From contig JAHLMK010000004.1 of NCBI GenBank assembly GCA_019915135.1, forward strand, positions 2,046,001 through 2,110,000: a stretch of DNA of 64,000 bases. Reading direction: 5' to 3'. The position numbers and the translations under genes were made by a program. How positions within the stretch are numbered: position 1 is the first letter of the stretch; each line of letters begins with the position of its first letter. Below are positions 1-64,000 of the stretch, in pieces. This stretch comes from Strobilurus pachycystidiatus. Lineage: Eukaryota; Basidiomycota; Agaricomycetes; Agaricales; Physalacriaceae. The notes below the pieces were generated by a model. It ran no database searches. It worked only from the letters and a program-made list of their open reading frames with translations, and was not told the DNA's origin.

Positions 1-607
1 AGGGTACCGAGAAAGAGTCTGGGACGCTTAAGTAGGAAGAAAAGAGGTTTGCGAAGGAAACTAGACAGAAGGATCCGCTGCGTTATCCTGCCGTGGTGTT
101 GTAGGCGTAAGATCGACGACGACGTCGAGAGTAAGAAGGATGGATCACGTGGACCCCGAATCGCTGCCAGCAGCCACTGGCAGCAGTCATGGTTGAATGT
201 TCCACAAAGTCGAAGTCGATCGGGTCTTGACAAGCGCAAGGTGGTTGATGAGGCGTGTACCGAAGTTGTTGACCCGTTCCATGCGGGGAATGGGAGCTGG
301 GACGGTCGGGGCGGGAAGCGGGCTCGGGCACTCGGCTTAAGTAACGGTCACGGCTCGACGAACCAGCCAGTCGGCTTGGCTTGGGTGGACGAACCATGGC
401 AGCCGGAAGGAGATAGATGCTGGATCGGATTGGGAGGTGCGTGCCTAAGTGATTTTTTTAATTTGACTTGATTTGGGAGGTGGGAGGGGTGGCCGTGGCA
501 GGGCCTTTGTATAAGAGGAGGTGATCGGGGAGGGTGTGGGAGGATAAAGCGAGTACTCGAACGCGCGATAGCACCCACAGCCTCTGCGCCACATCATCCA
601 CCCATCC
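1..607. other. Upstream intergenic region
   Basis: No convincing gene is visible. The short open frames on both strands lack intron structure and recognisable motifs. The last ~150 bases probably hold the promoter and 5' leader of the homeobox gene that starts at 608. Confidence 0.5.
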
Positions 608-1792
608 ATGGACCCCGCCGAACACAGCACGACGCCCGAGGAGGTCAAGTCGGAGGACGACAACAAGGCCAAGGCGCTGCCGAGCATCTTCACGTCGTTT
701 GACGATCATCGCCCGTCGTTTGGCGACGACCTCGGCGGGATGAAGCGTGGATTCGACGACCGGCTCAACGGCTACGACGACGACCTCGGCCCGCGGCGCG
801 CGTCGCTGCCTGCGCTCGGCACGCCGCGCTACACGAGCAGCTCGGGGTCTTCTGGCACTCGGTGAGTAGCGAGCCGCACTGTCTGGTCCCGGTGCTGACA
901 CGGCTCGCGCGCTAGATACACGCCGCAGAGCTCGTCGTCTCTCGCGTCGTACACGTTCCCGCCGACGACGGAGGAGTCGCCGTACAGCGCCTCTGCGTCG
1001 TCGTCGTTCGACTCTGCGCCGTCGAGCGGCGTCGGCGGCGGCGAGTGGGGCATCCAGCGGCCCTCGTCGACGCCGCTGCGCCACGCGAGCTTCTCGTCGA
1101 CGCTGCGGATCAGCGGGCGGAAGGACTCCTCGTCGTGGCCCTACCCCTCCCCGTCCCTCTCCTCGCACCACAGCCACCACCACCACCAGCACGCGCCGTC
1201 CCCGCACATGTCCCCCAACACCGCGGCGAACCTCCTCCCCCTCCCCCTCCCGTCCCCCTCGGAGCCCGAACGCCCCCAGCGCAAACGCGGCAAACTCCCC
1301 AAGGAGACGACCGACTTCCTCAAGGCGTGGCTGCACCGCCACAGCGACCACCCGTACCCAAGCGAGGAGGAGAAGAAGCAGCTGTGCCACGCGACGGGCC
1401 TCTCCATGTCGCAGGTCAGCAACTGGATGATCAACGCGCGCCGCCGCATTCTTGCGCCCGCGCGCCCGTCGAGCGGCCCGACGACCACCCAGCCGTTCAC
1501 GCATCCCTCGCTCCCGCCGTCCCACCACAGCTCGCTTTCCCACCATAGCTCGCATCCCCCGATGCCGCCGATGCCGCAGAGGAGACAGTCGCTCCCGGTG
1601 GGCAACGCGGATCTGCAGCTGTATCATCCCATGTCGCTGCCGTCGTATGGCAGTGGTGGGGGGAGCGGCGGGTATCCCGCCCCGAGATCAGCAGGCTATC
1701 CATCGTATGGCGGCGGAGGCGGAGGTGGAGGTGGCGGCGGGTTCGGATTCGACGGCGCGTATGGCGCGAGCGGAGGCGGGGCTGGCTACTAG
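608..1792 (+). CDS. TALE-class homeodomain transcription factor
   Basis: Nuclear DNA-binding regulator. Two exons, 608..861 and 916..1792, flank a 54-nt intron (GTGAGT...GCTAG); the spliced product is 376 residues. The homeodomain lies at about residues 205-264, preceded by a basic stretch (QRKRGKLPK). It has the three-residue loop extension HPYP (about 230-233) between helices 1 and 2, and recognition helix WMINARRR (about 255-262). The Ile at the helix-3 specificity site marks the TALE/KN class rather than typical homeodomains. The flanks are low-complexity: Ser/Pro/His-rich before the domain, Gly-rich after it. The ATG at 608 is the first in frame, and exon 2 reads through to the TAG without a break. 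Fungal TALE proteins act in development and stress regulation, but the target of this one cannot be inferred. A long Arg-rich frame on the other strand is a shadow of this GC-rich exon. Confidence 0.9.
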
Positions 1793-3080
1793 ACGTGTTG
1801 ACTCTCACCAAAAAATCTGAACTCTTCATTCCTCATACCCGCCGCATCATACCCTCCCATCCATACCACACGCCCGCCTTTGTTCAATGTCCATATCTTG
1901 TCGCTATTTATTCGATTTTTGAGTAGTTCTACGTACCCTAATATCTCTGCTCTCAGTATGTGTTGTTGTTGTGTATTGCGTATCTATAGTATGATGAATG
2001 AATGAATCTGGCCGCGCCTTGCATTCCATAGTTCGAGTCGAGATAATTGTTGGAGTCTTGTCTTTCTTTCCCTGCATCGGACGCCCTTGCCGATCACACC
2101 TTCAGCTTCCGCGATAATCGATCGGCCCTTGTAGTGTAAACCCGACCTCCTCCCCGCCGGCTTCCAGATAGCCGTCGACCGGCGACCGTTGACTTTCACA
2201 ATGTTCACGTTCTGGACTCAAACCGCATGAGGTTGGGTTTTGGCTGTTAATTAAGGCAGTGGCATACCCATGGGCTTGGTGGTTAATATACCCATATCCG
2301 GGCAACCGCAAAAGACCTCCTTCGCGGATCTAATGAATTATGACTATGACTATGACTCTGACTCTGAGGTACGGTTCCTGGTGGCGGAGGTTTTTCAGGT
2401 GGGGGAGGTTAAATTGTGATTGATTAAAGAAAGGCCTAGGAGGCGAACATCTAGGCCACGAAGAGGAGGAGTCTACACCTTCTACGTCCTACTCGGCTTG
2501 ATCGTTATCGCCGTCTTCTTCTTCGTCGTCGTCGTCACCAGAAGAAAATGACAGGAGACAGACAGTCCCGGCGGCTCCTGACCGGTTCACAACGTACCCG
2601 AGCGGCGCCAGGGACTACCGGTGATCAAAACCTCACGTGTGAGAGCGTCATGCCCGCCGCTCGTCCCAAAACGGACTTGCGCTCTTGCCACCAAGATGGC
2701 AGGCGACGCGATCTTCTTCGCTTCAACACGACTGGGCCGGGACTACCGCAATGCCATGAGTATAAATGGGGCTGAAGATGACAGTACCAAGGGTGAGTAC
2801 AGTTCCTGTCGTCCCAAATTGAACATGCTGACTCTTTATCTGTCTGTGAACAGGTTTTCTTTCTCCGCCAGACGTGGCGCACTCTATGCAGCGCATGGAC
2901 AACTCTTGTGGAAGACGTCGGCGCTTTTGGAACGCGTCACAGCTTGGACAGACGCGTGAGGAGAAGAGATGATCGACACTCACTTTGGAATTACGGTGGC
3001 ATGTCTTTCATTTATTTTTGTGTACTTCTACAACTCTGTCTCCTACCTTTATCACTTCAATACTCACCATACTCGAGAAC
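1793..3080. other. Intergenic region with a short microsatellite
   Basis: Non-coding as far as can be seen. It contains a TATGAC/TCTGAC hexamer run around 2338-2366. The small open frames at 2548-2983 have no recognisable content. The 5' leader of the transposase-like gene starting at 3081 probably lies at the right edge. Confidence 0.5.
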
Positions 3081-6000
3081 ATGGACCTTTCCCGTCTTCT
3101 TGATCCCACTGCGCCACCCCTCACTCATCCTGCTCGCCACCTTTCTGACCTCCTCCACCCCGCGCTATCTAATCACACGTTCATGGCGTCCGATGCGTCT
3201 CCATCCCAGCTCCACTCACCTAAGACCATTGATGCGTCGCTCTCTGTGCTGCAGCTGGCAGAGCGAGCACTCCAAGGCGGCCCTCTGCTGGTAACACCGG
3301 AACTGGCAACGTCTTTAGAAGATTTGGTCAAGCTTCTGGAGCCATTGAATCTGTCAGACTCCCCACCTTATGCGCCAGCGCCTTTGACGGACTCGACGGG
3401 ACCTACTTCGTCGTGTTCATCCCATACTCTACACACCTCCGTTTCATCGCCGCAATCTCCCCTTTCCTCTACGCATCCGAGTTCTTCGTCGGCTCCCTCC
3501 AAATTGCCGGAAGAGTTTACCTCTGAGCCGGAAGTCTCCACGAACGTCAAAGTCACTCGTGAGACTACCTTGGCCAAACTCTACAGGTTCAAGCGTCCAG
3601 ACGCCCTCATTGAGTACCCAGAGACAGGCATTCACAACGCTGTTGGCTACATATTTGAGCGGGATCCTGACATGTGGGTGAACCCACTCGATGACACGGC
3701 CTACTCTTGGGGTCGTCCTCGTGGCCAGAAGACGAAGCGGAAGGGAGGAAAGGCAATTACTCACAGCCAACTCACTGACGCAAACGGAAATGCTGTTCCC
3801 TGCATCGAAATCCACGGAACTTGTGAGTCAACAGCTGCTCGGTGAAACGATTGACTGACCCTGATCAGGTCAAGGCTGTAAAGCCTGTCCATTTGCGTCT
3901 CCGGACTTGGTATACAAGCCACACACGGCCGCATCTCGAGAAGACGTTCAAGAACGTATTCTGGAATGTCGCGAATTCAACAAGATCAACGCGTCGCCTA
4001 GCATTGAGATCTTCAAGCGTACTCTGGCGTTTCTTGCCAGCCTTCGTAAAGCTGGATGCCCCGCCTCTGAGCGCGAGCTGACCGTTACTCCAGTTGATGA
4101 GCAGGACGAGGTCGAAGCTGTGCGCGCAAACAATGAGGTTATCCGGAGAGGCAATGTGGATTCAGTTACGCGCTGCCAAGGAAAGATCACCTTCTCTGAG
4201 GATTCCGAGGGTGTACCATTCATTCAGTGAGTCCTTTGTTCATTTCATGTTTGAGCATGCCTCTAATATGACACTAGCTGTCAGCATTACAACGCCATTA
4301 CGAGTCGCAGTCATCTAGTGAAGCGTCTCGATGATTCACAGTATGATCTTGCATATCTGGAAGCGCGTCTCACGAACGACATCCCGGAAGTTGAACGAAT
4401 TGAGTCAGAGTATGAGGACATTGATTGTGGCCCTCTAGCTTGCTGCTCTACTGTAGTCAACTTCAGTTCTCATCGTCCCAACTGCCGTAAGCTCAATTCT
4501 TCAAGATTGTAGGAAGCACTAACGCTTCGACTAGCTTTCGATCATCGTCAAGAAGATGGCATCGTTGTTCAGCCTCTTATGCAGAACATTGGGTGCAAGG
4601 TCAAGTTCCGGATGTACCAGCCTCTAGAGGAGTATCGCCATGCTTGTCCCCGGGTATATGTTCAGTTTGAAGGCGAGCACACTCACGCCGTTCCTCTTCC
4701 AATGACGACACCTTCCCACGTCCGGGCAGAGCTGTTTGCCATCTTTGACGAGATGGAGGAAGACATGACTGACATGACAGCGCGTCGCTTTCTCCGTCAT
4801 GCCATTACGCGGGCCTATGTTACTCGTCAGTTTCCAGACAATCCTTGGGCCACACTGTCCGACGTTCACATCTCTCTGGCCAACCGAGATCATTTGTCCA
4901 TGTATATTCGTCAGTTCAAAGCGGCGAAGTACCCAGAAGGTACTGGATGGGCTGGTACGTCTACTCTCAACTTTCTCATCATGATATTGAGTTCTTTTGC
5001 TAGGTGTCAAGGCCGAATTTGAGCGTCAACACGCTGAAGACTTTCCTGTTGAGGCGCGCTATATCCGTCGGGTTATTGACCTTGATCCTTCCACTCTTCC
5101 TTCACACCCCGAAGACGACCAGCCTAATGCAACCGATGGCACAAATCGACTACGGATTGCAGTCTGCATGAGCCCAGAGGGTAGTCGACGGCTTCATGGA
5201 GCTCATTACTTGCAATGTGACATTGCTTACAAGCGTGTTCATGGGTATCGAGAGTTTACCATCGGGAGCTGGGATAGGAATAATCAGACTAGTAAGCACA
5301 CTGTCAAACCCCTCTATCAATGGCTCAGTACTCGTCAAGGTCATGTCTTTGCCCGTGTTTTCATGAACCGAGAAACGGCAGAGGCGCACAAGATGGTATT
5401 CGATGAGATTGGCAAGATTGTACTAGAGGACGTAGGCAAACCAATGCTCTGGCGACATCTAGACGCGGAAAATCCTGACGACTTTGTGGGAGTGCTCCAT
5501 TTTGGAGGAGATCAAGGCGGGGGCCAGGCAAAAGGTCAGTTCTTTCTCTTCAAGGTCGAACTACGGTGCTAATTCACATCAGGTCTCGGAATGCATCTCC
5601 AAGGAATTGCTCGACAAAGGCCGCGACGTGATTTGCATGAACCTAACCGGCTTACTTCTGATCTTGGTCCGTATGAACACCTACGTCGTGTGTACCGTCT
5701 ATGTGGTGTGCACTACAAGCGAAATATTCGCAAGTGTTCCGCTAGTGACAAGGTGAAGAATGCGATGCGCGGGCTCAACTGCCTGGAGCATAAGGATTGG
5801 GACGGGGCTCTTGACGTTATTCGGCAAGGTGGGAAGTCGGCGCGTGGTATGTATTCATCTATTCCTCTATGTTTCTTTGGATGACACTATGCACTAGATT
5901 GGCTGTCAAATAAAGAAGGCAGTCAGTTTGTCTTTGCTGCAATCTGCTGGGAGAGAAGCTACATTCCGCTCGTCATCTGGAAGGCGGGCGACCGCAACGA

Positions 6001-6607
6001 CAATTTGATTGAGACCACCCACGCGGACGTCAACCGTGAAGGTACCGGGTGCTCACTTCTGGCTGGTATTGAGAAAGGACGGCGGTATGACGCATTGAAG
6101 ATTAAGTCTTTAGAGGTGCGTCTTCAATTCATGTCGCGACTGCCGCTCAAGTCTTTTCAGGCCATAGAGAAAGCCGGTATTCGACCATCTTACGCGTCCG
6201 GCCATTATTCAGCAAATGCGACAAAGAACCTCAAGCGGGAACGTAAGTTCTCAAGAGATTGTTGTTGCGACTTGGTACTAACAAACTGGTCAGACCGAGC
6301 ACGCGAGAAACAGCTCTTGGCTGAGGACCGCAAGATAGAATCTTACAATGCTAAGTTTCAAGACTTCTACACCAAGTTCCTGGCCGCCCGTGAGCGCCAC
6401 AACGCAAAGCGAACAAACTACACTGCTCTAGTACGCAGGAACTACACCGAGAAACAGTACAATGATTCTGTACTTGCTGTCGAACGCGCTTGGAAGACTG
6501 AGGAGAAGATACTTTCCGACTGGCGGGCATATGTGGAAAAGACGTCGGATGGATTGCCCTTGGGTAGTGGACGTGTCATTTCGAGAACCTTTGCAGAGTT
6601 TGACTAG
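3081..6607 (+). CDS. Intact MULE-like (putative) transposase gene
   Basis: Nine exons splice into one 1045-residue frame: 3081..3822, 3869..4226, 4278..4486, 4535..4954, 5004..5534, 5583..5846, 5898..6115, 6161..6242, 6294..6607. Every junction is GT-AG and the total is divisible by three. The N-terminal third is Ser/Pro-rich. The middle has a Cys/His cluster (GCKVKF...HAC...GEHTHAV) like the WRKY/FLYWCH-type zinc modules of MULE transposases. The C-terminal half holds candidate acidic catalytic sites: QCDIAYKR, FGGDQGGGQAKG and IETTHADVNREG. It resembles a large agaricomycete family of hypothetical proteins. The transposase role is inferred from this motif layout. No terminal inverted repeats were identified, so it could be an immobile or domesticated copy. 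ATG 3081 was chosen because it opens the conserved-looking frame; a later in-frame ATG at 3183 is possible. Confidence 0.6.
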
Positions 6608-7983
6608 ACGTATTTAATGCACATGCTTTGATTGTTTGCCCGTCATGTCTACAGACTACTGGAATGTCCTTTGCATAGATCACCGTCTGTATCAATTACA
6701 TTAATTGAACCGAAGTGTTGTCACGCTCTTCGCGTAGCGTCGTTGGGGGTGTCGGGGACGTTGGGCTCAGGAGGGGGTGATACATTGTTGGTTCGGGAAT
6801 GATATCGATGTCGTCGAGGTTAGTGGGCGGCGGTATGTTGTCGTCAGGATATGGGAGGCGAACGTCTGCGCCAGGAAGCTGGTCGACTTCGACGCGGACA
6901 TCCAGCTCAATGGCGGCTTGAAGGAGGGGTGACAGGTCAACATTGACCTGAACAGACTCGATGACGCGGTCTGCCGCGTAGTATTTGCCAGGATCACTGT
7001 AGATGCGCCCACTGCGCGTCTAGAAAGTGTCAGCAGTAGGCTAGTGGGTAAGGTCCCGCACGTACTTTTAGGAAATGCATAGCAGACCCGTCGGTGATGC
7101 GGAAGAGCGCTGAACGAGGTGATGGAAGAAATCCACAGACGGCGGCCCAAGATGGTCGGCAGTCAGCGCCGCGTCCTCGCCTGGGATGGCGCGTGCGTAC
7201 GGCTCGTGCGTCTGGTCAAGGGCGTCGTTAGGGTTCTGCAAGGTGCAGGTAAGAGAAAACGCACCTTGATGCCACCCGCTGATATATAAAGCGGGCCAGA
7301 GTTCTGTCAACGAATCGCATCCAAATAAACAGCGCGTCGCGCTCGTGATGTTTGAGTCAGTTTGACAAGAGAGTGAACGCACGGCAGGGGAGCGAAAGGT
7401 CTCGAACAACGGAGTTCGCCGAGACGAACCACGAGACATAACGATATGTTTTTCCCTTCAGAACTCTGATGGGATCCAATACTCAGCTTGCAACGACGAC
7501 GACCGCATACCAACCGCGTTAAATCGACGTCGACAAGCTCAATGACCTATTCTATGTTCGCAGGATTTCTGTAGACTTGTCTACAACCCGTTGCTTCATT
7601 TACTCATCCCTCCAGCCATCTCGCCGTGCCCTCAGTCGCTTGCCGCCGTTCATTTGGTTGTCGCCCTCGTTCCTGGGTGACAACAACGCTGGCGGTGGGT
7701 CTTTGATGCCTGCAAATATATGTACGTTGCCCAGACCTCCGGACGGCACTTGCCCATGTACCTTCTGGACGAGGGCGTGATATTCTGGAGTGGAAACGAC
7801 CTCACCCAGCTTTGCACAGTCGATGCCAAGACATACGAAGTACGCTCAACTTGTTTGATGAAGCAAGGACATTGCCTCAAATTACTTATCTATCCAGATA
7901 AAGAACTACTCTACATCGGTTTTCATACCTACTGCAGCAGCAAGGACAACTCACAACGGCCAAATATACCTGTGTAACTTGGG
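6608..7983. other. Region with possible unrecognised minus-strand exons
   Basis: No recognised gene. On the minus strand an intron-like break (GTACGT...TTTCTAG, about 7065-7021) could join a stretch reading FRITDGSAMHFLK to one reading TRSGRIYSDPGKYYAADRV. That second frame stays open down to about 6700. An upstream ATG near 7439 (MSRGSSRRTP) may belong to the same gene, but the intermediate splices could not be fixed. On the plus strand, 7720-7977 has an open frame without recognisable motifs. Confidence 0.3.
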
Positions 7984-8411
7984 CTAGTGTCGTCATTCTT
8001 GTTCTACCAGAAGGGCTCGGTTGGCGAGTTGAAATCCTTCTTCTCCAAGACGGTAACCGAGCGAACAGGCCAGGGACAGCGGCAGAGCATCGAGGAGAAC
8101 AACAACCCCGCCCACGTCTACAACCGCGGCGGCGCCGAGCAGCGTTCCGGTGAGCGATACCGCATGTCATTGCTGCATCCAGTCTGACCTCCTGCTAGCC
8201 GTCATCATCACCGACCACGAGTACCCTGTGCGCCCAGCGTTCTCGCTGCTGACAGAACTGCTGGACGACTTCACCGCCAAGGTTGGCCACCATCTCCTTC
8301 CCCGACATCACCACCTACATCCAGAAGTACCGGGATCTCAGACATGCCGATACTATCATGCGCGTTGAACAGGAGCTCAATGAGACCAAGATCATTGTAC
8401 CAGTGCGTACA
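7984..8411 (+). pseudogene. ykt6: Truncated YKT6-type R-SNARE pseudogene
   Basis: The conceptual translation matches the centre of YKT6, the prenylated R-SNARE of ER-Golgi and vacuolar fusion. It shows FYQKGSVGELKSFF, ERTGQGQRQSIEENN, VIITDHEYPVRPAFSLL, and the start of the SNARE motif, HADTIMRVEQELNETKIIV. A normal-looking intron (8150..8198) joins the first two parts in frame. It is broken in three ways. The first ~40 residues of the longin domain are absent, with no ATG (the homology starts right after a CTAG). The frame slips near 8280 between the AKV and ATISF segments. Homology stops after KIIV at about 8411, so the rest of the SNARE helix and the C-terminal lipidation Cys motif are missing. 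The functional copy must lie elsewhere. Confidence 0.85.
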
Positions 8412-11380
8412 CTATCGACTATGCACAGAAGGCTACTATATTTTTTCTCCTCGCCAGCGCGCTTACCGCATCCCATAGACGCGAACTCAACTCTGTTAGA
8501 AATGCAGAGGTCGCCGCTGATGCCAAGCCAGTGCGACTTCCAGGCGGCGTGGGCAGTATCCCGAGGTATGCACTCCCTCTCGCACTGTGGCACATATCTC
8601 TAATGGCATTGTAGGCTGACGAGGCTCAACATAGATGCTATGATGACGGTTCGCACGGCCCATACCAACCACAACAGCGATGCCGTCCCACGAGACATAA
8701 CTGTTGTATGCTCTTCCCATTAGCCTGAGGATTCTGGTGTTCCTAAAGTACATCGCTTTCTACCAGCTTGCGATTACGATAGCGACAATGGCGCCCAGCA
8801 CCCCTTCAGTGTGTGTCCGCCACCTCTCTGCAGACCTCGCGTGCTTGCGCTCAGATTTGTCGCCAAACCAGCGTGAGCCCGACGAATACATTCCCATTCG
8901 ACTCCTCTTGGAACAAGACGCGTCGGGTTGCCTTGGGTTTCAGTATCGGGGTGCGCAAGAGATCATGTGTACCAGTTCGCAATTGGGCGTCTCATCTGAA
9001 TTATTGGACTGGGTGTCGGTGCTCATAGTGCTGCCGTTCCGAGACAATGTACTTCGAGTAATACCAAGATCAATAAATACTTTTCATTGGAAGAAATGAT
9101 AGCAAGTACGATTCTGTATCAGTTTCTCTATGTGGAGGGCACACCCTTCATTCGCCTCGTCAGATTGCAGCCACTTGGTTGACACGATTCCGGTTTTGCT
9201 CCGGTCTCAAAATTCCGATGTGAAGGCGCTGGAGGGCCGACGTCGTCGCAGGAGCAGCATCGTGCTGCAACAGATTCCATACATGTCCATTTTGACATGG
9301 ATGAAATGGCGGCCTAAGAAAGAAGCCCAGCCAGAGCCCAGCCATCAAGAACTAGTATCGAGATTTGATTAGGCGCACTTGCCGTTTTTGTCCCCTAGGC
9401 GGGCTGACGTGGGCACCCGGTCATTCACGGCTTTCTTCCCGACTTCGTGTACCTCGCTTCCCGTACCTGGTTGCCAACTGCTGTCAATCGAGGCAGCGAA
9501 GAAGAAGAAAACGGCGATAACGATCAAGCCGAGTGGGACGCAGATACAGGTCACTCGAAGAGGAGTGGGTTGTGAAACGCACAAGGACAAGGACAAGGGA
9601 TTTAGCACAAGGACACTTGTCACTGACACAGAATTTTGGGACGAGACAAGACAGGACAAGCGATGTCCTTATACCTTTACCCTTAGACATAGACATATGG
9701 CATTTTCTGTCTTCCGTCCGACGCGACTCCGAGGAGGACATGTCAGACTTCATCCTGTCAGTAGTCGTTGGTTTAGACGCCGTGCCCTATACGCCGGGAT
9801 TGACGCTGTCCGAGTCAAGCGCATCGGCATGGTGGATCCATCGTAGAATTTGTAGTCTGAGTGTGGCGGTGATCGACTCCCAATCGATTGTGAAGCGAGG
9901 AAAAGCTAGACTACTCACGGTCCATATCGAGCTGGGGAAGAGCGATGTCCAGCGTCGAGCTACGTGACTGTATGTCTGGAATGGTTTCGCCACGATGGTG
10001 GGTCCGAGCGCACTTCGGAGATCATGATCTGGTCCACGTGATCGCTTCTTTCTTTCTTTCTCTCTTTCTCTCGCTCTTCACGCTTTTCGCTAGTACTTAC
10101 TCGTATACCAGTCTGGAGTCACGGTGATTGATCTAAAGAAACCGAATCAGGCCCACTGTGCAAATTGACTGGAGCTGGAGCTGGAATTCACGTACCAGCG
10201 GAACATCATGGGCCTACGCGTCTATGGTTGCGTCGTATCTTGTCCTCGTTCCGAGTCTTTTTCCCTCTTGCAAATGACTGTTTTTCCCCACATGGCTGAA
10301 TCCTCTCCGAGTCAAGCTTCATGCAAATTCCCCGCTGGCCCATGCCTTCAAGATTCACGTAACGGCGTCGAGTATTCTCTTCATCTATCGTACAAGCTGA
10401 AGCCCGGGTCTTATTCCTTTCTCCTATATCACTCGCTCGCTGGCTGCGCATTTTCTTTCTTCGGAATTCCTATCGCCCAAGCCATAGACGGGAGGCGGCA
10501 AGTTCTGTCGTGAGTTCTTTCGTCTCCTCATCCTCACTGTTCCTTTTTCTTCCTGTACTATCAACTGCATATCACTACTGCGACCAAGACGCGATGGCCA
10601 ATCGGACTCGCGTCTTGTGCACGGTGACAGTGTTCAGTTGAGTATAATTTTCTTTGTCGGGATCGCTGCTGGACCACCTTTGCAGCTCATTTGTAGCGAC
10701 GGCAGGGTGGCTTACAATTATCTGCGCGTGCTTTCAACCCAAGGTTTCCGCTCGCGGTCATATGAAGCGACGGCAGGGTGGCCTACGCGTCTTGCATTTC
10801 TTTTTCTTTTTCGACCGTACGCGCCATTGATCCTTAAGCTCATGTCTGGCAACTGAAATTCGCTCTCCCCACAGACCCACCAGTGCATGTGTAGGGCCTC
10901 GGCGGGAGGCAAAAAGTCCTTGCGTCTCCCCATCCTCGTTCCTTCGTGGCGCGATGGCCAATTGGAACTCGCTGGCTACGCGGTTGCAAGATCATTTTGT
11001 CGGTGGACTAAATGCAGCTTAGCCTGTCCACGTATTTGTTGGTTTCTGCGCACCCCGGGCCTGCTGGATGTTATGTCGTAGCTGATAGGGCGCGACGCTT
11101 CAAAGGCCGAGTACTGCATGCGCGGATATCCTTACCAGGTACATAGGATAGTGACTTGAAAGATCCACTGTGTACGAGTACGCTACTAGATTTCGCAACA
11201 CGGAACCCTAGAGTATCTCAGGTAGGACATCAAGAAACTTGAGGAAAGGATGCGGGAAAGAAGCCAAGACTCAGGATTATCAAAGGACCGCGACATACTT
11301 ACCAATATCTGGAGTGTTGCGGATGATGGCTGATGGATGATCCCCCGAAGAACCACCATCATCTAAAATCCTGAAAACGT
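8412..11380. other. Gene-poor interval, no recognised gene
   Basis: Short open frames occur on both strands. One possible exon pair at about 8500-8690 (around a GTATGC...TTGTAG intron) continues a frame reading AKPVRLPGGVGSIPR, but I do not recognise it. An AGGACA-rich stretch lies near 9585-9660. Two short related segments, GCGATGGCCAAT near 10592 and again near 10953, suggest old repeats. No tRNA-like or long inverted structure was seen. Confidence 0.4.
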
Positions 11381-11896
11381 CTTTTGCGTGTCAGACCCTC
11401 CACAAACACAGCGACGAGACACCGAGAGCGTACCTGAGACGTCCGGTGGCTTGGTCGTCGATTTCCCCGCCCGCTGCCCGCTCTACGCGACAACGTCGCT
11501 TTTCGAACCATTTTCATCGCTCGCCGGACTGTGTTACATTGCTATTGAGTGCGGGTGCTTGCGTCGCCTCATAGACACGATAATATCATTGTTTTCGTCC
11601 CTCTCCTTGGATCGGCATTCCTCACGGTGCTGCTCCATCTGTCCCGCCACCCCGACTGCTGCCTACCCCGAGTGTTTTCCATCCGTGGCTGTGAACCTTT
11701 GCCCTATTTGGGAAATCTTCTCCTTTAGGAAGAGGACCCTCAGCCTCCAACCCCATCAAACTACCTGTACAGTTGCTTCGGCTGTTTCCGACGCGCATAT
11801 ACTAATCTCCACGCGTTTTTTCTCCCATCCTTCTTACCACACACCACAACAGTCCTCCAGCATCCCGCTCCTTGACTTCACCTCATCCACTTCTCG

Positions 11897-13693
11897 ATGT
11901 CCTCACCTGCCAAGAACGACACGCGCGTGACGCGTGCTGCCACTGTCGCCGCCATCAGCGTTGACCCTACCAAAAAGGCTGATACCCCCGTGAGTCGTCG
12001 ACGCCTGCCATTCTTTACGTGTAGACGTCTGATGTGGTCGCGTGTGCCTCAGGACGCGAACAATCTCCGTGGGGCTGCCAATGCCGCTCTTTCTGCTCTA
12101 CCCCCCATCCAAATCCCTGCCTCGGCTGCCCCATCAGTTCCGCCCGGTTTGCCCGCTCCTGGACTTACCGCGGCCACGCATAACGACAATGGAGGCCAGC
12201 CGCTTCCTTCTGCTGCTTCTGCAGCTCCTCCTGCTGTCGTCGCGCCTGCTGCCGTTGCTCCTGCCCCGGTCCCGCCTGCATCGAGCGTCCCTCCCCCCAT
12301 CGCTCCTGCCAAAGCTAAAAAGACGCCTCCTACCCCCTCCAAGGGAAAGAACAAGGCACCTGTCGTCTCAGCCCCTCCAGCGGCTGAACAGCCAGTAGCC
12401 AGCGCCTCTGGTCCACCCGATCGCCATGGTCTGCGTGCCATTCACAATGAGGCGAAGACTGCCGGGAAAACGTCAACGACCAAACTTCAATCTGACGTCG
12501 CGGCCATGTCTGCCGCGGTCATGGCCCAAGGCGATGAACTCGACACCTTCCGTAACGAGGTCACAGACACCCTTGACGGCTTGCGCTCGCAGCACATCAG
12601 TGAGCCTCACTCTTACCGAACGGCGTTGACCTTCTCACATCAGACTTCAGGTGTCAACGCCGACGTCGCTGAGGGTTTTGCGCAACAAGACAACCTCATC
12701 CATGGCCACGACGGTGCTATCATGATGATGGTAGACCGCTTTGTGGACCAGTCTGCGCGCAACGACGTTGTGGACAGTCGACTCGACACGGCCAACGTTC
12801 AGCTATCCATCACGGAGGCTGAGGTCGCCGCCGTTGGTCAACATATGCTCGGTCTCGAAAACGGGGTAGAAAGTATACGTCGTCTTCTCGAGCAGACGAT
12901 TGCCCGGCTCGACGCTCCTCCCGCATCCCGACCAGCTACCCAGGCCGACATCATAGATGTTGACGCTTTGGCGGGACACACTGGCCCTGCACCTGCGGCT
13001 GCCCCTGCCCACAGCGCTCATGGACGCAGGGAGAGCACCGTTGGTTACTCCGGCTTCCTTCGACGAGGAGGGGATATGGCGCCGCCTCCCGTACTTGGAT
13101 CCTCCGCCGCATCCTCCGCCGCTCGCGCGTCAGTCCCTACAACCACCATTAGTGCGCCGTCTTCCTACGCAGCAACTCCTTCTACTGCAGGTTACGGCGA
13201 GTCTATCTCCTCTGGACCTCGTCCCACTACCACGATCCGCGATCCCCCTCCGGCCTCTTATTTAGGACTAGAGGACCGCGCTCCTGACCTCCCTCCCGGT
13301 GTGTCGATGCCGCCTCCCATGCCGTCATCTGCTGCGAGTCGAGGACCTGCACCGGCACCGGCTGCCCCTCCCACCAAGAAGTCGCGCGCTACTTTTCGTC
13401 CACGCCCCGGGTCCGTCACTGTCACTGTCCTGGGCGTTCGCTGGGGGTCCGATATCACGGGGGAGGCCCGAGAGACCATTCGCCGTATCTTGGGAACAGT
13501 TGCCGATCCCATCATCACAGCCCCAGCTTTTCGAGCACACCGTGGGGACCCCGTCCTCGGGGGTCCTGTCATTCATTTCACCGCCCCTAGCACTGACTGG
13601 GCGCTGTGGTTCTGCGACAGCTTCAATCATGTCGCTCCTACGACTGAGTGGGCTGTCGCAAAGGCTACTTACGAAACCGCCCCGTTAAACTAG
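11897..13693 (+). CDS. LINE ORF1 protein
   Basis: 598 residues from ATG 11897, stop at 13691-13693. The N-terminal half is Pro/Ala-rich and low-complexity. A central heptad-like region (about residues 170-345, with runs such as LDTFRNEVTDTLDGLRSQ and IRRLLEQTIARLD) suggests a coiled coil for trimerisation. A further Pro/Ser-rich linker follows. The last ~100 residues (VTVTVLGVRWGS...) could be an RRM-like fold, but this is not certain. ORF1 proteins bind the element RNA and act as chaperones. Two segments, 11990..12052 and 12600..12650, look like in-frame GT-AG introns within the frame; see findings. Confidence 0.8.
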   Translation: MSSPAKNDTRVTRAATVAAISVDPTKKADTPVSRRRLPFFTCRRLMWSRVPQDANNLRGAANAALSALPPIQIPASAAPSVPPGLPAPGLTAATHNDNGGQPLPSAASAAPPAVVAPAAVAPAPVPPASSVPPPIAPAKAKKTPPTPSKGKNKAPVVSAPPAAEQPVASASGPPDRHGLRAIHNEAKTAGKTSTTKLQSDVAAMSAAVMAQGDELDTFRNEVTDTLDGLRSQHISEPHSYRTALTFSHQTSGVNADVAEGFAQQDNLIHGHDGAIMMMVDRFVDQSARNDVVDSRLDTANVQLSITEAEVAAVGQHMLGLENGVESIRRLLEQTIARLDAPPASRPATQADIIDVDALAGHTGPAPAAAPAHSAHGRRESTVGYSGFLRRGGDMAPPPVLGSSAASSAARASVPTTTISAPSSYAATPSTAGYGESISSGPRPTTTIRDPPPASYLGLEDRAPDLPPGVSMPPPMPSSAASRGPAPAPAAPPTKKSRATFRPRPGSVTVTVLGVRWGSDITGEARETIRRILGTVADPIITAPAFRAHRGDPVLGGPVIHFTAPSTDWALWFCDSFNHVAPTTEWAVAKATYETAPLN

Positions 13694-13716
13694 ACCGGGC
13701 AGTCCCTTCCTCCAGA

Positions 13717-16700
13717 ATGTCGTTACTAGAGACGCGCTTACCGAATGTACGAAACATTGACGATGTTTTATCTTCGTGTGCTGCCGCCCCCGTAATCAAT
13801 ACAACTACATTTGCATCTGGATTCAACGCTCCTCTCAGTGAGATTAGAGTAAGATCGCAGAATGTGAATGGTAACTTCCTTCTGAAGCTGGACTGCCCTG
13901 ACTTCATAGACCAAATTAAAAAATACGACATCAACTTCTTTCAGGAGACGCATCTACGCCCTGGGCAGCATCTCACGGTACGAGTCCCTGCAGGATACAA
14001 TATGTTTTCACGCACGCGTACACCTGGCCCAACATTTGATCGTGTATGGGGTGGGGTCGCAGCAATTGTCAACAGTGACCTACGCGCTCGCATGAGGGAG
14101 GATTTGTCAGGTCCCGACTTCATGGTGCTTCAAATTGATGATGTTGTATTCTACAATGTCTATATCCTTCCCGAGACTAGTCAATGGGCTCGATATATGG
14201 ATCGTGATCCGGAGGAGGCTCTGGCCGACTCCCTAGCCTTAGCGACAGCTTCATCATTGAAAGTTGTGTTTATCGGGGACCCCAACGCTCACACGGCACA
14301 AGAGGTCGCGCGTTCGCTTGATCCGCCACGCTTCTCTCTGGATATGGTCCTGAGTAAGAGGGGTCGTGCTCTCCTCACATTGTGGGGTGACTGCAAGATG
14401 CAGATACTCAATGGCACACACGCTTTTGCTCCCGGCGCCAACCGTTTCACTTTCTTTCGAGGCACTGAGACAGCAACAGTCATCGATTACGTTGTTTGCT
14501 CGGCTTCTCTGATGTCCTCGAATAGAGCGACACACATGACAGTGTGCGAGAAAGATGATTGGTCTGATCATGCTGCCCTGGAGGTTAACGTCTTGGTCAA
14601 AATCCCGCAAGGCGGTTCTGTCTCTAAACGTAAACGTAAGACGCGTAAGCGCAAAGCCGACGAGCTAGCACACATTCCCGACCTCAATGATTTGGATCGC
14701 TTAGCTAGAAAGATCATTGAGGAAGGAAAGGACCCGGAACGACGTACGAGACATCTCTTTGGAGTAGTATATCGTGATACCGCACCTATGTCCATCTATG
14801 TCCATGGTTTCTGTCGAATCACGGATGACAGTACAGCCCAGGCTGGTCTTGCGGTATACGCGGGTGTCAACTCAAACATGAACTATGCCGAACGCCTCTA
14901 TGGTGCTCAAGACGCGACACGTGCTGATCTCGCGGCGGTTGCTGTTGCACTGTGGAGAGCGCCCGAGTACAAGACAGTCCACATTCACCTGCGCTCCGAA
15001 AATGTGATACAAGCCATTGTATACCGTTCGCGACGAGAACGTGTCTCTGGATGGAAGGGTCGTGATGGTGATCTCCTCAAGAGAATCAATGACCTAATCG
15101 TACGAAGACCAGCGCCCGTTCGATTCGTTCCTCTATCAAAACCAGCACTCAGTTCAAACAAGCACGCTGCACAGGCCTATGCCAACGCAAAGGCTTGCTG
15201 TCAGATCCGACTCCCTGATGAGCCGTCTCCCTGGCTGACAGCAACCCTGGTACCTTTCTCGATACCGAACTCTGAGCCATTGAGGGAGCTGCATATTGAG
15301 AAGGTCGTCACAGACGTCGTCGACCCCTCCATCAAAGCACCCAAAGCCACTCCCAACAGGAAAGACTATCCAGAAGGGCATCGAGGACGAGACCGCGTGA
15401 GTCAGAAACGCGACGAACACCGTGACCGTGTCGTCAACGCGCCGTCGGATGCAAAGTTCTGGAAGAGCGTCAAACAGGTGGGAGATCCTGTTGCGGAAGA
15501 AGTGCGCGTGTCTGTGGAACAACTACGTGAAGAGTTCAGAACGCGACTAAATCCCGCAGCCGAGTTTCCTGCTCAATTTGATGAGCTGGAGCACAAACTA
15601 CGCGAGGTCGTCTGTGCTTACCTGCCAGAGCGGACCGGCGACGAATCTACCGACCCCCTTCTCATGCGCCCCATTTCTAGCTCAGAGATTGAGGACATGA
15701 AGGCGGACTTGCTCGACGGCAACATGGGCAGCGCGGCCGGCGTGGACAAGGTTACACACTCCGAGATCGTGGATGCAGATAACGACGCGATCGCCGATCT
15801 GTTCAACCGATGTCTACGCGATCGTGATTGCCCCTCGGAGTGGCTGCTCATCTTTCTCATTGGCATTCTCAAACGAGGGAAAGAAGCGACGGAGCCAGGA
15901 AGCTATCGACTCATTGGAATTGAAAGCTGCTGGTTCCGTGCCTTGTCTCTCGTGATTCACAGGAGACTGACCGAATGGGCTGGGAATCACGGTTATATAC
16001 CAGATTACCAGAATGGATTTCGAGCGGGTTACCGCACAAACAACAACCCGTTCATACTCAGATGCTGCATAGATCATGCTCGTGCACTCAGTCGCCCTCT
16101 CTATGTTGCTGTGGTGGATGCAACAAATGCATTTCCATCTACGGACCGTGCCACGCTCTGGACTAAACTGTACAGGCTTGGACTGCGTGGCCCCATCTTT
16201 GACTGGCTTCGCATGGTTTACGACCGTTGCGAATACTATGTCAAACACGCAGGTGTCGCCAGTGATCTATTCAGTGCCTGTATAGGCCTGTTAACTGGTG
16301 ACACATCCTCTCCGATCCTGTGGAACTTATTCCTGTCCGATCTTGCAATGCCGTTTCACAAGGATGATGTTCGCCTCGCGGGGACTATTATCAGCATTTT
16401 GGCTCATGCCGACGACATGCTGTTGATGTCGCACTCACCAGAGGGGCTGCAACTACAACTTGACGCTCTTACACACTGGGCGTCACGAAACTTCATCCTG
16501 ATAAACGAAATCAAGACGGTCGTTATGCGATTCGGCACAGAAGCACAGCTGCGCGGGCCTGTTCCGCTCTTTACACTAGCGGGAAGACCGCTTGCGTACT
16601 CGGTCTTGGAACGCTATGTCGGCGTGGTATTTGCTGCATCAGAGACGAACGGCTCTTTGTTTGAGCACCACTACATCAAGAAAGCAAGCACTGCCCGGTA

Positions 16701-16998
16701 TGCAGCTCACTGCATCTGGGGCATGGAGGATCGTGTCGGAAACCTACCTGTAAAGCAGGCTCTGAAGCTTTATATGGCGCGGGTGGACTGCCACCTGATT
16801 CACGGGGCCGAGATCATGCCCGATTGTCAGAAAAACCTGGTACTCCACCTTCGTAATGTTCAGCTCGCCTACCTTCGACGAGTCCTCATGCTCCATGCTC
16901 ACTCTGCTGTGGTACCTCTCTACACCGAAACGGGAATCATGCCTATCGAAGTCCGTCGCTTCCTCCAAGTCATGACGAACCTAAAGTACTACCTCTCT
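13717..16998 (+). pseudogene. LINE ORF2, 5' part: endonuclease, RNase H-like domain, reverse transcriptase
   Basis: The first 1094 codons of ORF2, beginning at ATG 13717. Residues ~40-285 are an endonuclease/exonuclease/phosphatase domain with its catalytic set: QNVNG, FQETHL, GDPNAH, TVIDYVV and WSDH. Residues ~355-490 resemble an RNase H fold placed before, not after, the polymerase; its acidic residues are replaced. Residues ~630-950 are the reverse transcriptase: VVDATNAFPS (motif A), GLLTGDTSSPILWNLFLSD (motif B) and LAHADDML (motif C, with HADD in place of the usual YADD/FADD). The frame runs into the CACTA element at 16999 and stops at 17034 with foreign residues. The missing C-terminus continues at 31173. 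Confidence 0.93.
16996..16998. other. Target-site duplication of the CACTA element (left; right copy 31170..31172)
   Basis: TCT on both sides. In ORF2 it is a complete Ser codon, so removing the element plus one copy leaves ...CTC TCT CTT... in frame. Confidence 0.92.
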
Positions 16999-17060
16999 CA
17001 CTGCGTTTCTTGCTTTCTGACAGAAGTCGGATAGGTGGATATACAGCCTAGTAACAGACA
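16999..17060 (+). repeat. CACTA left terminal inverted repeat
   Basis: CACTGCGTTT at the very end, then a second conserved block GACAGAAGTCGGATA at 17019..17033 and AGTAACAG near 17050. All three are mirrored at the right end in the same order and nearly the same spacing. Confidence 0.92.
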
Positions 17061-17656
17061 GAGTAATTAGAGGGTGAAACAGCTCAGGCTATCGGGCAGC
17101 GGACCATATAACGCGTAAGAGTACATGAAAATTATGACTGTGGGTATAAGACTGTCGACACCCGAAGTACCGGTACCTTATAGCCATGACAATCATTATG
17201 TGTTTCCTGAACTAACAGGGTTATGATAGTCAAATTGTCGCAGCGCTATAAGTCTTATTACAAACACGTTTACCTGAAGCTATAATACTCGGTTCATTCA
17301 AGTATCATGATCTATATTGGTTGGGTATCAGAGAGCCTATACATTCTCTTGGTACCGCCACACCCGCCTGCCCGCCACCTGCCCACCGCCTCCGCCTCCA
17401 CCCAACCCGACCACCGCTCACTGCGCCCTTTCCCCTAGGGTCCTATTAGCCGCACTCTATATTCATCCTCTGTCCCTGTGCTGTTCCTTGACATCTGTAA
17501 GGGCAGGTGTTCTTTTGTGTCGCTTCTCTTCAAAGAAATTAATATGGTACGACGTCCGAAAGAGATATAACACCAGAGCAATTCACCTTTGCCCTCGTTC
17601 TCTCCTTCCTTTTTCCCCTGGCTGGCAGGTGCACCAGGCGCACCGTAGGCCTTTAG

Positions 17657-19721
17657 ATGTCGGCGTTCAACCCACCAGCGGACTCAGCACCTCCTGCTCC
17701 TGCTCAGGTCAGTGGCGGTGGTGGAAGCACTGAGGGTGCTCCTTACGCACCATATATACTATCGCCTACTAGTATACACCAGACTGGTGGTCAACCAATG
17801 ACGGGAACTCCTTTACCAGAGGTAACGTTCCGTCGCATCAAGCACTACAATGTGTGTTAACCTTTTGACAGCGGTTGAACTTCCAAGGGCTCTCACCCGA
17901 ACAAATGCAGCTTCTCTGGATGATGAATACAAATCCTGGTTTCAATATATATGGTGTATGTGGCGCCTTCTTGATGTCCTTGGTTCTTCGCCTGACCAAG
18001 AAACAATTAGCAAACACCATCCATGCCCACGAATCACACGTACAATCTGAATGGTGGTGCCCACTGGTCACAATCAATGTTATCTCTCCCTGGTACTCCC
18101 TTGTCGGCGTCATCTGGAGCTACTACACCATTCTCTACCCCATCCGCTAATCAGTCGCTGTCTGGTAGCCCTGTTACTGCGCCTCCACCGGTCCTTCCAC
18201 CTTTGGCGTCTACTGCTCCGGTACCTCCTAAGCCCTTGAAGGTTTCTCCTATGCAATCCGTCAGTGAAGAGCTGGCGCGCTCTATTCTCAAGAGCAAGAA
18301 ACCTCGAGGTCACCGTAAACGGGCTTTGGAGGACGCCATTCATGAGGTGATGCTTGGTGGTTTGGGTATCGTGAAACAGAAAGGAACAGGTGCTATTGGT
18401 AATCAGCTCACGGACCCTCTTCCCAACAGAGAGCCTTATGAAATCGACGCACAGAATGGTAGCAAGATCTATCGCCCCGACTGGACTAAGCCGGTTGATT
18501 GGCCTTGCAATGAGATATATCTGGCTGCGATGCTTCGTCTGACCCTTCAGAATCAGGAGGTATGTCAATCAACCTCAGTGATTTAAAGACTTACTGAGGA
18601 GATACAGGTTCCACTCGATGACATAGCCCAAACGGCGGACATTTCTAAACGCGTCAAAACTTACTTTGGTAGTCTCAGGCTTGAATTCAAGGTACGCACC
18701 GTCCTCTCCTGCATGATTCTGGTCTGAGGTGCGGCATGTACCTGTAGAAATCCAGGAACGCAAACTTGAAATCACAACATGACCTCCGGAAAGCTGTGGG
18801 AAGAGCGAACGGCAGAAAGAGAAAGGTGAGTTTGGATGCATATACAAGACTTGAACTTACCTATGATTTCAGAAGGCCACCGAGGCAAGAAAAGGTCTTG
18901 TGCTCTACAAAGCAAAATACGGAAATGCAGTCGACGGCCTCGAAGACATAGTTCAGACTGATGTTATGTCTTCTGAGGTTACTGAGGCGGAGGTGGAGGT
19001 CACAGACAGTGAGGTCACACCCAACAGGCGTCGTCGCCGTGCAGCCAAAGTGCTTCGTGTGCGACCTGTACCATGGCGCCACAACAGGGTACGCTTTACC
19101 ATGAACTGGTTCATTCCTATGATGACATACCTCTTCTAGCTTCAACGTCTATTGGCTGCTCTGTTGAAGATTCAACGAGATGAAGAGCACACGAATCAAA
19201 AATACGAACGTGTTCGCGACCCGGCCTCTCTGAGTGCCTCTCCCGATGACCGCTTGCCGCTAAATGGGACTTTCAAAGCTTGGGTCAAGAAGTCGTGGTT
19301 AGAAGAAGCTACCGCACTTGATGTGAGAATGCCTATCTTACTGGAAAACGATTACGCCTTCCGACCCGTCCTTAAATTCCGGGTACCAGCAATCGATCTA
19401 GATGACGAGGATCAGGAACAATGGGCCGACGATGAGGGTGACTCCCTTGAGGACGACTTTGCGGAGTTATTCAAGGGAATGGAAAGCTTTGCTGACGTTG
19501 ATCTGATGAACGGCCAGACGAGCGCGACTACAGGAGCGACTACAGGAGCGTCAGGAGCAGAGTTAGGAGGAGAGGCTAGTATGAGTGTAGACGCACAAGG
19601 AACAGTAGGAGCAGAAGACGCAGGTGCAGGAAGCGTACTAGGAGGTGTGGGTGTGGGGAATGCAGAGAAGGGGAATGCAGAGAAGGCGACAGGAGAAGGT
19701 GGAGTAACGGGTACGGGATGA
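17657..19721 (+). CDS. CACTA-encoded accessory protein, function unknown
   Basis: Unrecognised protein inside the CACTA element, converging with the Tnp2 gene (67 bp between stop codons). ATG 17657 opens a Pro/Ser/Gly-rich N-terminus. The exons can be followed through seven GT-AG introns, all phase 0, for example NIYG before GTATGT near 17955 and QNQE before GTATGT near 18558. A conserved-looking central part reads IYRPDWTKPVDWPCNEIY. A basic stretch (GRANGRKRKKATEARKG, across an intron near 18828-18872) and RRRRRAAKVLRVR follow. The C-terminus is acidic, then a degenerate Gly/Ala/Glu repeat. The basic segments suggest DNA binding, as in the TnpA-type partner of plant CACTA elements, but that equivalence is only an inference from position. 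Confidence 0.75.
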
Positions 19722-19787
19722 TGATACAATGTCCTTAAGCACGGTTCTGAGAAAGCATCAGTATAGATTATCTCAAAGGAATATACA

Positions 19788-22700
19788 TCATACAGTGCAG
19801 GATGTGGGACCTATGGTAATCCAGTACTTGTGTCCACCAATGGTTGTGGTATGGCGAACGATATGTTGACGAATGAGACGGAGGTCTATGAAGCGCGTTG
19901 GCTCTTCGGAATATTGGTTCTCTTGCCAGAATCCAATACCGAGTCCTTCACTGTGTTGCGTTAGCTTACGAGAACAGTAAATGCCTAGGGAACGCTCACC
20001 TATATGACCAGAAAGTTGTCTCTACCTGCGGAACAACTGCAGGCTTCAACCATCGCACATATCCCACCACATGTAGCCCAAGACGCTCCTGGCGTACAAC
20101 ATAAATCCCCTGCAGCTCTCCCACCAAACGACGCCCAGGAGAGATATCCACTGCAACCAGAGAGTTCACAACGGAACTCTGTGAAGACGAAGCATGATAG
20201 CGCCTCTGATCTACGATCACATAATCGTATGAGGCCACATGTGGGGACAATGGAATTGCCATCATAGGATCTGGAGATAGGAATGAGCGTACGGACAGTA
20301 GCGGAAGACACAATTGAATGTAGGTCAAGCAGTTGTGATAGATGTCCAGAGGAAGTTGGTACTTATGCGCCACGGGACTTAGCCGCAACAAGACACCACC
20401 ATCGGTAGTCGCCTCATCCAATTGACGCGCTAAAGCTTGAACAGTTCCACGATCGTCGGACGTGGCCTTGAACATGGCGTTGATGCTTGCTGTCATCTCT
20501 GGACTGACAAGCTCTGCTGATGATGCTTTGAGAATCTAGACGCAGGGAAGTCAACATGAAATGTATTGTGGCGCACATATAAAACACTCACTTGACGGGA
20601 CTGTTGTATCGTTCGATGAAATTCCCGAAAGAAGGAGCACTCTAGTTCGCCACCTGAGTGATTGGAGGAGTTATACGACTTCAAAACCTTGTTGATGCGT
20701 TCGAACAGAAAAGTCCAGAATCCATGTAAGGGTCCGAAATCCTTCATACAAGCACCGATATGAGTAGCGAAGTGGTGGTTGGGTTTGATGACGGCCGGGC
20801 CATATAGCTAGATGTGTAAGACTGTAGAGTATGTAAACATATATTCAGAGTAACTCACCTCCAGAAGTTCGAGACCATATTCTCTTATAAGACTGTCTGA
20901 CTTTTGAATATCAGTGTCTGTGATCGAACGGCCTAGAATCAGTCGAAGAGCTTCAGACAGCTTCAGGAAATTCTGAGGATCCTGGGGATGAATGTTAGGT
21001 AGGGTCTCCTCTACATCATCTTCTTCATCGACAGCATCACCAGAACGTGGACGCTTTCGCATATGGGGAGTGTATCCGTCATTGATATCCTCAATTTCGC
21101 CGTCATCCAGCTCGGGTCCATCCTCGCCGGTGCGAGTGTCAGCTGTAGTAGGCTCGGGCTCAGGAACATACTGCAAGTGTCGTGAGTGCATGTTTGTGAT
21201 TAAACTTGGATATAGGCCTACCTGCGCACGGCTTGTTCTTTTCCGTTGGCGGCCGGATCTACTTGTACCCCCATTTGAGCCCAGAGTGGCCTCCCTCGCT
21301 CTTCTGGCTTCAATGGCTATCTGACGGGCAGCGGCAGCTGCTCGCTTCCTCTCATCGAGCAGCTCCTGCAGCTTGCCAATTCGCCGGGCTTTGATGATAT
21401 CTGCTTGGGCTACATCCGGACAATACTCGTCCCAAATTTGTGGTATCTGAGCTGGTCGTTAGCTTCTATGACGCTGGGCCACCTCGTGATCATACCAGAA
21501 GTGGTAGAACAACTGTGGCGGCGATAAGCCACTGATCAGCGGTGAGAGAGCCACCTGCAGGCTCTCCCATCATGGTTGGTAGACGTCCAAGGTATGAGGG
21601 TAACCGTATCTGCTGCAATAGATCGTGAAATCGGCGGAGTTCTTTGGTTTTGCGTAGCACCTTCAGCTGGATCCAAATCTGATAGAAGTGCGTTTTCACA
21701 AGTCCTGTAAGTGCTTATAAGTGCGCGGTGATCGTCGCAATGGTAAAAATCATACCCAGAAGCAAGTTATGCATAGGGTCTATCACAATCATTCGACAGA
21801 CATCGAAGTACGGAAGGCGAGCCAATTCGCACCAACGTGTAGCATGTGTCTTGACGAAGGCAGTGCGTTGAGTATCGTTCTCGAGTTTCAGGTATTCACA
21901 CATAAGTCGCATCTGTTCTTTATGTGTACGCGCCGAAAAGGCTGTGAAAGATTCAGTGTTCCGATCACTCAGAATAATCGAATGAACGTACCTCCACTAA
22001 GAAACGCTTCCGGCGTAGCCTTGTCCCCCTGTTTAATCCAACAACAATGACAGAAAAAGGTATGGCTGTGTGACCCAAAGCCGCCTAATTTGTGAGCAGC
22101 AGGCTTGTCGCAAATGACGCATATCAGGATGACTCGAACAAGTCGTCCTAGAGGATGTTTTGGCGTACACATCGTGAAACCTTCTTTATACAGGCGCAAA
22201 AGTTCATTCACAAAGATTCGAAGAAATCTCTGTACTTGGTCTCCTGTTTGCTCTCGAGGACCGGGCAAGATTCCGCTGAGTAACAAATTCGCGGTGCGAT
22301 ACCTAACTGACGATGAGGATACAGTATATGACTACAAATTTGAGCGTACCTTAAGTGTTCGGGAAGGTTGGCAACATTGAAGGACATGGGGCCTGATGTG
22401 TGTGAGGCGGATATGAGGCTTCGAAGGTAGGAAAACCTGAGGAACATTGATTGTTGCTTTTAGCTATATATGAAATGCGCTCACCAGTCGACGCCCAAGG
22501 TCAAACCTATACGTAGCTCAGTGTCTCCAAGCGCACGGGGGTTTTCAAAAAAAGGCCTTCCGTCGTGTCCAGGCAGGGTGCGACAGATCTCGCCATCGAA
22601 GTTGTCATAATACACGCCTTTGCTCCTCTTTCGATTGCGCCACTGCTCTAGGGTGTCCTCCATACCAGGAATATCCAAGATCTCTCGCAACTGATGCTCG

Positions 22701-23874
22701 ATGGACTTGCAAGGAAACTGCAATAACGGCGTAGTATCATTGCCGGAAGAAGATGTCTGCTTGAGAATGGGGGATGCGCAGCGAAGGCAGAGAACTTCCG
22801 CCTTCCCCGGATGCACTTCCATGCATTTTGGACAGACGGCCAGAACCTGGAAGATTGGTTCCACCCCCAGATGAGCAGACACCGAACCCAGCGTTTGGTA
22901 CGCCTCTTTGAGTGGCATACTTGGAATAGCCAGGCGTAGAACGTTGATCATGACGACGAGCACAGCGTTGCAAGCCAGAAAGGGTAGGTGAAAATGCGTA
23001 TGAAGCCAACTAACCAGGAGGTAGAGAAGGTGAATAGCGGGATGGGAATGGACGGGGTGGTGTTGAGGCGAAGACACAGGTGTGAGCGCCACAGGAACCC
23101 TGAATGGGTCGGGATTATTCTCTGCATATAGAGGGTCCAGAAAGACAGCGGCCACTGTTGAGGATGAAGATGAAGGGGGTGTCTCTGTGGCCGCTGGCGG
23201 GCTGGGAGTCACGTTGAGATGGGGAGTAGTGGCGGCGTTGTCGTTGGTAGCCGCTATTGTTTGTGTCGGGGCTGCTGCCGTAGTGGTAGGGGTGGAGAGC
23301 GCACATCTTGGATCTTCCTCATCCTGTTCAGTCTCCCAGTCGTCATCAAGAACAGGTCCGCTTGCGGCTGGACCTTTGCTGCGTTCCATAATGACTCGGC
23401 CGCGTATTTCACCCTCCAAAATCTCTCGTTGACGTGTTAATCGATCACGGAGGGTTAAAAGCCGTAGGGATGTGGTTGGGAGGGAGGTGACTGTGGAAGA
23501 GGAAGGGGAAGTAGGGAGGTCCGGTCTCTGGGTAGATCTGGGAAGGTCGGAGGACGGGCCTTGGAATATTTCTGGAGAGTTAATACGCTCTGCGCTTGGC
23601 ACAGCAAACATATCTGGAAAGTTGACTATACATTTGCCGGGTTAAATATAAAATGAAGAGACCTACCATCATCTGTGTTCGAGAATGGTTTTGTAGCAAG
23701 TGTCGTAGACGCTGTGGAAAAATTGCGATCTAAACGACGAGCGGGTAAGGCTGCAGGTATCCTGTTTCGATTTTTGCTGGAGGACCGTAACGATGCTGCC
23801 TCATGGTTGGTTCTTGTAGAGGTAGGTACCAATTTACCCTTGCATGACTTGCAAGGACAGGGAGCCAGAGACAT
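19788..23874 (-). CDS. Tnp2-type CACTA transposase
   Basis: Multi-exon transposase of the Tnp2 family that would cut and rejoin the element at its CACTG ends. Start ATG 23874 (MSLAPCPCKSCKGKLV, an N-terminal Cys cluster). The first exons are 23874..23667 and 23613..22485, then 22436 onward. Family hallmarks appear in order: FDGEICRTLPGHDGRPFF, LTLGVDW, LLLSGILPGPRE, VICDKPAAHKLGGF, HCCWIK, IDPMHNLLLGM, FGPLHGFWTFLFERINKVLK with GGELE, and a C-terminal stretch YDYVIVDQRRYHASS. The Asp residues in the VDW, ICDKP and IDPMHN motifs and the Glu in GGELE are the plausible catalytic carboxylates. The last exon ends with TGA at 19790-19788. All exons checked are open, so it appears intact. Confidence 0.9.
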
Positions 23875-24002
23875 GGATGAGGACAGGAGGGGGGGAACGA
23901 ACGTAGTTAGGGGCAATTATGATTGAATTTACTCTGGCCATCACTAGGCGTACAAGAATTTATACCTACATCTATACATGGTCTGCAGCGTACTTTCTAC
24001 TT

Positions 24003-27000
24003 CTAACCCGAGAAAAAACTATGACCCTTCCAGCCGTTAAAATCCTCGACCCATGAGCTGCCAGCGCCGTCACTGTGAAAGACCAAAGAGCAACGCTTTC
24101 CCTCGAAGTCCATGTTGAAATGTGACACCCTCGTCGAGCGGAACAAGATCAGGTCACCTGTGTGAACAGGTACTACCACACCAGGCTCCATAAACACAAT
24201 CTCTCCCCCCTCTCCGACAACTATCCCTAGAACCAAACAGATATCCGCGTCTTTATCGTCACGATGCAAACGAGTAACCACGTTGAAATTGATAACCACA
24301 CCTCCGAAGGGATATACTGACGGCTGTGATCCTCCCGGTAGAATCTCGCATGCGTAATGGATGGACGTGTAGGAGTCTTTAGGTAGTAGGCGTTCCATCT
24401 AAGGTTATGATCAAGTACAGGTCAAACTCTGGTGTAACGCACTTACAAGATCAGATATCCAGGCAAACACAGCTTCCATGGCATGACCAAACTTCACCCA
24501 GCGTTCATCGTCCGCCTCCTTGGCCAATCGTGGTATGCTCTGCGATGGATTTTCCCGTTTACGTCCCTCTTTGCCAATAGTGTAAGGATCCTCGTCTAGT
24601 GCGTCATGCCCCTGCCAACCTGATTAGTTACACAGCAGAACTAAGAAGGCAATGCTGATGTATACCTTTCGAGTAGAACGGTTCCACCAAGTGGCGTGAA
24701 TGCACTCGTATGTGCTCTTGGCGGACTTGTCTTGGGAATCAATGTTACGCAGAGAAGTAGGCCATATCTGTTCGACAATATCCACCAGGCCATCTCTAAG
24801 GTGCGGGGGCAAAGAAGGGAGCTTCATGAAAAGCGTCTGGTCGTCGCAATCCCGAACGTGAATAGATTCTTGACCATCAAGTTCCGGAAGGTGAAGATAG
24901 TGATTGTCTCTTCGGAAACCTTCGTCGAGTTGGTCCTGCAACTGGGGAAAAGGTAGATTTAGAAAAAAATTCGTCACAAAAAAAAGACATCGGTACCATG
25001 GAAGCAAACTCCTCAATAGTGTCAGGCCTCGCACTCATCTTGGCATATGCGCGCTCCCTCTCCGTCCTCTCGATGATTTCCTCCTGGGAGACTCCCTTCT
25101 TGAAAGGAGGTTTCTTGTTGGTAGGCTCCTCGGCGTCAAAGTTGGTGTCAATTACCCACATGCCCGGAAGCTCCGCCTTGGCCAAGACGTCCAGTATATT
25201 GTCTAAGGGTGGTGCTCCGCCTGTCGTTGTTGGTCCGCCCGTCGTTGTTGCCCCGCCGTTCTTCTTCAGCTCATCGTCACTGCCCTCCTCACTGTCACTG
25301 CCCTCCTCACTACTGCTCTCTTCCTCTTCCATGCGTAAGTCCTCCTCTTCTTCTTCGCCTTTGTGGAGAAGTTCTTTCCCGTCCGAGACATCACCACCCT
25401 CTGATCCATCTGACACATCCCCTCTGGTGGAGGATCCGCTGAGAAGTGATTGGGAATAGGAGCGGAAATCGACGTTGAGCGCGAAATCGCAATCTGGCTC
25501 AGAGTCCCCGTACCAGAGGGTCAGATTACGAGTAGTCTTGAACGAACTGTAGAAAGGTTGAATAAGGTGATATAATCAAGGCATTGCTGGGCTCACTGCG
25601 TCTTTATACTATTGAAGAACTCGTCGGATTGAAGCCAGTCTTGAGAGTCGAATGTGTCGTCCTCAAGATCCAAGGACCTCAAGAGTACGGAAGGGAAAAA
25701 TGATGATAGAGAGATTCGGAAGCGGGATCGTAGAGCGTTGAGGATAGGAACGTAGGTGCGTATGATGATTGCGCCACTGAGTGTACCTGACGAGTTTGGA
25801 TTAATGGCGTAAAGCTTAACTTGAAATAACTTACCAGGTCGCGGATTGAGAAATAGGCTGTACATGGGGTCCACCGCTTTCCAAACAAGCCCACGAAATT
25901 GATTCATAGTTCCGCTGACGGCTATCAGTAGCAGAAGATAGATGCCCCCCATGCGCGCATATACGGTCCATCGTCTGCCCCACCCAACGTGTTTTAACCA
26001 GGTGGCGTATGTGACGGTCTTGCCTGGACCAGGTGCGATGAGGGTTTGATGTATTTGTCGAGCGCTTGTCCAAGGAGAGTCTTCGTGTGCCAAAAGTCTA
26101 GAAGCTCATTCAGAAGAAGGGCCACGAGCAATCGAAGCCACTTACCCATCAACTTCAGCCGCAAGATGGATGTGACTCATCATTGAGATGAATTGCACTG
26201 CTGCCCCCATCTCCTCCGCCTTCAAACAGCGCTTCGTGACGTGTAGGACTGCATCCCCGGAGAAAGCTTGCTGAACCTCTGCAGAACGTACTCGTGGATC
26301 CTGCAGGATGTCCTCGATGGGATCCAAGGCGCCTTCGTCGTCCGAAGCGAAAGCTGCTATCCTTCCGGCGGTCTCATACAAGAGCGTACTTGCACCGCGT
26401 ACTCCCGAATCGTTCTCGCGAGGGTAGTATCGGTCGTCATACACGACCCATTTTTTGGGATCCCGCCCATCCCGCCCCTCGAGGTCGTCGTTGACTTCCT
26501 CCTCCTCGTCCTCATCTTCGCCAACTCCACCACTATCCCCGGCGTTGGCCTGGCGCTCTTGTTCCTCCAGAAGACGCATTGCCTGAGCAGCGGAGGCAGC
26601 TTTGGTACCACCCCGCTTGCACGGAGGAGCACCAGCTCCTTGAGCACGCCGCCTTCTACGTCTCTCTGCTCCCTCTCCTTCATCCTCCCCAGGCTCGTAA
26701 TCATCGTCATCCTCATAGCGACGTGTTCGCTGACGTTGTCGATGCTCCTGGTGAGTGTCCATGTTGCGTTGAGCTTCGAGTTGATTAGCCAGCTGAGGGT
26801 CAAGTTGGGAGCCGTATTCGTAGTGGAAGGTAAGCTCTGAGGTAGGCGGGTGTATGTTTGCTAGATGACCATTCAGTGATACTTCTCATAAGAACAATTA
26901 TGATATACCGTATTGATAGGCAGGCGAAGACGTGTCCCAATTGAAATCAGGCTGAGGACACGGAGAAGAACGTGGAAGAGGAGACGAGGGTGGAGAAGAG

Positions 27001-27441
27001 TCACGATGACCCAAATCTGCATGTGGGACAGAGATCTGCTTGCTCAGAGGAGTAGAGACTGGTGTGAGCAAATAAGGCGCGTAAGGAAGGCGCCGCGCTG
27101 TGTCTTCGGGGCAATCGAGCATTTTGTTAGCCTGGCAAACGCCAAAGGAAAGCCTGACGCGCACCATTATTGACGCGTCTCTCCGGTGCGACTGAATGAC
27201 GCAGTATCTGCTGATGCGCATCGCCTAAGAAATCTGGCAGTGGCGTTTGGTTGAAGAAGTCCAGCGCCTCTTGCAGGCGAGCACGCGGTAAAGAGACGGT
27301 GAGGGTGATGCATTCGTCGTCATGCACGGCGTCCGCGTCCGCTTCGACATTGTTCGAGTCATTGACGTCGTTCATGTCGTCGTCCACGTCGCCGTAGTCG
27401 TAGTCGTAGTCGTAGTCGTAGGGCTCTTCAGAAGAGGACAT
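24003..27441 (-). CDS. TET/JBP-like 2-oxoglutarate/Fe(II) dioxygenase, transposon-borne
   Basis: About nine exons on the minus strand, from ATG 27441 to TAG at 24005-24003. The N-terminal two thirds are charged and acidic (DYDYDYDYG; RRYEDDDDYEPGEDEGEG). They include a family-specific region (EEMGAAVQFISMMSHIHL...KTVTYATWLKHVGWGRRW). The last exon (24398 down) is a double-stranded beta-helix oxygenase: NFNVVTRLHRDDKDAD supplies the HxD iron ligands (near 24266-24258), TRVSHFN the distal His, and GKRCSLVFH the 2-oxoglutarate-binding Arg. This layout matches the fungal TET/JBP dioxygenases that oxidise 5-methylcytosine or thymine and are known to occur in basidiomycete transposons. The gene starts 128 bp upstream of the Tnp2 start, in the same direction. 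The exon 1-2 junction near 27130-27180 is unresolved. Confidence 0.82.
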
Positions 27442-27465
27442 GATGAGGGTTCAGAGGCAAGAGTT

Positions 27466-27527
27466 GGGTTAGGGTAAGAGAGCAGCTGTTCGCCCTGAGG
27501 GAGAACTCTCGAAAGGGACCCCTAACC
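27466..27527. promoter_or_regulatory. 62-bp palindrome bounded by telomere-like motifs (copy A)
   Basis: Begins GGGTTAGGGT and ends ACCCCTAACC, with an inner pair GTTCGCC / GGGAGAAC. It lies 25 bp upstream of the dioxygenase ATG (27441). A second copy of identical length is at 29084..29145. The TTAGGG cores are fungal telomere-type repeats in inverted orientation; a role as a protein-binding promoter site is an inference. Confidence 0.65.
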
Positions 27528-29083
27528 ATAGCAGTTTGGCTGACATTCTCGGTGATAATACAGTTGATATATATTTTTGAGGGCTTCAGCCCACTGTCAG
27601 CTGGAGTAGAGGAGACCTATATACTGTCCTAAGTACTCTGCTGTATAGAGTCTATACCATCGCCTCGTCACCCAGTCACCCAGTCGCCCGTCCATTCGTT
27701 GCTCTGTTCGCTCTGTTCGCCCACACGTTACCCCATCCGTTAATTGTCGGTCGCCTTCGCCAACCGTTCGCCACCACCTTCATCTTGTCCTCGTCCAACC
27801 CGGGACTTGTCCAACGGCGAACTACGGGTGTCAATGTTCGTCGCGGTCATCGTGTCATTGACGTGCCATAGCAGAAGTCGCCGTGGGGGTGTGGGTGTAT
27901 ATCCGTGCTTGCCTTGCAACCGATAATTTAGTCATAGGTAAATGAGTCCAAATGATTAGACTTACCGTTCGTCGCGTGCCGCACCAAATCGCCTCCAATT
28001 CGGCAACAGAACACCCAGCCATATGTATGGCGCGAGACGTTGCGCAGGCGTTGGGTGAGTGGCCCGATCCAGATCTTCGAGATCTCGGTCGGGTCGTGAG
28101 GCACTGCTGGGAATGCGGGGTGATGTGGTGGTAGTGGTCCTTGTGCGTACGCAGTGCCGCGTCAGTGCGCCGTCGTCGCTGTCGTGCGCCGTCGTCGCTG
28201 TCGTGCGTCGTCGTCGCTGTCGTGCGTCGTCGTCGCTGTCGTGCGTCGTCGCCGCCGCCGCCGTCCGTCGTGGGTCTTGGGCGCGTTGTCCGCGTGAGGG
28301 TGGCAACGAGAACAAGATTGGGTGGGTGCCTCATTGGAGGGCTTATCCCGCGCGTACATGCAGATCTACAAAGAAGAAAGCATAGCAAATGAATATGCCA
28401 GTTCAAGACTGTGGCGTATCCAAGGAAGGAAAAAATACGCACCTGGAATGGGCGCCCGTCTCCAAACGGCGCGCCCAGCATATGCCGACGGACCCCGCCA
28501 TTCCCCATCCACCAACGGGGCGGGGCATTCAGCCGTCATCGCCAGCGTCGGTGTGGTCGTCCAGGAGCGCGTGAAGGGCGTCGCCGTCGTCCTGCAGTCC
28601 CAAGACCGGCTTGGGCTGCTCGCTGCCCAAGTTGGTGGGCTTACGCGTCCGGCCGTTGACGTGGGTCGAATATTCATATGAGAGGACGATGGGAGGGCGG
28701 CGAGGTCAACGTGGAGGCTGGATGGCAGCTTTCCAACGATGACCCATCGTGGTGGGAGGGAAGGTTCGGGTTCGATCATCTGTGCTGGACGAGCTGGACC
28801 GTGGACGATCCGGACCCGGGGTCCGATCTGTCCAAGGCTAGCGCGCGCCTGTTGCTCGCCCGTTCGTCGCGTCAGCGGGTGTTCTTCGTGTCGGCGTCCT
28901 CTTCGCGTCGGCGTCCTATTCGTTGATGCCGTCGATGACCTCTTCGCGCTCGCCGTTGTCGCGGGCCGTTGAGGTTTTGAATGCAATGGCCAAGGCCCAT
29001 AGTCAAGGTCACCGCGCTTGTAGAGTCCCTCTACCTTTCCGGCTACCAGCGCCCTACGAGAGTCAAATGTGCTTGATCATGGT
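27528..29083. other. Non-coding stretch inside the CACTA element
   Basis: No gene is recognised between the two 62-bp palindromes. It contains a 19-bp tandem repeat (28167-28250). Long open frames across 27855-28986 on the minus strand reflect GTC/GAC-rich repeats and GC bias rather than coding sequence. The stretch probably holds promoters for the two divergent genes on either side. Confidence 0.5.
28167..28250. repeat. 19-bp minisatellite
   Basis: About four tandem copies of a unit like CGYCGTCGTCGCTGTCGTG, grading into GCC repeats. Its divergence is mainly CGC versus CGT at the start of the unit. Confidence 0.85.
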
Positions 29084-29145
29084 GGGTTAGGGTGCAAAGG
29101 CAAGGGTTCGCTCCAGGCGAGAACGCCCAACTGGGAACCCTAACC
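29084..29145. promoter_or_regulatory. 62-bp palindrome bounded by telomere-like motifs (copy B)
   Basis: Begins GGGTTAGGGT and ends ACCCTAACC, with inner GTTCGCTCC / GGCGAGAAC. It has the same length and layout as copy A and ends 59 bp before the ATG at 29205. The outer arms are conserved while the middle has diverged, which fits selection on the arms. Confidence 0.65.
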
Positions 29146-29204
29146 TCAAGCACCTGCAAGTTGTCCTTCCCCTCCATCGCAACTCGCCCTTCGCGGCTCG
29201 CAGA

Positions 29205-29973
29205 ATGGCCGGGAATATTCGTTACCCGCGTCATATAATGGCGCTCAACCCCAACTACATTCAACACCGTGGAGAGTGGTTGCCCAGCCATATTGACCGT
29301 GCACGCCGCATCCTGGTCAACTCTTTAGGACGCGCCTTGCCGTCAGTTGAACACCAATTTCTGAACTACATGTTTGTTGTCTTCGGCCGCAGTGGACTGG
29401 ACGCACTGGAGGTCCTGCAGCCTTTCTATGAAGATGCTGTCACACGGAATCAGTTTGCCAACTTTGCTGAAGCCTTTCCGCGGTACTGGGAGTTGTGTGC
29501 GGGTAGGCGCGCTGCTGCGAGCACTGTTAAGGTGAGCCCATTTATGACCAATAAGGCAGCAATCTCATACTCTACCCCTTAGGCAGCATTATACCGCTTG
29601 GCCCACGGTCTTTTGGGGTCAGCAGAAAAGTACTCATCCTCCGCTCCTCGTTGCGTCCACCAGACTACCAGTCGCGTTGGGGTCAACCATAGCTCAGACA
29701 GGGTGTGGCAGAATGCTGCACACCACTGTAATCATTATCACCGTCTTCGGAAACTATACCGTCGCAATGTTAGTCAGTAAGTGCTCATCTAGCTTGGTGG
29801 TCATACTGTACTCATATTCTCCCAGGACAGCTGCAGCTCATGCTTGGCGTCAGGCATTCAGCGACCGCATTCACATACGTAGGCACTTCTTGACCACTGC
29901 CCGTGCCGTCTTTTGCACCCCACCACCTGTGATAGATCTTACTAGCCCAGTCATTGATCTTACTAGCGATTAG
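29205..29973 (+). CDS. CACTA cargo protein with tandem SUMO-interaction-like motifs
   Basis: Three exons, 29205..29531, 29583..29776 and 29826..29973, give an open 222-residue protein with good GT-AG sites. The fold is not recognised. The N-terminal part (HIDRARRILVNSLGRAL...HQFLNYMFVVFGRSGLDALE) looks helical. The extreme C-terminus carries two copies of VIDLTS four residues apart, ending in Asp-stop. VIDLT with a following acidic/Ser residue is the classic hydrophobic core of a SUMO-interacting motif. If real, the protein would bind SUMOylated partners, perhaps chromatin or the transposition complex (inference). It converges with the gene at 30039..30842. Confidence 0.72.
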
Positions 29974-30038
29974 AATACATATACCCAATTCAATTAGAGT
30001 GCCGGTCATTATTGTAATATGATGAACAAACTGTAAAA

Positions 30039-30842
30039 TTACTGTAAGAGATTCAAGCGAGGTAAGGGGGATGTATCAGGAGTAGGAAGTCCTCGAGTGA
30101 AACGCGTAGCTCGGCGTCTTTTATTCTGAGAAACACTGGGTGCTCTCTTGGGAGAACCTTGGAAGAACTGAGTCATGAAGAGTCGCCGCTATGAGAAAAA
30201 ATCAGCCAAAGTCGAACGCTTAAAGAAAATCACCACGTACCCCGACTAGAAGAGTGGATATCCATGTGTGAATGTCAGCGCGAACACCGTCGTTGTCTGA
30301 CGTTATGGCAAGAGTTTCTAGAAGCTCTGTAGCCATCGTCCTGGAGTGCCAATAGGTAAAGTCCTGGGTGAAGATCCACTCAGGAGCGTGAAGGTCGTCT
30401 TCTTCTCCCCAATAAGTATCCATGACAGCCGTAGGACTGGTTTCAGGTTGGTCTAGGCGAATGATACCCGTCTCGTTGGTGAGAGTAAAGGAAAAGAGGA
30501 GGCGCCAAGTCGACTCAGGATCACGAAATGGACCGTCCTCAGGCCCCTACAGTATAGGATTAGTAGGGTGTTAGGGAGGAAGATATTAGGAAGACTTACC
30601 AGCTCCTTGGTTACCCGAACATGACACTGAACATAGTCCACAGCAAGTACATTGCCCACGCCGTCTGAGAGAGTAGGAGGAGTGATGGGTGCAGAGGTAT
30701 AGCGTCGGACCAGCTCAACCCATCCGTCGAGGGAGTTACTGAGGCGAAAACTGGCTCGCATGGCCCTAATTTGTGACCGCGTAGGAGAAGGTGGACAGCG
30801 AAGACGCTTAAGATAGACGGGTTTAGTGCGCTTGAAAGACAT
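30039..30842 (-). CDS. CACTA cargo protein, function unknown
   Basis: Three minus-strand exons, 30842..30600, 30546..30241 and 30188..30039, splice in frame into 232 residues. The introns are 53 and 52 nt with GTAAGT/TAG and GTACGT/TAG borders. The protein begins MSFKRTKPVYLKRL, has an ordered-looking middle (ESTWRLLFSFTLTNETGIIRL; PEWIFTQDFTYWHSRTMA), and ends in a basic Ser/Thr/Pro-rich tail (SQNKRRRATRFTRG). No family is recognised. It is the gene nearest the right end of the element and has no stop or frameshift, so it is probably maintained with the transposon. Confidence 0.7.
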
Positions 30843-31107
30843 GACAACGGCGGCAAAGGTGATGACTGTCAAACATGTCTTCAAATTTATAAGAACAGGA
30901 GAATCTGCTAGCTGCGTCTGTTGTCACGATGCTAGCTGGATTGTGCAGGTGTCTAGGTCATGCCAGTCAAGAGTGGTTGAGGTATGTTATACACGTACCT
31001 GTCCAAAAGGTAATAGCAGATCATTGACGGACGGACAGCTTGATCTATATAGGTCCATGTCAGATGAACCGATCATTGATCATATAGTACAACTATCTAC
31101 ACATCAT

Positions 31108-31169
31108 GTCGCTGTTACTTGCATCTATACTGAGTATCCGGCCTCTGTCAAGTTGGAGAAAACGCAGTG
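31108..31169 (-). repeat. CACTA right terminal inverted repeat
   Basis: Read on the minus strand from 31169: CACTGCGTTT, then GACAGAGGCCGGATA at 21-35 from the end, then AGTAACAG. The perfect terminal 10 bp followed by a diverged interior is the usual pattern for this class. Confidence 0.92.
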
Positions 31170-31910
31170 TCTCTTCGAAAGGGCCACTGTGCACGCGCTG
31201 CATTTGACAGCAGTGTGTATTGGTTCACGAGGAATAAAGTGTGCTGGTGGTCTCATGTACTCAAGGCGGGACGCCTCTTACCCTTCAAGCTGCCACGCGA
31301 GCTCGACATCTTGACAGTCACTGTTCAGGACGTTGACGACTATGTCTCGCTTGTGACTGCTACAATGGGTGAGTGGCTCCTGCGGGAAGTCAACTTCGGA
31401 TCGGACAAACTCTATCTGTTACGGGACAGGGTGGAGCCTAGAAAGAAAATGCAACCGGCACCTAAGGCCCTGGCTATGCGACACTACCTTGAGGTGAATG
31501 TACCCGACCACAGGCGCTCCCTTACGGACCTCCTGCTGTCTCATCATCATCTCGCAATAGAGGAGTTACGTCGTGTGCCCAAGGGTCGGGAGCGTCCGCC
31601 GAGAGATGAACGTCTATGTCGTTTCTGTCATACTGCAGTCGAAACACCGGAGCATGCCGTTATCCGTTGTGGCGCCTCCCAAGAGTTGGTTACCCTCCGA
31701 AATGAGAAGATGAACATCATCTTGCGCGAGAACCCATCCTTGGTCGAGGCGTTACGGTCCGGTCGGTCTGATGTTGTCATTCTGCAAGTGATGGTTTACG
31801 AGAGGAAGACAATCGCTCTTGTCGCCGCTTTTGTGCATCGTGTACTGCAGATCTTCTATGCTACACCGCTGATCCCGAAACACTGGGATGCTTTGGCCGG
31901 AGATGGGTAA
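31170..31910 (+). pseudogene. LINE ORF2, 3' part: C-terminal domain with zinc knuckle
   Basis: The orphaned C-terminal 245 codons of the ORF2 that starts at 13717. It begins right after the right end of the CACTA element and opens with the second copy of the TCT target duplication. It carries a CX2CX8HX4C knuckle (CRFCHTAVETPEHAVIRC, about 31618-31671), typical of LINE C-termini, and ends with TAA at 31908-31910. Without the insert, the codons before 16999 and after 31172 join in frame, giving a 1339-residue ORF2. Confidence 0.92.
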
Positions 31911-33818
31911 TGACGTTTCTCCGCTTATGGCTCTGCTCAAGTTCTACAGCGGCGGCGGATACTTTCACACGTTGATGTCGACCGCGAGCTCGGCTTGTTT
32001 GGAAATATGGGTGGTTAAGTTGGATGATGCAGTATCTGTAGTGCCTTTACTGTACTCTAGCGTCCGGCGATCAGGAATGGTCCGTGCCGAGTAATAATGA
32101 ATGAATGAATGGGGAGGGAGAGCAAGCCAGGCACAGACTTGGCTGCTGCTTTCGGCAAACACTCCTAAGTGAGGCTGTGCTACAACTCTTGCCTTCGTAC
32201 TTACTTACCACGACCAGCTTGATGCAAATCGTGCGTCTTTCGTCCTCGTCGTCGACCCCGGCGGTCTCTAGGCGCGGTGCTTCTGGCTACGCTACGCCGT
32301 TGGGCTTGGTTGCCACGATCACCAAGTTCAACATGACGCGACCAACATGGACCGCAAAGACGACGACGATTCCTACGACGGGCAGGTGGAGTACGGCACC
32401 GACGGAGAGCACAGTCATCCGCTGCGTGATGAATGGGAGCGCGCGGGGCCGCCGGAACGAGCTGGCGCGCTGCTTGGAGGCGGGCGTCAACGCGAGGTGA
32501 TTTTTTATGATTTTCCATCGGATACGTCAGCTGTGCATGGCGTATCCGTTTCTTTTTGCTGATAGTTGTGAAGATTCAGATCTCCGCGCGGGGTAAGCCC
32601 TTTCTGAGGCACCCACCCATATCTCCTCGTCGTCCCCCTGACTTCCCGCGCCCCAAAAACCATGCACCAGATAAGGGTTCTCATCTGATGTACGGTTTCT
32701 GAACGCGAGTCGTCCAACGACGAGGACGAGGGCGGCGCTCTCGACGGGGCCCTTAGACTGGTGCTAGACGCACGTATCCTTAGCCGCCAGTGTGCTTATA
32801 CGCAGTCATGCACTTGTCATATCATCCCGGTGCGTATATTTGTCTTTGAACCGTGTTCTTCCTCCTCATTCCTTGGCCAGCTGTCACGACTGCCGTGTTC
32901 CACGTCGCCCTTGGACGCAGCACTTTGCCTGGCGATGCAGATGTTTCTCCTCACGTCTTTCGTCACCCGGTCCAGATACTCCCTCCTCCGTATCCTCTGC
33001 GGCGCGTTCACGTCGCCTATCTACATTCCTTCGACTACAGGATGATCGCTACTTTGAGTTGATGTTCTGCCACTTACTCCGGCCGCCGTCGCACCACTTC
33101 TTTGCCAGCTCGCTGCCGCACCGCCGCCGCCGTCCGTCCCGCCCACGGCGGTGGACCCAATATTCTCGGAAACTACTTCTCAGAATGAAGGAGGCGATGG
33201 TGCACGACGGCATGTGGTGATTGTGATACCACCAACCACTGTCGTTTTGGTATGTTTGCATTTCCTGTGTTCGACACCAGCCTCATGATTGGACTAGCGA
33301 TATCTCCGGGTAAAACGCAAAGCCAGTTCGTTCGCCGTGTCGCCCTTTGTCTGGTGTACGCGGAACCGGGGCGCACAGGCCGGTTGGTGCGTACATGGTG
33401 TTTTTTGTTTCCCCTCTAATCTCTTCTATAGCCTTTTGCCTCGGTCTCAGTCTCTGCGTCCGGTCCATCACCTCGCCGCCTTGTTTTATTCCCTGGCGCA
33501 TACAGTGTTTCGGCGTCACGTAGGATATCCCAGCGTTATGGTCAGTCGCACCCATTCGTTTGTCGGATTCGTAGGCGTCTCCACGTACTTGCCTCCGGCA
33601 CAGAGCCGACTTGACGCACTTTCTGTTGCAATATACTCTATCTTTCTTCAAAAGAACACACATACAGTATGGTCGATACCAACGCCGCCTCACAAGATAA
33701 TTTAACAGTCGGCCGCTGAGTGGTGTCGTGGGAAACATATGACCCTGGCATTTGTTGACGTTCGACATCGCATGGTAAAGGCATGGTAAAGGTACTATTG
33801 TTCTTCCTTTCCACCACC
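31911..33818. other. LINE 3' tail and gene-poor interval
   Basis: The LINE 3' untranslated end runs to a short TGAA-type repeat near 32093-32110. Beyond it are small open frames on both strands. One (about 32400-32500, reading RGRRNELARCLEAGVNAR) is faintly ankyrin-like, but no gene model could be built. The promoter of the membrane ankyrin gene should lie at the right edge. Confidence 0.4.
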
Positions 33819-36800
33819 ATGGCCGACGACCTATGCAGCACTCTCCTCTCCAACCCAGACGTCTCTGGCATTGGCGTTCGCGCAGCCATTTACGCCCAAA
33901 ATATCCTATGCTTCTTCCCGGTCATCGTGTATCTCTGGGATAACAAGATTTCTAGGGACGAGCTGAAGGGCATCAAAGACCAATCAATTGGCATGCTAGC
34001 AGTCGCTTTCGCCATCCTCCTTACCACCATCATCCTGGCCAAAGGCGGCGCTGGAGACCAAAGGATCACCGGTTACAATGCCGCCATCGTCCTGGATCTT
34101 AGCTGGATGAACAACACCAGCACGTGGATCTGGTTCATTCTCTATGTCCACTCTCAAAGCAAGCGCGATGGCCCGGACCCCGTCAGAGCAAGTTGGAGCG
34201 CATGGCGCAAAGCTCTGTTTGGGCCTCTCCGGGAGTTGCTGTCGGGGGGATGGAGACCCTCGCGCATCGCTCAACGCATGTGGCGTTTCATCTCTAGGAA
34301 GCCTGTCCTCACTCTCGGTTCCATCCACCTCTCGCTCATGGCTGCCGTTGGGATATGGCTATGGATCGATCCATCCAAATTTGGCCAGCCCATTGATGCC
34401 AGCTGTGATGCCACGCTTACGGTTGTCGGAGCGCATGCGCGTCTGTCATCAAGACCATTGCGCATCGTTTCATTGTTGATGTATTCCCTTGTTCTCATTC
34501 CTGGTGTCAACCTCATCCCTCCCTTTGCCTTCTTCCTCACTCTACACATCTCATATAACTGGTCTCGGGCGCGGCATCAATCAGTTTGGAAATGGTGGGA
34601 CAAGGCTGTCCACCGCCTTCAAAGAGTCTTCACACGGAGGAAGAACTTGGCTAGTACCCAAGGTTAGCCTTTCTCAACTCTCCTCCGCAGGGGATTGTCC
34701 TACCACAACTTCTTACCTATCTCCTGTTTCAGCAGTCTCTGATTCCTCCCCGCATACCGCCTTTCTCATTGTCGACCTCGTGCTCCTTTTTGCCATCAAC
34801 ATCCTTTTCATTGTCGACATTGAACTCACCCTTCGTCGTAACAAGGCCAGTCGGGATGGAGACAACACATGGGGGTTTGGACAAGTTCTTGCTCTTCTGC
34901 TTCTTGTTATTCCGCTCCGTGATGCTTGGGGTGCATTACAAGATATTTGGGAAAATCTGGAAGGCGCTCAGAAGCAGTGGGAGGAGTTGTTTCTACGGGA
35001 GTGCCAGGCAACACCGGTGGATCAGGAGCTCAAGCGTTTACTTGAGAAAGGGGCAGACCCAAATTTATGGGTCACTGACACTCAATTTGATAGTGCTCTT
35101 CAGCTATCGGCGTTCTATGGGAAGATAGACCTGGTGCGATTCTTTCTAAAGATTGAGCCTCTGGAACTGGACAAAATAGGTGAGTGTGGTCATGCTAACA
35201 GCCCGGATATTGATGACACAAAATTAGGCGGAGACTATGGGACAGCACTTTGCGCTGCTTGTGCAAATGAACAAGTTGATGTAGTCAAGGCTTTGCTAGA
35301 GGCCGGAGCAAGCCGGAATGTAGGCGACGGTAAGCAAATAAATATCACCAAGTAGTGAAAGTACTGAAGATGAAGCAGATGAACACTTTGGAGCCCCACT
35401 TCACATAGCTACACTGATGGGAAATTGCAATATTGTTGAGCTTCTCATGAAAAATAACCCAAATGAAGCTGATTCCCAATGTGAGCAAGTGCAATCATCA
35501 TGTTTAAAGCACTAAGAAAGGGAATCTAGGGAAGGATATTGGAACAGCAGTTGATGTTGCCGGGTACATCCAAAATCAAGAAATATTTGACCTATTGTAT
35601 CAAAAGGGTCTGAGAGGGGTCAGTACCCTCATGTCTCTCCACCCTTCTGTGCATTGACTTGTTGGCCACTTGAAATAAACAGGAAGTAAGTGCTGTTACA
35701 TTTTCTTCACACTAAATGCTAACTCTCTCAATGTTTAGTATGTAAGTGCTGTTGGATCCATTATGTGTGCTGAATGGTTAACTATCTCTCTTCAGGATGT
35801 AAGTAACATCACATTTCTCAAGCATACTGAATGCTGATTAAACTCGCTCTTTAGAATGTACGTGTCACTGCCTACCTCACACATACTGAATGCTGATTAA
35901 TCCCTTTCTCTGATGTTCAGTATGTAAGTGCGCCTGCGGCCCTCACACATGCTGACTGCTGACCGGTCCCTCCCTTCAGCGTGTGAGTGCGCCTGCGTCC
36001 CTCACGCATGCTGACTGCTGACCGGTCCCTCCCTTCAGTATGTGAGTGCGCCTGCGTCCCTCACGCATGCTGATTGCTGACCAATGTCTCCCTTCAGGAC
36101 GTAAGTGCGCCTGCGTCCCTCATGCATGCTGACTGCTGACCAGTGTCTCCCTTCAGGATGTGAGTGTGCCAGCGTCCCTCACACATGTCATCTGCTGACT
36201 GCTGAACGGTCCCTCCCTTCAGTATGTGAGTGCGCCTGCATCCCTCACGCATGCTGACTGCTGACCGGTCCCTCCCTTCAGCGTGTGAGTGCGCCTGCGT
36301 CCCTCACGCATGCTGACTGCTGACCGGTCCCTCCCTTCAGCCTGTGAGTGCGCCTGCGTCCCTCACGCATGCTGACTGCTGACCGGTCCCTCCCTTCAGT
36401 ATGTGAGTGCGCCTGCGTCCCTCACGCATGCTGACTGCTGACCGGTCCCTCCCTTCAGTATGTGAGTGCGCCTGCGTCCCTCACGCATGCTGACTGCTGA
36501 CCGGTCCCTCCCTTCAGGATGTGAGTGCGCCTGCGTCCCTCACGCATGCTGACTGCTGACCGCCGGTCCCTCCCTTCAGTTTGTAAGTGCGCCTGCGTCC
36601 CTCACGCATGCTGACTGCTGACCGCCGGTCCCTCCCTTCAGTATGTAAGTGCGCCTGCGTCCCTCACGCATGCTGACTGCTGACCGCCGGTCCCTCCCTT
36701 CAGGATGTAAGTGCACCTGCGTCCCTCACGCATGCTGACTGCTGACCGCCGGTCCCTCCCTTCAGAATGTAAGTGCACCTGCGTCCCTCACGCATGCTGA

Positions 36801-37674
36801 CTGCTGACCGGTCCCTCCCTTCAGTATGTGAGTGCGCCTGCGTCCCTCACGCATGCTGACTGCTGACCGGTCCCTCTCTTCAGCCTGTGAGTGCACCTGC
36901 GTCCCTCACGCATGCTGACTGCTGACCGGTCCCTCCCTTCAGGATGTGAGTGCGCCTGCGTCCCTCACGCATGCTGACTGCTGACTGGTCCCTCTCTTCA
37001 GCCTGTGAGTGCGCCTGCGTCCCTCACACATGCTGACTGCTGACCGGTCCCTCCCTTCAGCGTGTGAGTGCGCCTGCGTCCCTCACGCATGCTGACTGCT
37101 GACCGCCGGTCCCTCCCTTCAGCATGTGAGTGCGCCTGCGTCCCTCACACATGCTGACTGCTGACCGGTCCCTCCCTTCAGTATGTAAGTGCGCCTGCGT
37201 CCCTCACACATGCTGACTGCTGACCGGTCCCTCCCTTCAGCGTGTAAGTGCACCTGCATCTCTCATGCATGCTGACTGCTGACCGGTACCTCCCTTCAGG
37301 TTGTGAGTGCGCCTGCGTCTGTCACACATGCTGACTGCTGACCGTCCCTCCCTTCAGCGTGTGAGTGCACCTGCGTCCCTCACGCATGCTGACTGCTGAC
37401 CATTGTTTCCTTAATATTAAGCTTGTATGTGCTGCCTTCCAACCCTTCATGTTAAGACTAAACTCCTGATGTTCCCCAACAGCGTGTAAGTGCTACTGCA
37501 CCCTCTCACCTTCCGTAGCCTGAATCCATCCCCCCTCTACACCCCTTGGCACTAACAGGAGGTAAGAACTCCTGCTACAGGTGAACCCTTGTTCTCATTC
37601 CACTGCTTCAGAAACAAGATACACTCCGTGAATATGTAGAGAGAGATCGTAGGGCAGCACAGGCGGGGCAGTAG
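33819..37674 (+). CDS. Multi-pass membrane ankyrin protein with a 32-micro-exon variable tail
   Basis: The model has five ordinary exons (33819..34662, 34733..35179, 35228..35329, 35370..35480, 35521..35618), then 32 exons of exactly 3 nt, then 37612..37674. The sum is 1761 nt, 586 residues plus stop. Exon 1 and early exon 2 hold about seven or eight hydrophobic segments (for example ILCFFPVIVYLW, LAVAFAILLTTIILA, IVDLVLLFAINILFIVDI). Ankyrin repeats follow: ALQLSAFYGKIDLVRFFL, YGTALCAACANEQVDVVKALLEAGA, APLHIATLMGNCNIVELLM and GTAVDVAGYIQNQEIFDLL. The exon ending LLYQKGLRG at 35618 is phase 0, as are all later junctions. The last exon encodes a charged tail (KQDTLREYVERDRRAAQAGQ). The 48-nt intron at 35180..35227 is in frame and could be retained. 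The micro-exon reading is inferred from splice signals and phase, not from RNA. Confidence 0.72.
35619..37611 (+). repeat. Tandem array of intron-like units separated by single codons
   Basis: 33 consecutive GT-AG segments, mostly 56 or 59 nt (range 50-73). Each has GTGAGT/GTAAGT-type 5' ends, CTGAC/CTAAC branch-like motifs, and a CCCTTCAG-type 3' end. Between them are triplets starting at: GAA 35683, TAT 35739, GAT 35796, AAT 35855, TAT 35921, CGT 35980, TAT 36039, GAC 36098, GAT 36157, TAT 36223, CGT 36282, CCT 36341, TAT 36400, TAT 36459, GAT 36518, TTT 36580, TAT 36642, GAT 36704, AAT 36766, TAT 36825, CCT 36884, GAT 36943, CCT 37002, CGT 37061, CAT 37123, TAT 37182, CGT 37241, GTT 37300, CGT 37358, CTT 37422, CGT 37483, GAG 37559. 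The central units (about 35980-37360) are nearly identical; the outer ones diverge but keep the splice signals. Confidence 0.9.
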
Positions 37675-37819
37675 CTGGTCTTCCAGAACTCAAAGGAGTG
37701 TGGTTCAAGAGTCATGCAATTTTGAAATTTATGATATTACGATGCCCATTTTTATGACGCTACATTGACTGCTAAGCGTGTTTCTACTACAAACAATCCT
37801 TTGCGCAAATGGCCTCTGC

Positions 37820-38440
37820 GGTACCCTGCATGCTCGTCGTGTCGAACTCCAGGTGACGTTGGGAGGGGGGACGCGCCCTGCAGACTCGTTCCGTCTTGAG
37901 AATATGATGTTGGCCGTGTGTGGCGAAACGCTTAGCCATAGCGCGTCCGATGCGAGGCAGACAGAGGATGGATTTGTTGGAAGTGCGTATGGAGGCAATG
38001 GTGTCGTTGGGAGGAAACTCGTTCGTCCATGTCTTCCGGGAGCCCGGCTATTCGTCCTCGCCCAAGTCAGAGCTTCTCTCGTGATCCCCGCCCTTGTCCA
38101 AGTCCTCGCCCTCGCCCACGTCGACGCTCTGCTCCGTGTTGAATCGCAAACTCGCATCCCAGCCCGTGTCCAGGTGCACGCTCGGCGTGGCGGGCATTGG
38201 GTTGTCACGGTTGGGTTTGGTGTGGTGGTCGTGGTGCGAGAAAGTGTGGGTTGAGTGGGAGGAAAGTGGTGTGGATGTGTGAGGTGTGGTGTGAGGAAAG
38301 TGGTCCGCGAGAAGAATTATCGTTGGCGAGATTTAGCTCGTCGCGTTCTCATCAGCACCGACCCGCGCAGCGCAGCGCACAGTCCCAGTTTGAAAATCAA
38401 ATCGCCTCTGTCGTGTCGTGTCGTTAGTCGGTCTAAGCTC
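37820..38440 (-). pseudogene. Decayed copy of the cdc11 promoter and first exon (inverted)
   Basis: On the minus strand this reads, from 38440 down, a copy of the leader region upstream of the gene at 40180. A start region follows (ATG at about 38200, MPATPSVHLDTG...), with related acidic repeats ending at a TAG after SSDLGEDE. After that, 38070-37820 is a ~230-bp segment not found in the parent gene but shared, inverted, with 50430-50660. Confidence 0.75.
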
Positions 38441-38940
38441 CTGAAGCGGCGTGGTTCTCCATCGTAATTTGAACACTGGCCTTACTGTAATGTTAAGAGT
38501 CTCGAGGATACTTAGTGGGTTTGAAGCACGCGCCCATGTGACAACATAATGACAATGTGAACTGTCTGAACAAACATCCCCTGATCGGGGGTTGGACTGA
38601 GACCATCACCACTACTACTGGCCTTGCTCGCGTCAGGCGACGCGACATGAGACGACAGAGGGCGATTTTCATCTATTCGATTTGATTTGTAAACTGGTGC
38701 GTTCGACTTGCGCTTCGCGTCGCGAGTCGATGTTGACGAGACTGGATAGCAGCGACGAGCTATATTTCGCCAACCAACACCAACACCAACCTAATCCAAC
38801 CCAATGATAATGCACCTTTCTCGATGACCATTTTCCTCTCATCGGCCAACATATATATCCGCTCGCAAACCAACAACACCTTTTCTCCCGTTTTCCCATC
38901 CCTACCATCCACCACACCAGACCCAACAACACAAGTGGGT
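38400..38940 (+). pseudogene. Decayed copy of the cdc11 upstream region (direct)
   Basis: Parallels 39540-39990 just upstream of the functional gene. Shared landmarks are GGCGTGGTTCTCC, GCGCCCATGTGAC, CGGGGGTTGGACT, GCGTCAGGCGACGCG, CAGAGGGCGATTTT, and GTAAACTGGTGCGTTCGACTTG. It stops before the coding start, so it is a promoter-only copy. Confidence 0.7.
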
Positions 38941-40179
38941 CCTCGGAATCCGAGCTAGCCTGTGCTCTAGCATAATATTTTGCGGCTAAGTTACGACATG
39001 AAGCATGTTAGGCTTGTGATTTACTGGTAAATTCAAGCGGATCATTTCTGTGCATCGGACTCGGAGATTGTCTTGCTTCCATACGCACTACACAGCGGGA
39101 TCCTCTTCTCAGTCGTGCGTAATTGGCAACGCCACGGTTGCGAGCTCTCTCGCGATGCTTTGCATGCTGATTTGAACATCACTGCTTGAACGTTGATGTA
39201 GAGTATGTAGTATACGGCAGCGTCGTCTCAGTTGGGCCTGCATTTTTTCTCTCTCTCCGTCTGTACAGCTGACGTCCCCTGGCTACGCGCAGTTTGTCGG
39301 TGGACCAGAATCTCAGGCTGCATGTTTGGCTTTTTTCTTATTCACTTGCCACGACGGGCGCACACCCATGATTTCTGGTACTTACTATATCTTGTGCCTC
39401 CAAGTCCTAGTTTCATATTTGACGGATGGTGGTTGGTGTGGTGTGGTGTGGTGTGGTTGGGAATATAACAAAATACGCTCGTCCAGACTCCAGTCGCGTA
39501 ATCGAGTCGTCGCTGCCAAGTATCCACCCACGAACCGCGTAAGTTCAACGCACCGTGTCGTGTCGTTAGTCCCGTTCGTGTCGAAGTTCCTGACGCGGCG
39601 TGGTTCTCCGTCGTAAGAGGGAAAGGAGAAGAAACTTAAAGGAAATCACTCGGCACGGTCGAACGCCAGCTCTGAAGCGCCCATGTGACGAAAACAAACG
39701 AACAACCCCTAATCGGGGGTTGGACTCATACCATCACCACCACTCGCGTCAGGCGACGCGGACACGACACGGCAGAGGGCGATTTTACAACAATAACAAC
39801 AACCGCCGCGACACGACACGACAGAGGGAGGGCGAATTTTAATTTCGATTTGTAAACGGGACTGGTGCGTTCGACTTGTTTTGTACGCCGGAGCTGACGA
39901 GTATAGCTATAGCTATATCTCGCCGCGCATAACCCGAACAACAGTGACACCAACCCAACGATAATCCTCTCGCCGACTACGTTTCACCGACCAACCGTCA
40001 TTTTCTGCGCACCCATCCAACAACGCGCCGCCAAGCCAGTCCCCATCTCTTGCGCATTAATTAACCACCACCAACGCCATCCGCCAACCACCACCAACAC
40101 CACCAACGCAACCCGCACCATCACCACCACCACCAGCACCACGACACCACATCATACCATCCTCGTACCGCACACATCA
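38941..40179 (+). promoter_or_regulatory. Upstream region of the septation scaffold gene
   Basis: No gene seen. The right half (39540-40179) is the authentic 5' region of the gene at 40180. It includes the GCGTCAGGCGACGCG palindrome (near 39747) and CAAC/CCACCA-rich leader sequence, and it is the parent of the surrounding partial copies. A TGGTGTGGTGTGG run lies near 39433-39460. Confidence 0.55.
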
Positions 40180-43100
40180 ATGCCCGCCCCGCCCGCCTGG
40201 CAGACGCCCGAGCTCGCGGACGAGTGGGTGGAGGAGCCGAGCGTGCACTTGGACTTGGAGGATGATGCAAGTTTTCGGTTGGACCGGAGCTTTGACGTGG
40301 GCGAGGAATTGGAGGATTCGAGCGTGCACTTGGAGGATAATGCGAGTTTTCGGTTGGACCGGAGCGTCGACGAAGGGCACGAACAAGCGGACGCGGACGA
40401 GGAGGAGAGAAGCTTTGACTTGGGCGAGGGCGAGGGCGACGAGCGGAGTTTTGACGTGGATCGGAGCGTCGACGAGGAACACGAGCGGAGCGTCGACTTT
40501 GACGCAGCGGCTGACGAAGGGCAACGCGCAGAGTGGCTAGCTAGCCTCCCGCCGGACAGGACCGAGGCGGAGCAGTTCTGGCGCGTGCATGGGAGCTATG
40601 GGTGCGATTTGGAGTCGAGTGGGGAGGAGGACGAACATGCGGAAGGGCGGAGTTTTGACTTGGACCGAAGCTTTGCGCATGGCGGCGCTGAAATGAGCTT
40701 TGGCGCGGAGAGGGATATGAGCCTGGACGTGGACACGATCCCGAATGGGGCGTTTCCAGAGGAGGAGGAACAGGAGGAAGAGGATACGAGGGATTTGACG
40801 GGGTTGTTGAGACGCGACCAAGACTATGATGACGGCAGCGACGACGACGAGTTTGCGCAAGAGAACGACCTAGGCTTCGATGAACACTCCAACCACTCCG
40901 ACGCTCGTGGGACGCGGCGTGGGCGCGCGTGGGGGTTCGAGGACGGGGAGGGCGAGGAGTGGCCTACTGCCGACGAGGAAGATGGGGAGGAGGAGGGTGG
41001 GGTGGGTATGATGAGTTTCACGGGCGTCGTTAGTGGTGGTGAGTGTTTTGCTTTCGCTTTCTTTTCCGCGTCCTTTTATTCATTTCATACCTAGGGTTAT
41101 CTACGAATACTAGCCGTGTATCGAGTGACACGCGAACGTTGAGAGTCTCTGGATCGCGTCTTCCGAGCACGCTGGGATCTAGTACCAGCGACACGCGAGT
41201 TCCGGGGTCGCGTCTTCCAAGCACTCTGGGATCTAGCACTAGAGTTCCGGGGTCGCGTATCCCGAGCACCGGTCGCGTTCCCAGCGACACACGTCTCGGA
41301 TCCAGCACCAATCGTGTTCCCAGTGGCTCGCGAAATCTTCTGCCAATCCCGACACCCACAGGCGAGACGGGGACGTTCATCGTGCACGCGTCGCTGCCGC
41401 GGACGCCCGGCAAGGGGAAGATCAAGATGAAGGATTTCTTCACGCCCTTGAAGTTGGAGAGTATGTTCGAACCCCCGACGACGGGTGGGGAGGTGAGTGC
41501 CAGTGCAAATAACAATTGACAATGCAAGGTTGACGGATGTGTGTGTTATGTAGGCGCAGGCACAAGCACATGAACGAGAAGGACAAGATGATGAAGGACA
41601 ACAACATGGAGATGAAGCAGCAGAAAGACGAGAGCAACAGTTGCTGGAACCGCCGCCGAGTGGGGCGTTCACGTTTGTGTGTGCGACGAGTACGCCCAGG
41701 GAGGAGACTGCGCGGATGCGAATCCCGGCTACGCCCCGCCCGCCGACGACGCCTGCCCGGCGTGCGAACCAGATCCAGAATAGTCAAGCACAAGCAGCAG
41801 GAGGTGCACATGCCAATAGTCAAGCAGGTGCACATCCGAATAGTCAAGGAGGTGCACATCCGAATAGTCAAGCAGCACAAGGAGGACAGGGCACACCCCT
41901 GAAACTGTTCCAGTTCACGTACGACACGTACACAAGGGAACACCTCAGTGCGCTCGTGGACGAGATCGCGACGCCGAGGGGGAGGAAGGGGGCGGGGAGG
42001 ACACCAGGACCTGGACCGAGTGGGTTGGGACCGGGGCGGACACCGAGTGCAGCGCGGTTAGGGGGCAGTGCGTTAAGACCAGGGCGGACACCCGGGCCGA
42101 GTGGGTCAAGACCGGGGAGGACGCCGAGTGCATTGGGATTGGGGGAGGCGGCGGTGCGGAGCGCGAAGCGGGTGAAGCTGTCCCCTGCGAGTGAGTTTAG
42201 CGGGGAAGGGGTGGAAGGGGGAGGGGGAGGGGAGAGGAGTGATGTCGGGGCGAGGATTGTTAGGCAGGGTGAGTTGGTTTTTCGTTCGTTCGTATCGTTT
42301 GGTTGATCACGTTGCTGTAGTGTCCACGCCGAGCAAGAGCCGGTGGCGGGACCGGGCAGCGGAGGCGCGTGCGCTGATGGAGGATATTCGGGAGCGCAGC
42401 GTCGTTTCGGGATTGGGCACGAGCGCCAATTCGAACTCGAACGGATACCGGGGCCAGAACACAAGCGTGTCTTCACGCTCTGGATTGGAGCTGAACAAAT
42501 ACCAAAACATAAGCACAAGCGGGAGCGGGAGCGAAGGGCCCGGTGAGAAGAAACGATACGCGAACCTGCGGACGGAGGCGGCGAGTCTGATGGCAGCGAT
42601 CAAGAAGCGGGTGTTTAGCGGCGGGAGCGATGTGGAGGCGAGTTATTATCATCATGATGAGCCGCAGGGAAGGGAGGGCCCAAGCACGCCGCTGGCGCTT
42701 AGGGTGCCGTCAGGGGGCTCGACTACGTCTGCTGTCACCATTCAAACGTCTGCGACGACGAGCAGACAGCCGTCTTCTGCCGCCACCACTTCCACGTTCG
42801 GCCGCACCGCCTCCGGGTCGTCCTCTCAATTCGGCCGCACGGCATCCTCCACATCCACGCAGCTCATCCCGTCCTACACCAAACACCCCGGCACAGGGAC
42901 GGGGTTGCGGACGATCCACCCTGCGGACGTGCGGGACGTGCTTGCGGAAAGGGTGGGTGATATGGTGTTTGATCCGGTGAGGGGGTGTTGGGTCCGGGAG
43001 GGGGGTGGGGGGGAGGGGGGAGGGGGTGGGTCTGAGGGGAGTTGGGTGTTTGAGGATTCGAGGGAGGAGGGGGGTGTGGTGGGTCAGGGTGGGGAGCAGG

Positions 43101-46100
43101 TGGAGGAGAGGGGCGTCACGCCTTTGAGTGAGGACGGTGCTGCTAGCGGAGAGGGTGCTGCCAGGGAAGAGGAGAGGGGCGGTACCCCTCTGAGTGAGGA
43201 GGGTGTTGGGAGTGCAGGAAGTGAGGAGGGTGGGGACGGGGACGAGGGCTGGCCGGCGAGTAGTCCGAGCTGGGAGGGGAGCGCTTCGCCGTCGCCAACT
43301 CCTGTACCAGAGTCAAGCGAGAGTGAGAGCGAAAGCGAGGAGGAGGAGGAGGAAGGCAGCCCGACTGTGCGCCGGGCTATCCCGGACGCTGCTCCGCCGT
43401 ACTTGAACCTTCCGCCGCCTATCCCGACTCAAACTCAACCGCCACCGGCCTCCTCTGCGCCATCCCAACCACCACCCATCCCGATTTCGTCGCAGCCCCC
43501 GCCAGCCACACCGCGCTCCGCGCTCAAACAACAACAGCATCGGAGGAGGAACAAGCGACGGAGTGTGAGTTTCTCGGATGGGAGGCTGGAGGGTCCGATT
43601 AGGGGGGAGGAGAGTGGGAGTGACGACGACTTGGACCTGGACGAGGGGAACATGCGCTTGAATTTGGATGGGGATGGGGACGAGGGGTGGTTTGGGACTG
43701 GGATGGGTGGGTTGGGTGGGGAAAGAAAGGAGGGGGAAAGTGGGTTGGGTGTTGGTGTGGAAAAGGGGGAAGGTGGTGGGGAAAGTGGGTTGGGTGGGGA
43801 TCAAGAGGCAGGGAGGGGAGGTGGGTGGGAGTTGAGCGCGCGGAGCCGCCGGCTTGGGGCGCTCGTTGATGGACTTGCTGGGGAGGGGGATGTGGATGCG
43901 GATGGGTGAGTCGTTTTTGTTCCAACGGGAACGGGATGCTGATTCTAATAATCTGCTTAGGAGCGCTTCTGAGCATGCGCAAACCGACTCCAATGCGTCT
44001 CATCGAAATACCTCCTCACACTCCTCTCAGCACAATGACAACACCTCTTCTGCCTCCCAACCAAATTCCCCAGCACAGCCCCACCGGAATATCTCCTCTG
44101 CTTCTCAACACAACACCACCGCCCCCAACCTATCCGCATTCCCGTCGTTCGTGCTCACGCACGACGCCCTCACGAGCGCGCTGACGGAGGTGGAGCCGTA
44201 CACGCTCTACTGGGACCGGCTCGTCCGGTTGGAGTTGGGGTGGCCGTTTGTGAGGCGGGAGGGGGAGGGAGAGGGCGCTACAAACACAAATGATGGTAAT
44301 GCCACTAGCGCGACGGCCATTATAGCAGGCGTCACCGGTGCTTCGGGATCTGGACAAGGTACGTTTCCGTTTACCCTTTAGAACCCAGGAAAGGATTGAA
44401 GCTAACGAACTGATTGTGGTGTGTTTTTTGTAGGGCTGGCGCCGCTATCGAGCCTGGCGCGCCTGGCGGAGTTCACGCCGCGGTTGTTGGAGCTGGACGT
44501 GTCGGGGAACGCGGTGGCGTATTTGACGGGTGTCCCCGGGGGTGTGAGGGTTTTGGAGGGACGGGTGAGTGTGTGTTTTTGTTGGCTCTTTTTGTGCTAG
44601 ATCCACCTGGTTCTGTCTTGTGTCCGGTGTTTGGTGTTTTCTGGTTCTTTGCTCACTTCGCTGGCGCTTGTTTTCGCTCCTCGCTGACGCTTTTTCTCGT
44701 GCCTCAACTTTCCTTTTTCGTTTGCTTTTTTTCTATCCTTTCGTTCCTCGCTCGTTTTTCCTCGTTCCCACCTTTTTCCGTTCATCATTCGCTAACACTC
44801 CCATCTTTTCCGTTCCTCATTCGCTGACGCTTCGCGCAGGGATGCCTCCTGGGTGATACGTGTGGGTGGGGTGGGGTGCGCGGGCTGGAGCGGCTGGACG
44901 TGACGGGGCAGAGGGGCGGGGTGTTGAGGGGGCTGAGACGTGAGTGGTCTGCCGTTTACCTTAGAGTTCCGCTGACATGTACACCGTTTTCTCGCCTTTT
45001 CTTTCCTTCCCCCCCTGGCTCACACACTCACGCTCGACTCGCCTTTCTTCCCTTCCGCTCTCCAACACTCGCGTCTCCCTAATCCTCACCCCCGCGTCTC
45101 GGTAACCCTCGACAGAACTCGCCTGCCTGACGAAACTGACCGTGCTGCACGCGGCGCATAATGCGATCCGGAGCCTGGACGGGATAAGGGAGATGAGGTG
45201 TTTGGTGGAGTTGGACTTGAGTGGGAATCGACTTGGGGGTGAGTGTTTCTTGCTTCAGTGTTGGACGTTGTGCATTCGTGGCGGATTTGTTCTCGTTCGC
45301 TGTTCGCTAACGCTGACACAGGCGTGCTGGACCTGACGACGTGCGACTGGCCGCGGCTCGAGGTGCTCAAGCTTTCCGACAACGCCGCCATGGGGACGTT
45401 GAAAGTGGGGCAGAGGAGACTAGTGCATCTGGAGGTGGAGGGGTGTGGGTTGGGGGTGTTGCTGTTCGATGGTGAGCAGGGTCAGGGTGAGTCGCGTCTG
45501 CTTGTGTCTAACTTTCAACTCCCGATCCTAATCGTGTTTTCTAGGCCACACCCACCCCCGCTGGAAGCTGCGCACGCTCAAAGCGTCGCGGAACGAGCTG
45601 CGCGCGCTGGATGTGAGCATGCTTGGGGCGTTGAGGGTCCTTTATGCCGATGGGTGTTTGTTGGCGGGTGGGGGAGGGGGGGTACTGTGGGGAGGGGCAC
45701 AAGGGGGAGGGGGACAAGGGGTGGAGGTTGTGAGTCTGAGGGAGCAGGGGGTGGGCCGAGCCTTAGCGAGGCCACAAGATACGGGAAGTCTCGTTGACAC
45801 TCCACAAGAACCCGGCCTCGTTGACACTCCGCCCAACCTCGCTAACGCTCGGTGCATCCCGCGGGACGTGCGGCGGCTGTACCTGAGCGGGACGCTCCGC
45901 CCGCCCTTCCCCTCCACGGCGACGACGTATTATAGTTTGACGTATTTGGAGCTGGCGAGGTGTGGGCTTACGGATGCGGGGAGTGGGATTCGGGGGTGAG
46001 TTCTTTTCTCGGCTGTTTGTTCAAACCACTTGGTTCTCGTTCCCTTCTCGCTCGTTAATTTCCCCTCCTCCTTTCTCACTCGCTCCCTTCTCCCTTCTCA

Positions 46101-46761
46101 CTCGCTAATGCTCGTTCGCAGATGCACGATCCTGCCGCCGCTGGCGTCGATCACGCCCAACGTGCGGAGCGTGAACCTGAATTACAATTTCTTCGAGAGC
46201 GTGGGTGTGCTGGGCGGTTGTGCGAGGGTGCGGAGGGTGAGCTTTGTGGGGAATCGGGTTGGGGCTGCGAGGAGTGGGGGGAATGGGGGTTTCAAGACCA
46301 AAGCAGGGAAGGAAGAGAAGAAAGGCAAAGAGGGCCAAGGGAGTGGGAGGGAGAAGAACGGGAAGAAGGGAAGCGGGATACGCGCGCTCGTCGCAGACCT
46401 GCGCGCGATGGGTGACGAGCTGGAGGATGTGGACCTAAGGGGGAACCCGTGTGTGGCCGGGTGGTATTTGCCGATCAATCAGCCCCAGCCTTCTTCCCAC
46501 CAATCCCAACCCTTCACCCACCACCAAGCCACCCAAGCCACCCACACGCCCACGCCCACCCCCGCCCCAGACCTGGACACCCCCTGGCGGCGCTCCCTCC
46601 CCGACTCTGTCTACGCGGGCCGGCTCCTCTACCGCGGGCTGGTCATGGCAGGTGCGCCGCGGCTGCGGGTGTTGGATGGGGTTGTGGTCACGAGGAAGGA
46701 GAGGGAGAAGGCGGGGGAGTTGGTTAGGCGGTTGGGTGGGGGTGGGGGTGGGGGTGGGTAG
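40180..46761 (+). CDS. cdc11: Septation initiation network scaffold, Cdc11/Nud1 type
   Basis: Leucine-rich-repeat scaffold at the spindle pole body that anchors the septation/mitotic-exit kinase cascade. At least a dozen exons; early borders are 40180..41038, 41095.., and a later start at the GCGCAGGCACAAGC exon near 41552. The N-terminus has acidic RSFD/SVD repeats. The middle is low-complexity, with KIKMKDFFTPLKLE and the family signature DMVFDPVRGCWV (near 42958-42993). The C-terminus has LRRs (LLELDVSGNAVAYL; LTKLTVLHAAHNAIRSLDGI; LVELDLSGNRLGG; LEVLKLSDNAAM). An LRR cap follows (EDVDLRGNPCVAGWYLP ... LPDSVYAGRLLYRGLVMAGAPRLRVLDG), ending in a poly-Gly tail and TAG at 46761. Several introns are long or of unequal length. 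Decayed partial copies surround the gene. Confidence 0.85.
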
Positions 46762-47250
46762 GGAAGGAGCTTTAGTGAGTGAGTGACAGGGGGGGGGGCA
46801 CTTTAGCGAGTGACAGGGGGGCACTTTAGCGAGTGACAGGGGGAGGAGCTTTGGTTTTGTCATCATACTTTGTTTTTTTTTTTTCATTGTTTTGTATTGG
46901 ACTTGGGAATTGGGATCGACCCGTGAGTAGGGCAAGACCAGATGAAAGATACATTGCAGATGTGCTAGCTTACATTGCATTGAGGCGCGGGCCTTTTGGA
47001 AGTCTCTTCATTTGACTGCAATGGCTTCCACATCCCCGTACAGGAAAAACTTGAATTCTACATACTACACTGCATATTTCAATTCCAATTTCATGAGTAG
47101 GTACTAGGCTTCGGATGATACATATCTGTAGAAGAAGGAAAAAGAATCTGCAAAGATAGTCGTAAGCCGCCCTGTCGTCGCTAACTGCAAAGGTGATATG
47201 CAACAACAAGTAGCCGGAAGAAGGAACAGCCCGGGTCACTGTGAATGGCA
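46762..47250. other. 3' flank of cdc11 with a short tandem repeat
   Basis: Just after the stop, 46765-46860 holds three to four imperfect copies of a unit like CACTTTAGCGAGTGACAGGG. The rest shows no gene. Confidence 0.6.
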
Positions 47251-48560
47251 TGGACGCTGAAAATCAACGTCGTGTATCAGCGGAGAGGACACTGAAAATC
47301 AGTGTCAAATACACTAGCTTTCGGTTGATATTCAACGTTCTTTTTGCCCGTTGAATAACAACCGAATTCGATCCATTTCAGCGTCCAGCCAAAATTGCGG
47401 GCCAGCCCAGGGCCAGCCGCAGACACTCTCAAAATCAACGTCTAACACCGTGGATTCTCATGTGCCGTATGGCTGCTGTTCACTCGATATTCACACCAGT
47501 TAAGAGAAAAAAAGTATATTGAAGAGCATAGAGTCAATCAAGTCTACAAATATATATATACCGGCGCCATACAGACGGAGAGTACATACAAGGTGACAAC
47601 TTACAACCTGCCCATATACGTCTGCAAAGAGCTCGAGAATTCTCGTCCGTCCTCGTAGAATCGGGCTCGTTGCCATTGATTTCTGTCGGTGCTCCAGCGC
47701 TCGCGGGTCCTTGTCCTGTTGTTGCCTGGCTTGTTTTCAGCGTTCATACGGCTCCTCATTCAAAGCTTTGGTCGTCGCAGGGGTACTCGTCCATTGTCGC
47801 AGGGGTCCTCGTCCATTGTCAGGGGTCCTCGTCCGTTGTTGCAGTAGTCCTCGTCCGTCGTTGAAGTGGCCCTCGTCCATCGTCGCAGCGGTCCTCATCG
47901 GTCGTTGCAGCGGTCCACGTCCTTCGTCGTGGTGGTCCTCGCCCGTCGTCAGTTCGGTCCTCGTCCATCGTCGCAGTAGTCCCCGCCCATCGTGGCAGCG
48001 GTCCTTGTCCGTCGTCTTCCATTATTGTGGTTACTCGTCCATCGTTGCGTGAACCTTCGCTTCGTTCATCGTTGCGTGGGTCCTCGTCCATTGCATCAGT
48101 CCTCATCCTCGTCCATTGTCAGCGGGTTGCTCGTCCGTCGCCACAGGTCGTCGGGATGTGCTAGCCAATCGTATCGTGTGGCACACGTTGCCGATGGGTT
48201 GAGAGAAATTTCCAGGCGCACTCAGCAAAAGGTCCCAGAAGTCGTGAGGATAAATTCCGGCCTGAGCGAAATGTCGAGGGCGGTGGCGGAGAGCGGAGTG
48301 GCGGGGAGGCGATGGTGGGAAGCAAAGGATGACGCGGCCGTCAATCACGCTATGTTGATCTGCCCAAAGTGGGCGGCGGCGATTGAAATTCGACTTTGCA
48401 AAATCATGACAAGTCCGATTTTGGCAAAGCGCATCTCAGTGCAAAAGACACTGATCTCAAATCAACGTCTCTAAAGAGTTGATCTGAAATCAACGTACTA
48501 AAGTGTGAAATACGTTGATTCCCGATTTGGAGTGCATCTTACGTTGATTTTCAACGACCA
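47251..48560. mobile_element. Non-autonomous inverted-repeat element (1.3 kb)
   Basis: The left end is TGGACGCTGAAAATCAACGT (47251..47270). The right end read on the minus strand is TGGTCGTTGAAAATCAACGT (48560..48541), an 18/20 match. The AAATCAACGT core recurs near 47435, 48458 and 48490, and inverted near 48521. A second inward copy of the tip (TTTCAGCGTCCA, 47376..47387) makes the left 137 bp a hairpin. No transposase is inside, and a clear target duplication was not found. Confidence 0.6.
47760..48120. repeat. GGTCCTCGTCCRTYGTCGCAG-type minisatellite
   Basis: About a dozen imperfect 25-35 bp units around GTCCTCGTCC and GTCGYAG. The open frames on both strands here follow from the repeat and are not counted as genes. 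Confidence 0.8.
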
Positions 48561-48954
48561 CGAGCTTCACAGTGGGTGTGAGGATGATGAAGAGACTCGG
48601 ACGCCATTGTTGCTTACGGGTATGCGGGGGAGGATAAGTATCCGAAACGTGCAGAGCTCACGGGGGGTGAGGAAAAAGGATCAGACCCCAGGGAACTCAA
48701 GACCTGCCAAACTGCGAAGGCGGTCCAGCAGCGATCCCGACGGGAAAAAATTATAAATTATAGTACTCTCAACTGAACAGTGAACAAGACGCGAGTCCGG
48801 TAGTTGCTGGTGGTACAGGAGAACGAGAAGAAAGGGAATAACAAGACTGCAACTGGGACTTTGATGTGTGACGAGACTGCCAGTGATTCCGAGATCCCCT
48901 GTCCTTCTTCATGCTTCACCACTTGGTCAGTCCAAAAAAAAATTGCGCACCTCC
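48561..48954. other. Short interval without a gene
   Basis: Nothing recognised between the inverted-repeat element and the cdc11 pseudogene copy. Confidence 0.5.
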
Positions 48955-50000
48955 ACACTCATCGTTGCTTGAAACATTCAACGGCGTGAAGAAAACCTTC
49001 ATCTTGATGTCGGCATGATGAATGTGCCCGTCTCTGTTGGGATTGGGAGACATGTGTGGGAATGCAAATCCCAATGACAATGTGCTCGGAATATGCGACC
49101 TCGGGAACTCGCGTGTCGCTGAAAACACGACTGTATGGGTCATCGAGTGCACTTTAATCCCGATCACCCGCGTACCTGCGAGTGACCTCCGCGTATATGA
49201 CCGCGACTAACTCTAGGCTATATCTTCAATTTGACGCGGCACGATCGGAATAAAAGTGCACTTGGCGACCCATACGACTGCAATGTGCTCAGGAGACGCA
49301 ACCTCGGAGCTCTGGTGCTATGTAGTTGTCTTGTGAAAGCCCAAGTCGTTCTCTGGGGCAGGGCTCTGGGTCAAGTCGCGCGTATCCTCCTCTTCCTCTT
49401 CCTCCTCGCATTGTTGACGTCCACGCCAAAGCTTCTCGTGTCCAGCGTCTCCAATTCCGCGTTCCCTCGTCCTTCTTGCACCCATAGCTCCTAGGATCGC
49501 GGGAGCCCGGCTAGCCACTCTGCGCGTTGCTGCGAAGTCTCTTTCGTGATCCGCGTTGACGCGCCGCTCGTGGCCCTCGCCCTCGTCCAAGTCAAAAGCT
49601 GCGGTCCAATTGAAGACTCGCATCCTCCAAGTCTAACCGCACGCTCACGCTCGCAAGGTCGGACGGGCGGGGCGGGCATTGGGTGTTGGTGTGTGGGAGG
49701 TGGTATGTGGTGGTGATAGGAAAGTGTTGGGTTTGGTGTGGTATGTGGTGGTGGTGGTGTTGCGAGCGGATGTATCGGTTGGTAGCGTGTGCGCGCGAGG
49801 AAAGTAGTCGACGAGGCAAATTATCGTCGGGTCGGTTTTATTGGTGTTGCTGCTATCCAGTTCTCGTCAACATCAACGCGAAGCGCAACGCACCAGTTCC
49901 AGTTCCAGTTTACAAAGCAAATCCGAATAGATGAAAATCGCCCTCCCTCTGTCGTCGCCTGACGCGAGTGGTGGTGGTGGTATTAGTCCAACCTCAATTA
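48955..50000 (-). pseudogene. Decayed cdc11 5' copy including parts of exons 1 and 2 (inverted)
   Basis: Read on the minus strand from 50000: promoter sequence (GTCAGGCGAC, CAGAGGGAGGGCGATTTT), then a start at about 49679 (MPAPPVRP). Acidic exon-1 sequence follows through the EEEEEEDTRDLT and ENDLGF landmarks (49330-49430), with frame slips. Next is exon-2-like sequence with CCAATCCCAACAGAGACGGGCACATTCATC and ATCAAGATGAAGG, TTCTTCACGCC (49060-48985). Stops and frame shifts mean it cannot be coding. Confidence 0.75.
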
Positions 50001-50059
50001 GTGGGGTTGGTGCTTCGACTCGGACTCGGACGCTGATTGTCATCTCATTGACATTGAAT

Positions 50060-50660
50060 TTATAGCCAGTGTTACAATTTGAATGGAGGACTACTCCGCG
50101 TCAGGACGAACGGAGACGCGAGACCGACTTGTAAACTGAAACTGACACTGGCACTGGCACTGGTGCGTTGCACTTTGCGGGTCGAACGCGACGAGCTACT
50201 ACATCTCGCCAACGATAATATTTTCTTCTCGCCAACCACTTTCCTCACACCTCACACACCCACACCACTTTCCTCCCACTCAACCCACACTTTCTCGCAC
50301 CACGGCTGCCACCAAGACGCCCGAGCTCGCAGACGAGTAAGTTGAGGATTCGAGCGTGCACTTGGACTTGGACCGGTGCTTTCACATGGGTGAGGGCGAC
50401 GCGGAAGAGAGAAGCTTTGACTTGGACGAGGACGAATAGCCGGGCTCCCGGAAGACATGGACAAATGAGTTTCTGCCCAACAATACCATGGCTTCCACCC
50501 GCACTTCCAACAAATCCGTCCTCTGTCTGCCTCGCATCGGACGCGCTATGGCTGAACGTTTCGCCACACACGGCCAACACCATATTTGAGTCTGCAGGGC
50601 GCGTCCCTCCCAACGTCACCTGGAGTTTGACACGACAAGCATGAAGGGTACTGTAGCCGG
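50060..50660 (+). pseudogene. Decayed copy of cdc11 promoter and first exon (direct)
   Basis: The leader landmarks CTCGCCAACGATAAT, ACTTTCCTCCCACTCAACCC and TTTCTCGCACCACG are shared with the inverted copy at 37820-38440. The degenerate exon-1 start lacks its ATG (ACGCCCGAGCTCGCAGACGAGTAAG). Beyond 50430 the ~230-bp tail (CCGGGCTCCCGGAAGACATGG ... GAAGGGTAC) is the inverse of 38070-37820. Confidence 0.75.
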
Positions 50661-51191
50661 ATAGGACGCGGTTGAAATCAATTTTTGAAAATTTGATTTC
50701 GGACAAAGACCACGTGGTCTCAGCCATTGTGCTATTATTGAGTACCGGCCTTTGGTCACCCAAACTGGATTTTCGATCATTCTTGTCCGAATTGGGAAGG
50801 CCAGCCAAACGGTCGCGTCGACGGGATGCACCTGATGTGGGCTCATCGAAGCGTATTCAGACTATGTTATGACTGAAGAAAGTGATCCTTTTTATAAACT
50901 GAATGTATTCTCCGAGTAAGAAGTAACATCAATACAATATGCACCAAGTTGCTGTATAGTTCTCATAATTGCACTCTTGAATTTTGAGTGTTCCCTCGGA
51001 GAATACATGTAGTTTCAACACAGAAATTGATTGCAAGAAAATTTGGGATGATTGGGGACGTGTGGAGGCACCGACAAGGTGCACTAGGATCAAGCACCTA
51101 GTGGCCCCGAAAACATAGCCAAACAACGCGTCGCGCTCCCTGTTGACGGTCACTTTAGATCTCTGGCATCCCTCTCAGGTCTTCCCACTGT
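50661..51191. other. Interval with a 104-bp hairpin
   Basis: Contains perfect 13-bp inverted repeats TGTATTCTCCGAG (50904..50916) and CTCGGAGAATACA (50995..51007). This may be a MITE remnant or an end structure of the transposon-type gene that starts at 51192. Confidence 0.55.
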
Positions 51192-54091
51192 ATGGGACGG
51201 GAGTCGAAGTCCTTCCGCTATGCTGGCGTAAAGCAAAGACGCTCAAATAGGCAAAAGGAGCAAGCAACAACCGCGTTTGGTCAATCTACTCCGGCTGCGA
51301 CGCCCACATCTGATGTGGACAAAGAGAACCCGGTGTCCCGGGAGCTTTCTATGGCAAAGGAGCGCGGGGACAAGTATCAGGGACAGGTGTACTCGGAGCG
51401 AAAGCGGCTGAAGACCGCGAGTCGGGTCATAAACTCCCAGGCAGAAGCTCTTGATCAGAGTAATGCACAGATCGGGCAACTGCAAACCAATGTTACGGCT
51501 CTGGAGACTCAAGTCGATCATCTTACAGCCAAAACGGAATCTCTACAGGCTGATGTCGCATCTCAGAAGTCTGCTCGGCAGAAACTCGCGACGTCCTACC
51601 ATGCATTGAAAGAGAAAGTCCGCCGTATCCCCTCCCGTATCGACACTGCCATCTCTAAGACGACGTCTAAACTTGCCAAGGAACCAGCCCCTTCTGCCAC
51701 TGTATTCAATCTCAAGGAGGATGGTGCTGTACCCGATGATACACGGGACCTCATCAATGATCTTGTTGCGCTCGACGGTGTTCGCCCAAACCGGGTTGTT
51801 GGCCTGCTCAAACGATTTGCCGGAAAGCTCGGTGTTCACGTTAATGGTAGCGCGTCGGATCGTACTGTTCGACGCATTGTGAAGGAGGGAGGGGTTGCGT
51901 CACAACTACAGTTTGTAGAGGCAGTCAGTACGTCGAAAGGTTTGTTTGTTCTCTCTCTCTATCTTGCAACATCTGATTTAGATCATACCTAGGTCTCACT
52001 CTCAGCAGCAATGGTACGACACACAAGAACGTCAATCTTGAGTCCTATCGCGCAACTGTCATTGGTCCGGACAACCAGAGACAGACTTTCTTTCTTGGCA
52101 TCGAGATGGCTCTGAATCACACAAGCGAGACACAGCTGGAAGGTTGGGAAGATCTGATTGAAGTGATGTACGAGGTGTACAGGGCTTCCGGGCGCTGTGA
52201 AACAGCTGAGGATGCACGCGACTTCTGGCTTCATGTGACGGGGTGGCATTCTGACCACGCTGAAGACCAGAAGAAGCTGTTCCGGATTGGGGGAGAAAAG
52301 AAGGTGATACTAGAGCGGATGAAGCGAGGAGAGGATAGCCTTCTTGCATTAGCACCGGAAGCGCTCCTGGAGACCCTTTATAAGGTTTCCCAGGATGCCG
52401 TCAGCGATGCAGGAGGGATATCGGCGTGGGAGGCGCTCGGTGATGCGGAACGGAGAAAGCGCCATGATGCTGCTTTCAAGGCCTTCATAGTGGCCGTAGG
52501 ACAAGCCGAATTCAACAAGTTATCGCCCCAGGAGCAGCAGAACGTCGATCTCTTTATCTGGGGCGGGTGCTGCATGCATAAGAGCATGAACGTGTTCAAG
52601 GGTGGTGTTCTGGCGATGCAACTCTGGTGGGAAGAGAACATGGTCCCTGGGCCGCTGAAAATGTACAATCGCGACAATTCAGCGGCCGTGCAACTTGGCG
52701 AGGGAACAGGGGCGGCGACGCGTGCGGAAGAGAAGACGACGGGAGGTGCCATCAAGGTCGCCAGCCTGGCAGGCGCAATCTTCCGTCATAAAGACAGGAA
52801 GCGTGGACAGCAGGATACGCTCCGGTACTTCTGGGATCATCAGACTGGCCATACCATTTCTTTTCCTGATACGAGCAACACCCAATTCCAATCTCACGCT
52901 GTTGCCTGCGAGGTCATCGTCACATTCATGGACCTACTACTTCAATTCCTGGTCTACGTCAAGGAGAACAAAGGCACACGCTCACTTAATCATATGGAAG
53001 CAAACGTCCAAGCCGGCCTGCTCTGCCACAGCACTCGACACGAGTTTGTGGTCATCACCCTCTATAACCAAAATGTTGACGTCCCATATATGCGACAAAT
53101 TTGGGGACCACTGCGCAAAGAGGACAATCTTCTGAAACTCGGTCCTTTTCACGAGAAGGTCAAAGCTCACCTGCAAAAGATCGTCGCTGATCCAAAGCTC
53201 CTGACCGGACTCGAATCGACCTTCGCGACCGCGTCTCTTGATCAGCAGCCATACGAAAAGCCGGATGCTGTTTATGCCGCCCTTGCGTGGGTTCCGAACC
53301 TGGCGCACATCGATGCCCTACTTGTCGCTTTCTGTCGCGGTGTCCTGAATACCTGGGATCGGTTCGATAGCGAATGGGTCGCTGATGGCCCTACATCGAA
53401 GCTGTCACCGGAGAACGTCGAACGGGCCTGGCTCGAGTCAACAAATGACGGGAATGAAGGCGAGCTGGGCATTCGGCGACAGGGTGCACGCGCTGCTCCA
53501 AACATGTCAAATCCCTACCATAACGCGCTCCGAATGTACAAAGCCAACGGTACCTCCGAATACGTCAAGATCTTGAATCCGGCGGCACGTAAGGCTATTT
53601 GCGGCGTTGTTCGAAAGGCGGACTCCTCGGGGAAGAATAGGGCGGACAAGCTCAAGAACATCGCTCATATGAAGGAGGTCGCAGATAAGAATGCCGCGAA
53701 GGATGTTGTACGCGACGCGCGCAAAGAGCGAGCTAAAGCTGCCATTGCCAATACCTCGGCAATCTCTACCGTTGTAGACCTGGAAGCTGCGTTCAAAATT
53801 GCTCCCAGATCGGAGGGATACCTTACCGTCGCTACTCTGGATCTGCAGCTTGACTGGCATTTTGCTAATGCCGTCGGTGACTCTGCAGAAGGCATCCCCA
53901 AGGCAAAGACCGGGGCTAAAGGGCGGGGTACTCGAGACACGCGTTTTGTATACCTCAAGGACGCAATAACGCGTCGCCAGGCAGCCGTAGACCAAAACCA
54001 GAGTGCCGAGGATGCTCATAATGAGCCAGGAGAGCCCGAAGGTCCAGGAGAGCCCGTACCAGATGATATGATGCAGGTAGATGACGAAGAT

Positions 54092-54510
54092 TGTCATGAC
54101 TTGACTGCGCCACCGACGCCTAGCCGATCGAAGGCGACGCCTGCGCGGGCGGGAGCAACGGTATCGCGCCCATCGTCGGGATCTATCCGACGGCCGTCCG
54201 ACGGTAGCACATGGTGGCGGAGCTCGGCCGACGGGAAAGCGGGATCGGGCGGGATAGGGCGCGCTCCCGACCAATCACGGGCGGGATGGCGCGATGACTT
54301 GTGCGATGACTCGGGAATGAGTCAGAGGGGCGCACCCGCGCCCATCGGGCGTCGGGCGTCGGGAACTGTATAAAAGAGTCAGTAGTCAGTAGAGTAGTTC
54401 TTCAGAGAACCGTTGTCTTTCCCCCGGGATTCAATACACCACCCTTTACATCGCTCTCCAGTCGTTGCCTCGTGCGCCCTCGCTATAGACGAATAGGCCC
54501 GACGCTGACA
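54092..54510 (+). repeat. 5' LTR
   Basis: Starts TGTCATGACTTG and ends GACGCTGACA. TATAAAAGAG at about 54371 is a probable promoter TATA box. Differs from the 3' LTR at three positions (GTGG/ATGG, CTTG/CTCG, CCCG/CTCG contexts). Confidence 0.97.
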
Positions 54511-54545
54511 ATACGGTTCTCTCCCCTTTCGACGACCCAACGACT

Positions 54546-55646
54546 ATGAGCACCGAAGACGCCCCCATGGCCCCGGCCACCGAGCCCACCAACGAGCAGA
54601 GAGAGCTGCATAACATGTTCAGTGGCATAGGGACGGCCCTCGACAATCTGAACCAGCGCATCACTACCATCGCGCAGGACGAAATCAACAGGAGCCACGA
54701 GGTGGCGAACCTCCACGCTCAACTTCTTCAGCGTATCAGCGAGCTCAGCGGCGTCCAGCTGGCCGCGTCCCAAGCACAGGCGCAAGCCGCGCAACATCGC
54801 GCATCCAAGGCGCGCTTCGGGACCCCGGCCAAGTTTAGCGGGAAGTCGGACGGCATCGAGCCGTTCTTCTCCCAACTCCACATCCTCTTCGCCTCCGAAC
54901 CTCGAGCCTACGAGACCGCGCGCAACAGAGTGTTCGCCGCGCTATCGTACATGACCGAGGGGCCCGCTGTTATCAAATGGGCCAGCACGCAGACCGCCCT
55001 CTACGAGAAAGGAGAGGAGCCATACCTGACTTATACGGACTTCAAGGACGCCTTGAAAAGAGCCTTCGGAGGGACCAACTCGAAGACGATCGCCCAGGAG
55101 GAGATCAAGAAATTGAAACAGAAGAAAGGACAGGACGCCCAGTCCTTCTTCATCGACTTCGAAGAGTACAAAGCCGACACAGGTTTCAACGACGATGCCC
55201 TCATCTCCCTCCTACGCCACCAGCTGGACTCCTCTCTGGTTGAACGCATCACCGAAATGGAGAATATCCCCGAGACCTACGATGCGTACAAGAAGTTCGC
55301 CACTCGATTCGACGCTAATCGAGGCACGGCCCCCACCCAGGGATACAAGAACCCTGCCCCCTTCGTTTCCAAAAACTTCCCGCGTCCTAGTACTACGACA
55401 GTAATCAACAATCCCCCAGCCACCGGAATCACCTACGGAGGAAAAGGCGAACCCATGAGCATTGACAGAACGCGAGGCGCGGCCTCGTTAAAATGCTACA
55501 ACTGCGGGAAATCCGGGCACTTCGCGAGGAATTGCACGGAGAGACGCGAATCCGTCAAGGGACTCGTAGAAGGTCTTAGCAACGAAGAACGAGAGGATCT
55601 CGCTCAGACGCTGCAGGAGCAGGGTTTTGGCGCGGGACTGGAGTGA
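54546..55646 (+). CDS. Chromovirus Gag
   Basis: 366 residues, from ATG 54546, 36 bp after the 5' LTR. It has the retrotransposon capsid-type central region (FSGKSDGIEPFFSQLHILF; FKDALKRAFGG; DAQSFFIDFEEYK) and one CX2CX4HX4C zinc knuckle (CYNCGKSGHFARNC, about 55495-55536) that would bind the element RNA. It is intact. Its stop (55644-55646) overlaps the beginning of the pol frame by 4 nt, so pol expression would need a -1 shift or re-initiation. Confidence 0.95.
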   Translation: MSTEDAPMAPATEPTNEQRELHNMFSGIGTALDNLNQRITTIAQDEINRSHEVANLHAQLLQRISELSGVQLAASQAQAQAAQHRASKARFGTPAKFSGKSDGIEPFFSQLHILFASEPRAYETARNRVFAALSYMTEGPAVIKWASTQTALYEKGEEPYLTYTDFKDALKRAFGGTNSKTIAQEEIKKLKQKKGQDAQSFFIDFEEYKADTGFNDDALISLLRHQLDSSLVERITEMENIPETYDAYKKFATRFDANRGTAPTQGYKNPAPFVSKNFPRPSTTTVINNPPATGITYGGKGEPMSIDRTRGAASLKCYNCGKSGHFARNCTERRESVKGLVEGLSNEEREDLAQTLQEQGFGAGLE

Positions 55647-58600
55647 AGAGCGAGTCTTCCAGTCCCCCTTCCTCGGGTCCATGGACCAATCGATTCAGTA
55701 GTCTACTTGTTGAAGCCAGTGACAGTAGTAACGAACAATCCGATCCCATGGACTTCGACGAACCAAAACCCTCGCGTGAAAGAAAGAACAAAATAGCCAA
55801 AAAGGGAAGTTCGCGGATCAAACCCATCAAGCACGTCCGCGGGACCCTCCCTTTCATCTGGCACGAAATGCAGGTTAACCCCCGCCAAGCTCTCAAAGTA
55901 CTCCGGAAATACGCTCGGACTGATAGGGAGTCCGAGGTCACCCAGGAGGCGGTCCAGGACATCTTGGGCCTGGACTCCCGCCACGCCCAAGCAGCTATCC
56001 AGGAATTCCGACAACCTCGTCGTTGGATTCGATCTACACGCCCGGGGCGCTGTATGAAAATCCCCATCACCCTCAAATTCCTGAATAGTGGCAAGGCCCT
56101 CACTGTGGTCGCCCTCATCGACTCCGGAGCTACCGGAGCCTATGTCAATCGAGACTTCGCCGAAAACGAAGGAATGGACACCCAACGACTGCCACGCCCC
56201 ATCGCTGTGTCCAACGTCGACGGAACCCCCAACAATAACGGGCCAATAGAGCAGATCGTGGATCTGCGGGTCGTAACCGACAACGAACACGAAGATGTTT
56301 TCACGTTCGCAGTGACTAACACCGGCGACGTCGACATTATCCTGGGATACGAATGGCTGAAAAAGCATAATCCCGAGGTCGACTGGGTCAAGGGAACCCT
56401 GGCGTTCACGAGGTGTCCGCCAGAGTGTCAACGACGCCAGGCTCGCCGCGTATGGCGAGAAGAAGATGAAGAAGATCTCGAGGAGGGAGATCGAATTCTA
56501 GTCGTGAAGATGTGGGACGTCCCGCAGAATTGGTACGGGCAAAGAAAGCTCGACGCGGAACGAATCCGCGCTTTCGCCACTAAATCGACCCAGTTAGCGG
56601 GGGACCAAGCAAAAGCTAAGGGCGAGGCGCCCTTAGAAGAACTCGTTCCCCCGCAATATTTAGAGGAATTCCGACGGGTGTTCGAGAAAACCGAGTTCGA
56701 TCGGTTGCCGGAGCGTAGGAAGTGGGACCACGCTATCGAACTTAAACCCGACGCAACGGAGTTCAAGGGGAAGATATACCCCCTCGCCCCCTCCGAACAG
56801 GTGGAACTCGACAAGTTCATCGAAGAACACCTCCAGTCAGGGAGAATCCGCGTCTCCAAATCCCCCTACGCCTCTCCATTCTTCTTCGTCAAGAAGAAAG
56901 ACGGGCGCCTCCGCCCCATCCAAGACTATCGCCAGCTCAACACCATGACGGTGAAGAACTCGTACCCCCTTCCCCTCCTCTCCGACGTCCTTCACAAACT
57001 ACGAAACGCGAAGCTGTTTTCTAAACTGGACGTTCGGTGGGGATACAACAATGTCCGCATCGTCGAAGGCGACGAACATAAAGCCGCCTTCATCACCAAC
57101 CGAGGACTCTTTGAGCCTCTAGTCATGTTCTTTGGACTAACAAATAGTCCGGCAACATTCCAGACCATGATGAACGACCTGTTCCACGATTTGATCTTGC
57201 GCGGCAAGGTGATCGTATACATGGACGACATCCTGGTGTTCACCGAGGGCATCGATGAACATCGACAGGTTATGAAGGAGGTCCTACGCATCCTTCAAGA
57301 CAACAATCTCAGCGTACAAGGATCCAAATGCGATTTCGAGAAATCAGAAGTGGAGTACTTGGGACTGATTGTGGGGAACGGACAGTTCCGTATGGATCCT
57401 GTCAAAGTCGAGGGTGTTAGGGCGTGGCCCACACCCAGAACCGTCAAAGAGGTCCAATCCTTCCTCGGATTCGCCAACTTCTACCGGCGGTTCATCGAGG
57501 GGTTTGCACAGGTAGCAAAGCCCCTCCACTCCCTCTCGAAGAAGGATATCCCCTGGAGATGGGGAGACGCGGAGGAGGAAGCCTTCGCGGATCTGAAGGA
57601 ACGAAGGGTCGCTACCGCATCGAGGTGGACGCATCGGAATTCGCAACGGGCGGCGTCTTAAGCCAGGAGCAAGACGGCAAGACGGTCCCCATCGCATTCA
57701 TGTCCAAATCACTGAGTCCCGCGGAGCGAAACTACGACATACACGACAAGGAGATGTTGGCCATCATGAGAGCCCTGGCCGACTGGAGGCATTACGTTCT
57801 CGGAGCACCGGAACCAACCCTCATCCTGACGGATCACAAGAACCTCGAAGTTTTCATGCAGGCCAAGAAGCTTAATCGCCGCCAGGCACGGTGGTCACTC
57901 GACCTGGCGGAATACAACTTCACGCTGGTTCACCGCCCGGGGGCGCAGAACAAAAAGGCCGATCTCTTGTCGAGACGACAAGGACATGAGAGGGGGGCGG
58001 ACGACAACCGCGACACCGTATTACTCAAAAAGGAATATCTCAGCCGCATCTTCGCCACGCCGATCTCGATTGACGATTATAACCATATTCGGGCAATGGA
58101 TGAAGTCACGATCGCCACCGAAGGGAACGACTTTATGGACCGAATAATCGCCGCGAAGGACGAGTGGGAGGAGAAAGTGAAGAAGATGGTCGGGAAGACC
58201 GTAGAAGATAAGGGAGGATACCTTACCAAAGAAGGACTACTCTATGTCCCGGCCAACCGCACACTACGCCAACGAATCATGCGGCAACATCACGACACCG
58301 CAATAGCGGGCCACCCTGGACGATTCCAAACCACGGAGTTAGTGCTACGGAACTATTGGTGGCCCGGACTATACGCAGACGTGGCGCGTTATTGTAACGG
58401 ATGCCTCGACTGTCAGAGGACCAAATCGTCCCGACAACTCAAAGTCGGACAACTGCAACCTAACGAGATCCCCTCGGCGCCCTGGCAGCATATCAGCGTC
58501 GACCTAATCGTCAAACTCCCCGAGTCCCTCGGATACGACTCCATCATGGTAGTGGTCGACCGATTTACGAAGATGGCAAGGTTCATGCCCACCACCACTC

Positions 58601-59520
58601 ACATTACGGGAGAAGGAGCAGCGAGGCTGTTCCAGGATCACGTCTGGAAGGACTTCGGATTCCCGATAAGTGTCATCAGTGATTGAGGAGGCCAATTCGT
58701 GGGCCAGTTCACCACGGCACTATACCAAGGACTTGGCGTCAAACAGCGAGCATCCACCGCGTACCATCCACAGACAGACGGACAGACGGAACGTATCAAT
58801 CAGGAACTGGAACAGTACCTCCGCGTCTTCACCAATCACCAACAAAACGACTGGGCATCCTGGCTGTCCCAAGCGGAATTCTCTTATAACGACAAAGCCA
58901 GCTCGTCTACGAAGAAATCCCCCTTCCAACTGATGTATGGCATCAACCCGCTTCGAGGCACGGAACCCCGCACCGCCACCCGGAACGAGAGTGCGGACGA
59001 GTTCGTCACTCGCCTGGACAGGGCTCGGGAGGAAGCTCGCGCCGCCCTGACGGCCGCCGCCGCCACTATGAAGAGGTTTTACGACGAGAAACGACGACCG
59101 GATCCGGACTACAAAGTCGGGGACAAAGTACTTCTCGAGACCACCAATCTCAAGATCGATCGTCCCTCTATGAAACTCGCCGATAAACGATACGGGCCTT
59201 TCAAAGTCCTGAAGAAGATCGGTAAGGCATCGTATCGCATTCAACTCCCTGCCTCGTTCAAGATACACAATGTCTTCAACACGGTTTACCTCCGACCCTA
59301 CATCAAAGGATTCCCTCACCAGACCTATACGCGACCCGATCCCGTCATCGTGGATGACGAGGAACAATGGGAAGTCGAGAAAATCGTGGGGCACAAGAAG
59401 TTCCGTGGACGGACCCAATACCTCCTCAAATGGAAAGGATACCCCTAGAGGAGAACACTTGGACGTACGAAGCGGATATTCAAGCACCGGCCCTTCTCCG
59501 GGCTTATAAGAAGAGCGAAG
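55643..59520 (+). pseudogene. Chromovirus Pol, disabled
   Basis: Domains in order: aspartic protease (LIDSGATGAY, ~56113); reverse transcriptase (YPLAPSEQ to the YMDD motif, 57219-57230); RNase H (RIEVDASEFATG, ~57617; ILTDHKNLE); integrase with HHCC zinc module (~58290-58413) and DDE residues (SVDLIV, VISD, QTERINQ); chromodomain (WEVEKIVGHKKFRGRTQYLL, ~59370). Three lesions: a frame change with lost residues between RT and RNase H near 57600; an in-frame TGA at 58684-58686 directly after the second catalytic Asp of integrase; and a frame slip near 59446 inside the chromodomain, putting TAG after KGYP. Confidence 0.95.
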
Positions 59521-59618
59521 GGATCGTAGCCGACGTTCTACCAGCAGGGAGTCAGTCCCGATCGCAGCGTCGCGCTAAGATTCGCGCCATGGGGACATGC
59601 GCCTTGAAGAGGGGATAT

Positions 59619-60037
59619 TGTCATGACTTGACTGCGCCACCGACGCCTAGCCGATCGAAGGCGACGCCTGCGCGGGCGGGAGCAACGGTATCGCGCCCAT
59701 CGTCGGGATCTATCCGACGGCCGTCCGACGGTAGCACATGATGGCGGAGCTCGGCCGACGGGAAAGCGGGATCGGGCGGGATAGGGCGCGCTCCCGACCA
59801 ATCACGGGCGGGATGGCGCGATGACTCGTGCGATGACTCGGGAATGAGTCAGAGGGGCGCACTCGCGCCCATCGGGCGTCGGGCGTCGGGAACTGTATAA
59901 AAGAGTCAGTAGTCAGTAGAGTAGTTCTTCAGAGAACCGTTGTCTTTCCCCCGGGATTCAATACACCACCCTTTACATCGCTCTCCAGTCGTTGCCTCGT
60001 GCGCCCTCGCTATAGACGAATAGGCCCGACGCTGACA
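59619..60037 (+). repeat. 3' LTR
   Basis: Same 419-bp length and ends as the 5' LTR, followed immediately by AAGAT. Confidence 0.97.
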
Positions 60038-60087
60038 AAGATGGAGGTTATGATAGTGAAGCAGAGTGGTATTCTAGGTCAAATTAA

Positions 60088-60799
60088 TGTCATTAGTAGT
60101 AATATGTATAATTGTCGCATACTAGACCGCATAATTGTGATCCAGCGTCGATGGGATGGTGAAAGTGTCGAGCAAGCTGGTTTTGCCGTTAATTGAGGCC
60201 GATCACGCTTAGTCAGCGCACGAAATCTGAACAGCGCTTGCCGGTACTCACTATTATGCCGCTGTACCACACCTCAGTGCATGTCTGTGGCGCACTGTCT
60301 GCTAGATACTACATGTAGCTTCACCTAGATACTCGAGACATTGCCATGAAAATGACTTCTCTGCTCATTGAAAGTTCGGCACAAACAAGGCTGCTACCGA
60401 TCGGGCTTGAACCTGCGCCAGTCACAGTTGTCACATTTGTCACAAATGTGCTCACCCGCCCAATGGAGGGCACATAACTCCTCAGGCTGGTGCATCTAAG
60501 CGGGATTATGATTGAATATAGTAGATATAGTCTAGAACTAATTTTCTGCAAAGTATTGAAGACATCTGAGGAGCCTACATCCCGGAAAACAATTATTATT
60601 TATAATATCAAGGGCCTTCCTATTTTGGTTGTGATCTGACCAAACCGGACGTGCGCGCCGCGCGATCATCGATGTATGGTATATATGCACAACACACCAC
60701 ACACTGAGCACTGGTCGCATCGCTATCTTTACCAGCTCACTTGATACTGATCATAGTGTAGTATACAAGTGAATTTCATTGGAATACATAGTACATCTA
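60088..60799. other. Intergenic interval
   Basis: No gene seen. A small palindromic patch, CACATTTGTCACAAATGTG, lies near 60430. It should contain the ends of two convergent transcription units. Confidence 0.5.
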
Positions 60800-63595
60800 C
60801 TACTCATCAGCAGACTCAGCAGATTCAGATCTGTTAGTGTCATTGTCGTCGTGCTGCTCGTGCTCCGACAACTCGGAATCGGACTCAAATACAAGTGGTG
60901 GGAGATTGAGATCCTCACAGCGCTTATTGCACTGATGTTTCTTTACAAATTCCTTGATCGCTGTTGGTCCGCAGTCCGAGCAGCCCATTTTCCTATAGGA
61001 AAAGCGTCAGTTGTGAGATGTACGAAATGTTACAGTGTGAAGACTGACTGGCTTTCGGTATGGACTGTGATATCAAAGAGGTAATTGGTGCGTCTGCCCT
61101 CTTTGCTTGTTCCATATGCAGCTGGGTTGATTGTCAGAAGTCGGAACTAGAGATCCAAGGTCCAAGATGTACATACTTTGAATGTCTGCGAGAACGACCG
61201 CTCCATTGGTGATTGTATAGATGAAGTGAGTAAGGGCATTAAGAGTTGCGCCTGTCTTGGTGTTGTTGTTGGCAGGCCAGTCGCTACTTCCTGTCCATCT
61301 CTTCGAGGAGCTGAAGCGTCGAGGTTCCATGAAGTACAGAAGCCTGTCCCGTCCATCGTTGATCTTGCCATCCTTGAAGGTCTCGCCTTCGGCATCGTTA
61401 TCGTACTCATCCGCAGAAACACCAGAGGCTGGCGAAGGAACACCTGTTCCACCACTTCCATTCTTCACCAGCTCTTGCACGACACAAAAGTCGGTGGTAG
61501 CAATGCCTGAGAACAGTTTGTCTCAATGTGACATTCAATTGAAGAAAGGAATCACGTACTACAATCCACATCAACGCCACGCTCGACGCATTCATCATAA
61601 AACATCGAGAGCAAGCCTTTCATCAGTCCAGTCCGCAGGATGTCATGCATTACCTCTTCAACGTTCTTGTGAGGAGTGACCTCGACCCGCCAATCAGCAT
61701 TGATGCGATAGTAACGCTTTGCTACCCAGAGACCTTGTTCAAAGCCCGTCACCTAGAGTACCATAATCAGAGGAAGTGCGAACAGAAAGCGAAGTTGACT
61801 CACATTGAAGACAAGCTTCATCATACCTTTGTCAAATGGCGTGTCCTCAATAGAACAGGAGCTGTAATCATCAATGTCCGCCCATGTAGTGAAGGTTTGA
61901 ACACCACAAAATACACCGTGCTCCCTCTGAACGACGGATTCTGATGTGCCCTTCCTGAACAGTACCGATGTGGTAGAAGGAGCATCTAAGCGGAAAGCCG
62001 AAGTCAGGCCACCAGTAGCTCCGGTGGTGCGAGTTCGAGTGGATGGTCGGATAGCTGTCAAACTTGGTAAGTATCCTCATCAGAACTGAGCTTGATACTA
62101 GCGCTAGCGTACCAGAGACACTTCGAAAAGCAGAGGTATCTGTACCACTTCGACGCCGCTTGCCCTTTCCAGTTGATGTTCCGGAAGAAAGTGTACTCAA
62201 TTTCGCTTGCTTGAAGGTCTTATAGGCCTTATTTGGGATAAAGTGCGGAACAGAGATTTCAACGGAGGGTTGGCCTTCTGAATCAATGCTGACCACTGCA
62301 GTGCGGTCCAAAAACTGAGGATTGTTAAGTAAAGCCCCGCCACTAATCAGACATCATGACCTCACCTTCATAATGTCAATGAGTGCGCGCAAACACATGT
62401 GGTTGCCTGTCGCCTTCTTGAGAGAAGGATGCAAGATCTTGTACATCGAGTTGTCTGGCATTGAGTGGTGTCGCTGATAGAACTGACCAATAGTTCCAGC
62501 GTCACTGTTCTCCAAGATAGGCGTGTTAGGGTACCAGCGGATAATGATGTCCTCTGGCTCAAGACTGGATGAACAAGCGTCATCCCAGAGAACACTCATG
62601 TGCGCTACAACTACGCTCTTGAACTCTAATTCATACATGTCAGCGTTCAAGTTATGATGTCAACATATGAGAAGCACATACCATCGAAGGACATCGACTC
62701 GGACACGCTAGTAATCAACGTTCCAATGATCGGTATCTCCTCCAGCTTGGCACCCGCCTGAATAACCGGAGGAAGATGAACCTTGACATAGCTCGAGGAG
62801 CCAGCTTCAGAGCGAATGGTGTTGAGGGAGGCAGTATCCAACATGGTTGTTGACGTGCGACCTTTGCCAAAGCGTGCTCGCGTCGCGAGGGACCGGTTTG
62901 CAGCATTTTGATTTCCCAATTGCTGCAGAAGCTGTCGGTTATTGAGCTGAGCGCTGCCGTTGAGATCAAGTCTGGCGCTGGCGCCGTTAGCACTAACAGA
63001 GAAGCCACCACCGCCATTGAAGCTGTACTGCTGCAGGAAAGGAGCCGGAGGAGGAGGACCCATTGAAGAAGGCGGCGGCGGCGGTGGTTGCTGCTGCTGC
63101 TGTGTCTGTTGCTGCTGCTGCATCTGCAACTGCTGCAACTGCGACTGCGACTGCTGCTCAGCTAGTAGCGTGGCGTAATGCGCTGATGGAATGGTTAACC
63201 CGATGAAAAGATCAATAACAGACACCAATATACCTTGCAAAGTATTGAGACAGCCAGGGCAGTACTGATCCTCGGGCGCCATGTTGCGAATCACGGCGGC
63301 ACAGCCGCGACAATAATTCCAGACTGCCAGTTCTAGCACAATATAAATATGAGTCATCCAGAGGGGCAAGAATACGTCTATATACCTTCTTTTCAGCTAG
63401 TTCATCCTCCGTAGCAGCCTTAAGAAAGATGCACCGAGCGCATGCACCACTCGTGTCCTTCAAGGCAAAGACCTGGCGGCATTGGGTACCAGTGACATTG
63501 TCCGTACACAGGGCATGTTTGTTTTCCTCGAGAAGATGCTGAACGATGGCCTGAAGAGCGTCGGGAGTAAGTAGAGGATGAGAAAGCTGAGACAT
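60800..63595 (-). CDS. Fungal alpha-kinase (MHCK/EF2K-like) domain protein
   Basis: Atypical serine/threonine kinase of a family expanded in agaricomycetes. Minus strand, ATG 63595 to TAG 60802-60800, about ten exons, all open. Exon 1 is 63595..63376 and exon 2 starts at 63332. The N-terminus has paired Cys modules (CARC; NYCRGC; YCPGC), then a Gln/Pro-rich linker (CAG-type repeats, 63060-63170). The kinase part includes GLWVAKRYYRI (the candidate ATP-anchoring Lys), FCVVQELV, PSPASGVSADE, ALTHFIYTITNGAVVLADIQ and LFDITVHTE. It ends with GCSDCGPTAIKEFVKKHQCNKRC, where the H-x-C-x3-C matches the zinc-binding close of alpha-kinases. The Gly-rich loop is represented only by GCSDCG, so activity is not certain. 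An acidic tail follows. Confidence 0.85.
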
Positions 63596-64000
63596 GATGG
63601 GCTAAGTATAATGAGAATGAAAGAGGTGTACAACACACGCATTATATACTTACGCCCCGCATGTACCGCGTTGGGGCTGCAGTCCTATCTTGGCCATGAA
63701 TGGTCGCCACGAAGCCCCAACAAGATAAACAAAGTGACAAACAAAGAGACAAATAAGGTCCATTCAGTGGCCAAGAGTAGTAGTGGTCAACAAACTAGGT
63801 CACCTTTGATCACCTATTTGGGACGCAAAGTCCTGATCGGATCTTTCCGAACAAGGGTGCGCCTTACCATGGTCACTTGTTGTTTCGAATTCGAACAATA
63901 ACAATTGGACGCGCTTTGCTTTGCACCTTGCTATCTATCTGACAATGGTCATTGGGGCATTGCTATTGTTCCATTGTACTGTTGTGTATTGTGATGACGG
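63596..64000. other. Upstream region of the alpha-kinase gene
   Basis: No gene seen; presumably the promoter and leader of the minus-strand kinase gene. Confidence 0.5.

Follow-up and report, generated by a model that had tools for sequence, protein, structure and literature searches.

A run of predicted single-codon exons between repeated introns may encode a variable tail on a membrane-ankyrin protein of Strobilurus pachycystidiatus

An array of short repeats following the ankyrin exons of a Strobilurus pachycystidiatus gene is probably a run of single-codon exons, which splicing would join to give a predicted membrane-ankyrin protein its C-terminal tail. The gene (copy A) was found in a window of 64,000 nt, the whole stretch of DNA that was analysed (contig JAHLMK010000004.1, assembly GCA_019915135.1), and two more gene copies with the same layout, B (L009) and C (L011), are located on the same contig. 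The initial annotation, made from the window alone, had proposed single-codon micro-exons for a variable tail; this prediction was supported by the layout of the paralogues, the intact AG and GT around the triplets, and the fast-changing codon positions 1 and 2 in A. The arrays comprise 32 (A), 15 (B) and 36 (C) units, 83 in total, and both unit number and codons differ between copies, with the in-frame final exon common to all three.

Table 1. Predicted features of copy A, with positions numbered from the first base of the window
Feature	Position	Strand	Remarks
Exon 1	33819..34662	+	has the start codon; encodes most of the predicted membrane part
Exon 2	34733..35179	+	frame and splice sites common to all three copies
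Exon 3	35228..35329	+	ankyrin repeats
Exon 4	35379..35480	+	ankyrin repeat
Exon 5	35530..35618	+	ankyrin part finishes; phase 0 end
Intron 5	35619..35682	+	leads up to the array; length 64 nt in each of A, B and C
Array of 32 predicted single-codon exons	35683..37561	+	separators: intron-like units of 53-73 nt
Array triplets 1-8 (first base)			35683 GAA, 35739 TAT, 35796 GAT, 35855 AAT, 35921 TAT, 35980 CGT, 36039 TAT, 36098 GAC
Array triplets 9-16 (first base)			36157 GAT, 36223 TAT, 36282 CGT, 36341 CCT, 36400 TAT, 36459 TAT, 36518 GAT, 36580 TTT
Array triplets 17-24 (first base)			36642 TAT, 36704 GAT, 36766 AAT, 36825 TAT, 36884 CCT, 36943 GAT, 37002 CCT, 37061 CGT
Array triplets 25-32 (first base)			37123 CAT, 37182 TAT, 37241 CGT, 37300 GTT, 37358 CGT, 37422 CTT, 37483 CGT, 37559 GAG
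Homogenised array core	35916..37401	+	59-bp tandem repeat, 24.8 copies, 91% matches (Tandem Repeats Finder)
Last intron	37562..37611	+	50 nt
Final exon	37612..37674	+	KQDTLREYVERDRRAAQAGQ then stop

Exon 1 is an open frame whose protein is 94 and 95% identical to the two paralogues, and it encodes hydrophobic segments at residues 22-40, 56-74, 163-181 and 224-242; two more (291-309 and 332-350) are encoded by exon 2, where the ankyrin region begins. The joined protein matches Pfam Ank_2 with an E value of 2.9e-21. In copies B and C, the intron before exon 3 must be removed, because it contains a stop in the frame that is open in A, according to an alignment read by eye. Across the three copies the final exon is equally long and stops at the same position (TAG, TAG and TAA), and in A it runs in frame to a stop, as had been claimed, with 37612-37674 ending in TAG. 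The whole model was likewise confirmed to be divisible by three; its length, however, was corrected from 1761 nt to a CDS of 1743 nt. The CDS of B and C are also divisible by three.

The 32 triplets of copy A lie between AG and GT as originally described, from 35683-35685 to 37559-37561 with a donor at 35619 upstream, and both the residue tally (Y9, R6, D6, P3, N2, E2, and one each of F, H, V and L, from 12 codons) and the T at codon position 3 in 29 of the 32 triplets were recovered. The donor form GTRNGT, which had been ascribed to the outer, diverged units too, was found in 31 of 32, the last one reading GTAAGA. The predicted array peptide is EYDNYRYDDYRPYYDFYDNYPDPRHYRVRLRE. In the window, AGNNNGTRNGT occurs 40 times on the + strand (31 of them within 35600-37700) and six times on the - strand, and a chance origin of the array is excluded.

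All 83 units of the three arrays have an intact AG upstream and an intact GT downstream of the triplet. Of these units, 82 came from a pattern that demanded AG and GT; with anchoring on 33 bases of the intron interior alone, 70 of 71 anchors were placed within 1 nt of AG-triplet-GT. The donor is GTAAGT or GTGAGT in 73 of the 83 units, and one copy C unit has GTAATT. A CTRAY branch-point match was present in the searched range of 74 of the 83 introns (nine had none), usually about 17 nt from the unit end, and the AG is most often preceded by a pyrimidine-rich stretch. Nearly all the introns of the three copies are 53-66 nt long, with extremes of 50 and 75 nt. By donor, acceptor, branch point and length, the predicted introns fit short fungal spliceosomal introns of the U2 type. 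On the other side, the donor after exon 5, GTCAGT in all three copies, is weak and counts against the reading as single-codon exons.

The initial annotation had named, as evidence against itself, homologous genes in which the mutation rate of the triplets does not exceed that of the remaining unit. In nine units matched by position from both ends, the triplets outpaced the introns in all three pairs of copies, differing at 6/27 (A-B), 11/27 (A-C) and 9/27 (B-C) sites, versus 44/524, 84/518 and 89/519 intron sites, respectively. Pairwise comparison of the 23 near-identical core units of A gave a per-site difference of 0.672 for the first two codon positions, roughly 15 times the value for the 55 flanking intron bases (0.046), while the third position, at 0.087, stayed close to this background; among unit pairs with identical 55-nt flanks in this core, the triplet differs in 31 of 38. 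With trees built without the window being scored, all units together showed 66 changes in the codon window versus a maximum of 55 in the 58 other windows, and A by itself showed 30 versus 25. The corresponding values were 15 versus 18 in B and 26 versus 39 in C, where some intron windows vary more; the first alignment included nine B units, and codon position 2 was invariant among them. Copy A shows a strong rate signal; elsewhere the picture is mixed. With units recombining among themselves, no single tree is reliable.

The triplets also draw on a narrow set of codons. No in-frame stop occurs among them in phase 0 in the 83 units, versus many when the frame is shifted by two. One parsimony reconstruction over the 83 units gave 47 codon changes, 45 amino-acid-changing and two silent, with 9.7 silent changes expected (P ~0.002), and only one of the 47 ended in A, G, S, T or C, versus 12.7 expected (0 of 20000 simulations). 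This pattern matches what would be predicted for coding exons under diversifying selection, and a minisatellite in one long intron would look different.

The units could be true single-codon exons whose codon positions 1 and 2 vary by local mutation or recombination, and not by selection on the tail. Such a process would account for the many double codon changes (TAT/CGT, GAG/CGT) and for the absence of a codon-window excess in B and C as wholes, and recombination may simply move codons between units. Yet it is unlikely, as position 3 is spared in A, and the avoidance of A, G, S, T and C codons, many of them one step from common codons, would be unexpected if the process were blind to the residue.

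Alternatively, the segment 35619-37611 could be one long intron containing a minisatellite, with splice-like motifs by chance and non-coding triplets. The array core is indeed a tandem repeat, and the outer donor joined to the outer acceptor also stays in frame. This explanation is distinctly improbable, since Fitch changes number 0,0 at the AG and 0,0 at the GT and average 8.35 across the 54 other intron columns, a count made without leaving columns out of the tree (leaving them out makes the pooled codon contrast smaller, with none in B and C as wholes). It would also have to accommodate the sparing of position 3 in A, the absence of stops and near absence of small residues over all units, and a length of 1993 nt, far above the 48-73 nt of the introns modelled in the gene. 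Still less probable is an array acting as a splicing regulator, in which competing splice sites control the joining of the final exon, or its speed, and the codons are incidental: repeated GTRAGT facing the weak first donor would suit such a role, which could coexist with single-codon exons, but the codon-position pattern and the restricted residue set would be left unexplained. That the three clustered copies are pseudogenes, decayed duplicates with a drifting repeat, is barely credible even with amino-acid-changing differences exceeding silent ones in the final exon (4 versus 1 between A and B), as all three CDS models are intact and the body exons have dN/dS values of 0.23-0.26 across the three copies, from which purifying selection, and hence maintenance of the genes, can be read.

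The arrays appear confined to this gene family. As the initial annotation had suggested, the genome was searched for units of the AG-NNN-GT type: the paired pattern CAGNNNGTRAGT-N{35,65}-CAGNNNGTRAGT gave at least 42 matches in the 51.8-Mb genome, and all 42 listed lay in the three arrays, while the reversed control gave none. A dispersed introner-type element was rejected, since every one of the at least 31 matches of a DNA search with three units was inside the three arrays. Around distant paralogues on other contigs (C7, C10 and C2), no array was found in the fetched 10-kb stretches. A known structured RNA was likewise rejected, an Rfam gathering search of 33500-38500 giving no match, and a scan of 37560-37900 for bacterial-type promoters and terminators, of little meaning in a fungus, gave nothing.

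At the protein level, 338 relatives were found at E 0.001 or better, the best among the 120 listed (E 1.6e-218, 91% query coverage) coming from Mycena olivaceomarginata, and the predicted N-terminal membrane part and ankyrin repeats are homologous to Mycena ankyrin-repeat proteins. Residues 498-580, the end of the model, matched none of the 103 word-sharing candidate proteins at E 10 or better, a result that unannotated micro-exons would also yield. One Mycena vulgaris protein model, P0017, closes with five [P/L]L[P/L]SS[I/V]QQ-X-I units, where X is D, L, I, E and R, and its residues 440-547 as a query matched only P0017 itself. Another, P0103, has the pattern V-S-A...M-L-[T/I] four times, the reading expected from a translation of GTGAGTGC...ATGCTGAC. 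Judged from the protein sequences alone, both look like annotation running through a similar array.

Short fungal introns are removed one by one. If the array is a run of single-codon exons, introns of about 56 nt would be removed one at a time, each leaving its codon behind, and the resulting tail would be rich in Tyr, Asp and Arg, with 15-36 residues ahead of the shared end. The near-identical introns could provide a substrate for unequal recombination and conversion, by which units, with their residues, would be gained, lost or moved while the frame holds; the sequences compared do show units and codons turning over in the DNA. Selection may favour changed residues from a restricted set of charged, aromatic and other large side chains, and we would guess that the tail serves as a recognition or docking surface. 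Because each array exon is exactly one codon, the skipping of units would lead to shorter in-frame tails, and tail isoforms made in this way are possible. We lean slightly towards the fuller reading, in which an intron minisatellite stores a hypervariable recognition tail as interchangeable units of one residue each, recombination edits the peptide and splicing may deal out sub-tails.

Several known systems share single features with this array. In the micro-exon genes (MEGs) of schistosomes, exon skipping keeps the frame. Their exons measure 3-81 bp and their introns up to 5 kbp (PMC10526429). The present genes resemble MEGs in having many very short exons, and with 32, 15 and 36 predicted consecutive in-frame exons of 3 nt, far short of 51 nt, they qualify structurally as micro-exon genes; however, MEGs have long introns and encode secreted proteins, whereas here the introns are tandem repeats of about 56 nt, the array exons are all single codons and the product is a fungal predicted membrane-ankyrin protein, and no homology is claimed. 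Davis et al. reportedly described in 1988, to go by the title, tandemly repeated 81-base exons in Schistosoma mansoni; the likeness lies in the exons in tandem, but there the exon is what repeats, and here the intron repeats while the exon varies. In coding minisatellites, recombination between repeats alters the length of a protein stretch and the repeat itself is translated, whereas here a core unit of 59 bases has about 56 that resemble an intron and retains a single codon.

Polyubiquitin UBC also has a tandem splice-site array, of dual-specific AGGT sites giving products with differing unit numbers (PMC10809524). In that account one AGGT serves as both sites and whole ubiquitin units are skipped, whereas the units here would code for single residues; dual-specific sites of this type, with zero-length exons, were rejected by the three bases between AG and GT in every unit. 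The 1-nt exon of Arabidopsis APC11 (PMC4674806) and the 3-nt exon of Drosophila homothorax (PMC7392893) demonstrate that exons of only 1-3 nt can be included by spliceosomes, isolated there but in runs of 15-36 here. Fungal stwintrons and repeated sister introns are sequence-similar copies of spliceosomal introns (PMC8469720, PMC9024468, PMC12403724). Stwintrons are nested, with the splice element of an outer intron interrupted by a second intron, whereas here a codon lies between complete units; a stwintron was rejected, no unit lacking an intact donor (GT) or acceptor (AG) of its own.

Annotation often overlooks very short exons (PMC8831610), and other such tails may therefore hide in annotated genomes. 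Full-text searching within an open-licence library turned up no precedent for such arrays. If the reading as single-codon exons is true, this would be, to our knowledge, the longest known run of them, and a natural test of how the spliceosome handles dozens of consecutive 3-nt exons. It would be the reverse of a coding repeat, with the introns repeated and the exon as variable cargo, and a new means by which a genome stores protein sequence and reshuffles it by single amino acids, the introns forming a scaffold on which a protein segment could evolve rapidly, residue for residue, with its frame kept safe.

The window covers positions 2046001-2110000 of contig C4 in a genome of 51.8 Mb and 61 contigs, and the gene carrying its 32-unit array (array A) starts at 33819. 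The protein of the ordinary exons of this gene contains six hydrophobic segments (simple scan) and ankyrin repeats (Pfam). At a cut-off of E 0.001, the protein search yielded 338 relatives; among the 120 listed, the top E value was 1.6e-218 and Mycena ankyrin proteins were the best matches. Exon 5 ends in phase 0 and is followed by 32 triplets flanked by AG and GT, each a predicted single-codon exon between intron-like repeats, and the joined CDS comes to 1743 nt. This re-derived model confirms the layout given in the initial annotation, with triplets set between intron-like segments after phase-0 ankyrin exons and leading in frame into a final exon, which that annotation proposed to be a run of single-codon exons.

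Features of the gene of array A and of the surrounding window
Feature	Position	Strand	Basis or remark
Ordinary exons 1-5, copy A	33819-34662, 34733-35179, 35228-35329, 35379-35480, 35530-35618	+	gene model
Final exon, copy A	37612-37674	+	TAG at end
Open frame with KN-type homeodomain	899-1792	+	Pfam
Pro/Ala-rich frame immediately upstream of LINE-like element	11876-13693		open frame
LINE-like element: one long frame matching endonuclease/exonuclease/phosphatase, reverse transcriptase and, below cut-off, RNase H	13648-17034	+	Pfam
Another minisatellite, with 11.3 or 5.6 copies at a period of 22/44 bp	47771-48016
798-residue open frame adjoining LTR element	51977-54373	+	no Pfam match at E 0.001
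Gypsy-like LTR retrotransposon, whose consecutive open frames carry Gag, protease, reverse transcriptase, RNase H and integrase zinc-binding domains	54489-58686	+	Pfam

Pattern and DNA searches revealed two further arrays, B and C, on the opposite strand of this contig, lying to the right of A by ~33 and ~48 kb and holding 15 and 36 units; over exon 1 their gene bodies are 94 and 95% identical to that of A (protein search). The frame is kept across every junction in all three models, and the predicted array peptides, EYDNYRYDDYRPYYDFYDNYPDPRHYRVRLRE in A, KYNSYDDYEYDILRE in B and KNHNYDDLYDDYDDYDPDLRRRRREEERRRYDLLKQ in C, all lead into a homologous 20-residue end. Intron 2 of B and C carries a stop in a frame that is open in A (alignment judged by eye), which supports the ordinary intron model. 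Body exons gave dN/dS of 0.23 (A-B), 0.26 (A-C) and 0.24 (B-C). In the final exon, amino-acid-changing to silent differences numbered 4:1 (A-B), 4:1 (A-C) and 6:2 (B-C); fast evolution of the tail may perhaps be shared by this very short exon.

AG precedes and GT follows the triplet in 83/83 units of the three arrays, the donors being mostly GTAAGT (37) or GTGAGT (36), with one weakened donor, GTAATT, in C; a CTRAY match lies 8-40 nt before the unit end in 74/83 (median distance 17). Because the pattern locating 82 of the 83 units itself required AG and GT, units were independently anchored on 33 bases of intron interior. This gave 71 anchors, fewer than the units, of which 70 lay within 1 nt of an AG-NNN-GT triplet, and the lone exception was a 75-nt intron of C with a divergent 5' part.

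The proposed concentration of change at codon positions 1 and 2 was borne out in array A. Among 23 core units of A, picked on flank similarity alone, 41/55 flank columns are invariant. Mean pairwise difference per site was 0.046 in these flanks, whereas the first two codon positions reached 0.672 and the third 0.087; picking units in this way depresses the flank figure and leaves the triplet unaffected. Triplets differ in 31 of the 38 core pairs with identical flanks. Fitch counts over all 83 units were 34, 22 and 10 for codon positions 1, 2 and 3, zero for each of the adjoining A, G, G and T, and 8.35 on average for 54 other intron columns. As a fairer control, each three-column window was excluded from its own tree, and the codon window scored 66 versus a maximum of 55 among 58 others. 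By array, the codon window and the highest other window scored 30 and 25 in A, 15 and 18 in B, and 26 and 39 in C; on these scores the excess of triplet change is firm in array A, and a whole-triplet excess is not seen in B or C. Codon position 1 alone ranked top among columns in A, second in B and joint top in C. When nine units were paired according to their place counted from either end of the arrays, triplets of the homologous copies differed more than introns: 6/27 versus 44/524 sites (A-B), 11/27 versus 84/518 (A-C) and 9/27 versus 89/519 (B-C).

In one reconstruction, 45 of 47 codon changes alter the amino acid, where the intron mutation spectrum predicts 9.7 silent changes, and one change ended in A, G, S, T or C versus 12.7 expected; the P values are rough, since in these expectations every change is a single step on a single tree. 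Identical-codon runs in C (RRRRR, EEE, repeated YDD) suggest that units were copied together with their codon. Overall, the reading of the triplets as codons of predicted exons is well supported by these sequence comparisons, most firmly in array A.

The genome-wide search for spaced units suggested by the initial annotation, using the paired pattern CAGNNNGTRAGT and allowing a gap of 35-65 nt, placed the matches listed (at least 42) in A (24), B (3) and C (15) and none elsewhere, these repeat counts being lower bounds; the reversed control pattern had no match genome-wide. Distant paralogues on three other contigs (C7, C10 and C2) have no array in the surrounding 10-kb stretches. The C7 paralogue (L051, reverse strand) bears, instead of ankyrins, a long Glu-, Leu- and Arg-rich stretch after the membrane part, which by eye looks like a coiled coil.

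Other species were compared from protein sequences alone. Among the 120 relatives listed, one Mycena vulgaris protein (P0017) has five ten-residue units after its ankyrin part, alike save for small changes and one free residue (D, L, I, E, R) preceding a constant Ile; the last continues into IVSAV, matching read-through of the donor GTGAGTGC. Another (P0103) has four stretches fitting V-[S/R]-A-x(1-8)-M-L-[T/I], found in no other of 121 proteins compared. As a lead, both could be gene models running through a similar array. In Mycena leptocephala, P0026 continues after the ankyrin part with PHNRDRDPHYRDAFHAWD, whose residues are mostly those of the array tails; either captured micro-exons or an ordinary exon could account for this stretch.

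To our knowledge, the roles of repeat and cargo in every known tandem-exon gene are opposite to those predicted in array A. A search of the full-text literature, covering open-licence papers, found no precedent for consecutive single-codon exons set between repeated introns. Single exons of 1 nt (PMC4674806) and 3 nt (PMC7392893), the many short exons combined in schistosome MEGs (PMC10526429) and the array of dual-use splice sites in UBC (PMC10809524) are documented; none of these is known to be such a series.

Because intron definition is the usual mode of recognition for fungal introns of this length, each unit could be excised singly, leaving its codon behind. Removal would probably be sequential, since two introns separated by 3 nt are unlikely to be processed simultaneously. 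The nearly identical core introns of ~56 nt may serve as recombination substrate, so that every exchange between units would transfer whole codons, and selection on the tail may preserve a diversity of codons as the introns become homogenised.
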